Source of the DNA: Archaeoglobaceae archaeon
Lineage (GTDB): Archaea > Halobacteriota > Archaeoglobi > Archaeoglobales > Archaeoglobaceae
Reading direction: 5' to 3'
Length of the DNA: 64,000 nt
Assembly (NCBI GenBank): GCA_027064525.1
Contig: JAMOPJ010000004.1
Location: 1 to 64,000, forward strand
Positions 1 to 64,000 of the stretch are shown here, one piece after another. Under the pieces are notes generated by a model, which was given only the letters and a program-made list of their open reading frames with translations, was not told the origin of the DNA and did not search any database. Position numbers and translations under genes: made by a program. How positions within the stretch are numbered: position 1 is the first letter of the stretch; every line of letters starts with the position of its first letter.

Positions 1-127
1 CACCTACTCCACCTACATCTCTACTATCGAAAGCTTTAACAAGATTTTCTATCCAATATCTATCCGCTATACAGTCATCATCTATAAAGCAGATTATATC
101 CCCCTCAGCATGCTTTATCCCTAAGTT
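1..127. repeat. 127-nt exact direct repeat, copy 1
   Basis: Bases 1-127 are identical to 972-1098. Both copies are inside GT2 genes and encode the same DDD-containing segment. The repeat may extend left of the window. Confidence 0.95.
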
Positions 128-364
128 TCTAGCTGTAGCTAATCCTTTGGGGCGCTGATAAATATAATTGAGCATGATCCTATTGTTTCTCGCTATCTTG
201 ATATAACTTCTTATCAAATCGTCATTAACGTCATCAGAACTATCTACAACAACTATCTCATAACTATCCTTTGGATAACTCTGATTGAAGAGAGATAATA
301 AACATTCGTCGAATAGTTTCCTTCTATTATACGTGCAGATGACAACACTTACGAATTGCATCAT
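1..364 (-). CDS. Glycosyltransferase family 2, partial (C-terminus beyond window)
   Basis: The minus strand is open from an ATG at 364 to the window edge, giving about 121 residues of a GT-A fold family 2 transferase. Visible motifs are the N-terminal VSVVICTYNR strand, the LFNQSYP segment and the acidic FIDDDC triad that binds metal and nucleotide-sugar. The ATG overlaps the TGA of the next gene upstream by four bases (ATGA), so the two are translationally coupled. Bases 1-127 are identical to 972-1098 inside that neighbour, which points to recent duplication or gene conversion. Its role is transfer of a sugar in surface-polysaccharide assembly at the cytoplasmic face; the sugar cannot be told. 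The 3' end is not seen. Confidence 0.85.
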   Translation of the reverse strand, partial: MMQFVSVVICTYNRRKLFDECLLSLFNQSYPKDSYEIVVVDSSDDVNDDLIRSYIKIARNNRIMLNYIYQRPKGLATARNLGIKHAEGDIICFIDDDCIADRYWIENLVKAFDSRDVGGVG

Positions 365-1335
365 AAAATCTTCCTCATAACCTTCTTAATTCTTAAGATT
401 GGATTAGAATTAATTATAAAGGAATCGAGAAACGGTATATCGTATGGAATAGGGTTCGGATATTTTATGAACAGCGACTTCATGAAACCCATAATGTATA
501 GCATCCTAACAATATTTCTGAGGGTAACATCTTTTACGAGAACAAAATCACGCTTATACAATCCCTTGAGGGTATTCAGTGTAAAGTCTAAAGTTAAAGT
601 CAATATATTAGATACTAAGAAGTTACGCCAAGGTAGATATTTATATTTTTTACAAAGTAAACCAAACCCCAGACCATACTTATAGTATTGCTTGGTGATA
701 TCCCCAAAAGTTACCCTATGTTTGTGAATCACTATAGCATCTGATACATACTTTAGCTTGTATCCCATCAATCTAACTCTAATCGCTAAATCCCAATCTC
801 CTCCATTTTTAAAGGTTTCATCAAAGCCTTTAACTCTAAGTAGTACTCTCTTAAGATATGCAGCGTTGCATGTCATAATTAATGCCATATTGGGAATCGT
901 AACCTCATGAGTCATTTTTATACTCTGATATTTTTCTGCCCAAGTTTCCTGTCTGAAGGGTATGATTTTACCACCTACTCCACCTACATCTCTACTATCG
1001 AAAGCTTTAACAAGATTTTCTATCCAATATCTATCCGCTATACAGTCATCATCTATAAAGCAGATTATATCCCCCTCAGCATGCTTTATCCCTAAGTTCC
1101 TCGCAGCATAGGAACCCTTATTCCTTTGTGTGAACCATTTAAAATTACATGAAGTTTCATTTTCAATCTGTTTAAGTATATCCTCTGTTTCATCTGTTGA
1201 TCCATCATTTACAACGATTATTTCATATTTATCTTTCGGGTAACTCTGGTTGAATAGAGATTCTAAACATTCTTTCAGCTGTTCCTTTCTATTATAAGTT
1301 GGGACAACTACACTTACGAATGGTTCTCTCTTCAT
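361..1335 (-). CDS. Glycosyltransferase family 2
   Basis: A 324-residue GT2 enzyme. The N-terminal nucleotide-binding strand VPTYNR lies at residues 11-16, VNDGSTD at 42-48 and the metal-binding DDD at 95-97, all typical of GT-A inverting transferases that move a sugar from an NDP donor. The C-terminal third is hydrophobic and basic and may rest on the membrane. Spacing to the upstream GT4 gene is about 70 bases, AT-rich and promoter-like. Residues of roughly 81-121 are encoded by a 127-nt stretch repeated exactly at 1-127 in the downstream paralogue. The acceptor and sugar are unknown; a role in the surface glycan made by this island is inferred. Confidence 0.9.
   Translation of the reverse strand: MKREPFVSVVVPTYNRKEQLKECLESLFNQSYPKDKYEIIVVNDGSTDETEDILKQIENETSCNFKWFTQRNKGSYAARNLGIKHAEGDIICFIDDDCIADRYWIENLVKAFDSRDVGGVGGKIIPFRQETWAEKYQSIKMTHEVTIPNMALIMTCNAAYLKRVLLRVKGFDETFKNGGDWDLAIRVRLMGYKLKYVSDAIVIHKHRVTFGDITKQYYKYGLGFGLLCKKYKYLPWRNFLVSNILTLTLDFTLNTLKGLYKRDFVLVKDVTLRNIVRMLYIMGFMKSLFIKYPNPIPYDIPFLDSFIINSNPILRIKKVMRKIL
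972..1098. repeat. 127-nt exact direct repeat, copy 2
   Basis: Partner of 1-127. The flanking parts of the two genes differ widely, which suggests a conversion or recombination tract rather than a fresh whole-gene duplication. Confidence 0.95.
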
Positions 1336-1407
1336 TTTAGACCCCCTTATTATTAATAATAATACTAATTAAGATTAATTCAAGATTAATAATAAATAAT
1401 AAATTTA

Positions 1408-2421
1408 TCAGTCATTTGGACGTCTAACAATTTCCATATATAATTCATACGTCCTTTTAGCTATCCATATCCAGCAGTATCTCTTTGAAGCTTTATAGTT
1501 ATGTCTACCGATCTTTATTAAATCCTTACTAGGTATGTCTATTGCTTTTTGAATAGCCACTGTTAAGGCCTTTTCATAGTTTGGATCATATAATACGTTT
1601 CCAGTGCCATTAAGAATATCTAAGTTACAGCCAATTGCTGGAGTAATTATAAATTTGCCAAAAGACATTGCAAGCATAACAGCTCCAGATGTTAAAATAT
1701 CTTTATACGGTAGCACCATAATATCTGAAGCATTCATATATATCTGAATTTCATTATCTGGTACAAATTTAAAAATAATTATTATATTTTCATTATTTTT
1801 ACTAGCTTCTATAATCTCAGTAGCAATTTGTCTATTAAAAGGCTTACCAGCTATTAAAAGTTTAATACCTTTAGCATTGATCTCCTTAAACGCTTTTATT
1901 AAATTATCAACGCCCTTATAAGGTCTAATCTGACCGAAATATAGAAGAACTTTATCAGATTCATTAAGATTTAAAATTTCTCTAGCTTTACTCTTATCAA
2001 TTCTGTTCTCATAATTGTAGTTTCCGTGAGGTATAACGCAAACAGTTGAACTTGTGATGTTAAATACTCTAATTACCTCTTTCTTTGCATAAGGGCAGTG
2101 AACTATCAGTTTATCGCATAACTTTGCAAGGATTTTGCCAAAGAATAGCTCTATATTACTAAATATCTTCTCATGATTTACTATATTATGCACAGTCCAT
2201 ATAATTTTTATTCCCATTAATTTTAATAAAATTATTTCAAGGATAAATATAGTTGACTTTAAAATTGTTTTAAGTTTTGTACTTGATAAAAGAAAAGGAT
2301 GTTGCCAGTGAATATGCAATATATCTGGTTTTCCTTTTTCTATCATACTTCTTAATATTGAAAATAATGAATAAGTTTTACCGAAATCAACTTTAACAAA
2401 TTTCGACAACGAATCTGCCAA
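1408..2421 (-). CDS. Glycosyltransferase family 4 (N-terminus uncertain)
   Basis: A GT-B fold, family 4-like transferase. Seen features: a HIHWQHP segment near residue 36, the donor-domain strand YFGQIRPYKGVDNL near 161, and a degenerate C-terminal donor-binding region around DILTSGAVMLAMSFGK. No ATG or GTG opens the frame; the only usual start is TTG at 2421. The frame stays open further upstream and encodes a convincing first Rossmann strand (KIYVLLVPDYSKSN, ending with YQKSLADSL), so the true protein probably begins near 2475-2490. That area overlaps the 3' end of the next GT4 gene and contains a run of seven G. A non-standard start or an indel in the G run are both possible. Confidence 0.8.
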   Translation of the reverse strand: MADSLSKFVKVDFGKTYSLFSILRSMIEKGKPDILHIHWQHPFLLSSTKLKTILKSTIFILEIILLKLMGIKIIWTVHNIVNHEKIFSNIELFFGKILAKLCDKLIVHCPYAKKEVIRVFNITSSTVCVIPHGNYNYENRIDKSKAREILNLNESDKVLLYFGQIRPYKGVDNLIKAFKEINAKGIKLLIAGKPFNRQIATEIIEASKNNENIIIIFKFVPDNEIQIYMNASDIMVLPYKDILTSGAVMLAMSFGKFIITPAIGCNLDILNGTGNVLYDPNYEKALTVAIQKAIDIPSKDLIKIGRHNYKASKRYCWIWIAKRTYELYMEIVRRPND

Positions 2422-2459
2422 TGACTTTTGATATCTATTAGATTTACTGTAATCTGGAA

Positions 2460-3710
2460 CTAGTAATACATAAATTTTATATTTATTATTATACTTTGGA
2501 ATAACCCCCCCAGTAGATTTTTATAAACTTTAATTAATTGCCGATTTAACTTTTTAATATTATATTTTGACTCAATAATTTTTCTACCAAATCTTCCCAT
2601 CTTTGGCCATAGTTCTGGATGTTCGATGAGATATTTTAGTCTCTTGGCTAAAGCATCTATATCTCGCTTAGGAACAAGAAAACCAGACTTTCCATTAACT
2701 ATAGCTTCAGGAATACCTCCAACATTTGTAGCTACTATTGGAAGTCCAACTGCCTGAGCCTCTAAAAGGACGACACCAAAGGCTTCACTTACACTTGGAA
2801 GAAGAAAGATATCAGATTTTACCATTAATTTAACTATCTCATCCTGTCTCATCCATCCTAAAAACTTTACTATATTTTGCAAATTAAGATCTTTCACAAT
2901 TCTCTTAAGATAATCCTTTAAAGGTCCATTCCCAACAATTAGATATTTTAGATTTATTTTCGGGTTTAATTTTATAAGTTTACTGATAGCGAAAATACCA
3001 TAATCAATCCCTTTTTCTTTAACTAATCTAGCTACAGTTAATATTGTAATTTCATCTTTAATATAATCCTTATTAAATTTATATTTAAATATAAAATTAT
3101 CTGGATTAATGCCAGGATAATGAAGTCTTAACTTTGCATGGTCTGCACCTAATCCAATTAAATGTTTATACAAGTATCTTGAAGCAGCTAATATACAATC
3201 AGCATTCTTGAATAATTTTTGATAGATCTTGCCCCCAGTCTCAATACCTAATCTTACATCATAACCATAAAATGTTGTAATTAATTTAGATTTAATCCCG
3301 ATATCTTTTAAATAACTGCACTTCACACCATTAGGACCAAAATGACAATGAACGATATCAAATGCCTCATCTAAAAAATAAACTAATAAATAAGGTAAAT
3401 TTAATGAATATAATCTATTTTTAAATATATTTAATGAATTTAAAACTACATATGGATTTTTGTTAATATTTTTAATAACTAAATCTGTAGCTTTTATTGC
3501 GCGTTCAACTTTATTATGAGGGATTATTATATATTCAGTTCTTTCTAAAAGTTTATACTTTATTACATCATGATGAATTTTCTCTTCGTTTGGGTTATGA
3601 AAAGCGAAAATCTTTACATCGCATCCGTAATCTATTAAACCTGTTATTTGATTAAGTATGAATGTTTCGGATAATTTTGGAAAATAATCCAAGACAAATG
3701 CAATCTTCAT
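2460..3710 (-). CDS. Glycosyltransferase family 4
   Basis: A 416-residue GT-B glycosyltransferase resembling WcaL/colanic-acid-type enzymes. The N-terminal strand is MKIAFVLDYFPKLSETF, an acceptor-domain HCHFGPNG lies at 121-128, the donor-domain VARLVKEKGIDY near 226, and the family signature SEAFGVVLLEA at 308-318 carries the E-x7-E that binds the donor sugar nucleotide. The usual family end falls near RQLIKVYKNLL. The last 17 or so residues after the GGGGGGG tract look like out-of-frame tail. It sits between a flippase and another GT4 gene, both on the same strand. The DNA here is much more AT-rich than the island further right, suggesting recent acquisition. Confidence 0.9.
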   Translation of the reverse strand: MKIAFVLDYFPKLSETFILNQITGLIDYGCDVKIFAFHNPNEEKIHHDVIKYKLLERTEYIIIPHNKVERAIKATDLVIKNINKNPYVVLNSLNIFKNRLYSLNLPYLLVYFLDEAFDIVHCHFGPNGVKCSYLKDIGIKSKLITTFYGYDVRLGIETGGKIYQKLFKNADCILAASRYLYKHLIGLGADHAKLRLHYPGINPDNFIFKYKFNKDYIKDEITILTVARLVKEKGIDYGIFAISKLIKLNPKINLKYLIVGNGPLKDYLKRIVKDLNLQNIVKFLGWMRQDEIVKLMVKSDIFLLPSVSEAFGVVLLEAQAVGLPIVATNVGGIPEAIVNGKSGFLVPKRDIDALAKRLKYLIEHPELWPKMGRFGRKIIESKYNIKKLNRQLIKVYKNLLGGLFQSIIINIKFMYY

Positions 3711-3737
3711 ATCGGTACCCTCCAGTCACTTTGTTCC

Positions 3738-5198
3738 TTAATTACATTTAGATAGAACTTTTATAATATTTAATATATCACGCCTAAGATCTTTATTAAT
3801 TAAAGTTATTCCAAAATATAGTAATGTACTGATGATTACAAGTACTACAAACCAAATATAACTAATATATATTTTATATATAAATTTAAATATAACTAAG
3901 AATGTGCTCATAGTTAACGAGCCTATTATAAGATGTATCATATTTTTTATAAATTCATTAACTCTCATCCTAATAATCTTAATTATTATGAATGGATATA
4001 TAAAGCCGATATCAGTAGTTAGTATGCTTAATGTAACTGCTACAGATGTTCCAACAATATTCCAATTTACTGTTAATGGATATATGAGTATAAAAGTTAT
4101 TATTAGTCTTATAAATTGAATTTTTGTTATAATATCAGGTCTTCCAATTCCTTGAAGTAATGGCCCTGTGGTAGCACCAATAGATCTAACTAACCCAAAT
4201 ATTACTAAAACTTGCATTGCTGGAACCATTGGCATCCACTTTTCACCTAAGAATAATCTTGTGAACTCTGGAGCTAAAACTAATATTAAACCAGCTAAAG
4301 GAAAGGTTATAAAAGTAGTTACTTGTAATACTCTTAAATAAGCTTGTCTTAATTTTTCAATATTATCTTGCAATTTAGAATATGCTGGAAATGTTACCCA
4401 TGAAATCACATGAGAAATCTCAGTAGTTGGTAAATTAGAAATTCGATAAGCCATCTGGTAAAAACCCAATGCTGTAGCACCAAGTAACTTACCAACGAAT
4501 GCACTGTCTCCTTGAGTAATTAAAAATGTAAGTATACTCGAACCCAAAATCCATCTACCAAATCCAAAGAGTTCTTTAGCTTTTGTTACATCAAAATCGA
4601 GGCGAGGTCTATAGGGATGAATGATGTAACTCATAACACACATTACGAGATTTCCCGCGATATATCCGTATACCAGAGCCCATACATTCTGCAGTATCAA
4701 AGCGGCAGAAACTGCGACTGTAAAATCTGCAAGCACGCTTGTAAATGAGAGTGCAAAGACCTTGTTGAATTCGAGTTCCTTCTGATAATAGATAACTCCT
4801 ATGTTTGTAAAGGATCTGAGCAGTATTGCAAGTCCCATTACTCGAATTATCGGTTCAGCTTCCGGAGAATTGAAGAATGAAGAAGCATAAGGCGCTATCA
4901 GGTATAGGATCGTAAACAGCATTAGACCTCTCACTATCAGAAAGGTCCATGCTGAATTTAGATAGGGTTCTATCCTTTCCCTTCTCTGGATCAGAGCTGC
5001 ATGGAAACCAGTTTGCGAAAATGTTTCGAGCATACCCATTATAAGTAATGCGATACCCATCAAGCCGAAATCGTGAGGGGACAATATCCTAGCTAGTATG
5101 ATTAGTCTAACTAAGTTGAAAATTCTTTGGACAACCCTAAGTGCAAATGCCCAAAACCCACTCTTTACGACCTTCTGTTGTAGGTTCGTTGTAGACAT
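3738..5198 (-). CDS. Polysaccharide flippase (Wzx/PST family, MOP superfamily)
   Basis: A 486-residue polytopic membrane protein with an N-terminal amphipathic stretch (KSGFWAFALRVVQRIFNLVRL) and then 12-14 hydrophobic segments. The RILSPHDFGLMGIALL motif is typical of Wzx-type lipid-linked oligosaccharide flippases, which move finished glycan-lipid units across the cytoplasmic membrane. It is the first of two flippases in tandem, 14 bases from the other. The half coding the N-terminus (about 4560-5198) has balanced base composition, while the half coding the C-terminus (3738-4560) is strongly AT-rich, so the gene looks mosaic. The substrate cannot be deduced. Confidence 0.88.
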   Translation of the reverse strand: MSTTNLQQKVVKSGFWAFALRVVQRIFNLVRLIILARILSPHDFGLMGIALLIMGMLETFSQTGFHAALIQRRERIEPYLNSAWTFLIVRGLMLFTILYLIAPYASSFFNSPEAEPIIRVMGLAILLRSFTNIGVIYYQKELEFNKVFALSFTSVLADFTVAVSAALILQNVWALVYGYIAGNLVMCVMSYIIHPYRPRLDFDVTKAKELFGFGRWILGSSILTFLITQGDSAFVGKLLGATALGFYQMAYRISNLPTTEISHVISWVTFPAYSKLQDNIEKLRQAYLRVLQVTTFITFPLAGLILVLAPEFTRLFLGEKWMPMVPAMQVLVIFGLVRSIGATTGPLLQGIGRPDIITKIQFIRLIITFILIYPLTVNWNIVGTSVAVTLSILTTDIGFIYPFIIIKIIRMRVNEFIKNMIHLIIGSLTMSTFLVIFKFIYKIYISYIWFVVLVIISTLLYFGITLINKDLRRDILNIIKVLSKCN

Positions 5199-5212
5199 TT
5201 AACCACCATACC

Positions 5213-6655
5213 TCACAGTTTAATAAAATTTAAAGTTTCTTTAATTAATTTTATATCTATATCATCAATTATTTTAAGAATATATAATAATATTATAAAT
5301 ATTAAAGCAAATATTGTCACCGATATATTCACACCATAAACTTCCTTCAAAAATATACAGACAATGGACAGTAGCATGGCCAATATTGTGCCCTTCAATA
5401 TACTAAAAAGCGTAGAATTGGATAACCCATAACCGTTTTTCACGATCCAGTAAGAATAGATTATGAGCACGTTGACTTCGGTAAGAACGGTTGCCATACT
5501 GGCACCAACATAACTGTATTTGGGTATGAGCAGCGCATTCATCGCTACGTTTAACAACACCCCATAGACACACACATACATAATTATTATTTGTTTATTT
5601 ATTGATTTTAATAAATTTCTAATGTTACTATTTACAAACAGAAACACCTCGGACCATATCAAAATCTGAAAAACAATTATAGATTTATAATAATTTTCAC
5701 CATATATAAATAATATTATTCTCTTTGATAGTAGTGATACTATTACAATTATAAAAATTCCTAATATTATCATATACTTCAACGATCTTTCGAATGCAAA
5801 CATCAAGGAGTTCCTCGATGAAATATAGAGGCGGGAAGTCACTGGGTATATTGAAGCTATGACTGCGAGAGGTATTATATTCAGCGAAGTCACGAGTCTG
5901 TAAGCCGCTGAGTAGTATCCAACCGCTTCGTTACCCACCATGGCGGAAAGCATAACCTTGTCTATGTTGTAGAAGATCGTGGTTAGAACAGCGGAAGCCC
6001 AAAATGGAACTCCCTCCCTCAACAGAAATTTCCAAAAATCTAAATCAACCTCAAACTTTGGCTTTGCAAACTTTGCGATCATCAGAGATAAACTATACAC
6101 CAACACCACCAAGCTCGCGAGCAGATACAGTAAAGCGAACGCTAAGATACCCCAACTATATTTTACAGCAACGATGCCACCTACGACCAACAGCAACCCT
6201 CTCAGCACAGTTCCAATCGTGATGAACTCGAGCCTCTCGAAAGCCTGAAAGATCGCATTCGAAATGACGCTGAAGGCGTCGAAGACTATCGACAACCCGA
6301 CTATATACACTATGATAACAGTCCGATGGGGGTATCCCATCGCGTTTATCGTCAAACACATCAAACCGAACACTATCGCGACGAGTATGGCTTTAATAAT
6401 CATTACGTTCCCAACGAACTTTCCCGCCAACCTTTTGTCCCTCGCAACCTCCCTTACAGTTAGTTCGTAAAAGCCTATATCCGAAAATATGTGAAACATC
6501 CCGGCGAATGCCAACGCAAACGACAGCGTTCCGAAGCCTTCCGCCTGGAGGTATCTCGCAACGTATATTACGAAGATCAAAGAAAGAACTTTGCCGGTAA
6601 TTTCGCCGATTATCATTACGGCGGTGTTTTTAGCTATCCTACTTATCGAGCTCAT
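5213..6655 (-). CDS. Polysaccharide flippase (Wzx family), second copy
   Basis: A 480-residue multi-spanning protein of the MOP flippase superfamily. It starts MSSISRIAKNTAVMIIG and carries ARYLQAEGFGTLSFALAFAGMF, the first-helix-pair signature of O-antigen/S-layer glycan exporters. About 12-14 hydrophobic segments follow. It lies 7 bases after the last FemAB-like gene and is likely co-transcribed. As in its neighbour, the part coding the C-terminus (5213 to about 5800) is far more AT-rich than the part coding the N-terminus, hinting at recombination inside the gene. Two flippases in one island suggest either two glycans or one recently gained copy. Confidence 0.88.
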   Translation of the reverse strand: MSSISRIAKNTAVMIIGEITGKVLSLIFVIYVARYLQAEGFGTLSFALAFAGMFHIFSDIGFYELTVREVARDKRLAGKFVGNVMIIKAILVAIVFGLMCLTINAMGYPHRTVIIVYIVGLSIVFDAFSVISNAIFQAFERLEFITIGTVLRGLLLVVGGIVAVKYSWGILAFALLYLLASLVVLVYSLSLMIAKFAKPKFEVDLDFWKFLLREGVPFWASAVLTTIFYNIDKVMLSAMVGNEAVGYYSAAYRLVTSLNIIPLAVIASIYPVTSRLYISSRNSLMFAFERSLKYMIILGIFIIVIVSLLSKRIILFIYGENYYKSIIVFQILIWSEVFLFVNSNIRNLLKSINKQIIIMYVCVYGVLLNVAMNALLIPKYSYVGASMATVLTEVNVLIIYSYWIVKNGYGLSNSTLFSILKGTILAMLLSIVCIFLKEVYGVNISVTIFALIFIILLYILKIIDDIDIKLIKETLNFIKL

Positions 6656-6662
6656 GATCCCA

Positions 6663-7667
6663 CTATCTCAAAAACCTCTTGAGAGGAGAGCTTAAAAATC
6701 TTAGCCAACCGAACAAACCGATCGCCGAGAACCACAGCTCGGGTTTCGGATTGAACTGAGACTTGTATCTGCTGAGCCTCGAATCGTCGCCAGCGTCCAT
6801 TATCTCGAAGTATCTGTAACCGTTCTCCTTGGCCCACTTTATACCCTCCCAAATCGCCAGATCGTTCGGATACATACCCTTAAGACTCACCCTCGGTATT
6901 CCTATCCACAGCAGAAACCTATCCCTGAAGGTCAACCCAACGAAACCGCCCACAACTTCACCGTCCAGCTTTGCAGCGAACACCTTCATGTTCTCGTGGA
7001 ATTCCCTAAAGAGCTCGAGCAGATATTCCCTGTAGTATCCTTTCGTCGGTTTCATTCCTTGAGCGGTAAAACGTTCCGCTATCATGACCCTTAGCCTATC
7101 GAGTTCCTTCCATTCCCCCAACTCGACTAAGCATCCTTCCCTCTCAGTCTTCCTTATGTTGTTCCTAACCTTCTTATCGAAGCTGCTCCAAATCTCATTC
7201 AACTCCCTTCCCAAATCTATGGACAGCGTGTAGTGGGGTGTGACCAAATAACCTCCCCACTTGAAAGGTCTCAAATCGTGAACAAAAGGAGGAGATCTTA
7301 TTCGGACGATGCAACTTCCGAACTCCGACGATATAAAGTCGTTTAACACCGCAACGAAATCTTCAAAAGCTCTTTCGAATTTTCTGAGGTTTCCGTATTG
7401 CTTCGTAAAAACGACTCCTAAGTATAGGAGGAGAGACTTGGGCGGAGGTGAAAAAACCATAGTCAGTAAACTCTTACGAACGAATATCGGCAACACGCAT
7501 AGCAGTTCGTCTCCGATGTAAGCCTCTATGGGATACAATTTCGTTTTCGTCTGCCTTTCGATGCATTTCAGCCATTCCCATGTGTGGAATATAGTCCCGT
7601 GATGCTGAACGGCTTCGTTCCACATGTTACGATCTCTCGCGATCTCTATCCTGATGTTCACGGGCAT
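6663..7667 (-). CDS. FemAB-like GNAT-fold transferase (copy 1)
   Basis: About 334 residues in two GNAT folds, as in FemX/FemAB aminoacyltransferases, which use aminoacyl-tRNA to add amino acids to peptidoglycan precursors; bacterial EPS-locus relatives act on unknown substrates. Seen features: the IFHTWEWLKCI start of the domain, the SPPPKSLLLYLG loop, the conserved NNIRKTEREG motif, and the second-half GGFVGLTFRDRFLLWIG and YRYFEIMDAG segments. The frame opens with GTG-ATG directly after the stop of copy 2; GTG at 7661 with AGGTGAT ahead is an alternative start. It is one of three tandem paralogues. Archaea lack murein, so the target is probably a surface glycan or lipid-linked sugar (inference). 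Confidence 0.82.
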   Translation of the reverse strand: MPVNIRIEIARDRNMWNEAVQHHGTIFHTWEWLKCIERQTKTKLYPIEAYIGDELLCVLPIFVRKSLLTMVFSPPPKSLLLYLGVVFTKQYGNLRKFERAFEDFVAVLNDFISSEFGSCIVRIRSPPFVHDLRPFKWGGYLVTPHYTLSIDLGRELNEIWSSFDKKVRNNIRKTEREGCLVELGEWKELDRLRVMIAERFTAQGMKPTKGYYREYLLELFREFHENMKVFAAKLDGEVVGGFVGLTFRDRFLLWIGIPRVSLKGMYPNDLAIWEGIKWAKENGYRYFEIMDAGDDSRLSRYKSQFNPKPELWFSAIGLFGWLRFLSSPLKRFLR

Positions 7668-7670
7668 CAC

Positions 7671-8681
7671 CTATATGTTCAGGTAATTTCTGCCCAGTTT
7701 GTATATGCCCTCGAGTATTCTCACGTGAAAGCTCCTATATTTTTTAACCGAAAATGCGACGACGAGGTCTGGATTGAACTTCGATTTGAATCTAGCCAAG
7801 CGTTCGGTTCCAGCACCGAACTCTTCGTAATATTTAAAACCATTTTCGCAGGCCCACTTTATCGCCTCCCAATGTATAAGATCGTTTGCGTATTTGGCGT
7901 CACTCTTGGCACCGCCGATCCAAAAAGATATTCTATCTTTAAAACATAATGCTACGATACCAGTCACTACCTCGCCATCTCTCCTACACAAAAATATCTT
8001 TATACTATCGGAAAACAAATCGCAGATCTCTCTCAGATAGCTCAGATTGATCTTCATCTTCAACCCCTGCTCTTTGTATCTACCCTTCAGCATTTCGTAT
8101 ATCGTCTTTATATCATCAGGCTCACCCATTTCAAACTTAAATCCCCATTTAATCGCTTTCTTGACGTTTTCTCTAGCCTCCTTTTTGAAACCCTTCCAAA
8201 CATTCTCAACACCCCTCGAAATGTCGAGTATGTAGTGGAATATCAGGTCTATGTCGTAGTTGAGCCACTTGTAGGGTCTAACGTCTTTCAGATTCGGTGA
8301 AACATTCGTTAAGAAATAAGATGCTCCTAATTCCGAAAACACGAACTTATCGACGCTTTCCACTAAACCTTTAAGAATCGACAGCCTTTTGTCCTCTTTG
8401 AGATCGGCATAATCCACGAGTGCTGGGCCGAGATAGCTTATGCCAGTATATGGTGGTGGTGAAAATGCAAATTTATAAAAATATTTAGATTTTGAGAATA
8501 CGGGATAAATTCCCACAGGCGTAGAACCTTTATATATGACCAAAGGATGGAATTTGAATCCCAAACGATTCTCGACCGTTTTGAGCCACTCCCATCTGTG
8601 GAAGAGGTGCGTATGCTCAGATGCAATCACGATCTCGTTCCAAAAGTTGGCATCATGGCTGATCTCAGCGTGGAACCTCAT
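7671..8681 (-). CDS. FemAB-like GNAT-fold transferase (copy 2)
   Basis: This is the middle of three tandem FemAB-like genes. Family landmarks are LFHRWEWLKTVENRLG near the N-terminus, the FSPPPYTGISYLGPAL loop, ENVKKAIKWG in place of the copy 1 IRKTEREG motif, and a final KYYEEFGAG. ATG at 8681 is chosen because GGTGAAGG lies just upstream; a GTG precedes it by three bases. Its start overlaps the end of copy 3 by 17 bases, so they form one transcript. The copies differ clearly in sequence, so the triplication is old and each copy may act on a different acceptor or use a different donor. Function beyond the fold is inferred. Confidence 0.82.
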   Translation of the reverse strand: MRFHAEISHDANFWNEIVIASEHTHLFHRWEWLKTVENRLGFKFHPLVIYKGSTPVGIYPVFSKSKYFYKFAFSPPPYTGISYLGPALVDYADLKEDKRLSILKGLVESVDKFVFSELGASYFLTNVSPNLKDVRPYKWLNYDIDLIFHYILDISRGVENVWKGFKKEARENVKKAIKWGFKFEMGEPDDIKTIYEMLKGRYKEQGLKMKINLSYLREICDLFSDSIKIFLCRRDGEVVTGIVALCFKDRISFWIGGAKSDAKYANDLIHWEAIKWACENGFKYYEEFGAGTERLARFKSKFNPDLVVAFSVKKYRSFHVRILEGIYKLGRNYLNI

Positions 8682-9681
8682 CACCCTTCACCACTTCTCT
8701 AATGCATGATAATATCCTTGCAAAAGCACCGAATTTCCTAACAGAGAAATAAATTTCCAGATTTGCGTTGAATTTTGACTTGAACGGAAACAGTTCGTAT
8801 TCCTCGGCGCTCATGATCTCATACACCCCATAGCCCTGAGCCTTCGCCCACTCTATACTGCTCCACAGTAAAGATCCGTTTGGAGATGTTGGTAAATCTA
8901 CCCTTGGCAAGCCGATCCAGAATTGAACCCTATTTCTATAAATCAAGTTAACTATACCGCTCACGACTTCCCCCTCGAATTCCGCAACGAACGCCACGAT
9001 GTTTTTATTGAATGTCTTAAAGATTTCTCCCAAGTAATCGAGCGAACAGTGTATTCTCCCCCTCTTCCTCATTATATCATACAATGCCGACAAGTCTTCG
9101 AGCTTGGCACTTCGAATTTCGAAGATCTTCCAAGCCTTCTTTATGTCCCGCCTCAAGCTCCTGCTGAGCTGTAGCCACACGTCCTCCAACCTACGATTCA
9201 GATCGACTACGTAAGTGTATCTCGGCTCGACATAATATCCACACCACTTAAAAGGACGTGCATCTAATATGCCCGGCGAAGTATGGATTAGAATGTAGCT
9301 CGGCGAGAAATTCGTCGCGACGTATTCATCAATAGCTTTCCAAAAATCGAGAAAGTATCTTTCGATTTTACTCCTCTTGGCGTTGGGAAACTCCACGAAG
9401 AGGGGTCCCAAATAGTAGTTTTCGACACCGTGCGGAGGAGAGAGCAAAAGTTTAATTCCAGCATGCTTGAACATAAAAGCCGGTAATGCCCCGATCGGCT
9501 CCTCCCCTTTAAACACGACTAGCGGATAAAATTTGCAGGGAACACGCTTCCCAAGAAAGTTCTTGGTAGCATACCTCGCGGAGATCTTCAGCCATTCGAG
9601 ATCATGGAACAACGTTCCGTTCGACGACCTGTCGAGGATTGAATTCCAGATCTCCTTACTCTCTACGATTTCCACATTCAT
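8665..9681 (-). CDS. FemAB-like GNAT-fold transferase (copy 3)
   Basis: A 338-residue protein and the first transcribed of the three FemAB-like paralogues. It shows LFHDLEWLKI at the N-terminus, the LSPPHGVENYYLGPLF loop, RRDIKKAW as the basic helix motif, and YGVYEIMSAEEYELFPFKSKFN at the end of the second GNAT unit. It lies only two bases after the polysaccharide deacetylase gene. In bacteria, FemAB-like proteins are regular members of exosortase/EPS loci. Here an archaeosortase gene lies about 5 kb upstream on the same strand, so the same partnership is likely. Substrate unknown. Confidence 0.82.
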   Translation of the reverse strand: MNVEIVESKEIWNSILDRSSNGTLFHDLEWLKISARYATKNFLGKRVPCKFYPLVVFKGEEPIGALPAFMFKHAGIKLLLSPPHGVENYYLGPLFVEFPNAKRSKIERYFLDFWKAIDEYVATNFSPSYILIHTSPGILDARPFKWCGYYVEPRYTYVVDLNRRLEDVWLQLSRSLRRDIKKAWKIFEIRSAKLEDLSALYDIMRKRGRIHCSLDYLGEIFKTFNKNIVAFVAEFEGEVVSGIVNLIYRNRVQFWIGLPRVDLPTSPNGSLLWSSIEWAKAQGYGVYEIMSAEEYELFPFKSKFNANLEIYFSVRKFGAFARILSCIREVVKGDEVPR

Positions 9682-9683
9682 GA

Positions 9684-11174
9684 TTATACACTTTTTATTT
9701 TAAACTCAGATTTTTTACAGTATACGTCCAAATAGCCGTTACCACGCCTGATCGTCACATCGGAATCGTTTACGATCAACTTCGATGGAGAGTATATCCT
9801 AAGCGGGATGCATCCCTCGACCCTTACACTCACGAATTTACCCTCATACTCAACGGAAACGTTCGAATTCAACCTGTTCCTCCATATCCTCGCTATATCC
9901 TCGGCCTTGGTAACCAGAGCATTCTCTCTTTTACAGAATTCGATCAGATCTCTATAGAGCTTCGCCCATCCCGGATACTCGTCCTCGTCGAATACCGCGT
10001 GGTGCCAGAGCAAAGTCAGCACACCTCCCATCCTCTTAACTTCCCAAAGGGTTTGAACGCATATCCTCCAAGGATCGTCTTCTCTGAAGACCGCTATGTC
10101 CTCGATGTGCAGAGGTATCTGCAGAACTCGCAAGAACCTCTGTCGTTCTTCGTCATAGGGGTAGAACGGATAACACGTCCCCCACCTGAAACCAACATAG
10201 TGGTTGGATCCCAAGGTCGTGTCGTATTCGAAGCCGAGGCTCTCCTGTATCCTCCAAGTTTGGGGTATGTCTAAGTTCAGATTGTGCTGGCGAATACCGA
10301 TCACCCTCTTTCCGAGAATTCGCTCTAATTCAAGTTTTTCCCTCTTCAACAAACTTCGATCTCGATAGGAATAGAATGATCCGTGAAGCCCAACCTCCCA
10401 ACCCCTAGAGTGGAGGAATTTTATAACATCCGCAACGTCGTCGAATTCGTATCTCCTACCCAAATGTCTCCAAGTGCTCGGATCGGTTATCTTGACTTTG
10501 CCGGTTTCCTTCAAGAAATACAGTGTAGATCTAACACCCATGCTCTTTTCGAGCTCGATCAACTTTTCAAATGTCCAGTAGGGTTCCTTACCTTTCATCT
10601 TCCGTATAAACGATCTCAACTCCTTCAATACACCTTCTAAGTCTCTATTCCTCAAACTTCTCAAGCTTCTCGTGATGTATTGATACGTTTTCTTTATTTC
10701 GTCGACGTCGTGGGTCAGACAAACCGCAAACGAATTATCCGTCAAAAAAGGTTTCGTTATCAATATATCGTTATTGCCAATCATTTTTTTGATCATGTCA
10801 AACATTCTATTCGAGATGATGTCAAGATATGGTTTCCCGACGAGTCTTAAAAATAAAGATCTATCCAAGTTCCTCTCAAGATTGCCGGAAATAGTCAAGT
10901 AAATCAACGCAAAGATATCCTGATCGATCACCAGTCTATTACCATCGATATAAAATCTGATATTCCAAATGACATCGTTCACAAAATCTTTTAAGTTAAT
11001 TTCAAAATCAGATGGAAACACGACCGAATAGCATCTGTCGCCGAATTCGATTTTTATCGTGCATTTACGATTTTCACGTTCTATTGTCCTACATTCGGTA
11101 ACGATGCCAAACGTATCTCTAAACCATTTCCACGCCACATTTACGTAATCGTCGGGTAACCTGTATTCATTCAT
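9684..11174 (-). CDS. Polysaccharide deacetylase family protein (NodB-like)
   Basis: A 496-residue protein with a NodB/carbohydrate esterase 4-type core. LTHDVDE at about 153-159 supplies the paired aspartates of motif 1; WTFEKLIELEKSMGVRSTLYFL follows; GWEVGLHGSFYSYRD gives the motif 2 histidine and serine; and RQHNLNLD is consistent with motif 3. Such enzymes remove N- or O-acetyl groups from glycans using a divalent metal. There is no signal peptide, so it likely works in the cytoplasm on a precursor. Extra domains of about 140 residues flank the core. Its start overlaps the end of the CapK-like gene by 8 bases. Deacetylases of this type are a standard part of bacterial exosortase/EPS clusters. 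Confidence 0.85.
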   Translation of the reverse strand: MNEYRLPDDYVNVAWKWFRDTFGIVTECRTIERENRKCTIKIEFGDRCYSVVFPSDFEINLKDFVNDVIWNIRFYIDGNRLVIDQDIFALIYLTISGNLERNLDRSLFLRLVGKPYLDIISNRMFDMIKKMIGNNDILITKPFLTDNSFAVCLTHDVDEIKKTYQYITRSLRSLRNRDLEGVLKELRSFIRKMKGKEPYWTFEKLIELEKSMGVRSTLYFLKETGKVKITDPSTWRHLGRRYEFDDVADVIKFLHSRGWEVGLHGSFYSYRDRSLLKREKLELERILGKRVIGIRQHNLNLDIPQTWRIQESLGFEYDTTLGSNHYVGFRWGTCYPFYPYDEERQRFLRVLQIPLHIEDIAVFREDDPWRICVQTLWEVKRMGGVLTLLWHHAVFDEDEYPGWAKLYRDLIEFCKRENALVTKAEDIARIWRNRLNSNVSVEYEGKFVSVRVEGCIPLRIYSPSKLIVNDSDVTIRRGNGYLDVYCKKSEFKIKSV

Positions 11175-12522
11175 CGACTTTCCTCCATGCGTAGCTCAAC
11201 GGAACCTTTGATATCACAAACCTCCTCTTTCCAGATCTAGTTGGAGGTATGCTGTCCACGAATTCAACATCGATATTCATGCAGTCTCCGACCTCCTTCC
11301 TTATTTGTGATATAATATACTGTAAATCTTTTTCTGTAAATTTATTATTTCTTACTATCTTTATGTTGAGCTCGTCGATCTTCTTCTGGATGACCTGAAA
11401 CTGATCGACCCCCTCTATGTATTCAAACAACCAAGTGAAGAAGTGAACTATCAGGAACTTTCCAGTCGGCGTGACCACGATGTCAGTGTTTCTACCTTCC
11501 ACAGATTTAAGCATGGACAGACCCCTTCCACAGGAACAGGAATCGACGGAAGGTCTACCGACATCCTGAATGTTGTATCTAATAAACGGCATCGCATAGT
11601 TGTAAAGACTCGTGAATACGATTTCACCAAGTTCACCGTCTGAAACTTCTTCACCCTCTCTCAAGACCTCGACGATCACGCTTTCGTCACAGATATGATA
11701 ACCCGAATGGGAGTTGCATTCGAACGCGATCGGAGTGCTTTCACCACCGTAGCCGTCGAACACTTCACACTGAAAGACCGATTCTATCAGCCTTCTGTAG
11801 TGTGGAAAGAGGGTGTCGCCCGTGGTCATAACGGCCCTAAGTCTTGGAAACTCCGGATTATCCACATACTCTTTAATTAAATTTGCGATCGTATACATCG
11901 CAGAAGCGTAACCACGAATTATCGTTGCGTTTTGCATCAAACGATAGTAGTAGTCTATGGAATTTTTATCTACACTCCGTATGTATATATATGTGCATCT
12001 AAATAGTAAATCTTGTATTTTCTTACTAATTTTTGTTCTCGGATTTAAACTTATTTTGACGTAGGGGTCACCCAAACTGTATCCGGCCCAGCTCCAGCAT
12101 CTAAAAGTCTGGGCCCACCCGATACTATACGCCCGCTTGTCGACGTAATACTTCAGGGGTTCACCGGTGGAGCCACTACTGTGGGCTACGATATACCTCG
12201 ATTTCGGTATATTTTTAGCTAAGAGTTCACTAAGATTTCGTCTTATATCATCTTTTGTTAGTATTGGTAACTTCTTTAGATCTTCCTTGGTTTTAATGTC
12301 TTCAGGCTTTAAACCGAGTTTTCTGAATAAGCGATGGTAATACGGAACATTTTTGTAGGCATGATTTATTAAAGCTCTGAGTTTTTTATTTTGAAACTCT
12401 TCAAGTTGCTCGGGTTTCCACCACTGAGATTTTTCAAGAAATGCTAAATCGGCTTTGATCGTTGTTCCCATCCATTTTTCCAGCACTGGAAATATAGCAT
12501 TTCTAAATAAAATAGAATACAT
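11167..12522 (-). CDS. CapK/PaaK-like AMP-forming ligase
   Basis: A 451-residue adenylate-forming enzyme of the phenylacetate-CoA ligase/CapK group. The ATP-binding P-loop SSGSTGEP lies at 115-122, followed by YYVDKRAYSIGW, DGYGGEST as the adenine-binding segment, and the hinge/C-terminal domain with MPFIRYNIQDVG and TRSGKRRF. Relatives in capsule and EPS loci are thought to activate an acyl or amino-acid group for attachment to a glycan. Here it precedes a glycan deacetylase and three FemAB-like transferases, so it could supply an activated group for the sugar amines they expose (inference). It lies 13 bases after the DUF354 gene. Confidence 0.83.
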   Translation of the reverse strand: MYSILFRNAIFPVLEKWMGTTIKADLAFLEKSQWWKPEQLEEFQNKKLRALINHAYKNVPYYHRLFRKLGLKPEDIKTKEDLKKLPILTKDDIRRNLSELLAKNIPKSRYIVAHSSGSTGEPLKYYVDKRAYSIGWAQTFRCWSWAGYSLGDPYVKISLNPRTKISKKIQDLLFRCTYIYIRSVDKNSIDYYYRLMQNATIIRGYASAMYTIANLIKEYVDNPEFPRLRAVMTTGDTLFPHYRRLIESVFQCEVFDGYGGESTPIAFECNSHSGYHICDESVIVEVLREGEEVSDGELGEIVFTSLYNYAMPFIRYNIQDVGRPSVDSCSCGRGLSMLKSVEGRNTDIVVTPTGKFLIVHFFTWLFEYIEGVDQFQVIQKKIDELNIKIVRNNKFTEKDLQYIISQIRKEVGDCMNIDVEFVDSIPPTRSGKRRFVISKVPLSYAWRKVDE

Positions 12523-12535
12523 AATCGTTCACTCC

Positions 12536-13624
12536 TTATCTGCCATTATTCCTATATTCACGAATACTATCTGGATAACCTTCTACAAGATTGACCATCC
12601 ATTTTGTGACATCTATCTTATCTTTCAATAGATTTTCACGCTTAGCACGCCACATTTTTTTAATTGCGCGCCCTTTTTCAAGCAATTCGACTGCTTTCAG
12701 TAGTGCCTGATTTTGATCAGCGTAGAAATAAAGCAACCCATATCTATCTCTTAACTCACGAAAGATACCCGTGAGACTACCACTTGGCAATCCGTTTGAG
12801 GTCGATTCAATATGTATTGCAGGTGTGCCCAAAATAGCAGATTCTACAGCCATCGTTCCTCCTTCACCTATATATAATCGAGCGTAATAAAGCAAGTCAT
12901 GAAGTTTTTCGGGATTTAATGGTAACTTATATTTTTCAAGTGATCCATTAAGTTTTCTTTCTGATGAAATGAAAACATGTCCAAACTCCTCCAAAGTTTT
13001 TATAAGGCCCAACTCTGAATTCAATCCTCTTAAACCTACATCATGATAAGCACTCCACGATATTAATCTAACAATTATTATACTATCTTTCTCAGATAGC
13101 CCCAGTTCATCCAACACATCAGAGTTTGGTCTAAAGTAATTTGGATGCAGGTAAGCCAGCTCATGATATCCCTCGTATCTTATATGCTTACTACCAAGGT
13201 CTAGCCTAAAGCTTGCCGGTGTGCACACAACACTTGAAAATGGAAAAACCAACCATGTATATTTAACCAGTTCGGTATCTGTAAATATAATCACTGGTTT
13301 ATGCATTAATTTACCAACATGCGATATATATGGATCGTGAATACCTAACAACACATCTGGTTTAAATTTTATTGCTACTTTTAGTAAATTGAAATCAATT
13401 TTTAACATATTAAAACTTTTACCTAAGATTGTCTTCTTGCTCTTACCCAAATATAGGTAATTTAAATTATATGCTTTCAAAAGTGGAACGACTACATCCT
13501 TATCTCTTGCAGTAACTAATACAGTATGTCCATGATCTTCCCATAGCTTGATAGCATTCCGAAAGAAATGAACATGTGCAGGATGTCCAACATCAATAAG
13601 AATTCTAATACCAGTCACCTCCAT
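12536..13624 (-). CDS. DUF354 family protein (GT-B / UDP-GlcNAc 2-epimerase-like)
   Basis: A 362-residue protein of the mainly archaeal DUF354 family, which has the two-Rossmann GT-B fold of UDP-GlcNAc 2-epimerases and glycosyltransferases. Seen: ILIDVGHPAHVHFFRN at the N-terminus, DVLLGIHDPYISHVG in the first domain, and YIGEGGTMAVESAILGTPAIH in the second, where the GEGG/ES pair would contact the nucleotide-sugar. ATG at 13624 is used, although a GGAGGTGA sits directly over the first codons, so a slightly later start is possible. It appears to head the long run of glycan genes to the left. The exact reaction is unknown. Confidence 0.8.
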   Translation of the reverse strand: MEVTGIRILIDVGHPAHVHFFRNAIKLWEDHGHTVLVTARDKDVVVPLLKAYNLNYLYLGKSKKTILGKSFNMLKIDFNLLKVAIKFKPDVLLGIHDPYISHVGKLMHKPVIIFTDTELVKYTWLVFPFSSVVCTPASFRLDLGSKHIRYEGYHELAYLHPNYFRPNSDVLDELGLSEKDSIIIVRLISWSAYHDVGLRGLNSELGLIKTLEEFGHVFISSERKLNGSLEKYKLPLNPEKLHDLLYYARLYIGEGGTMAVESAILGTPAIHIESTSNGLPSGSLTGIFRELRDRYGLLYFYADQNQALLKAVELLEKGRAIKKMWRAKRENLLKDKIDVTKWMVNLVEGYPDSIREYRNNGR

Positions 13625-13731
13625 AATTTACATCTACATTTAGTATAAAACTATAAATTACAATTATCTAAAAATGCCTAAAAACACCAATCAAGCAAAC
13701 AAATTAAATATTGAATATTGAAATATTAAAA

Positions 13732-14607
13732 TTACTTCAATCTAATTCTAACTACATATGCCGCTATTGCAATTATAGACATCATTGGAATCAACATCGT
13801 CATAAATTCTGGTATCGTTATTGGAACATCCTCATTTCCACAAGGCTCACAGATTCTAATAACCTTAGGTAACGGTGCATCTGTTAATTTTTGACCCACA
13901 CTCATGCCCACAGCAGTCTTAGGAATTGCCAGTTCTATAACATAATTTTTCATATTCCAATCCAAAACACCCATATCAACCCATGCACCGATGGCTTTCT
14001 TACCAGTGTATGTAGCATTATTAATATCGATTGTCGCAGGTGCCTTTGCAGGACCATGCACAGGTTCTGTCCAGCAATTGTCGGTTGGAGTTTCATAGAT
14101 TCCATATAATATACCCGATTCTGTATTCAGTTTAACGCCAAATTCATAACCATATCCACCCGTAGCAGTGTTAGCATCTAAGTTTAAGGCTAGGTCACCT
14201 ATAGCCCAACTTGGAGCAGACACGACTAACGCTATAAAGATATGCGTATCATTTTCGTCCACATACATTGCTTCTATGTCGTAGAGCTCTTCACCTATTG
14301 GCTCCTGATACGGCTCATCGTAGTATGTATAGCTGGGGCTTACACCCACAATGTGAACTCCAACGTAGTTTGTATATTGTTCTGAATCTTTATCGTAATT
14401 GTCCTCTACTACAAACCTAATTCCCGGTAAGTCGGGAACCCACGTATCATTTTTACTCCAATCTCCCGTATATAATTTGCTCAAACCCCAGTCGTCGAGT
14501 TTACCATCTATTACGTGATCGTATGCCAACGCCTGTTGTGGTATTACGAACAACAATATTACCATTATAGGTATTACCAATATTTTCTTTTTTATTTTCA
14601 TTGACAT
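13732..14607 (-). CDS. Secreted PEF-CTERM protein with CBM9/DOMON-like domain
   Basis: A 291-residue exported protein. It has a basic N-terminus and a hydrophobic signal (KKKILVIPIMVILLFVIP) ending near AYD. A beta-rich domain follows with IDGKLDDWG and DIEAMYVDENDTHIFIALVVS, as in CBM9-like/DOMON sugar-binding folds. The C-terminus is a classical archaeosortase signal: IPEF at about 265-268, a hydrophobic helix, then basic RIRLK. A C-x-x-C pair (CEPC) lies just before it. The archaeosortase gene is the next gene upstream. The expected fate is cleavage near the PEF motif and attachment to a lipid at the outer face. It has its own promoter at 14641-14660. Confidence 0.85.
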   Translation of the reverse strand: MSMKIKKKILVIPIMVILLFVIPQQALAYDHVIDGKLDDWGLSKLYTGDWSKNDTWVPDLPGIRFVVEDNYDKDSEQYTNYVGVHIVGVSPSYTYYDEPYQEPIGEELYDIEAMYVDENDTHIFIALVVSAPSWAIGDLALNLDANTATGGYGYEFGVKLNTESGILYGIYETPTDNCWTEPVHGPAKAPATIDINNATYTGKKAIGAWVDMGVLDWNMKNYVIELAIPKTAVGMSVGQKLTDAPLPKVIRICEPCGNEDVPITIPEFMTMLIPMMSIIAIAAYVVRIRLK

Positions 14608-14640
14608 CTACCCCCTAACTTGACGTTTAACCCTTAGATT

Positions 14641-14660
14641 GAAAGTATAAAAATCTTTCG
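14641..14660 (-). promoter_or_regulatory. Promoter of the PEF-CTERM gene
   Basis: On the minus strand CGAAAGA (BRE-like) precedes TTTTTATAC, about 41 bases before the ATG at 14607. This fits an archaeal promoter with a leader of about 15 bases. The 14-nt string TTTTTATACTTTCA is shared with the promoter region before the operon that ends in the archaeosortase (18484-18503). The site is also partly self-complementary (GAAAG and CTTTC at the two ends). Confidence 0.6.
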
Positions 14661-14720
14661 TTTTCTATAAAGAGGAAATAATGATAATGATAACGACACT
14701 TATAATCATACTCATCCAAT

Positions 14721-15548
14721 CTATTTTTGGATTATTAGATGAGAAAGAGGTATTAGCAAAGCAGCGAATAGTATCCAGCCAATATGTGAATGAGCGATCA
14801 TCATAGCATCCAGTCCATAGTAGTAAGCCACTACGACCAAAATCAGAACCCTTAGAAGGTTTGCGAGATAGCAGGCTATAAGCATCACCAAAAGGATTTT
14901 CAAAAATTTTCTCCGCTTCATTCGCTGTATCGTCAGGTTATATGATATCAACATACTTACGATGAGCAACATCGAATACCAACCAAAGCAAGCCAAATCA
15001 ATTTTTAAAATTAAGTTTTGAACTCCTAACACTTCGATCAATCTTACTTCAGGGATCTTTACGTTCAAACCTAAACTTGAAAGGATCAACACCGCTGGCA
15101 ACGTAACGCAATAGTGCCCATAGTAGTATGGCAACGTAACGTCCAACTTCTCTGGGATTATGAACAACGATGTAAAGAATACCAAGAATACTGCCGAAAA
15201 GTATGCTCCAAACTTACCAAGTTCGGCATATCTTGTTCCCGATGCAAATAAAAATAGAGAAAAGCCGAAGAGTATTATCATAGAGTCAAAGGTCTGGATT
15301 TCGAAGTGCGTTAAGTAATTATATGAGATGTCAGCTATGACTATTAGGATACCAAAAATCATTAACAGTGGTGATTTTTTTATTTCCGATTTAACGGGAG
15401 TTTCCTTACTTAATATTACCAGACATACCCCACTTAATATTAAAAACAGGACGCCTAAATATATCGACCCATAGGCTAGTTCTATGAATGAACTGACTAC
15501 CAATACTGCCAACAGTAGTAGTAATATATTAATATTTAATTTTGGCAT
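14721..15548 (-). CDS. Archaeosortase (exosortase family, ArtC/PEF-CTERM type likely)
   Basis: A 275-residue protein with about eight membrane segments and the exosortase/archaeosortase catalytic signature: Cys187 in DLACFGWYSM, Arg233 in ANLLRVLIL and a His at 253 or 255 in AHSHIGW. This family removes a C-terminal sorting signal from exported proteins on the outer membrane face and joins the new C-terminus to an anchor. AGGTGAGG lies before the ATG. It is the last gene of a five-gene operon, 4 bases after a PIG-L deacetylase. The next gene downstream encodes a protein ending in a PEF-CTERM signal, so the ArtC class is likely. The lipid acceptor and any link with the glycan genes are inferred. 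Confidence 0.88.
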   Translation of the reverse strand: MPKLNINILLLLLAVLVVSSFIELAYGSIYLGVLFLILSGVCLVILSKETPVKSEIKKSPLLMIFGILIVIADISYNYLTHFEIQTFDSMIILFGFSLFLFASGTRYAELGKFGAYFSAVFLVFFTSLFIIPEKLDVTLPYYYGHYCVTLPAVLILSSLGLNVKIPEVRLIEVLGVQNLILKIDLACFGWYSMLLIVSMLISYNLTIQRMKRRKFLKILLVMLIACYLANLLRVLILVVVAYYYGLDAMMIAHSHIGWILFAALLIPLSHLIIQK

Positions 15549-15552
15549 AACC

Positions 15553-16182
15553 TCACCTGATTATCCACCTTATAACCTCAAACGCCTCAGCGTATTCGGT
15601 GTTTATCTGCACACCTCTCGTCCTTGCGAGGCTTCTTATAAAAACATCGTTGAAGTATGGCCTTCCCATCTGCGACTTGTAGCACATCAATGCTTTGATC
15701 TTCAGATCTATATGCCTCTCCTCCAAAGGGATGAAAGCTGTAGTGTTGAACGTTATGTTGTTCCACGGTTGTTCGTAGCCCAGTATAGTGCAACCTTTGA
15801 AAGCTCTGAGTGTCTCCTCCATCACCACCCTATGATCTTGGTGGGTGTCGTTCGAAGAAGGAGTGAAAACTATATCTGGCTTGATATCGTTCCTAATCCT
15901 GATGAGCGTATCTAATATCTCCTGCCTCAAGCTTGGAAAGTTTCTGACCTCGAAGTCGAACAAGATGAGCTTATCGTTATCGATCCCTAAAACCTTAGTA
16001 GCTTCTCTGACCTCCCTCTTAAGGATATCCTTTGGAAAACCATCCGGAACTGATTTTTCACACGCTGAGAACGCAACGTAAAAAACCTCCTTCCCCTCTT
16101 CAACAAGCTTGGCGATCGTCCCACCGCACCCGAGTTCCCCGTCATCGGTGTGGGGGCTGAGAATTAGAACTTTGCTGAACAT
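15553..16182 (-). CDS. PIG-L/LmbE-type N-deacetylase (BshB-like)
   Basis: A 209-residue zinc deacetylase. The N-terminal SPHTDDGELGCGG (His11, Asp13, Asp14) and the later HQDH (His114, Asp116, His117) are the metal and catalytic residues of the PIG-L/MshB/BshB family, which removes acetyl groups from N-acetylglucosamine conjugates. It is directly adjacent, with no gap, to a BshC-like gene. In Firmicutes the BshB deacetylase and BshC ligase act one after the other in bacillithiol synthesis, so the pair here may free an amino sugar and then join something to the amine. The natural substrate is unknown; an LPS- or lipid-linked sugar is equally possible. Confidence 0.88.
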   Translation of the reverse strand: MFSKVLILSPHTDDGELGCGGTIAKLVEEGKEVFYVAFSACEKSVPDGFPKDILKREVREATKVLGIDNDKLILFDFEVRNFPSLRQEILDTLIRIRNDIKPDIVFTPSSNDTHQDHRVVMEETLRAFKGCTILGYEQPWNNITFNTTAFIPLEERHIDLKIKALMCYKSQMGRPYFNDVFIRSLARTRGVQINTEYAEAFEVIRWIIR

Positions 16183-17718
16183 CTACTCACCTCCAAGGAT
16201 TCCGAGTGGATCGATCTCCTTGTTTTTTATAGAAATAGCATTCATTACGTCGTAAATAGCAATTGCACGGTCATCATACACAATATTCTTTCTTAATATA
16301 TAAAATTCATCTTCAAATGATATTTCAGCACTGTGAACTGCAAAGTTCCAGCACTTCAAAACTTTGCTAAAGCCCTTAGACAAAAATATGTCTATAACGG
16401 ATGGTGTCACTTTGAACACGTTACACGCAATTAAAATTTGAGCGTAGGTATGTTTATAGTCATGTATCAATTTTTTTGAGTAATTTTTATCTATTTTATT
16501 TTTAAGCTCTATTCTCTTTGTCCTTATCCGATCCAAAACCTTCTCTAAATTCAAAAGATCAGCATCGCTGATACCGAGCATCTTCCTCAATCTCTTCAGC
16601 ATCAGAGTATGTGTTAGGCCCAAATAGTGATCCTTACCAACCCAAGCGAGAGTAAAGGGAAGGTTGAATCCTAACCTTCTTGAAATTTCATTGGCAATTA
16701 TACCATATCTAAGGCCTCCTCCCGCTCCTGAAATGTAAAGCCTCGTTCCGATTCCATCAGCCATAACTATGTTTCTCGTAACCGCTCTGGGACTGATGTT
16801 AACGTAGTAGGAATCTATGTCGCCTACATCTAACTCGTATTCAGTTTTGCATATCGGGCAAACTCCATTCAACTTACTATTTTTTATAAAAACGTCAACC
16901 TTACCACCACATTTGCAGTGATACCAAAATGGAGCTAAATTATCAGGAATAGTTCCGACGTCCGATAAACCTTTACTAACAACGGTTTCATTGTATATGT
17001 TATTGAACTCATCCCGCCTATATATCACGCGCTCGAAAGCATCCTTAAGAACACCTAAATCGTGCAGATTCGAATATTTAAAAAATAAAACTTTCAATCC
17101 CAAATAAATGTTCGTTAACCTCGAAAAAAATATTGCATTTATCTCCGACAAGCTGTTCCCGAGTTCGTAGCTTTTCCAGAGCTCCTCTATAATCAGATCC
17201 AAGTTTAATCTTGCGTCTTTATTTCGACTTAGAACCTTAATATAGACATTTTCAATCGTTCTGATAACATTTTCCCAAGCGTTTTTTGATGGCTTCGGTA
17301 AGCTATTAAACCTCTTCCACTTATCCTTCTCAGGAATCCTAACACCTATAACCGTAAAGCCCTCCTTCCTAATATCTGGAATCTTGTTGTGAGTTAGTAA
17401 GCTGGCAGTTGCTAAGTTATAGTCAAAGAAGCCAAACAACGGAATCGAATTCGGCATCTCATTATAAAAAAAATGCAATAGGTATGCCTTCCTCCAAACA
17501 CCAGAATATGGAACAAAGTTTGGTTGATGAGCGGCTTCAAGAACGATTGTATTTTCATTTACGTCGTTATCAAACAATTCAGCAACATAATCATAGGTCT
17601 CAGCTTTCTTATGAAATTCTTTAGATACTTTTATTATTCCCTCAATATTGCGTATTTGATCTTCAGTAATCTTTTTGTTAACTTTTAAAATCAATTTTAC
17701 AAACTCATTTATTTTCAT
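16183..17718 (-). CDS. BshC-like putative amine ligase with zinc-ribbon insert
   Basis: A 511-residue protein that resembles BshC, the enzyme thought to add cysteine to glucosaminyl-malate. EAAHQPNFVPYSG at 61-73 matches the BshC Q-P-G nucleotide-like motif. ISPRAVTRNIV, followed by LYISGAGGGLRYGIIANEI and LGFNLPFTLAWVGKDH (308-364), matches the conserved BshC block with its SPR..R, GGPaE-Y and mPvvlpR elements. A four-cysteine insert (CxC at 268/270, CxxC at 287/290) looks like a zinc ribbon. A long coiled coil follows, as in BshC. It overlaps the DUF1616 gene by 14 bases and abuts the PIG-L gene. The BshC assignment rests on motif reading, not on a search, and the substrate is unknown. Confidence 0.65.
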   Translation of the reverse strand: MKINEFVKLILKVNKKITEDQIRNIEGIIKVSKEFHKKAETYDYVAELFDNDVNENTIVLEAAHQPNFVPYSGVWRKAYLLHFFYNEMPNSIPLFGFFDYNLATASLLTHNKIPDIRKEGFTVIGVRIPEKDKWKRFNSLPKPSKNAWENVIRTIENVYIKVLSRNKDARLNLDLIIEELWKSYELGNSLSEINAIFFSRLTNIYLGLKVLFFKYSNLHDLGVLKDAFERVIYRRDEFNNIYNETVVSKGLSDVGTIPDNLAPFWYHCKCGGKVDVFIKNSKLNGVCPICKTEYELDVGDIDSYYVNISPRAVTRNIVMADGIGTRLYISGAGGGLRYGIIANEISRRLGFNLPFTLAWVGKDHYLGLTHTLMLKRLRKMLGISDADLLNLEKVLDRIRTKRIELKNKIDKNYSKKLIHDYKHTYAQILIACNVFKVTPSVIDIFLSKGFSKVLKCWNFAVHSAEISFEDEFYILRKNIVYDDRAIAIYDVMNAISIKNKEIDPLGILGGE

Positions 17719-18034
17719 CCGACCGTTGCACCTCCTCGCTTTTCCTAATGAAGTGAAGCTCTATTCTCCATACCAATAACGCCAATACGGTCAGCGTGAG
17801 CAAGGAGAGGAATATATTTAGAGGTGTCGTTGGGATATGCAGAACCAGATCTATGAACAGAACTGTCAGGATGTCCGCGATTATGCTTAGAGCTCCTGCG
17901 AAACCCAACCTCTCTATCGGACTTAGCTCGTCTTTCCTTGGAAATAGAGCGAGCATTATCGCGTAACCAGGAACGAAGAAGAGGAATATCAGACCGAAGA
18001 TTACCCTGAATGCGTGAACGATCTCAGCTATCAT
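17705..18034 (-). CDS. DUF1616-type small membrane protein
   Basis: A 109-residue protein with three hydrophobic segments and the DUF1616 hallmark FVPGYAIMLALFPRKDELSPIERLG. Full DUF1616 proteins are longer and carry a soluble C-terminal domain; only the membrane part is present here. A protein resembling the missing soluble part is encoded separately at 19203-19616. The gene overlaps VanZ by 11 bases and the BshC-like gene by 14, so the operon is translationally coupled. DUF1616 genes often lie in archaeal surface-glycan regions; the function is unknown. Confidence 0.75.
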   Translation of the reverse strand: MIAEIVHAFRVIFGLIFLFFVPGYAIMLALFPRKDELSPIERLGFAGALSIIADILTVLFIDLVLHIPTTPLNIFLSLLTLTVLALLVWRIELHFIRKSEEVQRSDENK

Positions 18035-18470
18035 GGTATCTTCTCTTAAAAGTCATTATTATTAATATTACTATCTGTGAAATTAATAGACCCAACATGT
18101 CCGCCATTAAGTCTCCAAGGCTCGTAGTTCTATTTGGAACGAACATCTGATGGATTTCGTCCGAGATACCGTATAGAGTCCCAATCGCTATCGTCAATAG
18201 CTGTGGTTGTTTATTTATAACATCCTTTACAGCCGGATACAGCGCGAACCCAAAACCCATGTATAGTAACGAGTGACAGAACTTGTCGGGATACTTGACG
18301 GCAAAGTAGAAAGGATAGGCAAGGAACTCCAAGCCTAGTCTCTTCAGGAGTATGAATATCTGCAGCAGATATCTGACCTTAACAGGATTGGGAGGGGAAG
18401 ATTGAGCAGATAAGTAAAATATGAACCCCGCATAGGCAATGGCAATAGCAATGTGAATCAGTTTTCTCAT
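18024..18470 (-). CDS. VanZ-like membrane protein
   Basis: A 148-residue protein with four predicted membrane helices. The early FYLSAQSSPP, the KFCHSLLYMGFGFAL helix and SDEIHQMFVPNRTTSLGDLMADMLG are the conserved VanZ elements (the H-x..D-E-x-x-Q pattern). VanZ-like proteins occur with exosortases and glycan genes, with an unproven role at the membrane. It heads the five-gene operon ending in the archaeosortase. The TATA element at about 18490 lies some 25 bases before the ATG, so the messenger is probably leaderless. Confidence 0.82.
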   Translation of the reverse strand: MRKLIHIAIAIAYAGFIFYLSAQSSPPNPVKVRYLLQIFILLKRLGLEFLAYPFYFAVKYPDKFCHSLLYMGFGFALYPAVKDVINKQPQLLTIAIGTLYGISDEIHQMFVPNRTTSLGDLMADMLGLLISQIVILIIMTFKRRYHDS

Positions 18471-18483
18471 GAAGTTTTGGAAG

Positions 18484-18503
18484 TCTGAAAGTATAAAAAT
18501 ATA
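18484..18503 (-). promoter_or_regulatory. Promoter of the VanZ-archaeosortase operon
   Basis: Minus-strand ATATTTTTATACTTTCA is centred about 25 bases before the ATG of the VanZ gene, which is the TATA-to-start distance expected for a leaderless archaeal transcript. It shares TTTTTATACTTTCA with the PEF-CTERM promoter at 14641-14660. A promoter for the gene on the plus strand lies within 60 bases. Confidence 0.5.
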
Positions 18504-18549
18504 CTGCTGTAATTCACCTTATGATCATACTAACAATAAACATAATTTG

Positions 18550-18605
18550 AATATTTATAAATAATTTGATTTTGTAGATACTTTAACGATTTGAAGGAGG
18601 TGAAA
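18550..18605 (+). promoter_or_regulatory. Promoter and strong Shine-Dalgarno of the DUF11 protein gene
   Basis: ATATTTATAAATAA near 18550-18563 fits a TATA box, with transcription expected from about 18585. AAGGAGGTGA at 18594-18603 is a near-perfect complement to the 3' end of 16S rRNA, ending a few bases from the ATG at 18607. The strength of both elements suggests a well-expressed surface protein. Confidence 0.6.
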
Positions 18606-18606
18606 A

Positions 18607-19119
18607 ATGCTGAAAAGTATTCAAATGGTCGCAATTGTCTTCGCCATGATACTGTCGATGGGAATCGTTGCTGCAAATGGATGCCATGGACTTTCGATCT
18701 CAAAAGATGATGGGGTAAAGGAAGTATGCGTAGGAAAAACTATCACGTATGATATATGTTTCGCGAACCCTACTAACAGGGATGCTCATGGTGTTGTTAT
18801 CGTGGATGAACTTCCAGCTGGTGTTCAATTCGTTTCCGCTACTGGTGGAGGTGTTTACGATCCTAATACCCATAAAGTAACGTGGAATATGGGAACACTT
18901 TCTGCAGGAATGCGGGCATGTGTGAAGTTAACAGTTAAAGTCGTTGGCAAACCTTGCACATGCATAAAGAATAAGGTAAAGATGTATTCAAAGGAGTTCC
19001 CAACCGCTGAAGCTTGCGATTGTGATCACATACCGTGCAGTTGCCCTGAACTATCACCCTTGGCGATAGGAGTCCTCGGAATTTTTGCTGGAGCGGTATT
19101 GGTATTGAGGAGAAGTTAA
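18607..19119 (+). CDS. Secreted DUF11-domain protein with P-E-L C-terminal sorting signal
   Basis: A 170-residue exported protein with a signal peptide (MLKSIQMVAIVFAMILSMGIVAANG). The rest is one DUF11-type beta-sandwich, with ITYDICFANPTNRDAHGVVIVDELPAGVQFVSA and VTWNMGTLSAG as in cell-surface repeats. It is cysteine-rich. The C-terminus CPELSPLAIGVLGIFAGAVLVLRRS has the three-part layout of an archaeosortase signal: P-E motif, hydrophobic helix, basic end. The motif reads PEL rather than PEF. It is divergent from the archaeosortase operon and is a likely client of that enzyme. Confidence 0.78.
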   Translation: MLKSIQMVAIVFAMILSMGIVAANGCHGLSISKDDGVKEVCVGKTITYDICFANPTNRDAHGVVIVDELPAGVQFVSATGGGVYDPNTHKVTWNMGTLSAGMRACVKLTVKVVGKPCTCIKNKVKMYSKEFPTAEACDCDHIPCSCPELSPLAIGVLGIFAGAVLVLRRS

Positions 19120-19120
19120 C

Positions 19121-19150
19121 GAAGAAGATAATATTTATTTCTTCTTTTTT
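19121..19150 (+). terminator. Hairpin and T-tract terminator
   Basis: GAAGAA, an AT-rich loop, then TTCTTC followed directly by TTTTT lies just after the stop of the DUF11 gene. A weak stem plus a T-run fits an archaeal terminator. Confidence 0.5.
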
Positions 19151-19202
19151 ATTTTCAATTCTGCACAAAGTTATTATGTCATTACGATTTTAACCGAAGA
19201 AC

Positions 19203-19616
19203 ATGGATGATGAAGAGTTCGAACGCATAATGATGAAATCCGCAATCATAGCAATGGTCACCGGTGTTATAATTGCAGGCTACCTCGTTTGGATGATGTC
19301 ACATGAATCGTATTCTGCTCTCTACATATATCCAGACTCATATTCAAACTACGTCAAACCCGGAGACGTTGTGACGTTCAGATACGGTGTTAAGAGCTAC
19401 GAGATCCACGAAACCCAATATTTCCTAAAGATATATTTAGGAAACAAGTTGATCAAAGTTAAGAAGTTCAAGCTCAGGCCAGGCGATACGTGGGAGGAAA
19501 ACGAAAGTGTAAAGCTTCCAAAGGACATTAAATTTCCGACAAAGGTCATGCTCGTTCTTACTGCGAACAACAGAACTTATGAAGTTCACTTCTGGCTTAA
19601 GGGAAAGCCTCAGTAA
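19203..19616 (+). CDS. Membrane-anchored protein, DUF1616 C-terminal-like
   Basis: A 137-residue protein with one N-terminal membrane helix (AIIAMVTGVIIAGYLVWMM) and an outer beta domain: LYIYPDSYSNYVKPGDVVTFRYGVKSYE, then YFLKIYLGNKLI. This resembles the soluble end of DUF1616 proteins, which carry a similar Y-P..v..G..v.v.y.v..hE pattern; the match is by eye. It may be the split partner of the short DUF1616 membrane protein at 17705-18034. It converges with the AglH-like gene, overlapping it by 7 bases. Function unknown. Confidence 0.6.
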   Translation: MDDEEFERIMMKSAIIAMVTGVIIAGYLVWMMSHESYSALYIYPDSYSNYVKPGDVVTFRYGVKSYEIHETQYFLKIYLGNKLIKVKKFKLRPGDTWEENESVKLPKDIKFPTKVMLVLTANNRTYEVHFWLKGKPQ

Positions 19617-20596
19617 GGAATCGGCAGGCTTATCAGGCAGAAAACTATAGTTAAAGCATACATCGCCAGAACAACTTGTTTTTCAGTCATCCTGAAGTGA
19701 TAAGGCAACAACCACTTCAACGTTAGCCTGTTTGGAACCTCAAGCGTTCCGTCTTCTCTTACTCTTCCGAATTTAACGAGCTTCCACCTATCATCATTGG
19801 GATGAAGCTTTCTCATGATCCTCCAGTAAACATACATCAAGAAGTTAACGGTGTGTGGGATCAGCATCACGAAGCCTGAAACCAAAAATCCGCACGCTAC
19901 TATACCCAACCCAATCGTTGCTCCCATCGTCATAGCTCCGACGTTTCCGTCGAATATCCTCGAAGGATACCAGTTGTAATAAAGCAATCCAAGCACCGCT
20001 CCAAGCATGCAGCTCAGTGTGAACGTCAGGTTTCTGTTGAATATTATTGACTTCACAAGCAGAAAGAACATCAGTATCGCTGACAGTCCTACAGCCAAAC
20101 CGTTGAATCCCGAATGCATATTGACAAGATTCGCAACTACCATTACGTATAACGGAACTATCAGGTAAACATAGAGCAACCCTAAATCGACCTCTCCCAA
20201 CAACGGCAGAATCACAGATGTCGAATTCATCTCCAAAGCTACGGGAATCGAAAAGAAGAGAGGTATAAAGACTTTCGTTATTCTCCCAACATCGATGAAA
20301 TCGTCGAGCAGTCCGAAGACCCCGAAGAGGAGTATAGTCATCGAAGCTATTAGCTCGAACCTGCTGATCCTACCCAAGGCAACCATCACCGCAAGAATCG
20401 TGAAAAAGACGATAAGAAGAGAGATCCCACCGCACGTCGGAACCTTTCTGAGATCCCGCTTATAGTAGTCGGTAGCGACAAAACCTCTCTTTCTGAACTC
20501 CGAGATTTGAAACCTCACTACGATCAGCGACAGGAGCAAAGATGAAATCACGACAAACGCCACGTCTTCCGGTTTCATTTGGATTTGCTCGATCAA
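19610..20596 (-). CDS. aglH: UDP-GlcNAc-1-phosphate transferase (AglH/Alg7-like)
   Basis: A 328-residue, roughly ten-helix enzyme of the MraY/WecA/Alg7 superfamily, which passes a sugar-1-phosphate from a UDP-sugar to dolichyl phosphate at the cytoplasmic face. This is the first step of N-glycan or lipid-linked glycan synthesis. Visible motifs are KVPTCGG after the first helix, GLLDDFIDV with the catalytic aspartates, VNMHSGFNGLAVG for the uridine/lipid site, and FDGNVGAMTMG. It lies 8 bases after the dehydrogenase gene and is likely co-transcribed with it. AglH is the best-fitting name; the exact sugar is not certain. Confidence 0.82.
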   Translation of the reverse strand: MIEQIQMKPEDVAFVVISSLLLSLIVVRFQISEFRKRGFVATDYYKRDLRKVPTCGGISLLIVFFTILAVMVALGRISRFELIASMTILLFGVFGLLDDFIDVGRITKVFIPLFFSIPVALEMNSTSVILPLLGEVDLGLLYVYLIVPLYVMVVANLVNMHSGFNGLAVGLSAILMFFLLVKSIIFNRNLTFTLSCMLGAVLGLLYYNWYPSRIFDGNVGAMTMGATIGLGIVACGFLVSGFVMLIPHTVNFLMYVYWRIMRKLHPNDDRWKLVKFGRVREDGTLEVPNRLTLKWLLPYHFRMTEKQVVLAMYALTIVFCLISLPIPY

Positions 20597-20603
20597 CTTG
20601 ATA

Positions 20604-21794
20604 TTAATACTTTAAGGATCCATCATTATGAGTAATTTTGAGTTTAAAGCTGTCAAATACGACATCCGCCTCTTCGGGCTCGATCCATTTAAAACCCAAT
20701 CTTTCAACCTCTTCGAGCGTAAAGAGATCATCATAGACGTAAATTTTCAAACCTTTATCCTTTAGTAACTTTGCCAAGGCGAGGTTTCTACTGTGATATA
20801 TCTCCTTCACACCCTCTCTGAACGTTATTCCCCTTATACATATCTTAACTTCGCTGAGAGGTTTGTTAACCTTCATACACGCCAAAACTATTTTATCCGC
20901 CCAATATTTTACCATTTCATCGTTTATTTCCCTCGCAGTCCTAAGCAACTTCGCATCACTGAATCTCCCTTTTCTTTCAGCTAATTTTATTAAAAACCAT
21001 GGATAGACTGGAATGCAGTGCCCCCCAACCCCCGTAGAGGGTTCGTGGATGTGGCAGTATTCGTGGTTAGCATATTTCCTCGCCTCATAAAAATCAACGC
21101 CCATATCTTCAGCTATCTTGAAAAGTTCGTTCGCAAGTGCTACGTTCACATCTCTATAGCAACCCTCTATAACCTTTATGAACTCAGCAGTTCTCGCATT
21201 CGAAACGAGGTGCAGATTCGGAATGAACTTCCTGTAGAGTTCGTATGCAATTTTCCCGCTCTTTTCATCTACCCCTCCTATAACTTTAGGAAACTCTCTT
21301 AGCCTTGAAATACTGTATCCTGTCATTATCCTTTCTGGAGAATACGCCAAATAAAACTCCCCAAGCTTGAGTCCGCTCTCCTCTTCGAGCCATCTCCGCA
21401 CGAGGGTTTCCGTTGTCATTGGAGGGAGGGTTGTTTCAACAACTACCAGATCGCCTCTCTTCAAAATTTTACCGACAGATCTGAGAGCGGATTCGAGTAT
21501 CCTAAAGTCTGGATTGTAATTTTCATCGACGAAAAGCGGAACTATTATTATGAACGCCGTGCAATCTCTAGCATCTTCGTAGTTTGGAGTTGCGATTAGG
21601 TTCTTTCCTCCGTGCTTTCTTATGAGATCATCCAGTCCTTTCTCCTCAGGAATTGGATTTACGCCGTTGTTTATCATTCTACACTTCTCCTCATCAACAT
21701 CTACACCTATAACCTTCAGCCCGCTATCCGCTATCACCGCAGCCAACGGCAACCCGGCTTTTCCCAATCCGACCACGGATATCACTGCTGACAC
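20604..21794 (-). CDS. UDP-sugar dehydrogenase (UDP-ManNAc/UDP-Glc type)
   Basis: About 396 residues. The N-terminal NAD site is VVGLGKAGLPLA; YSPERIMTG and EFIKVIEGCYRDVNVALANE are the middle-domain signatures; GVGGHCIPVYPWF holds the catalytic cysteine; and the UDP-binding C-terminal domain follows. The reaction is NAD-dependent four-electron oxidation of a UDP-hexose or UDP-N-acetylhexosamine to the uronate. TTG at 21821 would overlap the aminotransferase gene by 26 bases. GTG at 21794, one base after that gene's TGA and giving MSAVISVVGLG, is the better start. It pairs with the aminotransferase to make modified sugar donors. Confidence 0.86.
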   Translation of the reverse strand: MSAVISVVGLGKAGLPLAAVIADSGLKVIGVDVDEEKCRMINNGVNPIPEEKGLDDLIRKHGGKNLIATPNYEDARDCTAFIIIVPLFVDENYNPDFRILESALRSVGKILKRGDLVVVETTLPPMTTETLVRRWLEEESGLKLGEFYLAYSPERIMTGYSISRLREFPKVIGGVDEKSGKIAYELYRKFIPNLHLVSNARTAEFIKVIEGCYRDVNVALANELFKIAEDMGVDFYEARKYANHEYCHIHEPSTGVGGHCIPVYPWFLIKLAERKGRFSDAKLLRTAREINDEMVKYWADKIVLACMKVNKPLSEVKICIRGITFREGVKEIYHSRNLALAKLLKDKGLKIYVYDDLFTLEEVERLGFKWIEPEEADVVFDSFKLKITHNDGSLKY

Positions 21795-21795
21795 C

Positions 21796-22884
21796 TCACG
21801 CAACGGAGTTAACGACCTCAACTATATGCCTAAGATCTTCCCCGCTAAGAGCGGGATGAACGGGTAAACTCAAAACCTGCAAAGATGCCTCCTCAGCAAC
21901 CGGGCAACGATAATCACCGAATCCCAATCTAACGTATAGCGGTTGTTTGTATATAGGCTTTGGATAGTGGATAGCACATCCAATGCCGTTCCTCCTTAGG
22001 TATTCCATGAAATCGTCTCTGCTCATCGGAAAATCCTCCGTAAGCCGGACTACATACTGGTGATAGACATGTTTCACGTGCTTTGCCTCATAGGGTTTGA
22101 TCAAGCCTTCAACCTTCAAATGACGATTGAGGTATTCGGCGTTCTTCCTCCTCTTCTCGTTCATATCATCGAGCTTTTTAAGCTGAGCCAAGCCTATAGC
22201 CGCTTGTATGTTCGTCATCCTGTAGTTGTAACCGAGTTCTACATGGTTATACTTGCCAATCTCCCCGTGACTCCTTATGAGCCTGCAACGTTTGGCAATC
22301 TCATCGTCGTTGGTCGTTATCATTCCTCCCTCACCGGTGGTCATGTTCTTCGTCGCGTAAAATGAGAAACAACCGATTCCAAACGTTCCAACCTTTCTAC
22401 CTTTGTATTCTGCTCCATGCGCTTGTGCTGAGTCCTCAATAAGAATCAGGTTGTGATCCTCGCAGATTTCAAGGATCGCATCCACATCGAAGGGGTGACC
22501 GAATATGTGAACACCTACGATCGCTTTGGTCTTCGGCGTTATCTTTTCCAAAACTTCATCTGGATCGATGTTAAACGTCCTCTCATCTATGTCCGCAAAA
22601 ACGGGCTTTGCGTTCTGGAAGAGTATAGCATTGGCGGTCGCTATGAACGTGAACGGGGTAGTAATCACCTCATCTCCTTCTCCAATCCTGCAGGCCTTTA
22701 GAGCAACATCCAACGCTACGGTTCCGTTGGAAACTGCAACAGAGTATCTGACCCCCAAGTAGTCCCTGAACTTCTCTTCAAACTCTCTAACTACTTCCCC
22801 ATGGGCTATAATCCCAGATTTAAGAACTCTAATGACGTTTTCAATTTCCTCTTCATCAATTTTCGGTTTAGCAATCGGAATCAT
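21796..22884 (-). CDS. DegT/DnrJ/EryC1-family sugar aminotransferase
   Basis: A 362-residue PLP enzyme. Lys179 in SFYATKNMTTGEGGM forms the Schiff base, Asp151 in EDSAQAHGA binds the pyridine ring, and SNGTVALDVAL with TTPFTFIATANAI are the N-terminal family signatures. Such enzymes convert keto-sugar nucleotides to amino-sugar nucleotides. An amino sugar would be the natural feed for the deacetylase, BshC-like and FemAB-like genes to the left (inference). One base separates it from the dehydrogenase start. Length and motifs are normal. Confidence 0.9.
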   Translation of the reverse strand: MIPIAKPKIDEEEIENVIRVLKSGIIAHGEVVREFEEKFRDYLGVRYSVAVSNGTVALDVALKACRIGEGDEVITTPFTFIATANAILFQNAKPVFADIDERTFNIDPDEVLEKITPKTKAIVGVHIFGHPFDVDAILEICEDHNLILIEDSAQAHGAEYKGRKVGTFGIGCFSFYATKNMTTGEGGMITTNDDEIAKRCRLIRSHGEIGKYNHVELGYNYRMTNIQAAIGLAQLKKLDDMNEKRRKNAEYLNRHLKVEGLIKPYEAKHVKHVYHQYVVRLTEDFPMSRDDFMEYLRRNGIGCAIHYPKPIYKQPLYVRLGFGDYRCPVAEEASLQVLSLPVHPALSGEDLRHIVEVVNSVA

Positions 22885-22935
22885 CCCATCACCACAAGAG
22901 CAGGTAACAGATATCAGTCTAAAAGTAATTAAAAA

Positions 22936-23691
22936 TTAAAATTTTCTAATAAATGTTGCTAATAGAATACCAATAGAGACCATGAGACCAAATGGTGATA
23001 TCTCCGGAATCGAACACTTTTTACAACAGCAGCAATATTGAACTATATTATCCAAAAGTTTGGCATTATTCCAATGCTCTATTCGACTGTTCATCCACAG
23101 CAGCTCATCTCCGATTGCTATTATCTTTCCACATCCTGCGCTCTCGTTTACGGCGATAAAGCAATGTCCCACGCTGTCCAAACCCAATACCTTCGAATTG
23201 CCAAAAACAATAATTTTCGAAGATCCCGTAGCACCTACTATGGACCCCAAACCCCTAGTTATGGGATGATCGACAAAATTCCTAACCTCCATCCGTGCAC
23301 GACCTCTAAACTTTATGCCAAATTTTTCAGAGATCTCGTTTGCAAACTTGTGATTACCGTCTTGCGTTATAACCAAGCATCCGCCAGATTTAACCCAATT
23401 TATGATCGCATTAACTTCATCGTCTGGAATATCCTCATCCGGCGTAAGTATGAACAGAACATCATAATTCTTAAGCATCGAAAGATTTACGTGCTTAGTA
23501 AATTCAACAGAACACCTTTCTTTTAGAGCGCTTCTGAATTTCTCCCATCTTCTTGAATCCTTGTAATTGTTTATACCATCATGCTGAACCCAACTATCGT
23601 ATAACACCAGAGCTTTACACCGCACTTGCTCCGCTGTGGCAATTTGTATCAAAGATGTCAGCAGTATTGCCGCCAAAAACATCTTTTTCAT
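22936..23691 (-). CDS. Secreted GATase1-like (DUF4350/ThuA-like) protein with P-E-I sorting signal
   Basis: A 251-residue exported protein. The signal peptide is MKKMFLAAILLTSLIQIATA. The body has a flavodoxin/class I glutamine amidotransferase-like fold: ALVLYDSWVQHD, NYDVLFILTPDEDIPDDEVNAI, WVKSGGCLVITQDG and VDHPITRGLG, the last of which is frequent in DUF4350/ThuA-like proteins. Four cysteines in a row plus another C (CCCCKKC) lie just before the tail IPEISPFGLMVSIGILLATFIRKF, which has the motif-helix-basic layout of a CTERM signal with PEI in place of PEF. It is a likely archaeosortase client. GGAGG precedes the ATG. Function unknown. Confidence 0.75.
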   Translation of the reverse strand: MKKMFLAAILLTSLIQIATAEQVRCKALVLYDSWVQHDGINNYKDSRRWEKFRSALKERCSVEFTKHVNLSMLKNYDVLFILTPDEDIPDDEVNAIINWVKSGGCLVITQDGNHKFANEISEKFGIKFRGRARMEVRNFVDHPITRGLGSIVGATGSSKIIVFGNSKVLGLDSVGHCFIAVNESAGCGKIIAIGDELLWMNSRIEHWNNAKLLDNIVQYCCCCKKCSIPEISPFGLMVSIGILLATFIRKF

Positions 23692-23732
23692 TTTTTAAAT
23701 CCTCCAGCTTATATATTTCAACTGGATCTAGT

Positions 23733-23750
23733 TTTAAACTATAAAAGGTT
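23733..23750 (-). promoter_or_regulatory. Promoter of the secreted GATase-like gene
   Basis: The minus strand shows AAAACCTTTTATAGTTTAAA, a BRE-plus-TATA arrangement, about 50 bases before the ATG at 23691. GGAGGAT in the leader is the ribosome-binding site. Confidence 0.5.
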
Positions 23751-23767
23751 TTCTGAAGATGATCCTG

Positions 23768-23819
23768 CCAACTGACTCCAGCCAGCCTACCCTCATCGAC
23801 TCGGTTCAGCTGGCCGGGT
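23768..23819 (-). other. GC-rich inverted repeat between two genes
   Basis: Directly after the stop of the zinc-finger gene, the minus strand carries CCGGCCAGC, a loop of about 22 bases, then GCTGGCTGG: a 9-bp stem with one G-T pair. The block is clearly more GC-rich than the flanking DNA. It could be a terminator for 23820-24185, though no T-tract follows closely, or a small structured RNA. Confidence 0.4.
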
Positions 23820-24185
23820 TTAGATGAAATCCCTTATAACATCTTCGGAAACTTTAACATACTTTCTAACGATTTTAACGAACGCCTCCTTCTGATGAGA
23901 AAACGATACGGAATAAATATCTGCATACCCCTCCTTTTCGAATTCCATCAGGATTAACCTTATTTGAGCTTGAGAGAGCTTGTAACCCCTGCTATCCAAA
24001 TATAACTTAAGTTTGTAAAGTGAATTCACAAAATAACCCAACTTCTTACCAGCATCGGATGACGTATCCTTAACCGCACCACATTTCTTGCAATGAGGAT
24101 GCAATCTAAGCACACCATTTTTCATAGGCAACCAATCTTTTTTTGGAGAATTCTCATGTAAACAATATTCCATATTTATCTTCAT
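23820..24185 (-). CDS. Small zinc-binding archaeal protein of unknown function
   Basis: A 121-residue protein. The N-terminal part has C-x-H (CLHE), then DWLPMKNGVLRLHPHCKKCGAV, so Cys and His residues could hold one zinc. The rest is helical, with a basic face and an LSQAQIRLILMEFEKEGY helix pair that could bind nucleic acid. It is divergent from thrS. I do not recognise a named family; the pattern looks like a conserved archaeal protein. A role in RNA or translation is only a guess from its neighbour. Confidence 0.65.
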   Translation of the reverse strand: MKINMEYCLHENSPKKDWLPMKNGVLRLHPHCKKCGAVKDTSSDAGKKLGYFVNSLYKLKLYLDSRGYKLSQAQIRLILMEFEKEGYADIYSVSFSHQKEAFVKIVRKYVKVSEDVIRDFI

Positions 24186-24304
24186 ACTGATGCTGTTAGA
24201 TAAATGTTTCGATTACTATTGATACACTACTATAATTACGATTATAGGAATACTCATGATATAATTGAATCTTTGTCAAATTATAATTTTCGAAAAAGTA
24301 GAAT

Positions 24305-24320
24305 GGAAAAGTTTAAAGTC
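24305..24320 (+). promoter_or_regulatory. Promoter of thrS
   Basis: GAAAAGTTTAAAGTCC combines a BRE-like purine stretch with TTTAAA centred about 27 bases before the ATG at 24341. This predicts a leaderless thrS messenger and supports that ATG over the upstream TTG. Confidence 0.55.
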
Positions 24321-24340
24321 CTTTTGATTTGCCTACGTTC

Positions 24341-26221
24341 ATGAAACTTCTGCTCATCCATGCTGATTACATCGAATACGAGCCTAAAAAGAAAACTAAA
24401 ATCGCAGAACCTTTTGAAGGGAGAGGAGAAAGAGTAGAGGAGTGTCTTGTCGTCTTTACGGCTGTCGAGAAGGGAGACAACGGGGTTGTCGTCGAAAAAG
24501 CTATTGAGGAGATAAGAGAAGTTGCGAATAAAGTTGGAGCTCATAGGATAGTCGTTTACCCTTACGCTCATCTTTCATCCGATTTGGCCGATGCCGAAAC
24601 CGGAGTTAAGATCCTCAAACTTTTAGCTGAGAAACTCTCCAAAGATTTCGAAGTTCATAGGGCTCCCTTCGGTTGGTATAAGTCTTTCAAGATCTCTTGC
24701 AAGGGTCATCCACTCAGTGAGCTTTCGAGGGAGATAAGGGCCAAAGAGGTTAAGGCTGAAGCTGAAGAAGAAAAGGAGGTTACGGAAGCTTTGAAGGCTG
24801 AGGAGAAAGTCAAGAGCTACTGGTTCATACTAACGCCCGATAAAAAGCTCGTAGAGATAGAAAGGTTCGACTTCACGGGTTATGAAAACTTGAGAAAGTT
24901 CGCAAATTACGAGATTGCGAAGAGGAGGGCAGTGGATAAGATTCCACCTCATGTGGAGCTCATGAGGAGATTGCAGATAGCAGACTACGAGCCGGCTTCG
25001 GATTCTGGACATCTGAGATACTACCCAAAGGGAAGACTAATTAAGAGCTTGCTTGAAGAGTTCGTTACGCTCAAGTGTATAGAATACGGAGCCATGGAGG
25101 TTGAAACGCCGATAATGTTCGACAGGGAGCATCCGACACTTAGAAGATATTTAGAGAGGTTTCCGGCGAGGCAATATATTTTAAAGGGAGACAAGAGGGA
25201 GTTCTTCCTCCGTTTTGCTGCGTGCTTCGGGCAGTTCCTCATTGCCCACGATTCTGTCATAACATACAAGAATCTTCCCGTCAGAATGTATGAACTCACG
25301 AGATACTCCTTCAGAAAGGAGCAGAGAGGTGAATTGGTCGGTTTGAGAAGACTGAGGGCCTTTACTATGCCAGATATGCATACAATTGTAAAAGATATGG
25401 AGCAGGCTAAGGAGGAGTTCTTCAGGCAATACAAGTTGGCTGTGGATGTTTTGAAAGAAATCGGGTTAAATCCGGAAGATTACGAGGTTGCGATCAGAGT
25501 TACGAGGGATTTCTATGAGGAAAACAAAGATTTTATCCATTCGCTCGTTGACATTCTCAAGAAGCCTATACTCGTCGAGATGTGGGATCAAAGATTCTTC
25601 TACTTCGTTCTGAAGTTCGAATTCAACTTCGTAGATGCTCTGGATAAGGCTTCGGCTCTCTCAACTGTCCAAATAGACGTTGAGAATGCAGAGAGATACG
25701 ACATAAGCTACGTCGATGAGAAGGGTGAAAAGAAGAGACCTCTCATTTTGCACTGCTCTGCAAGTGGTGCGATAGAGAGGTGCATGTATGCTCTGCTTGA
25801 GAAGGCTCACATGCAGGCTGAGAAAGGTTCCTTGCCTATGCTTCCAGTATGGCTTTCTCCAACTCAAGTTAGGGTGATTCCGGTTTCTGAGAAATATTTG
25901 GAGAAGGCTATCGAGATCGCAGAAGAACTGAGAAAGCGTAAGGTGAGAGTGGATGTAGACGACAGAGATGAAACACTGGCGAAGAAAATAAGAGAGGCTG
26001 GAAGAGAGTGGATACCGTATGTGGCAGTTGTAGGAGAAGAGGAAGTCAGGGGAGGTTTCCTAACGGTTACAATCAGAGCAGAATCGACTCTAAAGGAGCA
26101 GAAGAGGGTTAAGATGACCATAGAAGAGCTTTCGGAAAGGATAAAAAAGGAGTGTGAAGGAAAACCGTTTAAACCCCTACCACTTCCGATGTTGCTGTCT
26201 CAAAGACCGTCGTTCAGGTGA
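24341..26221 (+). CDS. thrS: Threonyl-tRNA synthetase, archaeal type
   Basis: About 626 residues. It begins [14 protein letters not shown], the archaeal editing domain with D-aminoacyl-tRNA deacylase-like fold that clears Ser-tRNA(Thr). The class II core follows: motif 2 [14 protein letters not shown], zinc ligands expected at the Cys of AACFGQF, the His of MPDMHT and the LHCS histidine, then motif 3 [13 protein letters not shown]. The C-terminal anticodon-binding domain ([14 protein letters not shown]) follows. It charges tRNA-Thr in the cytoplasm. ATG 24341 is preferred to TTG 24329 because homologues start there and the promoter predicts a leaderless start. The next gene begins at its stop. 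Confidence 0.95.
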
Positions 26222-26226
26222 TGAGT

Positions 26227-26490
26227 ATGGACGAATACAAAGAGGGTTTGATCAAAACGTTCGTTCCTATGGTGCTGGGTTGCATAGCCGGAGTGATATC
26301 GTTCATCATTACAGACGGAATCCGATCGAGAGATCCTCTCGGCATAATCGTGCTAGTTTTTCTGATATACGTAAATAAGTTTCTCCTGCCGAAGCTTAAT
26401 GTGAGTTTGGAGGGGAAAGACTGGGCCGGAATAGCATTGATGGCGTTTGCGAGCTGGTATATAATCTGGACGTTGTTACTCAACATTTGA
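26227..26490 (+). CDS. Small membrane protein, EMC6-like
   Basis: About 87 residues with three hydrophobic helices. MDEYKEGLIKTFVPMVLGCIAGVISF, the RDPLGIIVLVFLIYVNKFLLP middle and DWAGIALMAFASWYIIWTLLL match my memory of archaeal EMC6-like proteins, relatives of a subunit of the eukaryotic ER membrane protein insertase. ATG 26227 has AGGTGAT seven bases upstream, inside the end of thrS; ATG 26221 and GTG 26218 are alternatives. A role in membrane-protein insertion is inferred from the family only. Confidence 0.6.
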   Translation: MDEYKEGLIKTFVPMVLGCIAGVISFIITDGIRSRDPLGIIVLVFLIYVNKFLLPKLNVSLEGKDWAGIALMAFASWYIIWTLLLNI

Positions 26491-26524
26491 AAAAAATTTT
26501 ATTCCGAATATTATATTCCACTTT

Positions 26525-27523
26525 ATGGATAGGCTGACCGCAATGCTGATAGCGTTTCTGGCTGGAATCGTTGGTGTAGCCGTTGCTATAGCTCACTTCT
26601 TCGGAATATTGTTTCTAATAAGGCTTATCTTAGGCTTGGGGTTCTTGGGGCTTGCGATAGTTTTTGCGGTGATGCTTGGAATTCTGATATATGCAAGATC
26701 TTTCAAATACGCATTGCTTTCGGCTATAGGCCTAATTTCATCTGCCTACGCAGTCTATCAATGCTACACCTGGCAAAATCCAATGCACGTTCTCTACATC
26801 ATTATCGCGTTCGTTTTAGTGTTGATCTTCGGAATATGGTGGATATCAGAGCCCGATTTGAGTATAATTGAGAGGTTGAAGAGTGCTACCTCTCTCGAAA
26901 GATCGGGCAACTACAGAGCCGCAGCTAGGAAGTTCGAAAAGAAGGGAGACTACATAAAGGCGGCGGAGTGCTACATAAAGGCTGGAATGCTCGAATCAGC
27001 TGCGTGGTGCTACGAGAAAGCAGAGAATTTTGCGAAGGCGGCAGGGCTTTACGAAAGACTCGCGAAGGAAAAGGGAGAGGCATACTACTGGAAGGAGGCC
27101 TACGAGTTCTGGAAGAAGGCTGGGAACAAAGCCAAGGCGGCAGAATGTTTGGAAGAATACGCAAAGGATGAGCCGTGGTATTGGGAGGACGTTGCCAAGC
27201 TGTATGAAGAAGTAGGAATGAAGGAGAAAGCTGAGGAGGCTTGGAAGAAGGCGCTCGAATATTACATCAAGGAAGCCCAAGAAGAGGGCGTTTTCTGGGA
27301 AGATGTTGCAAAGATATACGAGAGATTAGGCGAGAAAGAAAAGGCCAAAAAGGCTTGGATAAAATACGCCGAATACTGCGAGAAAGAAGCAAAGAAGGAT
27401 CCTGCATGGTGGAAGCACGTTGCCGAAGCTTACGAGAAATTAGGAGATAGGCAGAAGGCTGAAGAGGCCAAGAAGAGATATGAAGAATACAAAAAATCGA
27501 GGGAAATAAGAACTGAGGCTTAG
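26525..27523 (+). CDS. Membrane protein with SNAP/TPR-like helical repeats
   Basis: A 332-residue protein. The first 115 or so residues form four hydrophobic helices. The rest is a run of TPR-like repeats in the cytoplasm: AARKFEKKGDYIKAAECYIKAG, SAAWCYEKAENFAKAAGLYERL, then longer units ending KAGNKAKAAECL, EVGMKEKAEEAW, RLGEKEKAKKAW and KLGDRQKAEEA. The pattern of alpha-SNAP and TPR proteins suggests a scaffold for other proteins. Its coding strand is purine-rich. It lies 34 bases after the EMC6-like gene and may share its transcript. Partners are unknown. Confidence 0.75.
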   Translation: MDRLTAMLIAFLAGIVGVAVAIAHFFGILFLIRLILGLGFLGLAIVFAVMLGILIYARSFKYALLSAIGLISSAYAVYQCYTWQNPMHVLYIIIAFVLVLIFGIWWISEPDLSIIERLKSATSLERSGNYRAAARKFEKKGDYIKAAECYIKAGMLESAAWCYEKAENFAKAAGLYERLAKEKGEAYYWKEAYEFWKKAGNKAKAAECLEEYAKDEPWYWEDVAKLYEEVGMKEKAEEAWKKALEYYIKEAQEEGVFWEDVAKIYERLGEKEKAKKAWIKYAEYCEKEAKKDPAWWKHVAEAYEKLGDRQKAEEAKKRYEEYKKSREIRTEA

Positions 27524-27612
27524 TATTAGCATACACTCTTTTGTTATTTTTTAAAATTTATAAAAACTTACAAAATCAAAAGTTTAATTAATGTTTGTAA
27601 TTAGTCTTAATT

Positions 27613-28332
27613 ATGAAAAAGCTTGTTATCATAGTATTCTTAATCTTAGCTCTTGGAGCACTGATTTTCCAAACTCAAGCTAAAGTTGAAGTTCCAAATA
27701 ACACAACCATCGTCGTCACTGGAGAGGCAGTGATCGATGCAAAGCCAGACATAGCGACTGTCTGCTTAGGTGTCGAGACAGAATCGGAAAATGTCACCAA
27801 AGCTTTGAACGAGAACTCAGAAAAGCTTACAAAGGTTATTTCCGCATTGGAAGGACTTGGAATTCCTGAAGATAATATAACAACAACCTACTTCAAGATC
27901 TATCCGGTCAGAGATTACAAAACAAACGAGCTTAAGGAATATAGGGTTGTGAACGAGATAAAGGTTAAAACGAGTAATCTGGACAAGATAGGGAAAATAA
28001 TAAGCATGGCGATTTCCTCTGGAGCCAACAGGGTTGAATGGATCGAGTTCGGACTTAGCAAGGACAAGGTTAAGAAACTCAGAGCAAAAGTGATTAGAGA
28101 AGCTTGTGAGAATGCCAAAGCAAAAGCCAGTGCCATTGCCGAAAGCTTAAATCTGACAATCATCGGAATTTTGAACGTTAAAGAGCAGTCGACCTATTTC
28201 CAGCCCTACAGAGTTTATGGATCCGAGCTTGGTGCGATTCCAATTCCTACCCCAGCTGTGACAAGTCCCCCGATAAAGCCCGGTGAAGTAACCGTGAGCT
28301 TCAAGATTGTCGCAACTTTCATCGCTCAATAA
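27613..28332 (+). CDS. Secreted SIMPL-domain (DUF541) protein
   Basis: A 239-residue exported protein with an N-terminal hydrophobic signal (KKLVIIVFLILALGALIFQ). The SIMPL fold begins IVVTGEAVIDAKPDIATVCLGVETE and includes the pattern LEGLGIPEDNITTTYFKIYPVRDY and VKTSNLDKIGKII. SIMPL proteins are surface or periplasmic and poorly understood. It has its own upstream AT-rich promoter region and stands between the TPR protein and a CDF transporter with no overlap. Assignment to the family is firm; the role is not known. Confidence 0.88.
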   Translation: MKKLVIIVFLILALGALIFQTQAKVEVPNNTTIVVTGEAVIDAKPDIATVCLGVETESENVTKALNENSEKLTKVISALEGLGIPEDNITTTYFKIYPVRDYKTNELKEYRVVNEIKVKTSNLDKIGKIISMAISSGANRVEWIEFGLSKDKVKKLRAKVIREACENAKAKASAIAESLNLTIIGILNVKEQSTYFQPYRVYGSELGAIPIPTPAVTSPPIKPGEVTVSFKIVATFIAQ

Positions 28333-28363
28333 ACTTTAATTTTTTGTAACGAAATTTGAGTTA

Positions 28364-29521
28364 ATGGATGAAGCGATAAAGGCTGGAAAGATATCCGTAA
28401 TTGCAAATGTCATTCTAACGATAGCCAAAGGCTTCGCTGGGATCTTAGCAAGTAGTACCGCACTTATAGCGGATGCTCTTCATTCTCTCGTCGACATTCT
28501 TGGCTCCGCTCTGGTTTGGATTGGAATCAAGATTGCACAAAAGCCGCCAGACGAATCCCACCCATACGGGCACTTCAAAGCTGAGAGCCTCGCAGAGTTG
28601 GGAGTTGGGTTGATAATAGTCTTCACATCCCTATCAATTTTGGTAGAGGCTGTGAATAACCTAATAGCCGGATTAAAGCCGAGTTTTGAGCTCTATGCCT
28701 TGGCAGTTGCGTTGACATCGGCGGTGATAAACGAAGCTCTTGCGAGGTATAAGATATCGGTTGGAATAAAGACGAAATCATCGTCGCTCATCGCTGAAGG
28801 TAAGCACTCAAGAACGGACATGATTTCAAGCTTATCAGTTGTTTTGGGATTTATCTTGGTTTACTTTGGATACTGGTGGGCTGATGCAGTAGTAGCCATC
28901 GCGATATCTATTTTGATCCTTCAGATGGGTGGAGAGATCTTGAAAAATGCTATAGATGTTCTGATGGACAAGGTCGATGAGGAGCTCTCAGTGAGAATTA
29001 GGAGAATAATTGAGGGCATTGAAGGCATCAAGTCGGTAGATTTCGTTGCAGTTAGAGGAACCTGGAGGAGTAAGATAGTTGAAGTTCACTTTACAGTAAG
29101 CTCCGAAGTTGGAGTAGAGCAGATAAACGAGATAATCAGGAGAATTGAAGGATTAAAGGATAGCTTTTCGGAGATAGTTAGAATAATTCCAGTTGTCAAG
29201 ATTTCAGAGGAGATTAGGAGAATCGCCATCCCGGTGGATGAAAACGACAACTACGTAGGAGATCTAAATGCAAGATTCTTTAAAATCATAGATTTGAAGA
29301 GCGAAAAGTCTTGGAAAATTCAGAATGAATTTTGGAACGCTCAAAAGATGAAAGGATACTTGATAGCTGAACTGTTGAGCAAAAATAAGGTCGATGCGAT
29401 TGTAGTTAGAAGAATCGGGGAAGGAGCTAAAAATCACCTGAAAAGCAAGGGAATTATAATAAAGTTTGCGGAGGATATAGAAAACTTGGAAAATTTAATT
29501 GCCCAAATCAAAAGCGAATAA
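28364..29521 (+). CDS. CDF-family cation efflux protein fused to a NifX/NifB-type domain
   Basis: A 385-residue fusion. Residues 1-200 or so are a six-helix cation diffusion facilitator with LIADALHSLVDILGS and EGKHSRTDMISS, whose H-x3-D motifs form the zinc/iron site. Then comes the CDF cytoplasmic domain (RIRRIIEGIEGIKSVDFVAVRG). From about residue 287, RRIAIPVDENDNYVGDLNARFFKI to IVVRRIGEGAKNHLKSKGI is a dinitrogenase iron-molybdenum cofactor (NifX/NafY) domain, which in other proteins holds metal clusters. The likely job is export of a divalent metal such as iron or zinc, with the extra domain sensing or delivering the metal (inference). Confidence 0.88.
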   Translation: MDEAIKAGKISVIANVILTIAKGFAGILASSTALIADALHSLVDILGSALVWIGIKIAQKPPDESHPYGHFKAESLAELGVGLIIVFTSLSILVEAVNNLIAGLKPSFELYALAVALTSAVINEALARYKISVGIKTKSSSLIAEGKHSRTDMISSLSVVLGFILVYFGYWWADAVVAIAISILILQMGGEILKNAIDVLMDKVDEELSVRIRRIIEGIEGIKSVDFVAVRGTWRSKIVEVHFTVSSEVGVEQINEIIRRIEGLKDSFSEIVRIIPVVKISEEIRRIAIPVDENDNYVGDLNARFFKIIDLKSEKSWKIQNEFWNAQKMKGYLIAELLSKNKVDAIVVRRIGEGAKNHLKSKGIIIKFAEDIENLENLIAQIKSE

Positions 29522-29543
29522 TAGAGTGAAAGCAAAATTAAAC

Positions 29544-29864
29544 TTAGCTCTCCAAAACGATCTCTATGTTCACGTCTTTTGGCACCTGAATTCTCATGAT
29601 TTGTCTCAGCGCCCTCTCGTCCGCGGCTATATCTATCAGCCTCTTGTGAATTCTAAGCTCCCAGTGGTCGTAAGTTTCACTTCCCTCCCCGTCTGGAGCC
29701 TTTCTAACTGGAATCACAAGTCTTCTCGTTGGAAGCGGAATTGGCCCACTGATCTCAACACCGGTCTTCAAAGCTATCTCTTTAATCTGGTTGCAAATTT
29801 TATCCAAATCCTTTGGATTCAATCCAGAAAGTCTGATCCTTGCTTTTGGACCTTTAATTGCCAT
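29544..29864 (-). CDS. rps10: 30S ribosomal protein S10
   Basis: A 106-residue ribosomal protein uS10. It starts [16 protein letters not shown], with the [18 protein letters not shown] loop that reaches into the small-subunit head and [16 protein letters not shown], all archaeal-eukaryal in type. It follows the EF-1alpha gene by 30 bases, a pairing conserved in many archaea, and the two are probably one transcript. Length is normal for archaea. It converges with the CDF-NifX gene. Confidence 0.97.
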
Positions 29865-29894
29865 AACAAACCACCCAAAATAAAAAAAGAGGGG

Positions 29895-31166
29895 TTACTT
29901 TCTCGGAGTTACGTCGATAACCATTCCAGCGGCAATCGTCATACCCATGTCTCTGACAGCGAATCTGCCGAGCGGTGGAATGTCCTTGACCTTTTCGATG
30001 ACCATCGGTCTTGTTGGCTCAAGCTTGACGATTGCTGAGTCACCAGTCTTCAAGTATTGTGGGTTCTCCTCCTTCACTTGTCCAGTTCTTGGGTCGATCT
30101 TCTTGATGAGCTCAACGAATCTGCAAGCAACCTGAGCTGTGTGGGCGTGAACTACTGGCGTGTAACCGACTGTGATAGCAGTCGGGTGCTGTAAGACGAT
30201 GATCTGAGCCGTGAAATCCTTCGCAACCGTTGGCGGGTTGTCTGGATGTCCAGCGACATCTCCTCTCCTGATGTCCTTCTTGCTGACACCTCTGACGTTG
30301 AAACCGATGTTGTCTCCCGGATAGGCCTCCTTAAGTGGCTCGTGGTGCATCTCAATGCTCTTTACTTCACCTACAACGCCCGGAGGCTCGAAGATTACCT
30401 TGTCACCGACCTTGAGCACACCGCTCTCAACTCTACCGACTGGAACGGTTCCGACACCCTTGATTGAGTAAACGTCCTGAATCGGAATTCTGAGTGGCTT
30501 GTCTACAAGCTTCTCTGGCGGCTTGAGCAAGTCGAACGCCTCGAAGACAGTCGGGCCGTTATACCAAGGAGTCTTGTCGCTCCTCTTGTAAACGTTGTCA
30601 CCGTAGTAAGCTGATGCCGGAATGAACGGGATCTCATCGACCTTGTAACCTACAGCCTTGAGCAACTTGGCTACCTGGTTCTTTACTTCCTCATACTTCT
30701 TCTGGTCGTAGTTTACTCTGTCCATCTTGTTAATTACTACGATCATCTGGTTGATACCCAATGTTCTTGCAAGGAAGACATGCTCCTTTGTCTGTGGCTG
30801 AACTCCCTCAGCAGCATCAACTACGAGAATTGCGGCATCAGCCTGGCTAGCTCCCGTGATCATGTTCTTGATGAAGTCTCTGTGACCCGGGCAGTCGACT
30901 ATGGTGATCATGTATTTGTCAGTCTCGATCTTCCTGTGAGCTACGTCGATTGTAACTCCTCTCTCTCTTTCTTCCTTAAGCCTGTCCATTACCCAAGCGA
31001 ACTCGAAGGTAGCTTTACCTTTCTCCTGAGCCTCCTTCCTGTACTGCTCGATGATATGCTCTGGAATCTGTCCAGCCTCATACAGCATTCTCCCGATCAG
31101 TGTGCTCTTTCCGTGGTCTACATGCCCTATAACCGCAACATTAATGTGCTCCTTCTCCTTCGGCAT
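29895..31166 (-). CDS. tuf: Translation elongation factor 1-alpha
   Basis: A 423-residue GTPase that brings aminoacyl-tRNA to the ribosome. G1 is GHVDHGKST, the switch area has [15 protein letters not shown]3 is DCPGH, G4 is NKMD and G5 is SAYYG; domains 2 and 3 follow ([19 protein letters not shown] and [12 protein letters not shown]). Length equals that of Archaeoglobus-type EF-1alpha. GAGGTGG precedes the ATG. The promoter at 31206-31224 is among the strongest seen in the window, as expected for an abundant protein. Confidence 0.98.
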
Positions 31167-31205
31167 TTACACCACCTCAAAGGTTTTTCAGTTGCTAAAA
31201 TTGAA

Positions 31206-31224
31206 GGGTATATAAAACTTTCAC
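31206..31224 (-). promoter_or_regulatory. Promoter of tuf-rps10
   Basis: Minus-strand GTGAAAGTTTTATATACCC is a textbook BRE plus TATA box. It predicts transcription from about 31187, leaving a leader of about 20 bases that includes the GAGGTGG ribosome-binding site. Confidence 0.75.
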
Positions 31225-31270
31225 CGCTCGTTAACGCAAGATAGATATATTTTGGTTAAAAATTAAGAAC

Positions 31271-31663
31271 ATGTGCATACTCGTCGGTTTGGATGGATCG
31301 AGCCAGAGTTTCAGAGCTCTGGAATTTGCACTCGAAGAGGGAAAGCTTAGGAACAAGAAAGTCGTAGCAATACATTCCCTCTACGGAGGAACCAAGACAG
31401 ATGAAGAGGACATTCAAAGAGGAGAAGAAATCCTAAAGAGAGCAGAGGAGATGGCAAAGGACTACGGCGTTGATATAGAAACGCATTTGCTCGTCAGAGG
31501 TAAGAGTCCGGGAGAGGACATCCTCGAGTTCGCTGAAGAGATCGGCGCAGAGATAATAGTGCTCGGAATGAAAAGAAGAAGGTCAATAGAAGAAATGATC
31601 TTAGGTAGTGCTGCAAGATACGTAGTAAATCATGCGAATCAGCCCGTAGTTTTGGTCAAATGA
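31271..31663 (+). CDS. Universal stress protein UspA family
   Basis: A 130-residue single Usp domain. The N-terminal strand is ILVGLDGSSQSFRALEFAL; the C-terminal ATP-binding pattern G-x2-G-x9-G-S/T appears as LGMKRRRSIEEMILGSAARYVVNHANQPVVLV. Such proteins bind ATP and help under stress, with no defined reaction. GATATATTTTG about 27 bases before the ATG suggests a leaderless messenger divergent from tuf. Its end overlaps the convergent argD end by 25 bases. Confidence 0.92.
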   Translation: MCILVGLDGSSQSFRALEFALEEGKLRNKKVVAIHSLYGGTKTDEEDIQRGEEILKRAEEMAKDYGVDIETHLLVRGKSPGEDILEFAEEIGAEIIVLGMKRRRSIEEMILGSAARYVVNHANQPVVLVK

Positions 31664-32784
31664 GCCAAGATTTCGATTGCGAAATCTATCTCATCCCTAT
31701 TTATTATTAAAGGCGGAACGAACCTAAGGGTATCTTCGGACGTTGCGTTTATGACCAATCCCTTCTCCAACGCTTTCGGAACGAGGTCAAATGCATTGTT
31801 GACTTTTGCACCGATCATCAACCCAAATCCCCTTGGCCTTAATCCTATCTCCTCAAGTTCCTTTCTGAAATATTCACCCATTCTTTCCGAATTCTCGACG
31901 AGTCTCTCTTTTTCTATGATCTCGATTGTTGCGAGCGAAGCTGTGCATGCTAACGGATTACCGCCAAACGTCGAAGCGTGCTCCGTCGCTTCAAGCTTCT
32001 CAGCAATTTCTTCTCTAACGCCAACACCGCCTATCGGAAAGCCAGAGCCCATCGCTTTGGCCATTGTCATCACATCCGGCTGAACTCCAAAATGCTCCTT
32101 TGCAAACCACCTTCCAGTTCTGCCGAAGCCAGTCTGAACTTCGTCGAATATCACGATAAATCCATGCTCATCCCTCTCCTCAAATATGGCTTTCATGAAT
32201 TCCTTGTTGGCTGGATAAACTCCAGCTTCACCCTGAACCGGCTCAACTATGACGCAAGCGGTATCGTCGTCGACCTTCTTTTCCAAGTCGTGGATGTCGT
32301 TAAATTTAGCGAATTCAACGGGCTGAATCAGAGGCTCAAAAGACTTTCTGAACTTCTCCTTCCACGTTACCGAAAGAGCTCCCATGGTTCTACCATGGAA
32401 TGATCCGCTAAAAGCTACGAACTTCTTTCTACCGGTAACTTTTCTCGCAATCTTTAGCGAAGCCTCGACTGCTTCCGCTCCGCTATTGCAGAAGAAGAAC
32501 TTGTCCAAGCCGGTGATCTTCTGAAGCTTCTCTGCAAGTTCGATCTGCGGTGTCGTGTAGAAGAGGTTCGAAACGTGGACCAATTTCTGGAGTTGCTCTT
32601 TGACTTTTGATATAAAGTGTGGATGGCTGTGTCCTATTGCAACCGTAGCTATTCCCGCAACGAGATCGAGGTATTTGTTGCCCTTGATGTCGTAAAGCCA
32701 GCATCCTTCCCCTCTAACGAACACAACTTTTTGCCTTTTGTAGAATGGGATCAGAACTCTGGATTCTCTCTCAAACCAGTCCAT
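31639..32784 (-). CDS. argD: Acetylornithine/acetyl-lysine-type aminotransferase
   Basis: A 381-residue class III PLP aminotransferase. Seen: YLDLVAGIATVAIGHSHP, FFCNSGAEAVEASLKIAR, FSGSFHGRTMGALS, VIFDEVQTGFGRTG with the pyridine-binding Asp, and TMAKAMGSGFPIGG with the Schiff-base lysine. The reaction is N-acetylornithine plus 2-oxoglutarate to the semialdehyde and glutamate in arginine synthesis. Archaeal homologues may also serve lysine or GABA metabolism. It is not clustered with other arg genes here, so argD is the best rather than the only reading. Confidence 0.88.
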   Translation of the reverse strand: MDWFERESRVLIPFYKRQKVVFVRGEGCWLYDIKGNKYLDLVAGIATVAIGHSHPHFISKVKEQLQKLVHVSNLFYTTPQIELAEKLQKITGLDKFFFCNSGAEAVEASLKIARKVTGRKKFVAFSGSFHGRTMGALSVTWKEKFRKSFEPLIQPVEFAKFNDIHDLEKKVDDDTACVIVEPVQGEAGVYPANKEFMKAIFEERDEHGFIVIFDEVQTGFGRTGRWFAKEHFGVQPDVMTMAKAMGSGFPIGGVGVREEIAEKLEATEHASTFGGNPLACTASLATIEIIEKERLVENSERMGEYFRKELEEIGLRPRGFGLMIGAKVNNAFDLVPKALEKGLVINATSEDTLRFVPPLIINRDEIDFAIEILAHLTKTTG

Positions 32785-32816
32785 GATACTTTAGACATTA
32801 GAAGAATTTAAAATGG

Positions 32817-33317
32817 TTATTCTACGAGAACTCTTCCAATATAAATGATCGTATTCGTGGGAATGTGAATAACTCTTAGCTCTACGACAGTTCCCGATTT
32901 TATCAGAGCTACAGTTTCGTTAAATCTAATTTCATCACCTACGCTGATAAAACCATCTTCACAATCTCCAAACGCATACATGTCGAATCGTGTTGAGTTC
33001 CAATGATAAACGAAGCATCTAAGTGAATCGTTCCAAGTTAACTCGTATGCAGTGTTAGGGGTCACATTTACAATTTGAAATTTGATATCTTTACAAATAA
33101 GCGTGTCTCCTCCGTATAATGTTGCGGTAAATAAGTCTCCACTGTTTGAGTCGATATCTGATGGAGCATCGTTGAGGATGAACTTAACTTGGGGTGAACT
33201 CTTTACCTTATGAGCTACTCCAAAAACCAAACCTGCAATAACGGCTGAAAGTATGACTGCTACGGTTACCATCAGCATTGTTCCTATGACAGGTGATGTA
33301 CCTTTCTCATAGTTCAT
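32817..33317 (-). CDS. Archaeal type IV pilin
   Basis: About 166 residues. ATG 33317 follows AAGGTGA by five bases, so MNYEKGTSPVIGTMLM is the true start; an ATG at 33377 would add 20 residues of non-pilin sequence. The class III signal KGTSPVIG and a hydrophobic helix (MLMVTVAVILSAVIAGLVFG) are typical of archaeal pilins cut by EppA/PibD after the glycine. The C-terminal domain is beta-rich and parallels its neighbour: KSSPQVKFILNDA, LYGGDTLICKDIKFQIV, VVELRVIHIPT. It is the second of two tandem pilins and likely forms adhesive surface fibres. Confidence 0.88.
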   Translation of the reverse strand: MNYEKGTSPVIGTMLMVTVAVILSAVIAGLVFGVAHKVKSSPQVKFILNDAPSDIDSNSGDLFTATLYGGDTLICKDIKFQIVNVTPNTAYELTWNDSLRCFVYHWNSTRFDMYAFGDCEDGFISVGDEIRFNETVALIKSGTVVELRVIHIPTNTIIYIGRVLVE

Positions 33318-33410
33318 GTTTTTCACCTTATATTTCAATTTAAAATAAATATGTGAAAATAAAGAATATAATTTCAATCTTTAACTTAAAATTAAATTAG
33401 AATCTTATTT

Positions 33411-33917
33411 TTAGTTCACTAGGACTCTTCCATCATAGATCACAGTGCCTGTTGGTATGTGAATGACTCTAAATTCTATAGTCACTCCTGAATTTATATT
33501 TGTGCCATTTTCCCATACAGTGAGAGTTTCTCCAACGTTAATCATATCATCATCATTTGCATCATTTAATGTAGCATTAATATTGCTACCGTTAAATACA
33601 TCATTACCACTCCACGTTAACGTGTAAGTCTGATCATTTGTTGTATCTACGACCTGTATTCTAATATCGTTGCATCTTAGATCCTCACCTCCATATAGCG
33701 TGGCTAACAAAACTTTTTCATGATTGTTAGTCTCAGTTAGAGCATTTGATGCATCCTCAAGCATGAACTGCGCCTGTGGTGCACTCTTCACCTTCGAACC
33801 CATTCCGAAGACGAAGCTGGCAATTACTGCCGCCAGTATGACCGTTATTGCGACCATTAGTATGACGCCGATTACTGGACTTACTCCTTTCTTATCTCTC
33901 AACAACCTTACTCTCAT
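33411..33917 (-). CDS. Archaeal type IV pilin, paralogue
   Basis: A 168-residue pilin. KKGVSPVIGVILMVAITVIL is the class III signal and assembly helix, with cleavage expected after the glycine before VSPVIG. The globular part repeats the plan of the neighbour: KSAPQAQFMLEDA, LYGGEDLRCNDIRIQVV, TIEFRVIHIPTGTVIYDGRVLV. GGAGGTGATGAC precedes the ATG, a strong ribosome-binding site. The 94-base space to the second pilin has no clear terminator, so both may be made together. No pilus ATPase lies in the window. Confidence 0.9.
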   Translation of the reverse strand: MRVRLLRDKKGVSPVIGVILMVAITVILAAVIASFVFGMGSKVKSAPQAQFMLEDASNALTETNNHEKVLLATLYGGEDLRCNDIRIQVVDTTNDQTYTLTWSGNDVFNGSNINATLNDANDDDMINVGETLTVWENGTNINSGVTIEFRVIHIPTGTVIYDGRVLVN

Positions 33918-34037
33918 GTCATCACCTCCAACACCCCTCTAATTATAATCATCACAATCATGTTATTTAAGCTTTTTGGTTTAACATAAATCAATAGAAT
34001 GCATAAAATAAAATATAATAATAATTTTTAATTAAAA

Positions 34038-34376
34038 TTAATTTTTAACAACCTTAAAAGTTCTAATAAATCTCTTATAAATTTCCCACTGTTCTCTACT
34101 CAGAACGTGAAACTCAAACGGAGCATCGATAAACATCTTCGTGAGTTCTCCGAAGATCTCAAGTTTCTTGTCCCTATCCTCGAACTCATCCGAAACTATT
34201 GCAATATCAACGTCTGAAAGACCTATGGAAAATTCATCACTTAAAATTGAACCGTAAACGTAGATTTCGAAGTTTTCGACTTTACTCTTCAAAAACTTTC
34301 CAATTTCTAACAGATATTTATCGAGATTTTTTACATACTTCTTCCTTCTCTCATAGGTATCCTTCAGAAGCCCCAT
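34038..34376 (-). CDS. MNT-type minimal nucleotidyltransferase (antitoxin-like)
   Basis: A 112-residue protein with the pol-beta fold motif YGSILSDEFSIGLSDVDIAIV, giving G-S and D-x-D metal ligands. Such minimal nucleotidyltransferases pair with HEPN proteins; the studied pairs act as toxin-antitoxin systems in which the MNT protein adenylylates and silences the HEPN RNase. It overlaps the HEPN gene upstream by 13 bases, so production is coupled. No further catalytic domain is present. Confidence 0.87.
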   Translation of the reverse strand: MGLLKDTYERRKKYVKNLDKYLLEIGKFLKSKVENFEIYVYGSILSDEFSIGLSDVDIAIVSDEFEDRDKKLEIFGELTKMFIDAPFEFHVLSREQWEIYKRFIRTFKVVKN

Positions 34377-34762
34377 AGCAATCTCCTCAACTTTTCAAAC
34401 ATTTTCAAAGCTTCTTCCACCTCATCTCTTCTGAACTCCTCGGGGAAATACCTCGATGATATATACGCAAATTCGAGGTTTCTCAAAGTCGTCCAGTTTT
34501 CTTCCAGAAATGTGTTCAATTCATCGCTCTTAAAAATTTCTGCCAAATCTCTAATGAGTTTTCTTAGGCTGTGGGTTTTCTCGAAGAAACCCGTAAGATC
34601 GAGCAACTTCGCCTTCAGTATCAATTGGCAGGCTTGCTCGATATGAAACATGGCCAAATCGTAATCTCCTCTTTTCGTATCTTCGATTGCATCCTTCACG
34701 AAACCTTCAGCCCTTCTCAGGAGAAATGCTACCTCTCTTTTCATCTCCTTAAGTCGCCTCAA
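34364..34762 (-). CDS. HEPN-domain protein (toxin-like partner)
   Basis: A 132-residue helical protein of the HEPN family. AEGFVKDAIEDTKRGDYDLAMFHIEQACQLILKAKLL is the conserved first half, TSLRKLIRDL-like and YISSRYFPEEF the second. Many HEPN proteins are RNases with R-x4-6-H; that motif is not clearly visible here, so it may be a non-nuclease or divergent form. It precedes and overlaps the MNT gene. Confidence 0.85.
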   Translation of the reverse strand: MRRLKEMKREVAFLLRRAEGFVKDAIEDTKRGDYDLAMFHIEQACQLILKAKLLDLTGFFEKTHSLRKLIRDLAEIFKSDELNTFLEENWTTLRNLEFAYISSRYFPEEFRRDEVEEALKMFEKLRRLLWGF

Positions 34763-34782
34763 ACGTATATGAACGTTTTGGG

Positions 34783-35295
34783 CTACCTTTCAGTGATTAC
34801 TCTTTTTCCCCTCTCGCAGGGAATCACCCTTATCTTTGCATTCGGAAACTCCAGCCTGAACACCAATCCGTCCAGAACCCTATCCAAAAATACCGCCAAA
34901 GCTGCAACTTCGCTGTGCGGCTGATTACCTATGGCTATGTTCAAGTCGCTGAGATCGTAAACCTCCTTTGGCACCTTCTCGGCTCCGACAATTACAAGCA
35001 CCTTATTAGCTTTTCTAATTTCTTCTATTTTCTCTGGCAGAGGAATACCATACATCGTCAGATGAACTTTTAAGCCGTCAAACTCCTTCAACAACTTCTT
35101 CCAGCTGACATGTTCTATGAAAAAGTCTCCACCCCATCTCTCAACGACATCCTTAACGCTGTTGAAAACGGATTCATCGTAGGTGTCAAAGTATATTCCC
35201 CTAGCTCCGAAGGCTCTTGCAGTTAAAGCGACGTGAGTAGATATTCTCTTATCCCTCTCGGGGCGGTGTCCGAGCCTTAAGACGTAAACTTCCAT
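34783..35295 (-). CDS. trm56: tRNA (cytidine(56)-2'-O)-methyltransferase
   Basis: About 170 residues of the archaea-specific aTrm56 SPOUT enzyme, which methylates C56 of the T-loop of tRNA using S-adenosylmethionine. Signature segments are [80 protein letters not shown]. The last is the trefoil-knot SAM site. ATG at 35295 is chosen because GAGTGAT lies four bases ahead; GTG/ATG at 35304/35301 are alternatives. It lies 20 bases upstream of the HEPN gene on the same strand. Confidence 0.92.
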
Positions 35296-35392
35296 ATACA
35301 TCACTCTCGCGAGCTGTTCAAATTTTTATTCTCTCAGAAATCTATATTAATCCAGCATGCTAAATTGAGCAAGCTCTTTTGAGGTGATGATT

Positions 35393-36655
35393 ATGAAGGC
35401 TGTAGTTCTGGCGGCTGGTTTAGGGACAAGGCTAAAGGCTAAGATTCCCAAACCGTTGGTTAAGGTAGCTGGTAGGGAAATTCTTTACAGAAGTCTCAAA
35501 GTTCTCTCTGAGCTTGGGGTTGAGGAGTTCATAGTCGTGGTTGGCAAAAAAGGGGAACTAATAGAGGAATTCCTTAAAAGGCATGGGTTCAAGTATAGAA
35601 TCGTCAGAAACAACTATCCTGAAAGAGGAAACGGTTATTCATTCTATCTCGCCAAGGATTACGTCGATGATAAATTCGTCCTCATAATGGGTGATCATGT
35701 TTACGAAAGGGAGTTCATAGAGAAAGCAATTAAAGGGGAGGGGCTAATAGGAGATCGAATCGCTAAATTCGTTGATATTGCCGAGGCTACGAAAGTTATC
35801 TGCAAGAACGGAAGGGTGGAAAGGGTGAGCAAGAATCTTGAGAGGTTCGACTACATCGATACTGGCTTCTTTGTTCTCACGCCGGATGTCTTCAAGCATG
35901 CGGAAGAATTGGTTAAATCCAAGCATGAAGTCTCTCTTTCCGAAATTATAGAGAGGGCTAAGGTTCCTGTTACCGAAGTTTCTGGCTACTTCTGGATGGA
36001 TGTCGATACTCCAGAAGAACTAAAGAAGGCAAACAGACTTATCGTTAGAATGAGCGTTAAAGGGACTGGAGATGGATTTATTTCGAGACATTTGAATAGA
36101 AAAATTTCGCTGCGACTTTCTGAAATCTTGGTGAATCGTATTACTCCGAATCAGGCTACCGTTATGAGCTTCCTTATTGGAGTTTTATCAGCTTTTATAG
36201 CATTTTTCAGCGTTCCGTTGGCTGGGATAGTTTACCAGATAAGCTCGATTCTTGATGGTATTGATGGCGAAATTGCAAGAGCAGCTATGAGAACAAGCAG
36301 ATTCGGTGGCTGGTTTGATTCTGTTTTGGATCGATACGTAGATTTTCTATTCTTGCTGTGCTTGGCGATCGTGAGTAATTTAAGTTTGATCGGTTGGATA
36401 GTGGCGTGTTTGGCTATGTTTGGTTCGTTTATGGTAAGCTACAGCACCGAAAGATACAAAGGAGCATTCTTCAGCGACTTCTATAAAGATTTCAAGTTTA
36501 ACTTCCCGGGAAAGAGAGACGAGAGGATTTTCATCACCATGATATTTTGTCTGTTTGGCTGGATATTCCAGCTGTTTGTTCTGCTTGCGGTTCTAACGAA
36601 TCTGAGAGTTTTGGCAACCATCTACGTTGTAGCAAAGCACAAGCTTGGACAATGA
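35393..36655 (+). CDS. Bifunctional inositol-1-phosphate cytidylyltransferase / DIPP synthase
   Basis: About 420 residues. The first 230 form a nucleotidyltransferase (VVLAAGLGTRLKAKIPKPLV, then GDHVYE and YFWMDVDTPEEL). The second half is a CDP-alcohol phosphatidyltransferase with several membrane helices and the full motif DGIDGEIARAAM, then GGWFDSVLDRYVD. This fusion, known from Archaeoglobus and bacterial hyperthermophiles, makes CDP-inositol from CTP and inositol-1-phosphate and joins it to another inositol-1-phosphate. The product is the precursor of di-myo-inositol phosphate, a heat-stress solute. GAGGTGAT precedes ATG 35393. It is a strong hint of a hyperthermophile. Confidence 0.9.
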   Translation: MKAVVLAAGLGTRLKAKIPKPLVKVAGREILYRSLKVLSELGVEEFIVVVGKKGELIEEFLKRHGFKYRIVRNNYPERGNGYSFYLAKDYVDDKFVLIMGDHVYEREFIEKAIKGEGLIGDRIAKFVDIAEATKVICKNGRVERVSKNLERFDYIDTGFFVLTPDVFKHAEELVKSKHEVSLSEIIERAKVPVTEVSGYFWMDVDTPEELKKANRLIVRMSVKGTGDGFISRHLNRKISLRLSEILVNRITPNQATVMSFLIGVLSAFIAFFSVPLAGIVYQISSILDGIDGEIARAAMRTSRFGGWFDSVLDRYVDFLFLLCLAIVSNLSLIGWIVACLAMFGSFMVSYSTERYKGAFFSDFYKDFKFNFPGKRDERIFITMIFCLFGWIFQLFVLLAVLTNLRVLATIYVVAKHKLGQ

Positions 36656-36726
36656 TTAAACTATTTCTATTATTAAATTTTTATAATATAATCGTTACAG
36701 TAGCCATCAACGATAAATAGCATGCG

Positions 36727-37758
36727 TTGAAATTCAGATTGATGCGTAAATTTAAGAGAATCGAAGCCGGAAGTTACTACAGCTATTTAAGCGAGGGATG
36801 TAGGCTTTGCAGAAGAGGAGCTAAGCTCGTTTTATTTGTCACCGGCTTATGTCCTCACAAATGCTACTACTGCCCGATTTCCGAGGAGAAACGCGGTAAA
36901 GATGTCGTATTTGCAAATGAGCGTGAAGTTAAGTCGATCGAAGATGTTAAAGCTGAAATAGAGCTGATGGATGCTTTGGGAGCTGCGATAACCGGAGGGG
37001 AACCCTTAGTCAAATTGGAAAGAGTTATTGAATTTCTTAAGCTGTTTAAGGAGCTCGATTTGCATACTCATCTCTACACGAGCATTCCAGCCGATAAATC
37101 CGTTCTGGAGAAACTTGCCAAAGCTGGATTAAATGAAATCAGATTTCATCCAATCGATCTCAAAAACGTTAAATCTTTCGAAGAATCGGTCAAGGCTTCC
37201 AAATCCTTAGGCTTGGAGGTAGGAATTGAAATTCCAGCCTTAAGGTTCAGCAGAGAACTGGCAGAGTTCGTAAACAGGCACGATATCTTTTTGAACGTTA
37301 ACGAGCTTGAATTTTCATCGACGAACTACGATGAGCTTACTAAGCGGGGCTACGAGCCGAATGAGCACTACGGTGCCAAGGGAAGCAATGAGATAGCAAG
37401 ACAGTATGCTGAAATCGTTGAAAAGTTCCACTACTGCACCGCAAGATTCAAGGATAAAGCTCAGATGCGGAGAAGATTCATTAGAATGGCCATGAATCAT
37501 CCAGAATTCTATGAAATTACAAGGGAAGGAACGCTTATATGTGGATTTATAGAAGGTGATAAAGAAAAAATTGAAAAAGCGAAACAACTTCTAATATCAA
37601 AGGGTCAAGATTTTGTTGAGGTTGAAGGTGGAATAGAAACGTCCGCAGAGTTCGTTGAGAAGTGGGGTCAAACTTTAAAAGCCGAAGGCCTAAAAGTGAG
37701 TATTATAGAAAGATATCCGACTTCAAAGAGAATAATCGTTGAAGTCATTCCACTGTGA
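36727..37758 (+). CDS. Radical SAM protein of unknown substrate
   Basis: A 343-residue protein. CPHKCYYC supplies the C-x3-C-x2-C [4Fe-4S] ligands at about 42, 46 and 49. An extra C-x2-C (GCRLC) precedes it, and TGGEPLV is the SAM-binding loop. The barrel follows with IRFHPIDLKN and GIEIPAL. The C-terminal 80 residues are an added domain. TTG 36727 is the first start; ATG 36742 (MRKFKRIEAG) is an alternative. It is ten bases from the DUF2551 gene, so both are probably co-transcribed with uppS. I do not recognise the substrate class. Confidence 0.82.
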   Translation: MKFRLMRKFKRIEAGSYYSYLSEGCRLCRRGAKLVLFVTGLCPHKCYYCPISEEKRGKDVVFANEREVKSIEDVKAEIELMDALGAAITGGEPLVKLERVIEFLKLFKELDLHTHLYTSIPADKSVLEKLAKAGLNEIRFHPIDLKNVKSFEESVKASKSLGLEVGIEIPALRFSRELAEFVNRHDIFLNVNELEFSSTNYDELTKRGYEPNEHYGAKGSNEIARQYAEIVEKFHYCTARFKDKAQMRRRFIRMAMNHPEFYEITREGTLICGFIEGDKEKIEKAKQLLISKGQDFVEVEGGIETSAEFVEKWGQTLKAEGLKVSIIERYPTSKRIIVEVIPL

Positions 37759-37767
37759 GGTGTTCAT

Positions 37768-38073
37768 GTGAAAAGGGAAGAAATCGAGGCTAGACTAAGA
37801 AAATATTTGGAAAGGGATAGGAAGGGAGTTAGGAAAGAGTTACTCAAGTTGCTCTTGGATGGAAAGAAATACACGACCACCGAGATCTACGAAAGGCTCA
37901 AAGAGAAAGGGTTTGATTTAAATGCAAGAGGAGTTTCCGCAATGGTTGGATTGATGAGTGCTCGCTTGGGAATTCTAAAAATGGAGCTTGGAGAGAAGAA
38001 CAGATATTTCTTGAAGCCTGAATATGTAGACCTAGTAAAATCAATTCTTGAGGAATTTGATCGTATATGTTGA
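37768..38073 (+). CDS. DUF2551 archaeal protein, winged-helix-like
   Basis: A 101-residue protein matching my memory of the archaea-only DUF2551 family: IEARLRKYLERDRKGVRKELLKLLLDG, YTTTEIYERLKEKGFDLNARGVSAMVGLMSARLGIL. The helix-turn-helix arrangement with a short wing (KNRYFLKPEY) suggests DNA binding. It overlaps the start of uppS by 7 bases. A regulatory role is inferred; no target is visible. Confidence 0.78.
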   Translation: MKREEIEARLRKYLERDRKGVRKELLKLLLDGKKYTTTEIYERLKEKGFDLNARGVSAMVGLMSARLGILKMELGEKNRYFLKPEYVDLVKSILEEFDRIC

Positions 38074-38840
38074 GTAAAATTATTTATAAAATTTACGAAA
38101 TTAAACTTTTGAAGGAAGTTAAGGCTAAACCCATTCCAAATCACATAGCTATCATAATGGATGGGAATCGAAGGTTCGCAAGAAAGAGAGGTTTACCACC
38201 CTATTTTGGGCACATGTTTGGCACTAAGAAGGCAGAACAGGTTTTGGAGTGGTGCTTGGAGTTGGGAGTAAAAAATCTAACAACTTACGCGTTCTCGACG
38301 GAGAATTTTAAGAGAAGTGATGATGAAAAAAGACATCTCTTCAGCTTGATTGAAGATAGGCTCAGAAAGCTTGCAAGAGATAAGAGAATTCACAAGAACC
38401 GTGTTAGAGTTAGGATTGTTGGAAAGAGGGAACTTCTTCCAGAGAATGTGCTGAATGCTATTGAGGAGGTTGAAGATGCGACTAAGCATTACAACAACTA
38501 CCGATTGAACATAGCGATAGCATATGGCGGAAGGCAGGAGCTGATTGATGCAATAAAGGAAATCTTACGGAAGATTAAGCGTGGAATTTTGAAGATCGAA
38601 GATATAACACACAAAACCATCGAAGAGCATCTCTACTCGCCAGATGGCGACTACGCAAGCGTGGATCTACTCATAAGGACTGGAGGTGAGCAGAGGCTTT
38701 CGAACTTCCTGCCTTGGCAATCCGCAAACTGTATAGCTTACTTCTGCGATGTCTATTGGCCGGAGTTTCGTAAGATCGATCTTCTGAGGGCAATAAGGAC
38801 TTGGCAGGTTAGAAGATTTGGGGGTCAAAAATATAAATAG
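38067..38840 (+). CDS. uppS: Cis-prenyl diphosphate synthase (undecaprenyl-type)
   Basis: A 257-residue cis-prenyltransferase. Region I is IIMDGNRRFARKRGLPPYFGH with the catalytic Asp and pyrophosphate-binding Arg residues; YAFSTENFKRS is region III, NIAIAYGGRQEL region IV, and DLLIRTGGEQRLSNFLPWQSA region V. It adds isopentenyl units in cis to make the long polyprenyl chain that becomes dolichyl phosphate, the lipid carrier needed by the AglH-like enzyme and by the flippases in the left island. Soluble, at the membrane face. Confidence 0.93.
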   Translation: MLSKIIYKIYEIKLLKEVKAKPIPNHIAIIMDGNRRFARKRGLPPYFGHMFGTKKAEQVLEWCLELGVKNLTTYAFSTENFKRSDDEKRHLFSLIEDRLRKLARDKRIHKNRVRVRIVGKRELLPENVLNAIEEVEDATKHYNNYRLNIAIAYGGRQELIDAIKEILRKIKRGILKIEDITHKTIEEHLYSPDGDYASVDLLIRTGGEQRLSNFLPWQSANCIAYFCDVYWPEFRKIDLLRAIRTWQVRRFGGQKYK

Positions 38841-38861
38841 CGAACCGAAAAGGTTGATTCT

Positions 38862-40076
38862 ATGACGTCAAAGGTGATGTATGAGTTCAAAAGGAAGCTT
38901 GAGGAGTTGGAGAAATATAAAGGTAGAGGAACCGAACTCATCACGCTTTACATTCCTCCCGGAAAGAACATCGCAGATGTTGCAAATCAGCTTAGGAGTG
39001 AGCTTAGTCAGGCCGAAAACATAAAATCGAAGCAGACTCGAACTCACGTCATAGCCGGCTTAGAGGCAATTCTGCAGAGATTGAAGATGTTCAAAAAACC
39101 TCCAGAGCACGGAATGGTGATAGTAAGCGGTGTTGTGGAGATAAACGGTAAGGAGAAGCACATTACGGAGATAATCATACCGCCAGAACCTGTTCCTCTC
39201 TACAAATACCACTGCGACTCAAAGTTCTACCTCGATCCACTGAAGGAGATGCTCAAGGATAAGAAGCTCTACGGGCTCATCGTTCTTGACAGAAGAGAGG
39301 CAACCATAGGACTGCTTAGGGGAAAAAGGGTGGAGGTTTTAGCCTATACAACATCTATGGTTCCCGGAAAGCACAGGCAGGGAGGCCAGAGTAGTGTCAG
39401 ATTTGAAAGGCTTAGACAGATAGCCATCCACGAGTTCTACAAGAAAGTCGGAGAGAAGGCCAGCGAGGCTTTTCTACAGTATAAGGATGAACTGCTAGGC
39501 ATCCTTATTGGAGGACCCTCTCCTACGAAGGAGGAGTTCTACAAAGGGGAGTATCTGCACCACGAACTACAGAAGAAGGTCATAGGGCTTTTCGACGTTG
39601 GCTACACCGATGAGAGCGGTCTTTACGAATTGGTAGAGAAAGCTGAAGACGCCTTGCAAGAGCTCGATCTCATCAGAGAAAAGAAGTTGATGAATAAATT
39701 CCTTAAGGAAGTAGTAAAGGACGGGTTAGCCGCTTACGGCGAAGAGGAGGTAAGAAGGTATCTTACGCTTGGAGCAGTGGATACCCTTTTGCTGAGTGAG
39801 GATCTAAGGCTTGAGCGAGTTCGCTACAGATGTCCATCGTGTGGGAAGGAGAAGGAAATCACTCTTAAGGATGAGGCTAAGAGGAAGGTAGTCTGTGAGG
39901 ACTGCGGTGTTGAGATGGAAGAAATTGAAAGGAAGGATGTTGTTCTTGAACTCTCCGAGCTTGCAGAGCAAAGCGGAGCGAAGGTGGAGATTCTCTCAAC
40001 TGAATCTGAAGAGGGAGCGATGCTCTTCAACGCATTCGGAGGGATTGCGGCTATTCTGAGGTTCAGACCTCAATGA
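38862..40076 (+). CDS. prf1: Peptide chain release factor aRF1
   Basis: A 404-residue eRF1/aRF1 protein that recognises stop codons and frees the peptide. The N-domain has NIKSKQTRTHVIAGLEAIL, like the NIKS stop-codon contact of eRF1. The middle domain has GKHRQGGQSSVRFERL, whose GGQ triggers hydrolysis. The C-domain has the CPSCGKEKEITLKDE and CEDCGVEMEEI zinc-like cysteines and the GAKVEILSTESEEGAML end. The ATG of the DUF123 gene overlaps its TGA. Confidence 0.97.
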   Translation: MTSKVMYEFKRKLEELEKYKGRGTELITLYIPPGKNIADVANQLRSELSQAENIKSKQTRTHVIAGLEAILQRLKMFKKPPEHGMVIVSGVVEINGKEKHITEIIIPPEPVPLYKYHCDSKFYLDPLKEMLKDKKLYGLIVLDRREATIGLLRGKRVEVLAYTTSMVPGKHRQGGQSSVRFERLRQIAIHEFYKKVGEKASEAFLQYKDELLGILIGGPSPTKEEFYKGEYLHHELQKKVIGLFDVGYTDESGLYELVEKAEDALQELDLIREKKLMNKFLKEVVKDGLAAYGEEEVRRYLTLGAVDTLLLSEDLRLERVRYRCPSCGKEKEITLKDEAKRKVVCEDCGVEMEEIERKDVVLELSELAEQSGAKVEILSTESEEGAMLFNAFGGIAAILRFRPQ

Positions 40077-40417
40077 GAGGATGCTATCTCCTCTTTCTAA
40101 AACTTGAAAAGGATAAGGTCATTAAGGTTGGAAGCTTGGGTGAAATTGAATTCAAAGCCGGTTTTTACGTTTACGTTGGAAGCGGGATGAACAACGTTCT
40201 CAAGAGGGTAGAGAGACACTTCAGAAAGGATAAGAGGTTGCGGTGGCACATAGACTATCTGACCGTTCAAGCGGACGAAATGTATGCATTGATAATCCCG
40301 AGCGATGTTAAGATCGAGTGCGAGCTGGCTAAGTTCTTTGCCGTTCACTTTGATGGAATAAAGGGTTTTGGCTGCTCGGATTGTGATTGCGAGAGTCATC
40401 TGTTCTATTTGGATTAA
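40073..40417 (+). CDS. DUF123 (GIY-YIG-like) protein
   Basis: A 114-residue protein of the DUF123 family, related to GIY-YIG nucleases and in some archaea fused to endonuclease III. Seen: MRGCYLLFLKLEKD, the GSLGEIEFKAGFYVYVGSGMNNVLKRVERHFR core, RWHIDYLTV, and GFGCSDCDCESHLFYL with clustered cysteines. ATGA overlap with prf1 shows coupling. A role in DNA repair is a guess. Confidence 0.85.
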   Translation: MRGCYLLFLKLEKDKVIKVGSLGEIEFKAGFYVYVGSGMNNVLKRVERHFRKDKRLRWHIDYLTVQADEMYALIIPSDVKIECELAKFFAVHFDGIKGFGCSDCDCESHLFYLD

Positions 40418-40455
40418 ACGATAACGTTTTATTACTTGTCGACTTTCGCTGTTCG

Positions 40456-41895
40456 ATGTTATCTCCGTTTGAGGTCAACCTGTTAAGATCACTTGAAATC
40501 GGAAAGCTATACTCAATCGATGAGGCTTCGAAGGTCGCTAAGATAAGCAAGGATGCCGTTTTAAAAGCCGCCTATCTTTTACAGGAGAAGGGATACGCCG
40601 AAGTCAAAGAGGAGATCAAGAAGAGCTATAGACTCACGGAGGAGGGCAAAGAATATCTCAAGGAGGGACTGCCGGAGGAGAGGCTGTTCAAAATTCTGAA
40701 AGAGAGAAGGAAGATCGAGTTGTCGGAACTTGAGAAAGAATTTGGAAAGACTCTGCTCGGTATTGCATTGGGATGGCTGAAGAGAAAGAAGGCTGTCGAA
40801 ATAGAAAACGGGAAGCTCGTTCTCGTCAGAGATGACGTCAAATTCGAGGAGAAGGAAGCGCTAAAGCTCATAGCGGAAGGTAAATGGAAAGATGTTCCAA
40901 GAGATGTTCTAAGAACTTTGCTCAAGAGGAAGCTGATCGAAGAGGATGAAGAGAAGGAGATATTCGTCAAAATTCTACAGAAGCCGGAGGTTGAGCTCAA
41001 AGAGTTCATCACAGATCTAACACCGGAACTCATAATTTCGGGCAAATGGAGGGAGAGGGAGTTTCTTAAATACGATATCAGAATTCCGGCCAAGGAGATA
41101 TTCGTCGGCAAGACTCATCCCTACGAGAGGATAATAAGGGAATGCAGAAAGATTTTCTTGGAGATGGGATTCACTGAGATTAAGGGACACTACGTCCAAC
41201 CATCTTTCTGGAACTTCGATGCACTCTTCCAGCCTCAAGATCATCCGGCTAGAGACATGCAGGATACGTTTTATCTGAATAGGTATGTGGATGTTCCCGA
41301 AGACTTGGCCGAGAAGGTTAAGCAGACGCACGAGAACGGATGGAAGACCGGATCAACGGGCTGGGGAGGAAAATGGGACGTAAACAAAGCGAGACAACTC
41401 GTGCTGAGAACTCACACCACCGCAATAACTATCCACTACTTGGCAAAGCATCCAGAACCACCCGTCAAGGCATTCTGCATCGATAGGGTTTACAGGAGGG
41501 AAGCCATAGACCCGACGCATCTGCCGGAATTCGACCAGCTTGAGGGAGTAGTTTTGGATGAAAATGTGGGCTTCAAAGACCTCTTGGGCTTGCTTAGAGA
41601 ATTCTTCTTAAAGATGGGGTTTGAAGATGTTAGGTTTAGGCCCGGTTATTTCCCCTACACAGAACCGAGCGTTGAGCCTGAGGTTTACGTTGAAGGCTTA
41701 GGATGGGTTGAACTTGGGGGGGCTGGGATCTTCAGGAAGGAGGTTACGGAGCCTTTAGGAATAAAAGGAAGAGTTTTGGCTTGGGGTTTAGGAATCGGAA
41801 GGTTAGCGATGCTTCGCTTAGGTATGAAAGATTTAAGGAAGCTCTATCAGCCCGACTTGGGCTGGCTGAGAGATTGTCCAGCTATCCGGCGATAG
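40456..41895 (+). CDS. pheS: Phenylalanyl-tRNA synthetase alpha chain
   Basis: About 479 residues of the archaeal-eukaryal PheRS alpha type. The first 200 are winged-helix domains (MLSPFEVNLLRSLEIGKLYSIDEASKVA, AYLLQEKGYAEV) that touch tRNA. The class II core follows: FWNFDALFQPQDHPARDMQDTF (motif 1-2 area), RTHTTAITIHYLAKHP, IDRVYRREAIDPTHLPEFDQLEG, and GAGIFRKEVTEPLGI with GLGIGRLAMLRLGM (motif 3). It charges tRNA-Phe as a tetramer with PheT. ATG 40456 gives the normal start. It is separated from pheT by one gene on the other strand. Confidence 0.95.
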   Translation: MLSPFEVNLLRSLEIGKLYSIDEASKVAKISKDAVLKAAYLLQEKGYAEVKEEIKKSYRLTEEGKEYLKEGLPEERLFKILKERRKIELSELEKEFGKTLLGIALGWLKRKKAVEIENGKLVLVRDDVKFEEKEALKLIAEGKWKDVPRDVLRTLLKRKLIEEDEEKEIFVKILQKPEVELKEFITDLTPELIISGKWREREFLKYDIRIPAKEIFVGKTHPYERIIRECRKIFLEMGFTEIKGHYVQPSFWNFDALFQPQDHPARDMQDTFYLNRYVDVPEDLAEKVKQTHENGWKTGSTGWGGKWDVNKARQLVLRTHTTAITIHYLAKHPEPPVKAFCIDRVYRREAIDPTHLPEFDQLEGVVLDENVGFKDLLGLLREFFLKMGFEDVRFRPGYFPYTEPSVEPEVYVEGLGWVELGGAGIFRKEVTEPLGIKGRVLAWGLGIGRLAMLRLGMKDLRKLYQPDLGWLRDCPAIRR

Positions 41896-42321
41896 TTAAA
41901 TCGATTTTATTCTTTTATAAGTTGTTATGCATATCAAACCGACGATCTCACCAGCCTGAACGGATCTATTCGTGAGAAGTGTTCGGATAAAATCGTAAAT
42001 CGTATGGTGGATGGTGGGCGGAAATCCCAAGAAAGGAAATAGCAAAATTTTCGGCTCTTCCCAAATTCTATCCAGAATTAGGTGCATCGCACATCCGAAT
42101 CCGATCTCTCTGCTTAGCAACGCTGTCGCAATCGTGAAGAGGAAGGAGTGAGCGATGAATCTGCCCGAGCCTATTCCAACGAGCGTCAGAGGTTTGTCCA
42201 CCAAGTCAGGCAACATCGATCCCAAGGCAACCAATCTGAGATCTCTGAGCTTTAACCGCCTTTGGAGTAATCTACCGAAGAGTAGAGCGATTCTTATGTG
42301 GGCAAGAGGATACATGGCCAA
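41896..42321 (-). CDS. YdjM-like membrane-bound metal-dependent hydrolase
   Basis: A 141-residue protein resembling the LexA-regulated YdjM/PF04307 membrane hydrolases. PLAHIRIALLFG, LGSMLPDLVDKPL, GRFIAHSFLFTIATALL and CAMHLILDRIW carry the H..D-x3-D..H-S..H-x3-D metal ligands, with two or three hydrophobic helices. Its stop codon touches the pheS stop (convergent). Substrate unknown. An insert on the minus strand between pheS and pheT is unusual but fits short archaeal operons. Confidence 0.75.
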   Translation of the reverse strand: MAMYPLAHIRIALLFGRLLQRRLKLRDLRLVALGSMLPDLVDKPLTLVGIGSGRFIAHSFLFTIATALLSREIGFGCAMHLILDRIWEEPKILLFPFLGFPPTIHHTIYDFIRTLLTNRSVQAGEIVGLICITTYKRIKSI

Positions 42322-42373
42322 ACTTCGGACTTAGAAGTAAAAACTTTTATTCTCCAAGCTTGAAAGGAGTGCG

Positions 42374-44023
42374 ATGCCAGTTGTTACGCTCTACTGGGAC
42401 GAGCTTGAGAGGCTCGTAGGCGTTGATAGAGAGACGATACTCAAAAGGCTACCTATGCTCGGATGCGACATCGAGAGGGTTGAGGATGATCATCTTGACG
42501 TGGAGTTCTTTCCAAACAGACCAGATTTGTATAGTGTCGAGGGAGTTGCAAGGGCACTGAGAGGATTTCTGGACATAGAGCTTGGATACAAGCATTACGA
42601 AGTGAAGAGGGGTAGTTGGAAGATATTCGTCGATCCTTCCGTTTTAGAGGTCAGACCGAAGATAGCCGGATGTGTCGTCAAGGGTGTGAAGATGAGCGAT
42701 GAGGTGATCAGATCCCTCATGGAGGTGCAGGAGGATCTACACTGGACTATTGGAAGGAACAGAAGGAAGATGGCTATCGGTGTGCACGATCTCAGCAAGG
42801 TGAACTTCCCACTCACATATAAGGCTGTAGATTCATCTTTTGCATTCGTTCCGCTCGATTTTGACAGGGTTATGACTGTGGAGGAGATTCTCAAAGAGCA
42901 TCCCAAAGGGAAACAGTTCGCCTTCATATTGGCCGGAAAGGACAGATATCCAATGATAATCGATTCAAAAGGGGAAGCTATCTCCTTCCCACCGATAATC
43001 AATGCTGAGAAGACAAGAGTAACTGAAAAGACAACGGATCTCTTCATAGACGTCACAGGCTTTGATGAAAACGTTGACAAGGCTTTGAACATCCTCGCAA
43101 CGATGCTCGCTGACAGGGGTGGAGTTATAGAATCCGTAGAGATAATTTATCCTGATAGAACGGAAGTAAAGCCCGATCTGAGCCCCAAAAGGATGAGAGT
43201 GTCGAAGTCCGAAATATTCGGTCTTTTAGGTTTTAAGCTCAGCGATGATGAGATCAAGCTTGCCTTGGAGAGGATGAGGTTTGGAGTTGAAAAGATATAT
43301 GAGGATAGTGTGGATGTTCTCATCCCACCATACAGAGCGGACATAATGCACGAGTGGGATGTTATAGAGGATATAGCGATAGGTTACGGCTACGACAGGA
43401 TAAAGCCCGAGTATCCCCAAACGAACGCCATAGGAATGACTCACCCTTGGAACGAGATGAGGGAGATCGTGCGAGAGATAATGATCGGACTGGGCTTTCT
43501 TGAAGTCATAACCTTCACTCTTACAAGCGAGAAAGTTCAATACGACTACATGCGAAGGAGAAGGCCAAAGCCGTGGGAGGGCTTCGTGCCGGTTATGCAT
43601 CCCCTAACGGAAGAGCACACGATAGTCAGAACGGACATTCTGCCAAAGCTATTAGAGGTTCTCTCGCAAAACAAGCATCATCCGATGCCTCAGAAGATAT
43701 TCGAGGTTGGGGATGTCGTCATTGCTATGAAGAATAGGCTCAGGCTTAGTGCATGCATAACGCACTCGAAGGCGAACTTTGCGGAGATTAGAAGCGTCCT
43801 TCAAGCGGTTATGAAGGAGTTGGATCTTAGCTGGGATGTGAACGAAAGTGAGGATCCAGCGTTCATCGAGGGAAGGAGGGCGGATATAATCGTAAGCGGA
43901 AAGAGGGTTGGAGTGTTCGGAGAGATTCATCCCGAAGTTTTGGAAAACTTCGGGCTCACAAATCCCGTTGTAGCTTTCGAGCTCGATATTACCGAGATTT
44001 TCGATTGCGGAGAGCTAATTTAA
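42374..44023 (+). CDS. pheT: Phenylalanyl-tRNA synthetase beta chain
   Basis: A 549-residue beta subunit of archaeal length, shorter than the bacterial form. It opens with VTLYWDELERLVGVDRETILKRLPMLGCDIE and has the B3/B4 editing domain (VEFFPNRPDLYSVEGVARALRG, with KMAIGVHDLSKVNFPLTYKAV), the B5 domain (SKSEIFGLLGFKLSDDEIKLALERM) and the catalytic-like core ending VFGEIHPEVLENFGLTNPVVAFELDI. It works with PheS and clears Tyr-tRNA(Phe). Confidence 0.95.
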   Translation: MPVVTLYWDELERLVGVDRETILKRLPMLGCDIERVEDDHLDVEFFPNRPDLYSVEGVARALRGFLDIELGYKHYEVKRGSWKIFVDPSVLEVRPKIAGCVVKGVKMSDEVIRSLMEVQEDLHWTIGRNRRKMAIGVHDLSKVNFPLTYKAVDSSFAFVPLDFDRVMTVEEILKEHPKGKQFAFILAGKDRYPMIIDSKGEAISFPPIINAEKTRVTEKTTDLFIDVTGFDENVDKALNILATMLADRGGVIESVEIIYPDRTEVKPDLSPKRMRVSKSEIFGLLGFKLSDDEIKLALERMRFGVEKIYEDSVDVLIPPYRADIMHEWDVIEDIAIGYGYDRIKPEYPQTNAIGMTHPWNEMREIVREIMIGLGFLEVITFTLTSEKVQYDYMRRRRPKPWEGFVPVMHPLTEEHTIVRTDILPKLLEVLSQNKHHPMPQKIFEVGDVVIAMKNRLRLSACITHSKANFAEIRSVLQAVMKELDLSWDVNESEDPAFIEGRRADIIVSGKRVGVFGEIHPEVLENFGLTNPVVAFELDITEIFDCGELI

Positions 44024-44089
44024 GTTTTTTCAAGCTTTAACATAAAATTTTGGTAAAGCTTAAATATTAGGTAAATAAAATCAAAAAAT

Positions 44090-44473
44090 ATGATGAGAGT
44101 CGGAGATGCGATGGTTAAAGATGTAGTTACCGTAGATTACCGAACTCCAGTTAGAGAGGTCTGTAGAATTATGGGTGAGAAAAAGATCGGTAGCGTTTTG
44201 GTAACGAAAGAAGGAAAACCTTATGGGATATTTACCGAAAGAGATTTGGTTTCGAAGGTCTTGCTTGAAGGTAACTTAGATGATGAGGTCGGAAAATACA
44301 CATCATCACCGCTCATCACCGTTTCTCCCGATTACAGCTTGAGAGAGGCGGCAAGAATAATGGCAGATATGAAAATAAAGAGGCTCATAGTCATCGAGAA
44401 CGATGAGGTTGTAGGTATTTTTACGGCTGCGGATTTGGCGAGGGCAATTGCTAAGGCTCCTTTGGATTTCTGA
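44090..44473 (+). CDS. Tandem CBS-domain protein
   Basis: A 127-residue pair of CBS motifs forming one Bateman module: MRVGDAMVKDVVTVDYRTPVREVCRIM to PYGIFTERDLVSKVL, then SSPLITVSPDYSLREAARIMADMKIKRLIVI to VVGIFTAADLARAI. Such modules bind adenosine nucleotides and regulate partner proteins. It is ten bases from a zinc-ribbon gene and both may form one operon. The target is not shown by the sequence. Confidence 0.9.
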   Translation: MMRVGDAMVKDVVTVDYRTPVREVCRIMGEKKIGSVLVTKEGKPYGIFTERDLVSKVLLEGNLDDEVGKYTSSPLITVSPDYSLREAARIMADMKIKRLIVIENDEVVGIFTAADLARAIAKAPLDF

Positions 44474-44483
44474 GGTGATGTAA

Positions 44484-44714
44484 ATGGCTTTGAAGTGTGT
44501 AACTTGTGGTAAGGAGCTTAGAGAAGACGAAGAGGGAATAACTTGGAGAAGATGTTCGATCTGCAAGAATCCTGTCTGCTTAAACGACATAAGATACATA
44601 GGAACGTGGGTAAGAGGGCTATACAAGAACTACGTAACCGTGATTCCAGTTTGCGAGAACTGTCTGCCAAAATCAATGCTAAAGAGATTGGCTGAAAAGA
44701 TACACAAAGAGTAA
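44484..44714 (+). CDS. Small zinc-ribbon protein
   Basis: A 76-residue protein with CVTCGKEL, RRCSICKNPVC and CENC, enough cysteines for two zinc sites in a double-ribbon or treble-clef arrangement. The order and spacing suggest an archaeal conserved protein I cannot name. GAGGTGATG precedes the ATG. It is likely co-expressed with the CBS protein. Confidence 0.75.
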   Translation: MALKCVTCGKELREDEEGITWRRCSICKNPVCLNDIRYIGTWVRGLYKNYVTVIPVCENCLPKSMLKRLAEKIHKE

Positions 44715-44785
44715 AATTAATTTTTTAAATCTCGTGAATTCAATTCAAAAAAGCTTAAAATTCGGTTCAAACTACCAACGCTACG

Positions 44786-45739
44786 ATGCAGATTCAGATT
44801 TATGGTGCTGGAATCGCCGGAAGTTATCTCTACGAGCTTTTATCTCAAAACGGGTTCAAAGTCAGAATCTACGATCTGAGAAACAAGCCCGATTGCAGAT
44901 GTGCTTGGGGAATCGCATACAACGAAGCCAAAGAGCTGTATAGGAAGATTGGAGTAGATTTGGACGATTACATCCTCTCAATACCCAAGGAGGTCGTTAT
45001 CAACGGCAAGATAGTGCTCAAAAATAAAAACGTTTACATCTTCGATAGGAAGAGGCTCTTGGAAGATCTCTGGAAGGATTTCGAGTTCGAGAAAGCTGAG
45101 GCGGACATCGTTGTGGATGCGACCGGCTGTAGCAGAGCTATTTTGCCAAAGATTGAAAACGATAGCATATATTACACGATTCAAACTGTGGAAAAACACG
45201 ATTTGGATGAGAACATATACGTTCAGATGAGAAAGACCGGATACGCTTGGGCCTTCCCATTGGGCGATCGATGGCATATCGGTGCCGGAGATCTAAGCTA
45301 TGAGAGGGCTATGGAGCTAATTCATCAGCTTAGAGAGGTTTATGGAATTAAAGATAGAGGAAACGAGTGTTACTGCAAGGCAAAGATAAGGATGCTCCCT
45401 CCGTCTGAATGCAAACCGATAGTTTATGGGAATGTTTATGGTGTGGGAGAAGCCGTTGGATGCGTGAGTGGGGGAGGAGAAGGAAACGCTCCATCGCTGA
45501 GATGTGCGTGGATATTCTATGAATGTCTCGCAAACGATAAACTCGACGAATACGAGAAGAGGGTGCTTGAGGAATTCTGGTGGATCGAAGAGGAACACAA
45601 GTTCGTTAGGGCTGTTCAAGAAGGAAAGAAGTTCACTGCATTGAGGTTGCTGCCAAAGGTGGTTTCGATCGAATCGAAGAGAAGCATCCAGCAGTCGGTT
45701 AAGGATATAAAGAATCTTCTGAACCTGCTCAGGTGGTAG
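44786..45739 (+). CDS. FAD-dependent oxidoreductase, geranylgeranyl reductase-like
   Basis: A 317-residue flavoprotein. The N-terminal dinucleotide fold is QIYGAGIAGSYLYELLSQNGFKVRIYD; DIVVDATGCSR is the second FAD contact; YAWAFPLGDRWHIGAGDL and YGVGEAVGCVSGGGEGNAPSL match the active-site and FAD regions of geranylgeranyl reductases, which saturate archaeal lipid chains. It is shorter than a typical 390-residue reductase, so the substrate may differ. Two bases separate its stop from tldD. Confidence 0.8.
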   Translation: MQIQIYGAGIAGSYLYELLSQNGFKVRIYDLRNKPDCRCAWGIAYNEAKELYRKIGVDLDDYILSIPKEVVINGKIVLKNKNVYIFDRKRLLEDLWKDFEFEKAEADIVVDATGCSRAILPKIENDSIYYTIQTVEKHDLDENIYVQMRKTGYAWAFPLGDRWHIGAGDLSYERAMELIHQLREVYGIKDRGNECYCKAKIRMLPPSECKPIVYGNVYGVGEAVGCVSGGGEGNAPSLRCAWIFYECLANDKLDEYEKRVLEEFWWIEEEHKFVRAVQEGKKFTALRLLPKVVSIESKRSIQQSVKDIKNLLNLLRW

Positions 45740-45740
45740 C

Positions 45741-47030
45741 ATGTTCTACGACATCAGATTTGTAAGAACGAAATCTCTGACGATATCACTCGAAAACGGA
45801 CGAATTGAGAAGGTGAAGTGCGACGAATCTTCGGGAAAGGCTTTCAGGGTTTTAAAGAACGGATTCTGGGGATTTTTCAGCACGTCCGAAGATATAGATG
45901 ATGAAGAGGGAATAAAAAGGGCAGAGGATAACGCGAAGGGGAAGGGAAGAAGCAAGATCTGTGAGATCGAAGTCAAGGATGGAAGATTCGTCTTAAAGCC
46001 GAAGATCGATCCCAGCGAAGTTTCCATTGAGGATAAGGTTCGACTGATAAGGGATATTGAGAAAACACTTAGGGAAGATTTCATCGTGAGCACGAAGATA
46101 GTTTACATCGAAAACGTTAGGGAATTCGAGTATAGGGATTCTTCCGGCGTTGAAGTTCGCTATGTAGTTCCACGCATAGGCATGATTGTTCAGGCTGTGG
46201 CGAAAGACGAAACGTTGCAGTTTTACTCCAAGAGAATTTTGAAACCAGCTGGCTACGAGATTTTTGGAGATAACGTGTTTAAGATGGCCGAAGAAGTTAA
46301 GAACGTTCTCAAGGGATTGATCAAAGCAAAATCTCCTCCTTCCGGCAAGATGAACGTCGTCGTCGATTCTTCGCTGGGTGGGGTCTTCATCCACGAAGCT
46401 TTCGGGCATGCTGTTGAAGCTGACCACGTTCTGCAGGGTTCGAGCGTTGTTGCGGATAAGATCGGAAAGATAGTTGCAAACGATTGTGTGAACGTTTATG
46501 ACGATCCAACGCTCAAGGAGTTCGGCTTTTATCCGTTCGACGATGAGGGTGTTAGGGCGGAGAAGAAGGTTATAATCGAGAACGGTATTCTCAAAAGTTT
46601 TCTGCATTCCCGTGAGACTTCAGCGTTGCTGAACGGTAAGCCGGGAAATGCAAGAGCTCAGGGTTTGGACTTTCCGATCGTCAGGATGAGCAACACCTTC
46701 ATAGATGAGGGAGATCTCAGCTTTGAAGAGTTGCTTGAGGAAGCTAAGAATGGTGTCTATTTGGTTGGATCAAGAGGTGGGGAAACGAATCCGGCCACTG
46801 GTTACTTCCAGTTCAACGCCCAGTTCGGATACATCATAAGAGACGGCGAGCTTGCGGAGATGATAAGGGATGTCTCGTTAAGCGGGAACACCCTCGAAAT
46901 CCTGAGAAGCATAGAACTCGGCAAGGGTCTGGAGTTCGATCCCGGCTTCTGCGGCAAAAACGGGCAGCTCGTGCCGGTAGCTGATGGTTCCCCTCCCGCT
47001 TTAATTAAGGCTTTGGTTGGAGGTGCCTAA
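45741..47030 (+). CDS. tldD: TldD-type metalloprotease
   Basis: A 429-residue subunit of the TldD/TldE (PmbA) zinc protease. VFIHEAFGHAVEAD carries the H-E-x3-H motif that binds zinc. GSRGGETNPATGYFQFNAQFGYIIRDGE supplies the later ligand region. TldD/E cleaves short unstructured peptides; in bacteria it matures microcins and CcdA. The next gene begins at the base after its stop and encodes the partner. Confidence 0.92.
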   Translation: MFYDIRFVRTKSLTISLENGRIEKVKCDESSGKAFRVLKNGFWGFFSTSEDIDDEEGIKRAEDNAKGKGRSKICEIEVKDGRFVLKPKIDPSEVSIEDKVRLIRDIEKTLREDFIVSTKIVYIENVREFEYRDSSGVEVRYVVPRIGMIVQAVAKDETLQFYSKRILKPAGYEIFGDNVFKMAEEVKNVLKGLIKAKSPPSGKMNVVVDSSLGGVFIHEAFGHAVEADHVLQGSSVVADKIGKIVANDCVNVYDDPTLKEFGFYPFDDEGVRAEKKVIIENGILKSFLHSRETSALLNGKPGNARAQGLDFPIVRMSNTFIDEGDLSFEELLEEAKNGVYLVGSRGGETNPATGYFQFNAQFGYIIRDGELAEMIRDVSLSGNTLEILRSIELGKGLEFDPGFCGKNGQLVPVADGSPPALIKALVGGA

Positions 47031-48287
47031 ATGGACGAAATAATCCGATATCTCGATAAAAACACCGACGCATGGGAGATATATTGCAATAAAACCTCAT
47101 CAAAATCGATATCGATAGAGAAGGGAAAGATAAAGATTATCGAATCTTCTGAGGATTTGGATTACGCTGTCAGAGTCATAGTGAACGGAAAGGTCGGTTT
47201 TGCTACTTCCTCAAATCTCTCGATCGAGTTATGTGAGAGGGCGATAAAGATAGCGAGGATTTCGGAAGAGAAGCTTAAGGAGCTACCGATCGGAAAGAAA
47301 GTCGATGTGGAAGGTGTTTACGATGCCAAAGTTGAGAGGATAGACTCCGACTGGCTAATCGAATCTGCCGAAACTCTGATCAACTCTGCAAGAGAGGTGG
47401 GAGATGTAAATCCGGCTCAAGGATACGTAGAAGCTTCAGTTGAAGAGATTAGGCTGATGAACTCATACGGAACCGACTTGGAGGAAAAGTTAACAATGTG
47501 CGAGACATTCTTGGAGTGTGTAATCGGAGATAGTAGTGCGTTCGAATTCGATCAGAGCAGAACTTCAAAGATTGATTTGGAATTCGTAGGCAAAAGATCT
47601 GCCGAAATTGCTGTGAAATCGCTTAAAGCTGAGAAGATCGAGAAAGGAACATACGATGTAGTTCTTTCTCCGATTGCAGTCCATGAATTGCTCAGCTACG
47701 CTTTGTATCCCGCTTTCTTCGCTGAAAACGTTCTTAAGAGGAGAAGTCCTCTTACAGAGATTGGTAAGCAATATTTGGGGGAGATTACGCTCATAGATGA
47801 TGGAACGATTCCATACGGTTTGATTAGCTTCTCTTTCGATGATGAAGGAGTAGAACCAAAGGAGACGATCGTTTTCGAGGAGGGTGTGCTCAAATCTTAC
47901 ATAACGGACTTCAGACACGCCTTGGAGATGGGAATCGAACCGACTGGGAACGGGCTGAGAGGGGACGATCTATATCCAACCACATCTCCAACGAACGTAG
48001 TTTTGGAATTTAAAGAGGAGTCAAAGAACATAGAAGAAGACGCACTGATCGTTCACGCCCTCATTGGTGCTCATACGTCCAATCCCGTAAGTGGTGACTT
48101 TAGCTTGGAGTGTATGAACGCATTCTTGGTTAAGGAGGGTGAAAGTAAGGCTGTGAAGTCTGTGATGATCTACGGAAATGTCTATGAACTGCTGAAGAAT
48201 GTCGAGGCATTTGGCAAGGACGTTAGGCAGATCGAGAATACGATCACACCTTCGATAAGATTCAGGGATGTCGTCGTGAGTGGCTGA
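47031..48287 (+). CDS. pmbA: PmbA/TldE-type protease subunit
   Basis: A 418-residue protein paired with TldD. It keeps the two-domain TldD/PmbA fold (AVRVIVNGKVGFATSSNLS, VVLSPIAVHELLSYALYPAFFAENVLKRRSPL, DDEGVEPKETIVFEEGVLKSYI, GDFSLECMNAFLVKEGE) but lacks the HExxxH motif, as TldE subunits do. The heterodimer forms the active protease with the chamber shared. Its end overlaps the P-type ATPase gene by 26 bases on the opposite strand. Confidence 0.92.
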   Translation: MDEIIRYLDKNTDAWEIYCNKTSSKSISIEKGKIKIIESSEDLDYAVRVIVNGKVGFATSSNLSIELCERAIKIARISEEKLKELPIGKKVDVEGVYDAKVERIDSDWLIESAETLINSAREVGDVNPAQGYVEASVEEIRLMNSYGTDLEEKLTMCETFLECVIGDSSAFEFDQSRTSKIDLEFVGKRSAEIAVKSLKAEKIEKGTYDVVLSPIAVHELLSYALYPAFFAENVLKRRSPLTEIGKQYLGEITLIDDGTIPYGLISFSFDDEGVEPKETIVFEEGVLKSYITDFRHALEMGIEPTGNGLRGDDLYPTTSPTNVVLEFKEESKNIEEDALIVHALIGAHTSNPVSGDFSLECMNAFLVKEGESKAVKSVMIYGNVYELLKNVEAFGKDVRQIENTITPSIRFRDVVVSG

Positions 48288-50745
48288 CGAATTTTTCGAG
48301 CTTCGTAAGAAAGAAGACGATGGATGTCAGCAGAACTATATCCACCCAAGCTTTGATTCCTATAGGACTTGCGTGGAGGTAGTGTCTTAAAGGCGAATAC
48401 GTTGCGATTAGCTGTAGAGTAATCATTGCGCAAACACCGATAGCAAGAGCGACGTTTTTTAATCTAATTGAGGTTCCCATCAGGTAAAATATCTCAAAGA
48501 GGACTATTGCGTTCATCGCTACCGTTCTACCAACACCTTCATCAGCATATTTGAAATAAAGGATGTAAGCGCAGAGGGTTAGTATTAGAGACACCCACAG
48601 AATCCTGAAGATAATCGCTCTGTTTATCAGTTCACCCGTCATCGGCTTTAATTTAAGCAGATTCGGTTCCCTTTGCTCGAACACCAATGTAGTTCCAAGA
48701 AGAACCGCAGTAACCGTATTAATCCAGAGGATCTGAACTGGCAAAATTGGTAGGGCTATTCCCAACAGAAAGGCCACGAGAACTACAAGCCCCTCCCCCA
48801 AGTTCGTAGGTAGCAGCCAAGCGAGTATCCTCTGAATTTTTCTAAAGACGTTTCTTCCCTCTTCTATCGCATCCACGATAGTTGCAAAGTTATCATCCAG
48901 AAGGATGATCTCAGCAGATTCTTTGGCAACTTCAGTTCCGGATCCCATTGCAACGCCTATATCTGCACTCTTCAACGCCGGAGCATCGTTTACACCATCT
49001 CCAGTGACGGCAACTATCTCGCCCACCTCCCTCAAAAGCTTGACTATCCTGAGCTTTATCTCCGGAGAGACCCTTGCAAATACGTTTACGGTTTTCAAAG
49101 CTTCTTTGAGATCCTCATCGGACATATTTTCCACCTCCTTTCCGGTCAAAACTTCGCCATCGATTCCCAGTTCCTTAGCTATGAACTGTGCTGTTTTGGG
49201 ATGGTCTCCGGTGAGCATGATAACCCGAACTCCAGCCGATTTGCATTTCTCTATGGCAGAATAGCACTCCTCCCTTGGAGGATCGATCATGCACTGGAAA
49301 CCCAAGAACACCATGTTCTCCAGTTCAAACCCCTTAAAATCTTCGAGAGGCTTGTAGGCAAAAGCGAGAACTCTCAGTCCCTTCTCAGCGTAGCTCGACG
49401 CTATTATGTATGCTTCGTGAAAATCGAGCTCTTTCAACTTTCCATCCACAAGCTTCCATCTGCACATGGCCAAGATCTTTTCAGGAGATCCTTTGACGTA
49501 GATTCTGACTTCTCCGTTTTCCTTAGTAGCTATTGCCATAAACCTCCGAGAAGGATCGAACGGTATCTCGTCTATTACCTCAAAGTCCCCTTCAATCCCC
49601 AAATCGTGAGCGATCCTGAGAAGGGCTACTTCTGTCGGATCTCCTCCTTCAGTAGTTCCGTAGATAGCCTTATTGCAAACGTATCCGGTCTTTACAGTTA
49701 GATACAGCTCGGAGTGATCCTTCACACTATCGTGCAACAACCTATCAACATCAAATTCCTTATCTCCAGCGAATATTTTAACAACGCTCATCCTATTCTG
49801 AGTTAAAGTTCCGGTTTTATCCGTGCATATCGTCGTAACACTTCCCAATGTTTCAACTGCTGGTAACAACCTTACAACTGCGTTCTTCTTAGCCATATCT
49901 CTAACTCCTATCGCGAGAGTCATCGTAATAAGTGCTGGAAGGCTTTCTGGAATCGCCGCAACAGCTAAGCTTACCGATGCTAAAAACATGAAGGTTTGGT
50001 CGTATCCTCTCAAGATTCCGACCGTAAAGTTCAAAGCGGACACAAAAATCACGATGAAAAATATAAATCTGCTCAGCTGCTTTATCCTCCTTATCAGCGG
50101 AGTCTCTACGCCCTTCTCCACTCTAGCACTCTTGGCAATTTTGCCCAACTCCGTGTTCTCCCCAGTAGCTGTAACCACTGCTCTGCCAGATCCCCCAACG
50201 ACGAGCGTTCCTGCAAATACAGGGCTTCCGACGGATTTTTCAACCGGCAAAGATTCTCCCGTTAGCAGAGACTCGTCCGTTACCAGACTTTTTGCATTTA
50301 GTAGAACAGCATCCGCGGGAACCTTCATTCCAGCTTCAAGTATTATCACATCCCCGGGAACAACTTCCTTAGACGGTATGTCCACGATTCTACCGTCTCT
50401 CAAAACTCTCGCCTTAATCTCTATAAGTCTCTTCAACGCATCAATTGTCTTCTTGGCTTCCCTCTCCTGAAGGTAGCCGATTACAGCACTGACCAACACG
50501 ACTGCAAATATTATCGTTGAATCCACGATCCTATTCAGCATTAAGGTGATCGCTCCAGAAATAATCAGAATGTAGATGAGGGGACTATTAAACTGAGATA
50601 AAAATCTCAAAATCTCGCTAATCTTCTCCTCTTCCTTAATCTCGTTGTAACCGTAAATTTCAAGCCTAAGCTTGACATCATCACTCGATAAGCCATTCGG
50701 AGAGCTATCAACAGTTTTAAAGATTTCCATGAGTTTTTCCGTCAT
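48262..50745 (-). CDS. P-type cation-transporting ATPase (P2A-like)
   Basis: An 827-residue pump. The N-terminal cation-ATPase domain (NGLSSDDVKLRLEIYGYNEI) precedes TGES at 163-166 in the actuator, PESLP at 266-270 in helix M4, the phosphorylated Asp309 in CTDKTGTLT, KGSPE of the nucleotide domain and TGDGVNDAPALKSADIGVAMG at the hinge. PESLP and the overall pattern fit Ca/Mn- or Na/K-like P2 pumps of prokaryotes; ion specificity is not certain. Length is normal. The gene has no close partner. Confidence 0.92.
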   Translation of the reverse strand: MTEKLMEIFKTVDSSPNGLSSDDVKLRLEIYGYNEIKEEEKISEILRFLSQFNSPLIYILIISGAITLMLNRIVDSTIIFAVVLVSAVIGYLQEREAKKTIDALKRLIEIKARVLRDGRIVDIPSKEVVPGDVIILEAGMKVPADAVLLNAKSLVTDESLLTGESLPVEKSVGSPVFAGTLVVGGSGRAVVTATGENTELGKIAKSARVEKGVETPLIRRIKQLSRFIFFIVIFVSALNFTVGILRGYDQTFMFLASVSLAVAAIPESLPALITMTLAIGVRDMAKKNAVVRLLPAVETLGSVTTICTDKTGTLTQNRMSVVKIFAGDKEFDVDRLLHDSVKDHSELYLTVKTGYVCNKAIYGTTEGGDPTEVALLRIAHDLGIEGDFEVIDEIPFDPSRRFMAIATKENGEVRIYVKGSPEKILAMCRWKLVDGKLKELDFHEAYIIASSYAEKGLRVLAFAYKPLEDFKGFELENMVFLGFQCMIDPPREECYSAIEKCKSAGVRVIMLTGDHPKTAQFIAKELGIDGEVLTGKEVENMSDEDLKEALKTVNVFARVSPEIKLRIVKLLREVGEIVAVTGDGVNDAPALKSADIGVAMGSGTEVAKESAEIILLDDNFATIVDAIEEGRNVFRKIQRILAWLLPTNLGEGLVVLVAFLLGIALPILPVQILWINTVTAVLLGTTLVFEQREPNLLKLKPMTGELINRAIIFRILWVSLILTLCAYILYFKYADEGVGRTVAMNAIVLFEIFYLMGTSIRLKNVALAIGVCAMITLQLIATYSPLRHYLHASPIGIKAWVDIVLLTSIVFFLTKLEKFVSHSRRHP

Positions 50746-50798
50746 TACAATGTTACTTTTTTGACCAAATAGTTAAGTGTTTGGAGAATTTAATGAGA

Positions 50799-50848
50799 TG
50801 CGGGGGGTGGGATTTGAACCCATGAATCCCCCAAGAGGTGATCTTGAG
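50799..50848 (-). pseudogene. Degraded copy of the 3' half of tRNA-Leu(CAA)
   Basis: The first 24 bases equal the start of the intact tRNA-Leu at 51759, followed by a few mismatches and one indel in the variable-arm part. Identity resumes at GATCTTGAGTC, which spans the anticodon loop, and then stops. The copy therefore covers discriminator base, T arm, variable arm and anticodon loop, the part usually duplicated as an att site when an element integrates into a tRNA gene. It lacks the 5' half and cannot be a functional tRNA. Confidence 0.8.
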
Positions 50849-51117
50849 TCGAGCGATGTTTTTAGGCAAATTAGGCAAAATAAAATCATAATATTAGAAT
50901 TTAACTGTATCACCGTCCATCAACCAGCCGGCGACAAAGCTCTTAGACATATCTATTGTCTCACCCACACAACAGACACAACACACTGCTAACGCAATCA
51001 CCAGTGATATCCTCGAAGAGTAAGGACATGTTTGAGACTGTAGTTAAACCAGCTATACGTAGGTTCAAATAACAGAAACTAATAACATCATTAAAAGAGC
51101 TTGAGTGGTGTGTTCTC
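50849..51117. other. Non-coding stretch within the remnant
   Basis: No convincing gene on either strand. It contains a low-complexity CA-rich run near 50970-50985 (CACCCACACAACAGACACAA) and decaying short frames only. It is probably eroded element DNA. Confidence 0.5.
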
Positions 51118-51501
51118 ATGGTTGATGCCCAACAGATAGCGGAAAAAGTTAGGGATTTACTTTTGGGTGAGCTGAGAGACGAGTTTAAAGAATTCAAGGC
51201 AGAAGTAAGGGGACAGCTTGAAGGATTTAGACTGGCGATAGAGACTATGAACAGACGGCTTGACAGCTTGGAAATGAACATCAACAAACGCATAGATAGC
51301 GTCGAAAGAAGACTTGCAAACATCGAGAATGAGGTAAGATCTTTAAGAGGTGAAATGTCAGCTCTGAACAGGAGAGTGGACGATTTAGTTAAAGAATTGT
51401 CAGAGGTAAAAGTGGAGTTGAAAGAACTTAAAGCTAGGGATGAGATAATCCAAGACTTAGTCAGACGAATTAGTAAACTTGAGGAAAAGATAATGGTTTG
51501 A
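51118..51501 (+). CDS. Coiled-coil protein of the tRNA-Leu element remnant
   Basis: A 127-residue, almost wholly helical protein. Heptads run from about residue 20 to the end (RRLDSLEMNINKRIDSVERR, RRVDDLVKELSEVKVEL), with charged outer positions. The plan is that of a parallel dimer or trimer. No catalytic domain is visible. It lies alone between the two tRNA-Leu copies. Such small coiled-coil proteins are common in archaeal genomes and elements; the function is unknown. Confidence 0.7.
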   Translation: MVDAQQIAEKVRDLLLGELRDEFKEFKAEVRGQLEGFRLAIETMNRRLDSLEMNINKRIDSVERRLANIENEVRSLRGEMSALNRRVDDLVKELSEVKVELKELKARDEIIQDLVRRISKLEEKIMV

Positions 51502-51628
51502 CTACTTCCCGCACTGAATGAGAACTCCTACGAAGTCGTTCGTGTATATCCTCATAACCCTTTTCATGCACGAGGACACATGTCTACCAGCTCAACAATA
51601 GCAGTTTCACTATCGTAGTCGATGATCG

Positions 51629-51650
51629 GTTGTCCAACCGGTTGGACAAC
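51629..51650. repeat. Perfect 22-bp palindrome
   Basis: The half-site GTTGTCCAACC is followed directly by its exact reverse complement, with no spacer. It lies in a non-coding part of the element remnant, 109 bases from the tRNA. It may be an operator for a dimeric regulator, a recombination or replication site, or a cruciform former. Confidence 0.8.
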
Positions 51651-51758
51651 TCAGCTAATATCAACACTACAAATAAAAACGCAAGCGAACTCAATACCGG
51701 AATAAACACAATTGAGAACAGCAATAATTGGGGTTTGCAAGGGGCGATAGCCCCTTCA

Positions 51759-51843
51759 TGCGGGGGGTGGGATTTGAACCCACGAACCCCTTCGGGAGGG
51801 GATCTTGAGTCCCCCGCCTTTGGCCTGGCTCGGCAACCCCCGC
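51759..51843 (-). tRNA. tRNA-Leu (anticodon CAA)
   Basis: An 85-base class II tRNA on the minus strand. GCGGGGG pairs with CCCCCGC; the D arm GCCGAGCCAGGCCAAAGGC follows; the anticodon loop is CTCAAGA on the stem GGGGA/TCCCC, giving CAA; a long variable arm (CCC/GGG stem) and the T arm GTGGG-TTCAAAT-CCCAC complete it. CCA is not encoded. It reads UUG. Its 3' half is duplicated at 50799-50848. Confidence 0.95.
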
Positions 51844-51883
51844 TCGTATTTTTATATTGATCGGCATCATTTAAGCCTTATGG

Positions 51884-53035
51884 TTATGCATCCAAGAACC
51901 TATCCTCGATGCCGAGCTCCTTTATTATTTCCATCTGCCTTAAGGCCAACATCCTCGCAGATTCCAGCTCGGATTCTTTGAGAATTCGCCCATTCTCCAT
52001 AACCTTTTGAAGCAGTGGTTCCTTTCCTTCGGGAGGCTCGTCTTTGAACAGCCTAATCTCATCATCCAGCTTACTCCAATTCCTGTAAACCTGCTTCATG
52101 CCCCCCCTCTTTCCTCTTTTAGCTACGAACTTTCCTTCCCTCTCAACTATGTCCAAAGCGAAGTCCATGGGTTTTGCTCCGGCTATTGAGGTTCCAACTC
52201 CGAACGCATCCACGATATCCCTCAGATTGAGCACATCTCTAATGCTTATACCTCCGCTGACGAATATCTTAACATCCTTCCTTCCCCTGATGTTGAGTTC
52301 CCAGCGAACCTCCTCGACTATCTTTCTGAAATTACCTCTTCTCGACGATGGTGTATCCAACCTGACTCCGTTCACCCTTTCGACGTTCTCTATAGCAAGG
52401 ATCGCCTCCGTCTTCTCGTCGAAATACGTATCGATGAGCATTGTCCTCGGCACATCATCATCAACAACCTCATCGAAGGCCCTCCAAGCCTTTACCTGAT
52501 CTCCGAAGCATATTATGAGTGCATGGGGCATGGTTCCCATGCTCTTTATTCCAACGTATTTCTCGGCTGAGAAGTTGCTCACGCCATCCACTCCGCCTAT
52601 GTATGCCGATCTTTCTATCACAGCAGCCAACGCTGGATGCATTCTTCTCGTTCCAAACGAGAACACCTTTTTATCTCCAGCTGCGAGCTTAAACTTAAAT
52701 GCCTGAGTAGCAACTGCTGAGGAATGACATACGAATCCCAATAAAGCTGTTTCAAACCTCGCAAAATCCAAATACCTTCCAACAATCGTCAAAACTGGTT
52801 CATGAGGAAAGAATAGACAACCTTCGGGCATCGCGTATATATCAACCGGCTTGCCTTCCATAAGCTTTAGAACGTCATTCAAGCCGGCAAATATTCCCCA
52901 GCTCGATGTCGTAACCTCAGCTACAACCTTCGGATTAATTCCTTTAGCCTTCAAAACCTTTTCAGTCCATATGAAGTATTTATCTGTCACTATTCCGTTT
53001 TTTATGTCCTCCTCGCTCACGATCAGAAATCTCAT
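51884..53035 (-). CDS. pncB: Nicotinate phosphoribosyltransferase
   Basis: A 383-residue archaeal-type enzyme of NAD salvage: nicotinate plus PRPP plus ATP to nicotinate mononucleotide. Seen: TDKYFIWTEKVL, FFPHEPVLTIVG, LLGFVCHSSAVATQAFK, FSFGTRRMHPALAAVIERSAYIGGVDGVSN, and IFVSGGISIRDVLNLRDIVDAFGVGTSI, the phosphate-binding barrel end. Its start overlaps the MazG-like gene by four bases, so they are coupled. Confidence 0.9.
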   Translation of the reverse strand: MRFLIVSEEDIKNGIVTDKYFIWTEKVLKAKGINPKVVAEVTTSSWGIFAGLNDVLKLMEGKPVDIYAMPEGCLFFPHEPVLTIVGRYLDFARFETALLGFVCHSSAVATQAFKFKLAAGDKKVFSFGTRRMHPALAAVIERSAYIGGVDGVSNFSAEKYVGIKSMGTMPHALIICFGDQVKAWRAFDEVVDDDVPRTMLIDTYFDEKTEAILAIENVERVNGVRLDTPSSRRGNFRKIVEEVRWELNIRGRKDVKIFVSGGISIRDVLNLRDIVDAFGVGTSIAGAKPMDFALDIVEREGKFVAKRGKRGGMKQVYRNWSKLDDEIRLFKDEPPEGKEPLLQKVMENGRILKESELESARMLALRQMEIIKELGIEDRFLDA

Positions 53036-53322
53036 GCCTCATCACACTCGCAGGGCTTTTTGCCACACCTAATGCAGTAACCGGGGTATTTCTTTTTTGC
53101 CTCTTCCTCCAAATCGATGTCGTAAAGATTTGCAAGCGAAACGAGCCAAGCTAAGACATCCGCCATCTCCTCGCCTATAGCTTTGACATCGTTCTTCCTC
53201 ACAGCCTCTGCAAGCTCTCCAACCTCCTCTACTATCCAGAGCATAGTTTTCTCGATTCCCCTTCTTCTATCCCTATCGTAGTATAGCTCTCTTATGAGTT
53301 GCTGGAAATCTTTTATGTGCAT
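53032..53322 (-). CDS. MazG-like nucleotide pyrophosphohydrolase
   Basis: A 96-residue all-alpha NTP pyrophosphatase. The metal-binding E-E-x2-E...E-x2-D is visible as IVEEVGELAEAVRK and GEEMADVLAWLVSLAN. The last 20 residues (CIRCGKKPCECDEA) add a C-x2-C...C-x-C that could hold zinc and are less usual. It hydrolyses NTPs or dNTPs to the monophosphates, often as house-cleaning. It is coupled by four bases to pncB. Confidence 0.87.
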   Translation of the reverse strand: MHIKDFQQLIRELYYDRDRRRGIEKTMLWIVEEVGELAEAVRKNDVKAIGEEMADVLAWLVSLANLYDIDLEEEAKKKYPGYCIRCGKKPCECDEA

Positions 53323-53346
53323 GCATTCGAATAAGTCAAATTGTTT

Positions 53347-53640
53347 TTAAACGTTTATTCGTGCCAATTCCAATGCGGCGACGATCAGCAAGATTGCAAA
53401 GATCACGTTTGGTGCTATCGAATATAAGGTAACAAGAATCGGTGGTGGAATGAGAAATATCAGGAGTGGCATTAGCGGTGTAAGAATTGCCTTGAGTATG
53501 AACGCGAGAGCTATGAGTAGAGTTGGTCTCAATTTTGATTTTGAGTATGCGTAGAGATAAGCGACTATAACGATAACAAACAGAAGACCGTTGACAGCAA
53601 GATTAAGGAGTGCATGTAGGCTGATGTTACCCAATCCCAT
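53347..53640 (-). CDS. Small membrane protein of unknown function
   Basis: A 97-residue protein with three hydrophobic helices (LAVNGLLFVIVIVAYLYAYSK, ALAFILKAILTPLMPLLIFL, VIFAILLIVAALEL) joined by short polar loops. Its start touches the stop of hisF. I do not recognise a family; general fold and size are all that can be said. Confidence 0.6.
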   Translation of the reverse strand: MGLGNISLHALLNLAVNGLLFVIVIVAYLYAYSKSKLRPTLLIALAFILKAILTPLMPLLIFLIPPPILVTLYSIAPNVIFAILLIVAALELARINV

Positions 53641-54455
53641 TACAATCTCACCGGAATACCTTTCTCCTTCAGATACCTCTTAACCTCCTCTATTGGTATC
53701 TCCCTGTAGTGGAATATGGAAGCGGCTAAGCAAGCATCGGCCTTTCCCTCAACGAATCCTTCATAAAAGTGCTCAAGCTTTCCTGCTCCGCCGGAAGCTA
53801 TTACTGGAATGTTGACAGCCTCGCTTATGGCCCTCGTTATCGGAATGTCGTATCCAAGCTTCGTTCCATCTCTGTTCATAGAAGTTAGAAGAATTTCGCC
53901 AGCGCCAAGCTCCTCAACCTTCTTGGCCCAGCTCACAGCATCAATACCGGTCGGCTTTCTGCCACCGTATATCACGACCTCATACCATGCCTTCCTTCCG
54001 TCTTCGAGTGTTATTATGTGCTCCCCCTTGCTTAGATCGAAGTTTCTCCTGCAATCTATCGCAACGACTATGCACTGCCTACCGAATATGTCCGAAGCTT
54101 CTCTTATGAATTCCGGATTCTTTACAGCGGCTGTATTTATCGAAACCTTATCCGCTCCGGCTGATAGTATCTGATTTATGTGTTCTATAGTCTTTATTCC
54201 ACCTCCAACCGTGAAGGGTATGAAAACTTGCTCAGCAGTTCTTTCAACTACATCTATCATCAACTCTCTTCCGTGAGGTGAAGCCGTGATGTCCAAAAAA
54301 ACAAGCTCGTCGGCACCCTCTTCATCATACCTCTTTGCCAACTCAACAGGATCGCCGGCTCTTCTAAGGTTCACGAAGTGAACACCTTTAACTACCACGG
54401 CACCATCCTTATCGAGGGTTACGTCCAAGCAGGGGATTATTCTCTTAGCAAGCAT
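53640..54455 (-). CDS. hisF: Imidazole glycerol phosphate synthase, cyclase subunit
   Basis: A 271-residue (beta-alpha)8 barrel. Catalytic Asp11 in IIPCLDV and a second Asp in [10 protein letters not shown], the GGGIKT and SGGAG phosphate loops, and [17 protein letters not shown] are all present. With HisH it uses ammonia to close the imidazole ring in histidine synthesis and releases AICAR. No other his gene lies beside it here. Confidence 0.95.
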
Positions 54456-54491
54456 GCCCTAAGATGCCACGAATGAAAGATAAAGCTTCTG

Positions 54492-54770
54492 CTAATAGGC
54501 AATAACGAAGTCTTCGAATTCTCCAGTTGCGGGCTTTTTCTCAACGTGAATTTTTTTAACTATAGCAAGAGGAGGCCCTCTCCTTATGTTTGAGAGGAAC
54601 TTCTCAAGTTGGTTCTCCTCTCCTTCCGCAACTATGAACACCCTACCATCGGGCAGATTTTTCACGTATCCTTTCACTCCCAACTCTTTTGCAACCTTCT
54701 TCGTGAAGTATCTGAAGCCGACTCCCTGGACTATTCCTTCGACGAACACTTCGATCCTCGTAATCATCAC
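54492..54770 (-). CDS. acyP: Acylphosphatase
   Basis: A 92-residue acylphosphatase. VEGIVQGVGFRYFTKKVAKELGVKGYVKNLPDGRV carries the phosphate loop with the catalytic Arg and the Asn of GYVKN. It hydrolyses acyl phosphates. The promoter CAGGGTTTATATATCC lies about 20-35 bases ahead, so the messenger is nearly leaderless. Confidence 0.93.
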   Translation of the reverse strand: MMITRIEVFVEGIVQGVGFRYFTKKVAKELGVKGYVKNLPDGRVFIVAEGEENQLEKFLSNIRRGPPLAIVKKIHVEKKPATGEFEDFVIAY

Positions 54771-54788
54771 ATAATAATGTTAATCATC

Positions 54789-54804
54789 AGGATATATAAA
54801 CCCT
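54789..54804 (-). promoter_or_regulatory. Promoter of the acylphosphatase gene
   Basis: Minus-strand GGGTTTATATATCCTG centres a TATA box about 26 bases before the ATG at 54770, giving a leaderless or near-leaderless start. Confidence 0.6.
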
Positions 54805-55200
54805 GTCCCACCCGCTATACTCGTTATATTACATATCGTCATTACCGTTTCAAGCTAACACAATTGAAAATTAAAAATCAATATGAATGCTTATCTTCAC
54901 GATTAAACCTTAACGATCAGGATTTGTTGATGATATACTCCGGATTTATCGATTTTTCGCGTTGGTGTAATTTTTCGCAAAAGATGAAAAAATTAATATA
55001 TCTTAATGATGTATAACTGTCCTAAGAGGATAGCAACACAACTCTATATGTGAGCAAGAGTTGATATATACGCGGTATAAAATAATTGAATGCTATATTA
55101 ACAAATAGCATGAACCGAAAAGTCAGTCAATTTTATTTCAACTAAAAATACTTTAAAATTATTTTAAGTTAACAGTTTGTCGAACTATAAACTTAAAGAA
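54805..55200. other. Long AT-rich divergent intergenic region
   Basis: No gene is supported. It has two dyads: AACTCT-11 nt-AGAGTT at 55040-55062 and ATGCTAT-8 nt-ATAGCAT at 55090-55111. The second lies upstream of the CARF-type regulator gene and could be an operator. Several ATGATG-like strings are present, but no full C/D box pair. Confidence 0.5.
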
Positions 55201-55233
55201 AGATTTATTAATTGTAACGTTCAAAATACGATT

Positions 55234-55911
55234 ATGAACAAGGTCGTGCATGTATTACCGGTTGGTTTAAATAAGGAAGTGTTACTTGAGAGCACGAAGC
55301 TGAGCGGAAAGCCTATTCAGAAGGTTTATTTGGTGCTTGGGAAGGATGACAAGGAAGAAGTTTACAAAAACGCCGATGAGATCGAAAAGACATTGAGCGT
55401 GCTCGTGGAGGTTAAGAGGATAATGGTCGATAAGGCTGAAATTTATGCAACAGCGCTGGATATCCTAAAGGTCATAAAGGAGGAGCTCAAGGATGGCAAT
55501 GAGGTTCTGATAAACGCTTCAGACACAACAAGAGAACTCTGCATCGCCTGTTACATCGCTGCCCAGCTTTCTGGAAGCAAGCTATACATCGCCATAACAT
55601 CCGATGGTAAGATAGAGAAGGTCATCGATGTTCTTATACCGCCTCTGAAGAAGATCAGTGATGACAAGCTGACGATTATTAAGACGATCGACGAACAGGG
55701 TGGAGAGGTCGAGTCTATCAACAAGCTCATCGAACTGCTTGAAGGTAAGACCGAGGACCAGAAGAAGTATATGGCCCAGAGAGCGAGGATGAGTTATCAC
55801 CTTAAGGGACTCGAAGAGGACGGACTCGTTGAGATGAAGAGGGAAGGAAAGAATGTCCGGATAAGACTTACAGAGCTTGGCAAGGCCTACGCCCTTATGG
55901 CAAACGAGTAA
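55234..55911 (+). CDS. CARF-type (HFX_2341-like) winged-helix regulator
   Basis: About 225 residues. The N-terminal Rossmann-like domain (VVHVLPVGLNKEVLLESTKL, KVYLVLGKDDKEEVY, LINASDTTRELCIACYIAAQLSGSKLYIAIT) resembles CARF/DUF6293 ligand-sensor domains found in Csa3-like and other archaeal regulators. The C-terminus is a winged helix (ARMSYHLKGLEEDGLVEMKREGKNVRIRLTELG). ATG 55234 is chosen; a more upstream start would be in unconserved sequence. No CRISPR locus is nearby, so a CRISPR link is not supported here. The ligand could be a nucleotide. Confidence 0.75.
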   Translation: MNKVVHVLPVGLNKEVLLESTKLSGKPIQKVYLVLGKDDKEEVYKNADEIEKTLSVLVEVKRIMVDKAEIYATALDILKVIKEELKDGNEVLINASDTTRELCIACYIAAQLSGSKLYIAITSDGKIEKVIDVLIPPLKKISDDKLTIIKTIDEQGGEVESINKLIELLEGKTEDQKKYMAQRARMSYHLKGLEEDGLVEMKREGKNVRIRLTELGKAYALMANE

Positions 55912-55969
55912 TTTTCAATTTTTTATTTTTGCATTTAAAGCATTTATACCGTTTCGTGAAATCGTCGAT

Positions 55970-56815
55970 ATGCATCTGATAGTCTGTAGCACGGAAGATT
56001 TAGCTTCTCAAAACATAAAGTCAAACTTGATCGATCTGCTTGATCCTGAAGAGAGAAAAGTAGGAGATTATCTTTTCTACGATGCTGGGGACATCGGTAT
56101 AATCGAAATAAGAGAAAGGCTAATCTACGCGGACTACTTGGACGAAAGGCTAAGAAGGCTCGGTCTAAACTTCAGCGAAATCCTCTTTGCATCTCGTCAC
56201 AGTAGCAAGGATAAGAGGAAGATATTTTCCGTTCACGTCTCTGGAAATGTGGCGACAGCTGACTATGGTGGAAAGCCTTACTCCTTAGCCAAGCCGTCTC
56301 CGATTCGAATCAAGAATTACGTATTGGCTTTGAAGGATAAGCTCGACAGGAAACCTGAATTCCAGTTCACGCTCGAAGTCACCCATCACGGTCCTTCGGA
56401 GATCTCAACCCCCTCAGCTTTTTACGAAATCGGATCTACCGAGAATGAATGGAAAGATGAGGAGGCTGGAAGGATAGTTGCGGAGAGCATGATAGAGGCT
56501 ATAAGGGATCAACGATCGGATTGGCAGATCGCAGTGGGTGTTGGGGGAACACACTACGCTCCTCGCCAGACTGAGATAATCCTGACGACCACATTCACAT
56601 TCGGACACAACTTCGCCAAATACACGTTCGATGGCTTAAATAAAGAAATTCTAATAAAGGCCGTTGAGCTCAGCGATGCTGAGTTTATCGTAATAGACGA
56701 AAAATCCACGACTTCGGCAATAAAATCTTTGATTAGAGAGACTACCGAAGAGTTAGGAATTCAGATGCTAAAATCAAAAGACGTCAAGAGAAAGTATAAG
56801 CTTGTTGAAAGTTAA
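55970..56815 (+). CDS. dtdA: D-aminoacyl-tRNA deacylase (GEK1/Dtd2 type)
   Basis: About 281 residues. Signature parts are HLIVCSTEDLASQNI, ILFASRHSSKDKRKIFSVHVSGN, LEVTHHGPSEISTPSAFYEIGSTENEW and VGVGGTHYAPRQTEI, which hold the zinc-binding histidines. The enzyme frees tRNA from D-amino acids, and also from some aldehyde-modified forms in plants. ATG 55970 starts the conserved sequence; longer frames upstream overlap the regulator. The next gene follows after about 50 bases. Confidence 0.93.
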   Translation: MHLIVCSTEDLASQNIKSNLIDLLDPEERKVGDYLFYDAGDIGIIEIRERLIYADYLDERLRRLGLNFSEILFASRHSSKDKRKIFSVHVSGNVATADYGGKPYSLAKPSPIRIKNYVLALKDKLDRKPEFQFTLEVTHHGPSEISTPSAFYEIGSTENEWKDEEAGRIVAESMIEAIRDQRSDWQIAVGVGGTHYAPRQTEIILTTTFTFGHNFAKYTFDGLNKEILIKAVELSDAEFIVIDEKSTTSAIKSLIRETTEELGIQMLKSKDVKRKYKLVES

Positions 56816-56867
56816 TCAACGAGAGTTAAAGAAAACGTTAAAAATCCTCAAAATTTTTCGTAAGGTT

Positions 56868-58382
56868 ATGATACTCAAAGCCAAGATCATCCCCATCAAG
56901 ATCGGTAGAGATGCTGTTATCATGAATCAGGCTGATGCCGACGAGTTGGGTTTGCTTGAGGGGGATAGAGTTAGGATCATCGCCAAAAAGTCAACCGTCG
57001 CAACCGTTCAAATCGCGATGGGTTTGATCGAGAGAGGTGAGCTGGGAATCTGCTACGAGCTTGCCGAAGCTTGCGATATCGAAGACGGAAGCGAGGTTAA
57101 GATAGTTCCCGTCCCAAAGCCTCCTTCCGTAGAATACATAAGAAAGAAGTTGGATGGAGGAAAGCTAACGAAGGACGAGATATATCGAATCGTCAAAGAT
57201 ATTGTAAGCAACGCACTGACTGAAGTCGAGCTCACGGCCTTCGTCCTTTCAAGCTACATTCACGGTTTGGACTTCGATGAAATAGAGTGGCTCACGAGAG
57301 CCATGATCGAAACCGGAGAAACGTTAACGTTCGACGAGGGAACTGTAGTTGACAAACACAGCATTGGAGGAGTTCCGGGCAATAAGATCTCCCTAATAAT
57401 AGTCCCGACAGTTGCTGCAGCAGGTTTGCTAATTCCAAAAACTGCGAGCAGAGCCATAACTTCAGCGAGCGGAACCGCAGATACGATGGAGGTCTTAGCC
57501 AACGTAACGCTCAGCGTTGAGGAGATAAAGGAGATAACCGAAAGGGTCGGAGGAGTCATAGCTTGGGGAGGAGCGACGAACATAGCTCCTGCGGATGATA
57601 AGATCATAAGGGTTGAATATCCACTTGCAATAGATCCTCGTCCACAACTTTTGGCAAGCGTGATGGCAAAGAAGGGAGCTATTGGAGCTAAGAACATAGT
57701 CATAGACATACCCGTAGGAGCTGGCTCGAAGGTTCCGAACATAGAGCTCGGAAGAAAGCTTGCGAACGATTTCGTTGAGTTGGGAAGAAGACTAGGTTTG
57801 AACGTTACATGCGCTTTGACTTACGGCGGACAGCCTGTTGGAAGGGCAATAGGCCCGGCCTTAGAAGCTTGGGAAGCTTTAAAAACTATGGAAAACAAAA
57901 GCGGGCCACGTAGCCTAATCGAGAAGGCCTTAGGAATCGCTGGCATATTGTTTGAGATGACTGGTAAAGCGGTCAACGGTTACGCCTATGCTGAAGAGAT
58001 ATTCAAGTCTGGAAAAACCCTTGAGAAGTTCAAGCAGATAGTTGAAGCTCAGGGGGGAGATCCGAACGTTAAATCGGACGATATTCCAATTGGAGACAAG
58101 ACTTTCGATATCGTAGCCCCAATAGATGGAGCTGTGGCTGTAGTTCACAACCATAGGCTTGTGAAGGTGGCTAGAGCTGCTGGAGCTCCGAAGGATAAGG
58201 GAGCTGGAGTTCTGTTGCACAAGAAGGGTGGACAACACGTAAGGGCGGGAGACAAACTTTTTACCATATATGCTGAGAAGGAGTGGAAGTTGGATAAGGC
58301 TATTGAAATAGCTATGAGAGAGCCACCACTGATAGTTTCAGGTATGATCCTCGAAAAGTATCCTTCGTATAGGATAGTTTGA
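56868..58382 (+). CDS. deoA: AMP phosphorylase
   Basis: A 504-residue archaeal member of the thymidine phosphorylase superfamily. The extra N-terminal domain (LKAKIIPIKIGRDAVIMNQADADELGL) is the AMP phosphorylase hallmark. VDKHSIGGVPGNKISLIIVPTVAAAGLLIPKTASRAITSASGTADTMEVL is the phosphate/nucleoside site and AYAEEIFKSGKTLEKF is in the C-terminal domain. The reaction is AMP plus phosphate to adenine plus ribose 1,5-bisphosphate, which feeds type III Rubisco through an isomerase. Those partners are not in the window. ATG 56868 is the accepted start. Confidence 0.93.
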   Translation: MILKAKIIPIKIGRDAVIMNQADADELGLLEGDRVRIIAKKSTVATVQIAMGLIERGELGICYELAEACDIEDGSEVKIVPVPKPPSVEYIRKKLDGGKLTKDEIYRIVKDIVSNALTEVELTAFVLSSYIHGLDFDEIEWLTRAMIETGETLTFDEGTVVDKHSIGGVPGNKISLIIVPTVAAAGLLIPKTASRAITSASGTADTMEVLANVTLSVEEIKEITERVGGVIAWGGATNIAPADDKIIRVEYPLAIDPRPQLLASVMAKKGAIGAKNIVIDIPVGAGSKVPNIELGRKLANDFVELGRRLGLNVTCALTYGGQPVGRAIGPALEAWEALKTMENKSGPRSLIEKALGIAGILFEMTGKAVNGYAYAEEIFKSGKTLEKFKQIVEAQGGDPNVKSDDIPIGDKTFDIVAPIDGAVAVVHNHRLVKVARAAGAPKDKGAGVLLHKKGGQHVRAGDKLFTIYAEKEWKLDKAIEIAMREPPLIVSGMILEKYPSYRIV

Positions 58383-58391
58383 GGTGGTGTT

Positions 58392-59519
58392 ATGACCGTT
58401 AAAGAGGGTTTGGAGGACGTTATTGCCTGCAAAAGTAGCATAAGTAGGGTGGATGTTGAGGATGGAAAGGCGATCTTGGAGTATAGGGGATACAACATTC
58501 ACGACCTAGCAAAGCACTCATGCTACGAGGAGGTCGCTTACCTCTTGCTCTTCGGTGAGCTTCCAACGAAAAGTGAGCTAGAAGCATTCAAAGAGGAGCT
58601 TAAAGATTTGAGGGAGCTTCCACCTCAAATCATCGGTCTGCTTACACATCTCCCACCGTTCACGCATCCGATGGTCGTTTTGAGAACGGCCGTATCTTAC
58701 TTAGGTTCGATGGATAGATATATCCATTACAGAAGCTACGAGCACAGCGTCGAGAAGGCTAAGAGTTTGATTGCCAAGTTCCCGACGATTGTAGCATACT
58801 ATCATCGAATTAGGCAGGGGCAGAATTTGGTCCATCCTAACGATGAACTCGATCACGCAGAAAACTTCCTTTACATGCTATACGGTGAAGAACCGAGCGA
58901 ATTGGAAGCTAAATGCTTGGACTTGGATTTCATTCTGCATGCGGATCATGAACTGAACGCCTCAACGTTCGCTGCAAGGGTTGCTGCGTCCACGCTCGCA
59001 GACATGTATGCTTGCATAGTCGCCGCCACGGGGACTCTGATGGGGCCGTTGCACGGTGGAGCTGCTCAGAAGGTCATAGAGATGTTCAGAGAGATAGCCG
59101 TTCCTTGGAGGGCAGACGAATACGTCAAGGAGAAGCTCAAGAGGAAGGAGAGGATAATGGGATTCGGTCATAGAGTTTACAAGAACGTAATGGATCCAAG
59201 GACGCTCGAGCTCAAGGCTTTGGCTAAGATGCTCGCGGAGCAGAAGGATTCCAAATGGTTCGAGATAGCTGAAGCCGTGGAGCAGGCTGCTTACAAGTAT
59301 AAGAAGCTTCTGCCCAACGTCGACTTCTATTCAGCATGTATCTATGCAACCCTCGGCATTCCAGACGATCTATTCATCCCGATATTCGCAATCGGAAGGA
59401 TAGCAGGCTGGACGGCACACATCATCGAGCAGTATGAGAACAACAGATTACTTAGACCAAGGGCGCTCTACGTAGGCCCAAAGAACAGGAAATACATTCC
59501 TATCGAGGAGAGAGGCTAA
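58392..59519 (+). CDS. gltA: Citrate synthase
   Basis: A 375-residue citrate synthase of the short, archaeal-bacterial dimeric type. ILHADHELNASTFAARVAASTLADMYACIVAATGTLMGPLHGGA supplies the catalytic His and substrate sites. RIMGFGHRVYKNVMDPR has the second His and the Asp nearby; the C-terminus GWTAHIIEQYENNRLLRPRALYVG is also typical. It condenses acetyl-CoA and oxaloacetate. GGTGGTG precedes the ATG; nine bases lie after the AMP phosphorylase gene. The related 2-methylcitrate synthase cannot be ruled out from sequence alone. Confidence 0.93.
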   Translation: MTVKEGLEDVIACKSSISRVDVEDGKAILEYRGYNIHDLAKHSCYEEVAYLLLFGELPTKSELEAFKEELKDLRELPPQIIGLLTHLPPFTHPMVVLRTAVSYLGSMDRYIHYRSYEHSVEKAKSLIAKFPTIVAYYHRIRQGQNLVHPNDELDHAENFLYMLYGEEPSELEAKCLDLDFILHADHELNASTFAARVAASTLADMYACIVAATGTLMGPLHGGAAQKVIEMFREIAVPWRADEYVKEKLKRKERIMGFGHRVYKNVMDPRTLELKALAKMLAEQKDSKWFEIAEAVEQAAYKYKKLLPNVDFYSACIYATLGIPDDLFIPIFAIGRIAGWTAHIIEQYENNRLLRPRALYVGPKNRKYIPIEERG

Positions 59520-60480
59520 GACGGGCAACATCGACAACATCAATTTTTCTTGGAACATCCAACACGAGCTTCAAAACGGCATCTACCTTCTTCCAACCGA
59601 TTCCGAACACCACGGGAGTGCTGAGACCCAAAGCCTTGAGAAGCTTCTTCGGATTCAGGCTGGGATCGCCGGTGAACAGAACCAAGTATCTATCTTCGAC
59701 GTTCGGAAGTTCGAACTCGAACTCGTATTCTCCGCTCTCGTTCGCTTCGAACAGTGTTGCCCTATAAACCCTGAGCGGTGGAGTTGAGAGTGTTAGTTTG
59801 TATCTGGCATCGATTTCGATCCTAATTCCTCTCGATCTCCCTCGGACATGCGACACCTTCCCAATGATCCGCCCATTTTCAAGCCTTAAACTAACCTGAG
59901 CGTAGGCGTCGTCGCATGAAACCACAAGAGTGCTCTTATCGAGCGAAATCTTGTAGTTTAACCTTTTAAGAGGGTATATCCCTATCGTTCCGCCCCATAT
60001 GTTTCTGAACTCCTCCAACTCGTAACCTATGAGCTCGATCCATTCCGGATAGCAAGAACCGACGACTCCACCGTATTCCAACTCCTCAAGCTCGATAGCA
60101 TTCGAATGGATTGGCTCCCCTATCGTATCCGTAAATACGTCGATGTCGATTTCCCCATTTTCACTCTCTGCTCTCACCAGCAACCTCGCCTTAATGAGCT
60201 TCATGGTCCTCGGCAGAACGAGCGTCTTATCGTCCAACTTTAGCTCCTTTACGAACTCTCTGAATGTCTTGGAGAACTTGACACCAACTGTGAAGTTCCA
60301 GATTCCGGCGATAAGGCCAAAGATTCCGAGAATTACGGATAAAACTCTGAAGAATACAGGAGGGGATTCAGGAAATCTTTCGCTGAAAACTCCGAACGTT
60401 ATGGCGAATACTGCGATAAGTATAACGAGCGCCGATGCTAAAAGCCTCGGTCTGTATTCTAAAACTATTATTTCAACCAT
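59500..60480 (-). CDS. Membrane-anchored protein of unknown function
   Basis: A 326-residue protein. Two hydrophobic helices (LLASALVILIAVFAITFGVF, VLSVILGIFGLIAGIWNF) at residues 13-65 are followed by a long beta-rich domain without cysteine-rich or catalytic motifs that I recognise. TLVVSCDDAYAQVSLRLENGRIIGKVSHVRGRSRGIRIEIDARYKLTL and GEYEFEFELPNVEDRYLVLFTGDPS suggest a sandwich fold. Its end overlaps citrate synthase by 20 bases (convergent). It may be specific to the lineage. Confidence 0.65.
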   Translation of the reverse strand: MVEIIVLEYRPRLLASALVILIAVFAITFGVFSERFPESPPVFFRVLSVILGIFGLIAGIWNFTVGVKFSKTFREFVKELKLDDKTLVLPRTMKLIKARLLVRAESENGEIDIDVFTDTIGEPIHSNAIELEELEYGGVVGSCYPEWIELIGYELEEFRNIWGGTIGIYPLKRLNYKISLDKSTLVVSCDDAYAQVSLRLENGRIIGKVSHVRGRSRGIRIEIDARYKLTLSTPPLRVYRATLFEANESGEYEFEFELPNVEDRYLVLFTGDPSLNPKKLLKALGLSTPVVFGIGWKKVDAVLKLVLDVPRKIDVVDVARLSLSPR

Positions 60481-60569
60481 TGATATCGGCTTAACATCTA
60501 CATCTTAAGATTTTCTATCTCTACAGCATCAATCGATGAAGATATATATGGTTAATATAATCTTGCTCC

Positions 60570-61733
60570 ATGTTCGAACTCTCAGAGAGACTTAAGAAGC
60601 TTCCTCCATACCTCTTCGCAGAGATCGACGAGATGAAAAGACAGAAGGAGAGGGAAGGTGTTAAGGTTATAGATTTCGGTGTCGGCGATCCGGACATTCC
60701 TACGCCTAAGCACATTGTCGAAGCAATGCAGAAGGCCGTCGAGAAGCCCGAAAATCACAAGTATCCAAGCTACGAAGGAATGCTCTCTTTTAGGCAGGCT
60801 GTTGCGGAGTTTTATAGAAGAAGGAAGGGTATTCAGTTGGATCCGGAGAAGCAGGTGATATCGCTGATCGGATCAAAAGAGGGTATAGCTCATCTCCCGC
60901 TGGCATTCGTAAACGATGGTGACTACGTGCTCGTTCCAGATCCGGGATATCCGGTATATTTTGCCTCAACTCTGCTCGCAGACGGAGTTCCGTATAAGGT
61001 TCCTCTTAAGAAGGAGAAAGGATTCTTACCAGATTTCGAATCGATTCCAGATGAGGTTGCGAGGAAGGCGAAGATACTGTTTCTAAATTATCCGAACAAC
61101 CCCACAACGGCGGTTGCCGAGAAAGAGTTCATAAAGTCAGCAGTGGACTTCTGTAAAGATTATGGCATAATATTAGCCCACGATTTTGCTTACGGAGAGA
61201 TAACCTTTGATGGTTACAGAGCGAAGAGCTTCTTGGAGGTAGGTGATGCCTTTGAGGTTTGCATAGAGTTCAACTCTCTCTCAAAGACATACAATATGAC
61301 CGGCTGGAGGATAGGATTTGCCGTGGGCAATGAGGACATTCTGAAGGGCTTACTGAAGGTTAAGACGAACGTTGACAGCGGAGTGTTTCAGGCTGTTCAG
61401 GAAGCTGCTATAGCTGCTTTAACTGGAAGTGACGAGTGCATAGAGCAGAACTGTAAGATCTATCAGGAGAGGAGGGACGTTTTAATTAGAGGTTTGCAAG
61501 AGATCGGCTTAAACTTTGAGAAGCCGAAAGCCACGTTCTACGTTTGGTGCGAAGTTCCGGAAGGTTACACAAGCATAGAGTTCACAAAGAAGCTTCTGAA
61601 TGAGGCTGGGATTCTTGTAACGCCGGGAGTTGGATTTGGAGAGTATGGGGAAGGGTTTGTCCGATTTGCACTGACGAGAGATGTGAAGGTTATAGAGGAA
61701 GCCATAGAGAGGCTTAAAAATATTGATCTTTAA
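60570..61733 (+). CDS. dapL: LL-diaminopimelate aminotransferase-like
   Basis: A 387-residue class I/II PLP aminotransferase. FELSERLKKLPPYLFAEIDEMKRQ and DFGVGDPDIPTPKHIVEAM at the N-terminus, LNYPNNPTTAVA, SLSKTYNMTGWRIGFAVG with the Schiff-base lysine, and FVRFALTRD at the end all match DapL, which makes LL-diaminopimelate from tetrahydrodipicolinate for lysine synthesis. Closely related enzymes act on alanine or other substrates, so the exact substrate is not certain. Confidence 0.88.
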   Translation: MFELSERLKKLPPYLFAEIDEMKRQKEREGVKVIDFGVGDPDIPTPKHIVEAMQKAVEKPENHKYPSYEGMLSFRQAVAEFYRRRKGIQLDPEKQVISLIGSKEGIAHLPLAFVNDGDYVLVPDPGYPVYFASTLLADGVPYKVPLKKEKGFLPDFESIPDEVARKAKILFLNYPNNPTTAVAEKEFIKSAVDFCKDYGIILAHDFAYGEITFDGYRAKSFLEVGDAFEVCIEFNSLSKTYNMTGWRIGFAVGNEDILKGLLKVKTNVDSGVFQAVQEAAIAALTGSDECIEQNCKIYQERRDVLIRGLQEIGLNFEKPKATFYVWCEVPEGYTSIEFTKKLLNEAGILVTPGVGFGEYGEGFVRFALTRDVKVIEEAIERLKNIDL

Positions 61734-61791
61734 AATTTTATAATTTTCGAAAATGAAAAGTTAATTAAAACCCAACGTTGATTTTAGTTTC

Positions 61792-62109
61792 ATGTTTATA
61801 TTCGTGTATATCACCTGCGAGAGTTTGGATGAGGCAAGAAAGATTGCAAGACATCTGCTTGAGAAAAGGTTAATCGCTTGTGCTAACATATTTCCCGTCA
61901 GATCGCTCTTCTGGTGGGAAGGCAAGATCGAGGAGTGCAACGAATTCGTGATGATCGTGAAGACGAAAGCCGAAAGGTTCAAGGAACTCAGAGAGGAGGT
62001 AAAGAAGATCCACAGTTACTCTGTTCCTTGCATCTGCGCGTTCGTTGTTGAGGAAGGAAATAAGGAGTTTTTGGAGTGGATAGAAAAGACGGTTGAGCAT
62101 GAGGGGTAA
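61792..62109 (+). CDS. cutA: CutA-type divalent-cation tolerance protein
   Basis: A 105-residue trimeric CutA protein. FIFVYITCESLDEARKIARHLLEKRLIACANIFPVRSLFWWEGKIEECNEFVMIVKTK is almost the full family signature. It has been tied to copper tolerance in bacteria but its true role is open. Its stop overlaps the next gene by 11 bases, indicating coupling. Confidence 0.95.
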   Translation: MFIFVYITCESLDEARKIARHLLEKRLIACANIFPVRSLFWWEGKIEECNEFVMIVKTKAERFKELREEVKKIHSYSVPCICAFVVEEGNKEFLEWIEKTVEHEG

Positions 62110-62803
62110 AACTGCAACGTATGGCGATAGGAGGGAGGTCATATACAGCAAAGAGCACTGGGAAATTCTAAGGCGGAAGAGGGGGAGAGCGAGAGAGGTA
62201 ATGGAGAGATTGAACGAATTCGGATTGGAGCCGATCTTATACGGCTCGGTTGCGAGGGGAGATGTGACTAAGGACAGCGATGTCGATATCTTCATTCCCC
62301 TTCAGGTTCCTTCGTATAAGATCGAACTGGCTTTGGACGGTTTCGAGATTTTGGAGAAGAGGATCGTTCAAGCAACGCCAAACTATGCGATAAAGGGAGA
62401 GTTCGTGCTCGATGAGAACACCACAGTGAGCTTTCCACTCGTGAAAATGAAGGAGAGGGAGCTCGATTTCTACAGATTCGGAGGTGCTTTGAGCTACGAG
62501 GAGCTTTTGCTCGATAAAAGAGTTGCCGGAGTTGACAAGAGGCTCGTTTTGATAGTTCCGACTGGGAGAGGGCACGTGGAGATTCCGATAGATGAGGTGC
62601 AGTCCGCTGAAGTTGCTAGAATCTTGGGTGTTGGTATAGAGATAATTGAGGAAAGAAAGAGGGTTCTGGAGAGAAGGAGGGAGAAGGGAAGGACGGGAGT
62701 GTTTTTATGCGAAACGATTCCACTCGAATCGAATTTTGAAACGGTGCTTAAGGTTATAGCCGGTAGAAATCCGGCCGTTAGGAAGAGGTTGTTGCAGGAT
62801 TAG
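62099..62803 (+). CDS. Predicted nucleotidyltransferase (COG2413-like)
   Basis: About 234 residues. EPILYGSVARGDVTKDSDVDIFIPLQVP is a pol-beta nucleotidyltransferase site with G-S and D-x-D. The rest (FLLDENTTVSFPLVKMKERELDFYRFGGALSYEELLL-type helices) belongs to an archaea-specific predicted family. ATG 62099 is preferred to TTG 62093. The substrate may be a protein, RNA or sugar; nothing in the sequence decides. It is coupled to cutA. Confidence 0.8.
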   Translation: MRGKTATYGDRREVIYSKEHWEILRRKRGRAREVMERLNEFGLEPILYGSVARGDVTKDSDVDIFIPLQVPSYKIELALDGFEILEKRIVQATPNYAIKGEFVLDENTTVSFPLVKMKERELDFYRFGGALSYEELLLDKRVAGVDKRLVLIVPTGRGHVEIPIDEVQSAEVARILGVGIEIIEERKRVLERRREKGRTGVFLCETIPLESNFETVLKVIAGRNPAVRKRLLQD

Positions 62804-63492
62804 GCGGTTGTTTTGCTCACGATTTTCCAAGTGAATGTTGCTATATACATGAAAGGAGTGTCGAGAAGGGCTATCGCCACCTTTATGAGATACTGCCCAA
62901 AGATCATTCCGAGGAGAATGTCGTTTGGCACAACGCCGTAGAACGCCAGCGTTATGAATGTGCACGTATCTATGAGCTGGCTGACGATCGTGGATGCGTT
63001 GTTTCTGAGCCACAGATGCTTACCCTTCGTCTTCTCCCTCCAAAAGTGGAACGCGTAAACGTCATGTGTTTGGGAGATCAAGTATGCAACCATCGAAGCT
63101 ATGACGATCCTTGGAGTCAATCCGAAAACTTTCTCGAAAGCTTCGGCAGTTTCAATGCCTATCGGGGCTGGTTTCCATAGTAGAGCTGTAACTATTGCAA
63201 GCATTGCAATTATGTTTGCAAAAAATCCTGTTATCACGGCTTTCTTTCCGTATTCCTTGCCGTAGATCTCTCCTAAGACATCCGTAATCAAGAAAGTAGC
63301 CGAATAGACTATTACTCCTGCCGGAACGATGATGCTGCCCACCGTAACGAGCTTGGATGCTATTATATTGGCTACAACCGTCAGAGTCGCAAAGATACCT
63401 ATGGCTATCTCTACACCGAACCTCTCAGCCAAAGCTACTACGAGCGTTACAGCGCTGAGCGTTAGAATAACCCATGTAACGAACTCGATCAC
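62800..63492 (-). CDS. Queuosine-precursor transporter family (YhhQ/QPTR)
   Basis: A 230-residue protein with six or seven membrane helices. ASKLVTVGSIIVPAGVIVYSATFLITDVLGEIYGKEYGKKAV and LISQTHDVYAFHFWREKTKGKHLWLRNNASTIVSQLIDT are the YhhQ family signatures. Bacterial members take up preQ0/preQ1. Archaea need the same base for archaeosine in tRNA, so uptake of a 7-deazaguanine is the probable role. It starts with GTG at 63492. Converges with the nucleotidyltransferase gene. Confidence 0.9.
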   Translation of the reverse strand: MIEFVTWVILTLSAVTLVVALAERFGVEIAIGIFATLTVVANIIASKLVTVGSIIVPAGVIVYSATFLITDVLGEIYGKEYGKKAVITGFFANIIAMLAIVTALLWKPAPIGIETAEAFEKVFGLTPRIVIASMVAYLISQTHDVYAFHFWREKTKGKHLWLRNNASTIVSQLIDTCTFITLAFYGVVPNDILLGMIFGQYLIKVAIALLDTPFMYIATFTWKIVSKTTA

Positions 63493-63533
63493 AAAAACTC
63501 AGTAGTTCTTTCAAAATTTAAAGTTTTGGACTC

Positions 63534-63549
63534 GAAAGTATAAAATACC
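63534..63549 (+). promoter_or_regulatory. Promoter of tRNA-Leu(UAG)
   Basis: CGAAAGTATAAAATAC combines a BRE-like CGAAAG and a TATA box about 30 bases before the mature tRNA 5' end, as expected for an archaeal tRNA gene. Confidence 0.6.
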
Positions 63550-63571
63550 CTTAACAGCTAAATAATATCGA

Positions 63572-63656
63572 GCGGGGGTTGCCGAGTCAGGTCAAAGGCG
63601 CGGGATTTAGGGTCCCGTCCCGAAGGGGTTCGAGGGTTCAAATCCCTCCCCCCGCA
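63572..63656 (+). tRNA. tRNA-Leu (anticodon UAG)
   Basis: An 85-base class II tRNA. The acceptor is GCGGGGG/CCCCCGC, anticodon loop TTTAGGG on stem CGGGA/TCCCG gives UAG, and a long variable arm and T arm GAGGG-TTCAAAT-CCCTC follow. CCA is not encoded. It is intact although an integrase fragment abuts its 3' end, as happens when an element restores the gene on integration. Confidence 0.95.
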
Positions 63657-64000
63657 TTCCAATTCTGTCAAATTTCAATACGAACAGTTTGTTAAAGCAA
63701 TCCAGCTGAAGGATATTTCTGATGATGAAAAAAGAAGATATGAGAAAGTTGTTCATGACTTCCTTGAGAAACTTTCTTACAAACTTAATGATAACGACAT
63801 AATTATTTATATAAACAAATTAAAGAAAGAATTTGCACCTGGAACAGCAAGAAAGCATGTTCTTCGTATCAGAGCTTTTCTTAAGTTCATTGATCATCCC
63901 CTCGCAAACCAAATCGAACTTCCGAAAGTACCTAAGAAACGCAGGAAATTGGTCGTGAAATCTCACCACGTTGCATCAGCTGTTCAAGATATTCTAAACA
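63657..64000 (+). CDS. SSV-type tyrosine integrase C-terminal fragment, int(C), partial
   Basis: An open frame without Met runs from inside the tRNA-Leu (open since about 63562) to the window end. From 63661 it encodes FQYEQFVKAIQLKDISDDEKRRYE, LSYKLNDNDIIIYINKLKKEFAPGTARKHVLRIRAFLKFI and RKLVVKSHHVASAVQDIL. This is the helical core-binding domain of an archaeal tyrosine recombinase and the start of its catalytic part. The lack of a start codon and the in-frame join to the tRNA fit an SSV-type int gene split by integration. The catalytic residues lie beyond the window. Composition differs from the left flank. Confidence 0.75.

Follow-up and report, generated by a model that had tools for sequence, protein, structure and literature searches.

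Known systems that resemble the locus

Several described systems resemble parts of the locus analysed here. In Porphyromonas gingivalis, the Wbp/Vim pathway provides the linking sugar for the T9SS transpeptidase PorU, which couples the C-termini of proteins to a glycan. VimE and VimA make this aminoacyl linking sugar, which is amide-bonded to the C-termini of T9SS cargo proteins (PMC7468200). Moreover, VimA is reported to match TIGR03019, the FemAB model of XrtA loci (PMC7468200). Bacterial XrtA/PEP-CTERM EPS loci combine an exosortase with FemAB, a deacetylase, a CapK-like enzyme and glycosyltransferases. The bacillithiol pathway includes BshB and the amino-acid ligase BshC. For the archaeosortase ArtA, archaetidylethanolamine has been proposed as the amine acceptor, and archaetidylserine synthase and decarboxylase are the enzymes for this lipid. 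A literature search revealed no established attachment target for the proteins of exosortases and ArtC-type archaeosortases, and no paper tying ArtC to FemAB, VimE-like or BshC-like genes.

The window, that is, the whole stretch of 64,000 nucleotides that was analysed, shares with the Porphyromonas pathway a VimE-like deacetylase and FemAB/VimA-like transferases beside a transpeptidase; one of the FemAB-like genes (8665-9681) abuts the deacetylase gene. However, the transpeptidase is an archaeosortase rather than PorU, and the deacetylase stays below the VimE cut-off. The window also adds a BshB/BshC-like pair and CapK, for which an ATP-grasp enzyme is found in relatives lacking CapK. WbpB and WbpD were not seen within the window cluster; a sugar dehydrogenase and a DegT aminotransferase are encoded nearby.

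A sequence-only reading of this DNA had likened the locus to the bacterial XrtA loci. The likeness stands for the functional set, since an exosortase fold, FemAB, deacetylase, CapK-like and glycosyltransferase genes occur in both, but it does not extend to family membership. No XrtA-associated equivalog model reaches its cut-off: the three FemAB-like proteins scored 59.3, 67.4 and 22.6 bits with TIGR03019 (cut-off 260.35), the deacetylase did not match TIGR03006, the sortase had no match to the exosortase A model TIGR03109 at E<=0.001, and none of the XrtA ligase models was matched in the window. Furthermore, no AsnB-like gene was seen in the run. The window genes were therefore not filed under XrtA families.

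Organisation of the locus

The genes at positions 361-18470 on the minus strand form one operon-like run, in which neighbouring genes overlap or are separated by 0-72 bp, except for gaps of 107 and 113 bp flanking the PEF-CTERM gene. The run starts with genes for small DUF1616 and VanZ-like membrane proteins (17705-18470; PF07760 and PF04892, over cut-off). The two polysaccharide flippases (3738-5198 and 5213-6655; PF13440 and PF01943, over cut-off) are followed by one GT2 and two GT4 glycosyltransferases (361-3710; PF00535, PF00534), which are likely to be variable outer-glycan genes. This glycosyltransferase end of the run is AT-rich. Upstream of the run, the same strand encodes a MraY/WecA-like lipid-P sugar transferase, a UDP-sugar 6-dehydrogenase and a DegT aminotransferase (19610-22884; PF00953, TIGR03026 over cut-off, PF01041). 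These genes probably serve precursor supply, and they also adjoin the cluster in the relatives L034, L035 and L039.

The archaeosortase, the PEF-CTERM protein, the NodB-type deacetylase, the CapK/PaaK-like enzyme, the three FemAB-like proteins, the flippases and the glycosyltransferases named in the sequence-only reading are all present on the minus strand where it had placed them. Its list was incomplete, because the PIG-L deacetylase, the BshC-like, DUF354, DUF1616, VanZ and MraY-like proteins, the sugar dehydrogenase and the DegT aminotransferase had been overlooked.

Archaeosortase C and its candidate substrates

The sortase gene (14721-15548) encodes an archaeosortase C (ArtC), a candidate membrane cysteine transpeptidase. 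The protein scores 157.2 bits with TIGR03762 (cut-off 100), and C187, R233 and H253 are invariant in an alignment of 20 homologues. The adjoining gene (13732-14607) encodes the likely substrate, a PEF-CTERM protein ending in ...TIPEFMTMLIPMMSIIAIAAYVVRIRLK. Thus, in family score, catalytic triad and neighbouring PEF-CTERM gene, the locus agrees with the ArtC/PEF-CTERM system. The curated PEF models did not match the 13732-14607 protein; however, the residues P-E-F are invariant across the homologous tails. With a short tail profile of 12 rows, the window tail among them, the protein was the only match in its genome (E=2e-14), an inventory that misses divergent tails such as that of the 22936-23691 product. 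In this respect the locus differs from the known system, as a single PEF-CTERM protein, adjoining ArtC, was detected in the genome with this profile.

The predicted structure of the PEF-CTERM protein (pLDDT 73.6; helices 3-21 and 268-290) consists of a signal helix, a beta-sandwich body and the PEF motif followed by a transmembrane helix and a basic tail. The 11 homologues aligned come from archaeosortase-bearing genomes. No fold was assigned to the body, for which only a weak match was obtained (2ivf_C, prob 0.85, TM 0.23), and a carbohydrate-binding role is therefore not claimed. A possible second substrate with the tail CSIPEISPFGLMVSIGILLATFIRKF is encoded at 22936-23691 on the minus strand; its homologue adjoining ArtC in L033 and L044 (205 bits) has the C-terminus CSVPEFTTL...RRRR.

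Enzymes encoded beside the archaeosortase

Two putative N-deacetylases belong to the block. The NodB-type enzyme (9684-11174) matched a single family, VimE (NF053580, E=1.2e-27), at 96.6 bits compared with an equivalog cut-off of 440, and its HDVDE motif is invariant. The PIG-L/BshB-type enzyme (15553-16182) exceeds the cut-off of PF02585 (77.7 bits) and matches TIGR04001 (BshB1) below cut-off (E=7e-20).

The PIG-L gene adjoins the gene for a 511-residue BshC/WbqC-like protein with a zinc ribbon (16183-17718). The AlphaFold2 model of this protein (pLDDT 93.5) gave BshC as the top Foldseek match (4wbd, E=5e-12, prob 1.00, TM 0.61), followed by the class I LysRS 1irx. By sequence, its homologues show weak matches to the Pfam models WbqC, tRNA-synt_1f and BshC, the last with one match at E=0.0014; no NCBIfam model for BshC was matched by four members of the group. 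A plain WbqC protein or a protein of unknown type had also been considered, as the sequence search with the window copy was empty, until the fold search resolved its identity. We propose that the protein may ligate an amino acid to the amine of a sugar. The neighbourhood thus resembles the bacillithiol pathway, but the BshC match is at the fold level only, the zinc ribbon is a difference and the context is a surface glycan locus.

The three FemAB-like proteins (8665-9681, 7671-8684 and 6663-7670) all exceed the PF13480 cut-off, and two of them pass PF02388, the remaining one scoring 19.0 versus 24 bits. The first reaches 34.3 bits with PF13480 and 29.3 bits with PF02388. The second passes both models, matches TIGR03019 below cut-off (E=1e-18) and has FemX as its closest solved relative. 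The third scores 62.2 bits with PF13480 and matches TIGR03019 below cut-off (E=3e-16). The PDB relatives of the FemAB profile are tRNA-dependent aminoacyl transferases. The CapK/PaaK-like protein (11167-12522), a putative AMP-forming carboxylate-activating enzyme, matches NF045666, an AMP-dependent CoA-ligase family (E=2e-45), and among solved structures its profile finds phenylacetate-CoA ligases (4r1l, E=2e-34). The DUF354 protein (12536-13624; PF04007, 86.3 bits, cut-off 22), which we take to be a probable GT-B type sugar enzyme, is encoded in nearly all linked loci.

Co-inheritance with archaeosortases

The gene combination was followed across the family to which the window belongs, in 55 genomes, 11 with a full-length ArtC and 44 others. 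The VimE-type deacetylase subfamily occurs in 11/11 ArtC-positive genomes (one copy interrupted) and in 0/44 of the others. The corresponding counts are 9/11 and 0/44 for the BshC-like protein, 7/11 and 0/44 for the CapK subfamily, 10/11 and 1/44 for FemAB, and 11/11 and 2/44 for PEF tails. Since the presence of the VimE-type deacetylase and ArtC is patchy within five genera, several independent gains or losses agree. By co-occurrence and synteny, the combination is far beyond chance. The BshB-like and BshC-like pair could instead make a low-molecular-weight thiol of the bacillithiol type that is unrelated to sorting, as the BshC fold and the BshB1 match would allow. This is very improbable, given that the BshC-like protein occurs only together with ArtC in these 55 genomes, almost directly adjoining it, and that neither flippases nor a CTERM protein are needed for a redox buffer.

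The core of WbqC/BshC-like, PIG-L, DUF354, VimE-type and FemAB genes was found again in the families f25 and f23, and in f25 its neighbour is a different archaeosortase subtype. In f5 and f7, ArtC is flanked by another NodB subfamily together with FemAB and DUF354. When named organisms were scanned with the ArtC sequence alone, a single locus was obtained. The ATP-grasp enzyme is present in relatives without CapK; a strict alternation of the two was rejected, as it holds in 16 VimE-type loci but L111 carries both. In G133, G137, G363 and G277, the link between the VimE-type cluster and an archaeosortase is at genome level only because the contigs are broken. Most FemAB proteins tied to archaeosortases fall into clades apart from those of other clusters, and two clades contain archaeosortase-linked members only.

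These data also bear on the idea that ArtC and the PEF-CTERM gene are passengers in a general capsule or glycan locus that moved as one block, so that co-occurrence would reflect linkage only. The whole block is absent from relatives of the same genus and its glycosyltransferase end is AT-rich, which fits a mobile island, and linked genes are co-inherited regardless of function. However, in distant families the core is still accompanied by an archaeosortase despite the change of subtype, fragmented or rearranged genomes still hold both on different contigs, and the two FemAB clades are confined to archaeosortase-linked members. We therefore regard a passenger role as improbable.

The link has limits. 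Some clusters that lack ArtC also carry FemAB-NodB-DUF354 triples, several f7 ArtC loci lack FemAB and NodB, and 14/52 ArtC-positive genomes lack both linked deacetylase subfamilies; ArtC can therefore exist without the module nearby. Thus, a universal or exclusive link was rejected: strong as it is, the link has exceptions in both directions. With this restriction, the earlier suggestion that C-terminal processing is tied to a modified glycan holds in archaea. The refuting test set by the sequence-only reading was run and went in its favour: beyond the window, the FemAB, deacetylase and ligase subfamilies are again found together with archaeosortases, and most of the archaeosortase-linked FemAB proteins belong to separate clades.

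A putative pathway for the acceptor of ArtC

The gene content, the folds and families, the co-inheritance and the conserved catalytic residues were observed. We consider it an even chance that the block combines a sortase system with the genes for making its acceptor, an amino sugar carrying an amino acid, which would be joined to the new C-terminus of the PEF protein. The PIG-L/BshB-like and VimE-like NodB deacetylases would free the amine of an amino sugar, and a partner, either the BshC-like ligase or FemAB proteins of the VimA/FemX kind, would put an amino acid on it. Two enzyme pairs, each a deacetylase with an aminoacylating partner, may thus perform the same chemistry. CapK, or the ATP-grasp enzyme in relatives without CapK, could activate a carboxylate for one of these steps. 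The MraY-like, DUF354 and GT enzymes would assemble a lipid-linked glycan that contains the sugar, and a flippase would expose this glycan. At the PEF motif, the ArtC cysteine would then cut the PEF-CTERM protein, and attack by the aminoacyl-sugar amine would resolve the thioester, so that the protein would become amide-bonded to the glycan. The identity of the sugar, its aminoacylation and its use by ArtC are what we infer here.

The mechanism is favoured by the co-inheritance of the genes with ArtC, by the role of VimE and VimA in Porphyromonas and by the aminoacyl transferases among the FemAB relatives. The BshC fold match and the BshB-like neighbour provide independent support for aminoacyl-sugar chemistry. 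It counts against the mechanism that the VimE, FemAB, BshB and CapK matches are all below the curated equivalog cut-offs, that WbpB and WbpD were not seen in the cluster, and that the module and ArtC can each occur apart from the other. A precedent for acceptor genes next to an archaeosortase is ArtA, which in the window's genome is flanked by homologues of archaetidylserine synthase and decarboxylase (PssA and PssD); its proposed acceptor is a lipid headgroup, whereas an aminoacyl sugar is proposed for ArtC. The presence of these homologues also suits an alternative in which a modified exopolysaccharide or S-layer glycan is the product of the sugar genes and the PEF protein, serving as a matrix or binding protein, is simply exported along with it; ArtC would attach this protein to a lipid such as archaetidylethanolamine. 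The flippases, glycosyltransferases and MraY-like enzyme of the run would fit, as would the FemAB-NodB-DUF354 modules without ArtC. However, PssA and PssD adjoin ArtA and not ArtC, and the subfamilies of the deacetylase, FemAB and the BshC-like protein track ArtC nearly one to one, a tie that would be unnecessary for a general glycan. Co-export thus appears rather unlikely, although it deserves serious consideration. Where the sequence-only reading saw the glycan as a possible anchor or matrix, the acceptor pathway is more specific: the genes would make an aminoacylated-sugar amine acceptor and not just a matrix.

In a wider sense, we tentatively suggest, at somewhat less than even confidence, an archaeal C-terminal protein-to-glycan conjugation by an archaeosortase whose acceptor is an aminoacylated amino sugar made by VimE/FemAB-like and aminoacyl-tRNA-synthetase-related BshC-like enzymes. 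Its logic would be common to T9SS, XrtA and archaeosortase systems, with differing sortases. The gene block is seen in several archaeal groups and suggests that an amino-acid-tagged sugar forms the bond between surface proteins and a glycan. As genes that travel with the sortase appear able to make an aminoacyl sugar, this sugar is a concrete chemical candidate for the attachment, which would relate archaeosortases both to the linking sugar of T9SS and to the XrtA loci. Moreover, it suggests a function for the WbqC/BshC-like protein family.

Organisation of the ArtC gene run

The minus-strand genes between positions 361 and 18470 form a run with intergenic gaps of at most 72 bp, except for the 107 and 113 bp flanking the PEF gene. 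In transcription order, the run encodes a VanZ-like protein, a DUF1616 protein, a 511-aa protein (16183-17718), a PIG-L deacetylase (15553-16182), the archaeosortase ArtC (14721-15548), a PEF-CTERM protein (13732-14607), a DUF354 protein, a CapK/PaaK-like enzyme and a NodB-type deacetylase (9684-11174), followed by three FemAB proteins, two flippases, two GT4 enzymes and one GT2 enzyme. Thus, the archaeosortase, PEF-CTERM, NodB, CapK/PaaK-like, FemAB, flippase and GT4 genes named in the sequence-only reading are all present; the 511-aa protein and the PIG-L deacetylase were absent from its list. The genes for a DegT aminotransferase, a sugar dehydrogenase and an MraY-like transferase are located upstream of the run on the same strand (19610-22884). 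None of the XrtA-associated models reached its cut-off with the genes of the window, and the run is therefore not an XrtA locus.

The GT and flippase genes in positions 1-6000 have a G+C content of 27-35%, compared to about 42% elsewhere, which suggests a separate origin of the outer-glycan genes. A 170-aa DUF11-repeat protein is encoded divergently from the operon start on the plus strand (18607-19119). ARAGORN called a tRNA-Leu(CAA) at 51759-51843, for which the Rfam tRNA model gave no match at its gathering cut-off. The threonyl-tRNA synthetase of the organism carries the archaea-specific editing domain, which marks the organism as archaeal.

ArtC and its probable substrate

ArtC is, judged by its sequence, a true member of its family (TIGR03762) because it scores 157 bits against a cut-off of 100 and its catalytic Cys, Arg and His are invariant across 20 homologues. 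The PEF-CTERM protein consists of a signal helix, a beta-rich body and a PEF-transmembrane-basic tail. A profile built from 12 PEF tails gave a single match in the whole genome, the protein adjoining ArtC, and ArtC thus seems to serve a single substrate or very few. A second substrate candidate (22936-23691) has the tail IPEISPF...; its homologue in another genome adjoins ArtC and has a standard VPEF tail.

Two predicted pairs of a deacetylase and an amino-acid-adding enzyme

A sequence search with the 511-aa protein yielded no useful match, and its homologues match the WbqC, class I LysRS and BshC Pfam models weakly. AlphaFold2 modelled the 511-aa protein with very high confidence (pLDDT 93.5), and among solved structures the model is best matched by BshC (4wbd; E=5e-12, probability 1.00), with class I lysyl-tRNA synthetase second. 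In bacillithiol synthesis, BshC adds cysteine to the amine of glucosamine and BshB1 is the deacetylase. The neighbouring PIG-L protein matches BshB1 (E=7e-20, below cut-off), and the pair thus resembles BshB1 and BshC. VimE is the sole curated family matched by the NodB-type deacetylase (E=1e-27), which together with FemAB resembles VimE and VimA of Porphyromonas. By these resemblances, the window therefore holds two pairs of a deacetylase and an amino-acid-adding enzyme. The FemAB relatives with solved structures are aminoacyl-tRNA-dependent transferases.

Co-occurrence and phylogeny

Among 55 genomes of the window's own family, 11 encode a full-length ArtC. The VimE-type deacetylase occurs in 11/11 of these and in 0/44 of the others, the BshC-like protein in 9/11 versus 0/44 and the CapK subfamily in 7/11 versus 0/44. 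FemAB is present in 10/11, the exception being a contig that ends just past the deacetylase; a FemAB copy with a stop codon and degenerate remnants of the block were found in genome G283, and G107 and G034 gave weak FemAB matches. PEF tails occur in all 11 ArtC-positive genomes and in G283 and G297. ArtC and the VimE-type deacetylase share a contig in nine of the 11. The proposed association of deacetylase, FemAB and CapK with ArtC is thus borne out within this family. The Fisher values (1e-6 to 1e-11) are naive because linked genes are non-independent; the better argument is that the block is patchy within five genera (g1, g5, g6, g9 and g12), its genes being concordant every time. In G024, the deacetylase gene is interrupted (two pieces about 0.7 kb apart, L042:5449-7532) by a possible insertion, error or decay. 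G189, another member of this family, encodes a bacterial-type exosortase (contig C31, L050:4507-5322; EpsH model 139.9 bits, over cut-off; XrtA 153, below cut-off), close to several CTERM proteins and on the same contig as FemAB and a VimE-type deacetylase.

A search of 394 genomes from the phylum set the VimE-type deacetylase cleanly apart (at least 415 bits; next 296) and placed it in 20, including G024. ArtC exceeds its cut-off in 14 of these; the other six belong to families f25 and f23. Their archaeosortase is of another subtype, matching ArtC, EpsH and the general exosortase signature while remaining below the ArtC and EpsH cut-offs (L077:16779-17696, L078:11834-12733, L080:15713-16612, L081:3987-4910, L110:2085-2981 and L084:835-1815; ORFs outside the window are mechanical calls), and is a candidate for a new named subfamily. 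In f25, it sits within the cluster alongside the shared core genes; in f23, it is on a different contig from the cluster. In families f5 and f7, the partner is a second NodB subfamily (27 genomes at 370 bits or more, 26 of them ArtC-positive). In most cases, its gene lies no more than 3 kb from ArtC, with FemAB and DUF354 as neighbours. CapK and ATP-grasp enzymes are both carboxylate-activating, and VimE-type clusters lacking CapK often have an ATP-grasp enzyme instead (L041, L042, L094, L078, L080 and L081); locus L111 has both.

In a tree of 57 FemABs, the archaeosortase-linked label changes four times versus 13.5 times with shuffled labels (0/500 as low). Two clades with support (12 and 15 sequences) consist entirely of linked proteins, drawn from up to five families. 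FemABs from f5/f7 branch off as a distant group of their own, two of whose sequences are unlinked.

A predicted amine acceptor for ArtC

The genome's other archaeosortase is ArtA (260 bits; G000:C41:59718-60002, L051:9643-10410), whose gene has those for archaetidylserine synthase and decarboxylase as its immediate neighbours. In Haloferax, lipid anchoring that depends on ArtA requires both enzymes, and the amine proposed to resolve the ArtA acyl-enzyme is archaetidylethanolamine (PMC7157517). Following the same logic, the neighbours of ArtC should make its amine. In Porphyromonas, T9SS cargo is joined at its C-terminus by an amide bond to a linking sugar completed by VimE and VimA; presumably, VimE frees the amine and VimA adds serine or glycine (PMC7468200). 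The authors noted that VimA matches the XrtA FemAB model and speculated about a similar sugar in XrtA systems; the word archaea is absent from the main text (PMC7468200).

Neither ArtC/PEF-CTERM nor the Vim sugar is new by itself; what appears to be new is their combination, together with the BshC-like component and the phylogenetic profile. Our literature search returned no paper covering both archaeosortase and FemAB, and Haft 2012 may hold remarks on the ArtC gene neighbourhood.

The main rival explanation is that the genes make a modified surface glycan that is merely co-exported. Some clusters lacking ArtC (L096, L098, L105 and L109) contain FemAB-NodB-DUF354 triples from other subfamilies, and 14 ArtC-positive genomes, several of them fragmented assemblies, have neither linked deacetylase subfamily. 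By analogy to ArtA, the enzymes beside ArtC would instead supply its amine acceptor, and, judging by the enzyme families, this acceptor would be a deacetylated and aminoacylated amino sugar. We predict, at even confidence, that the ArtC-linked enzymes make such a sugar as the amine used by ArtC.
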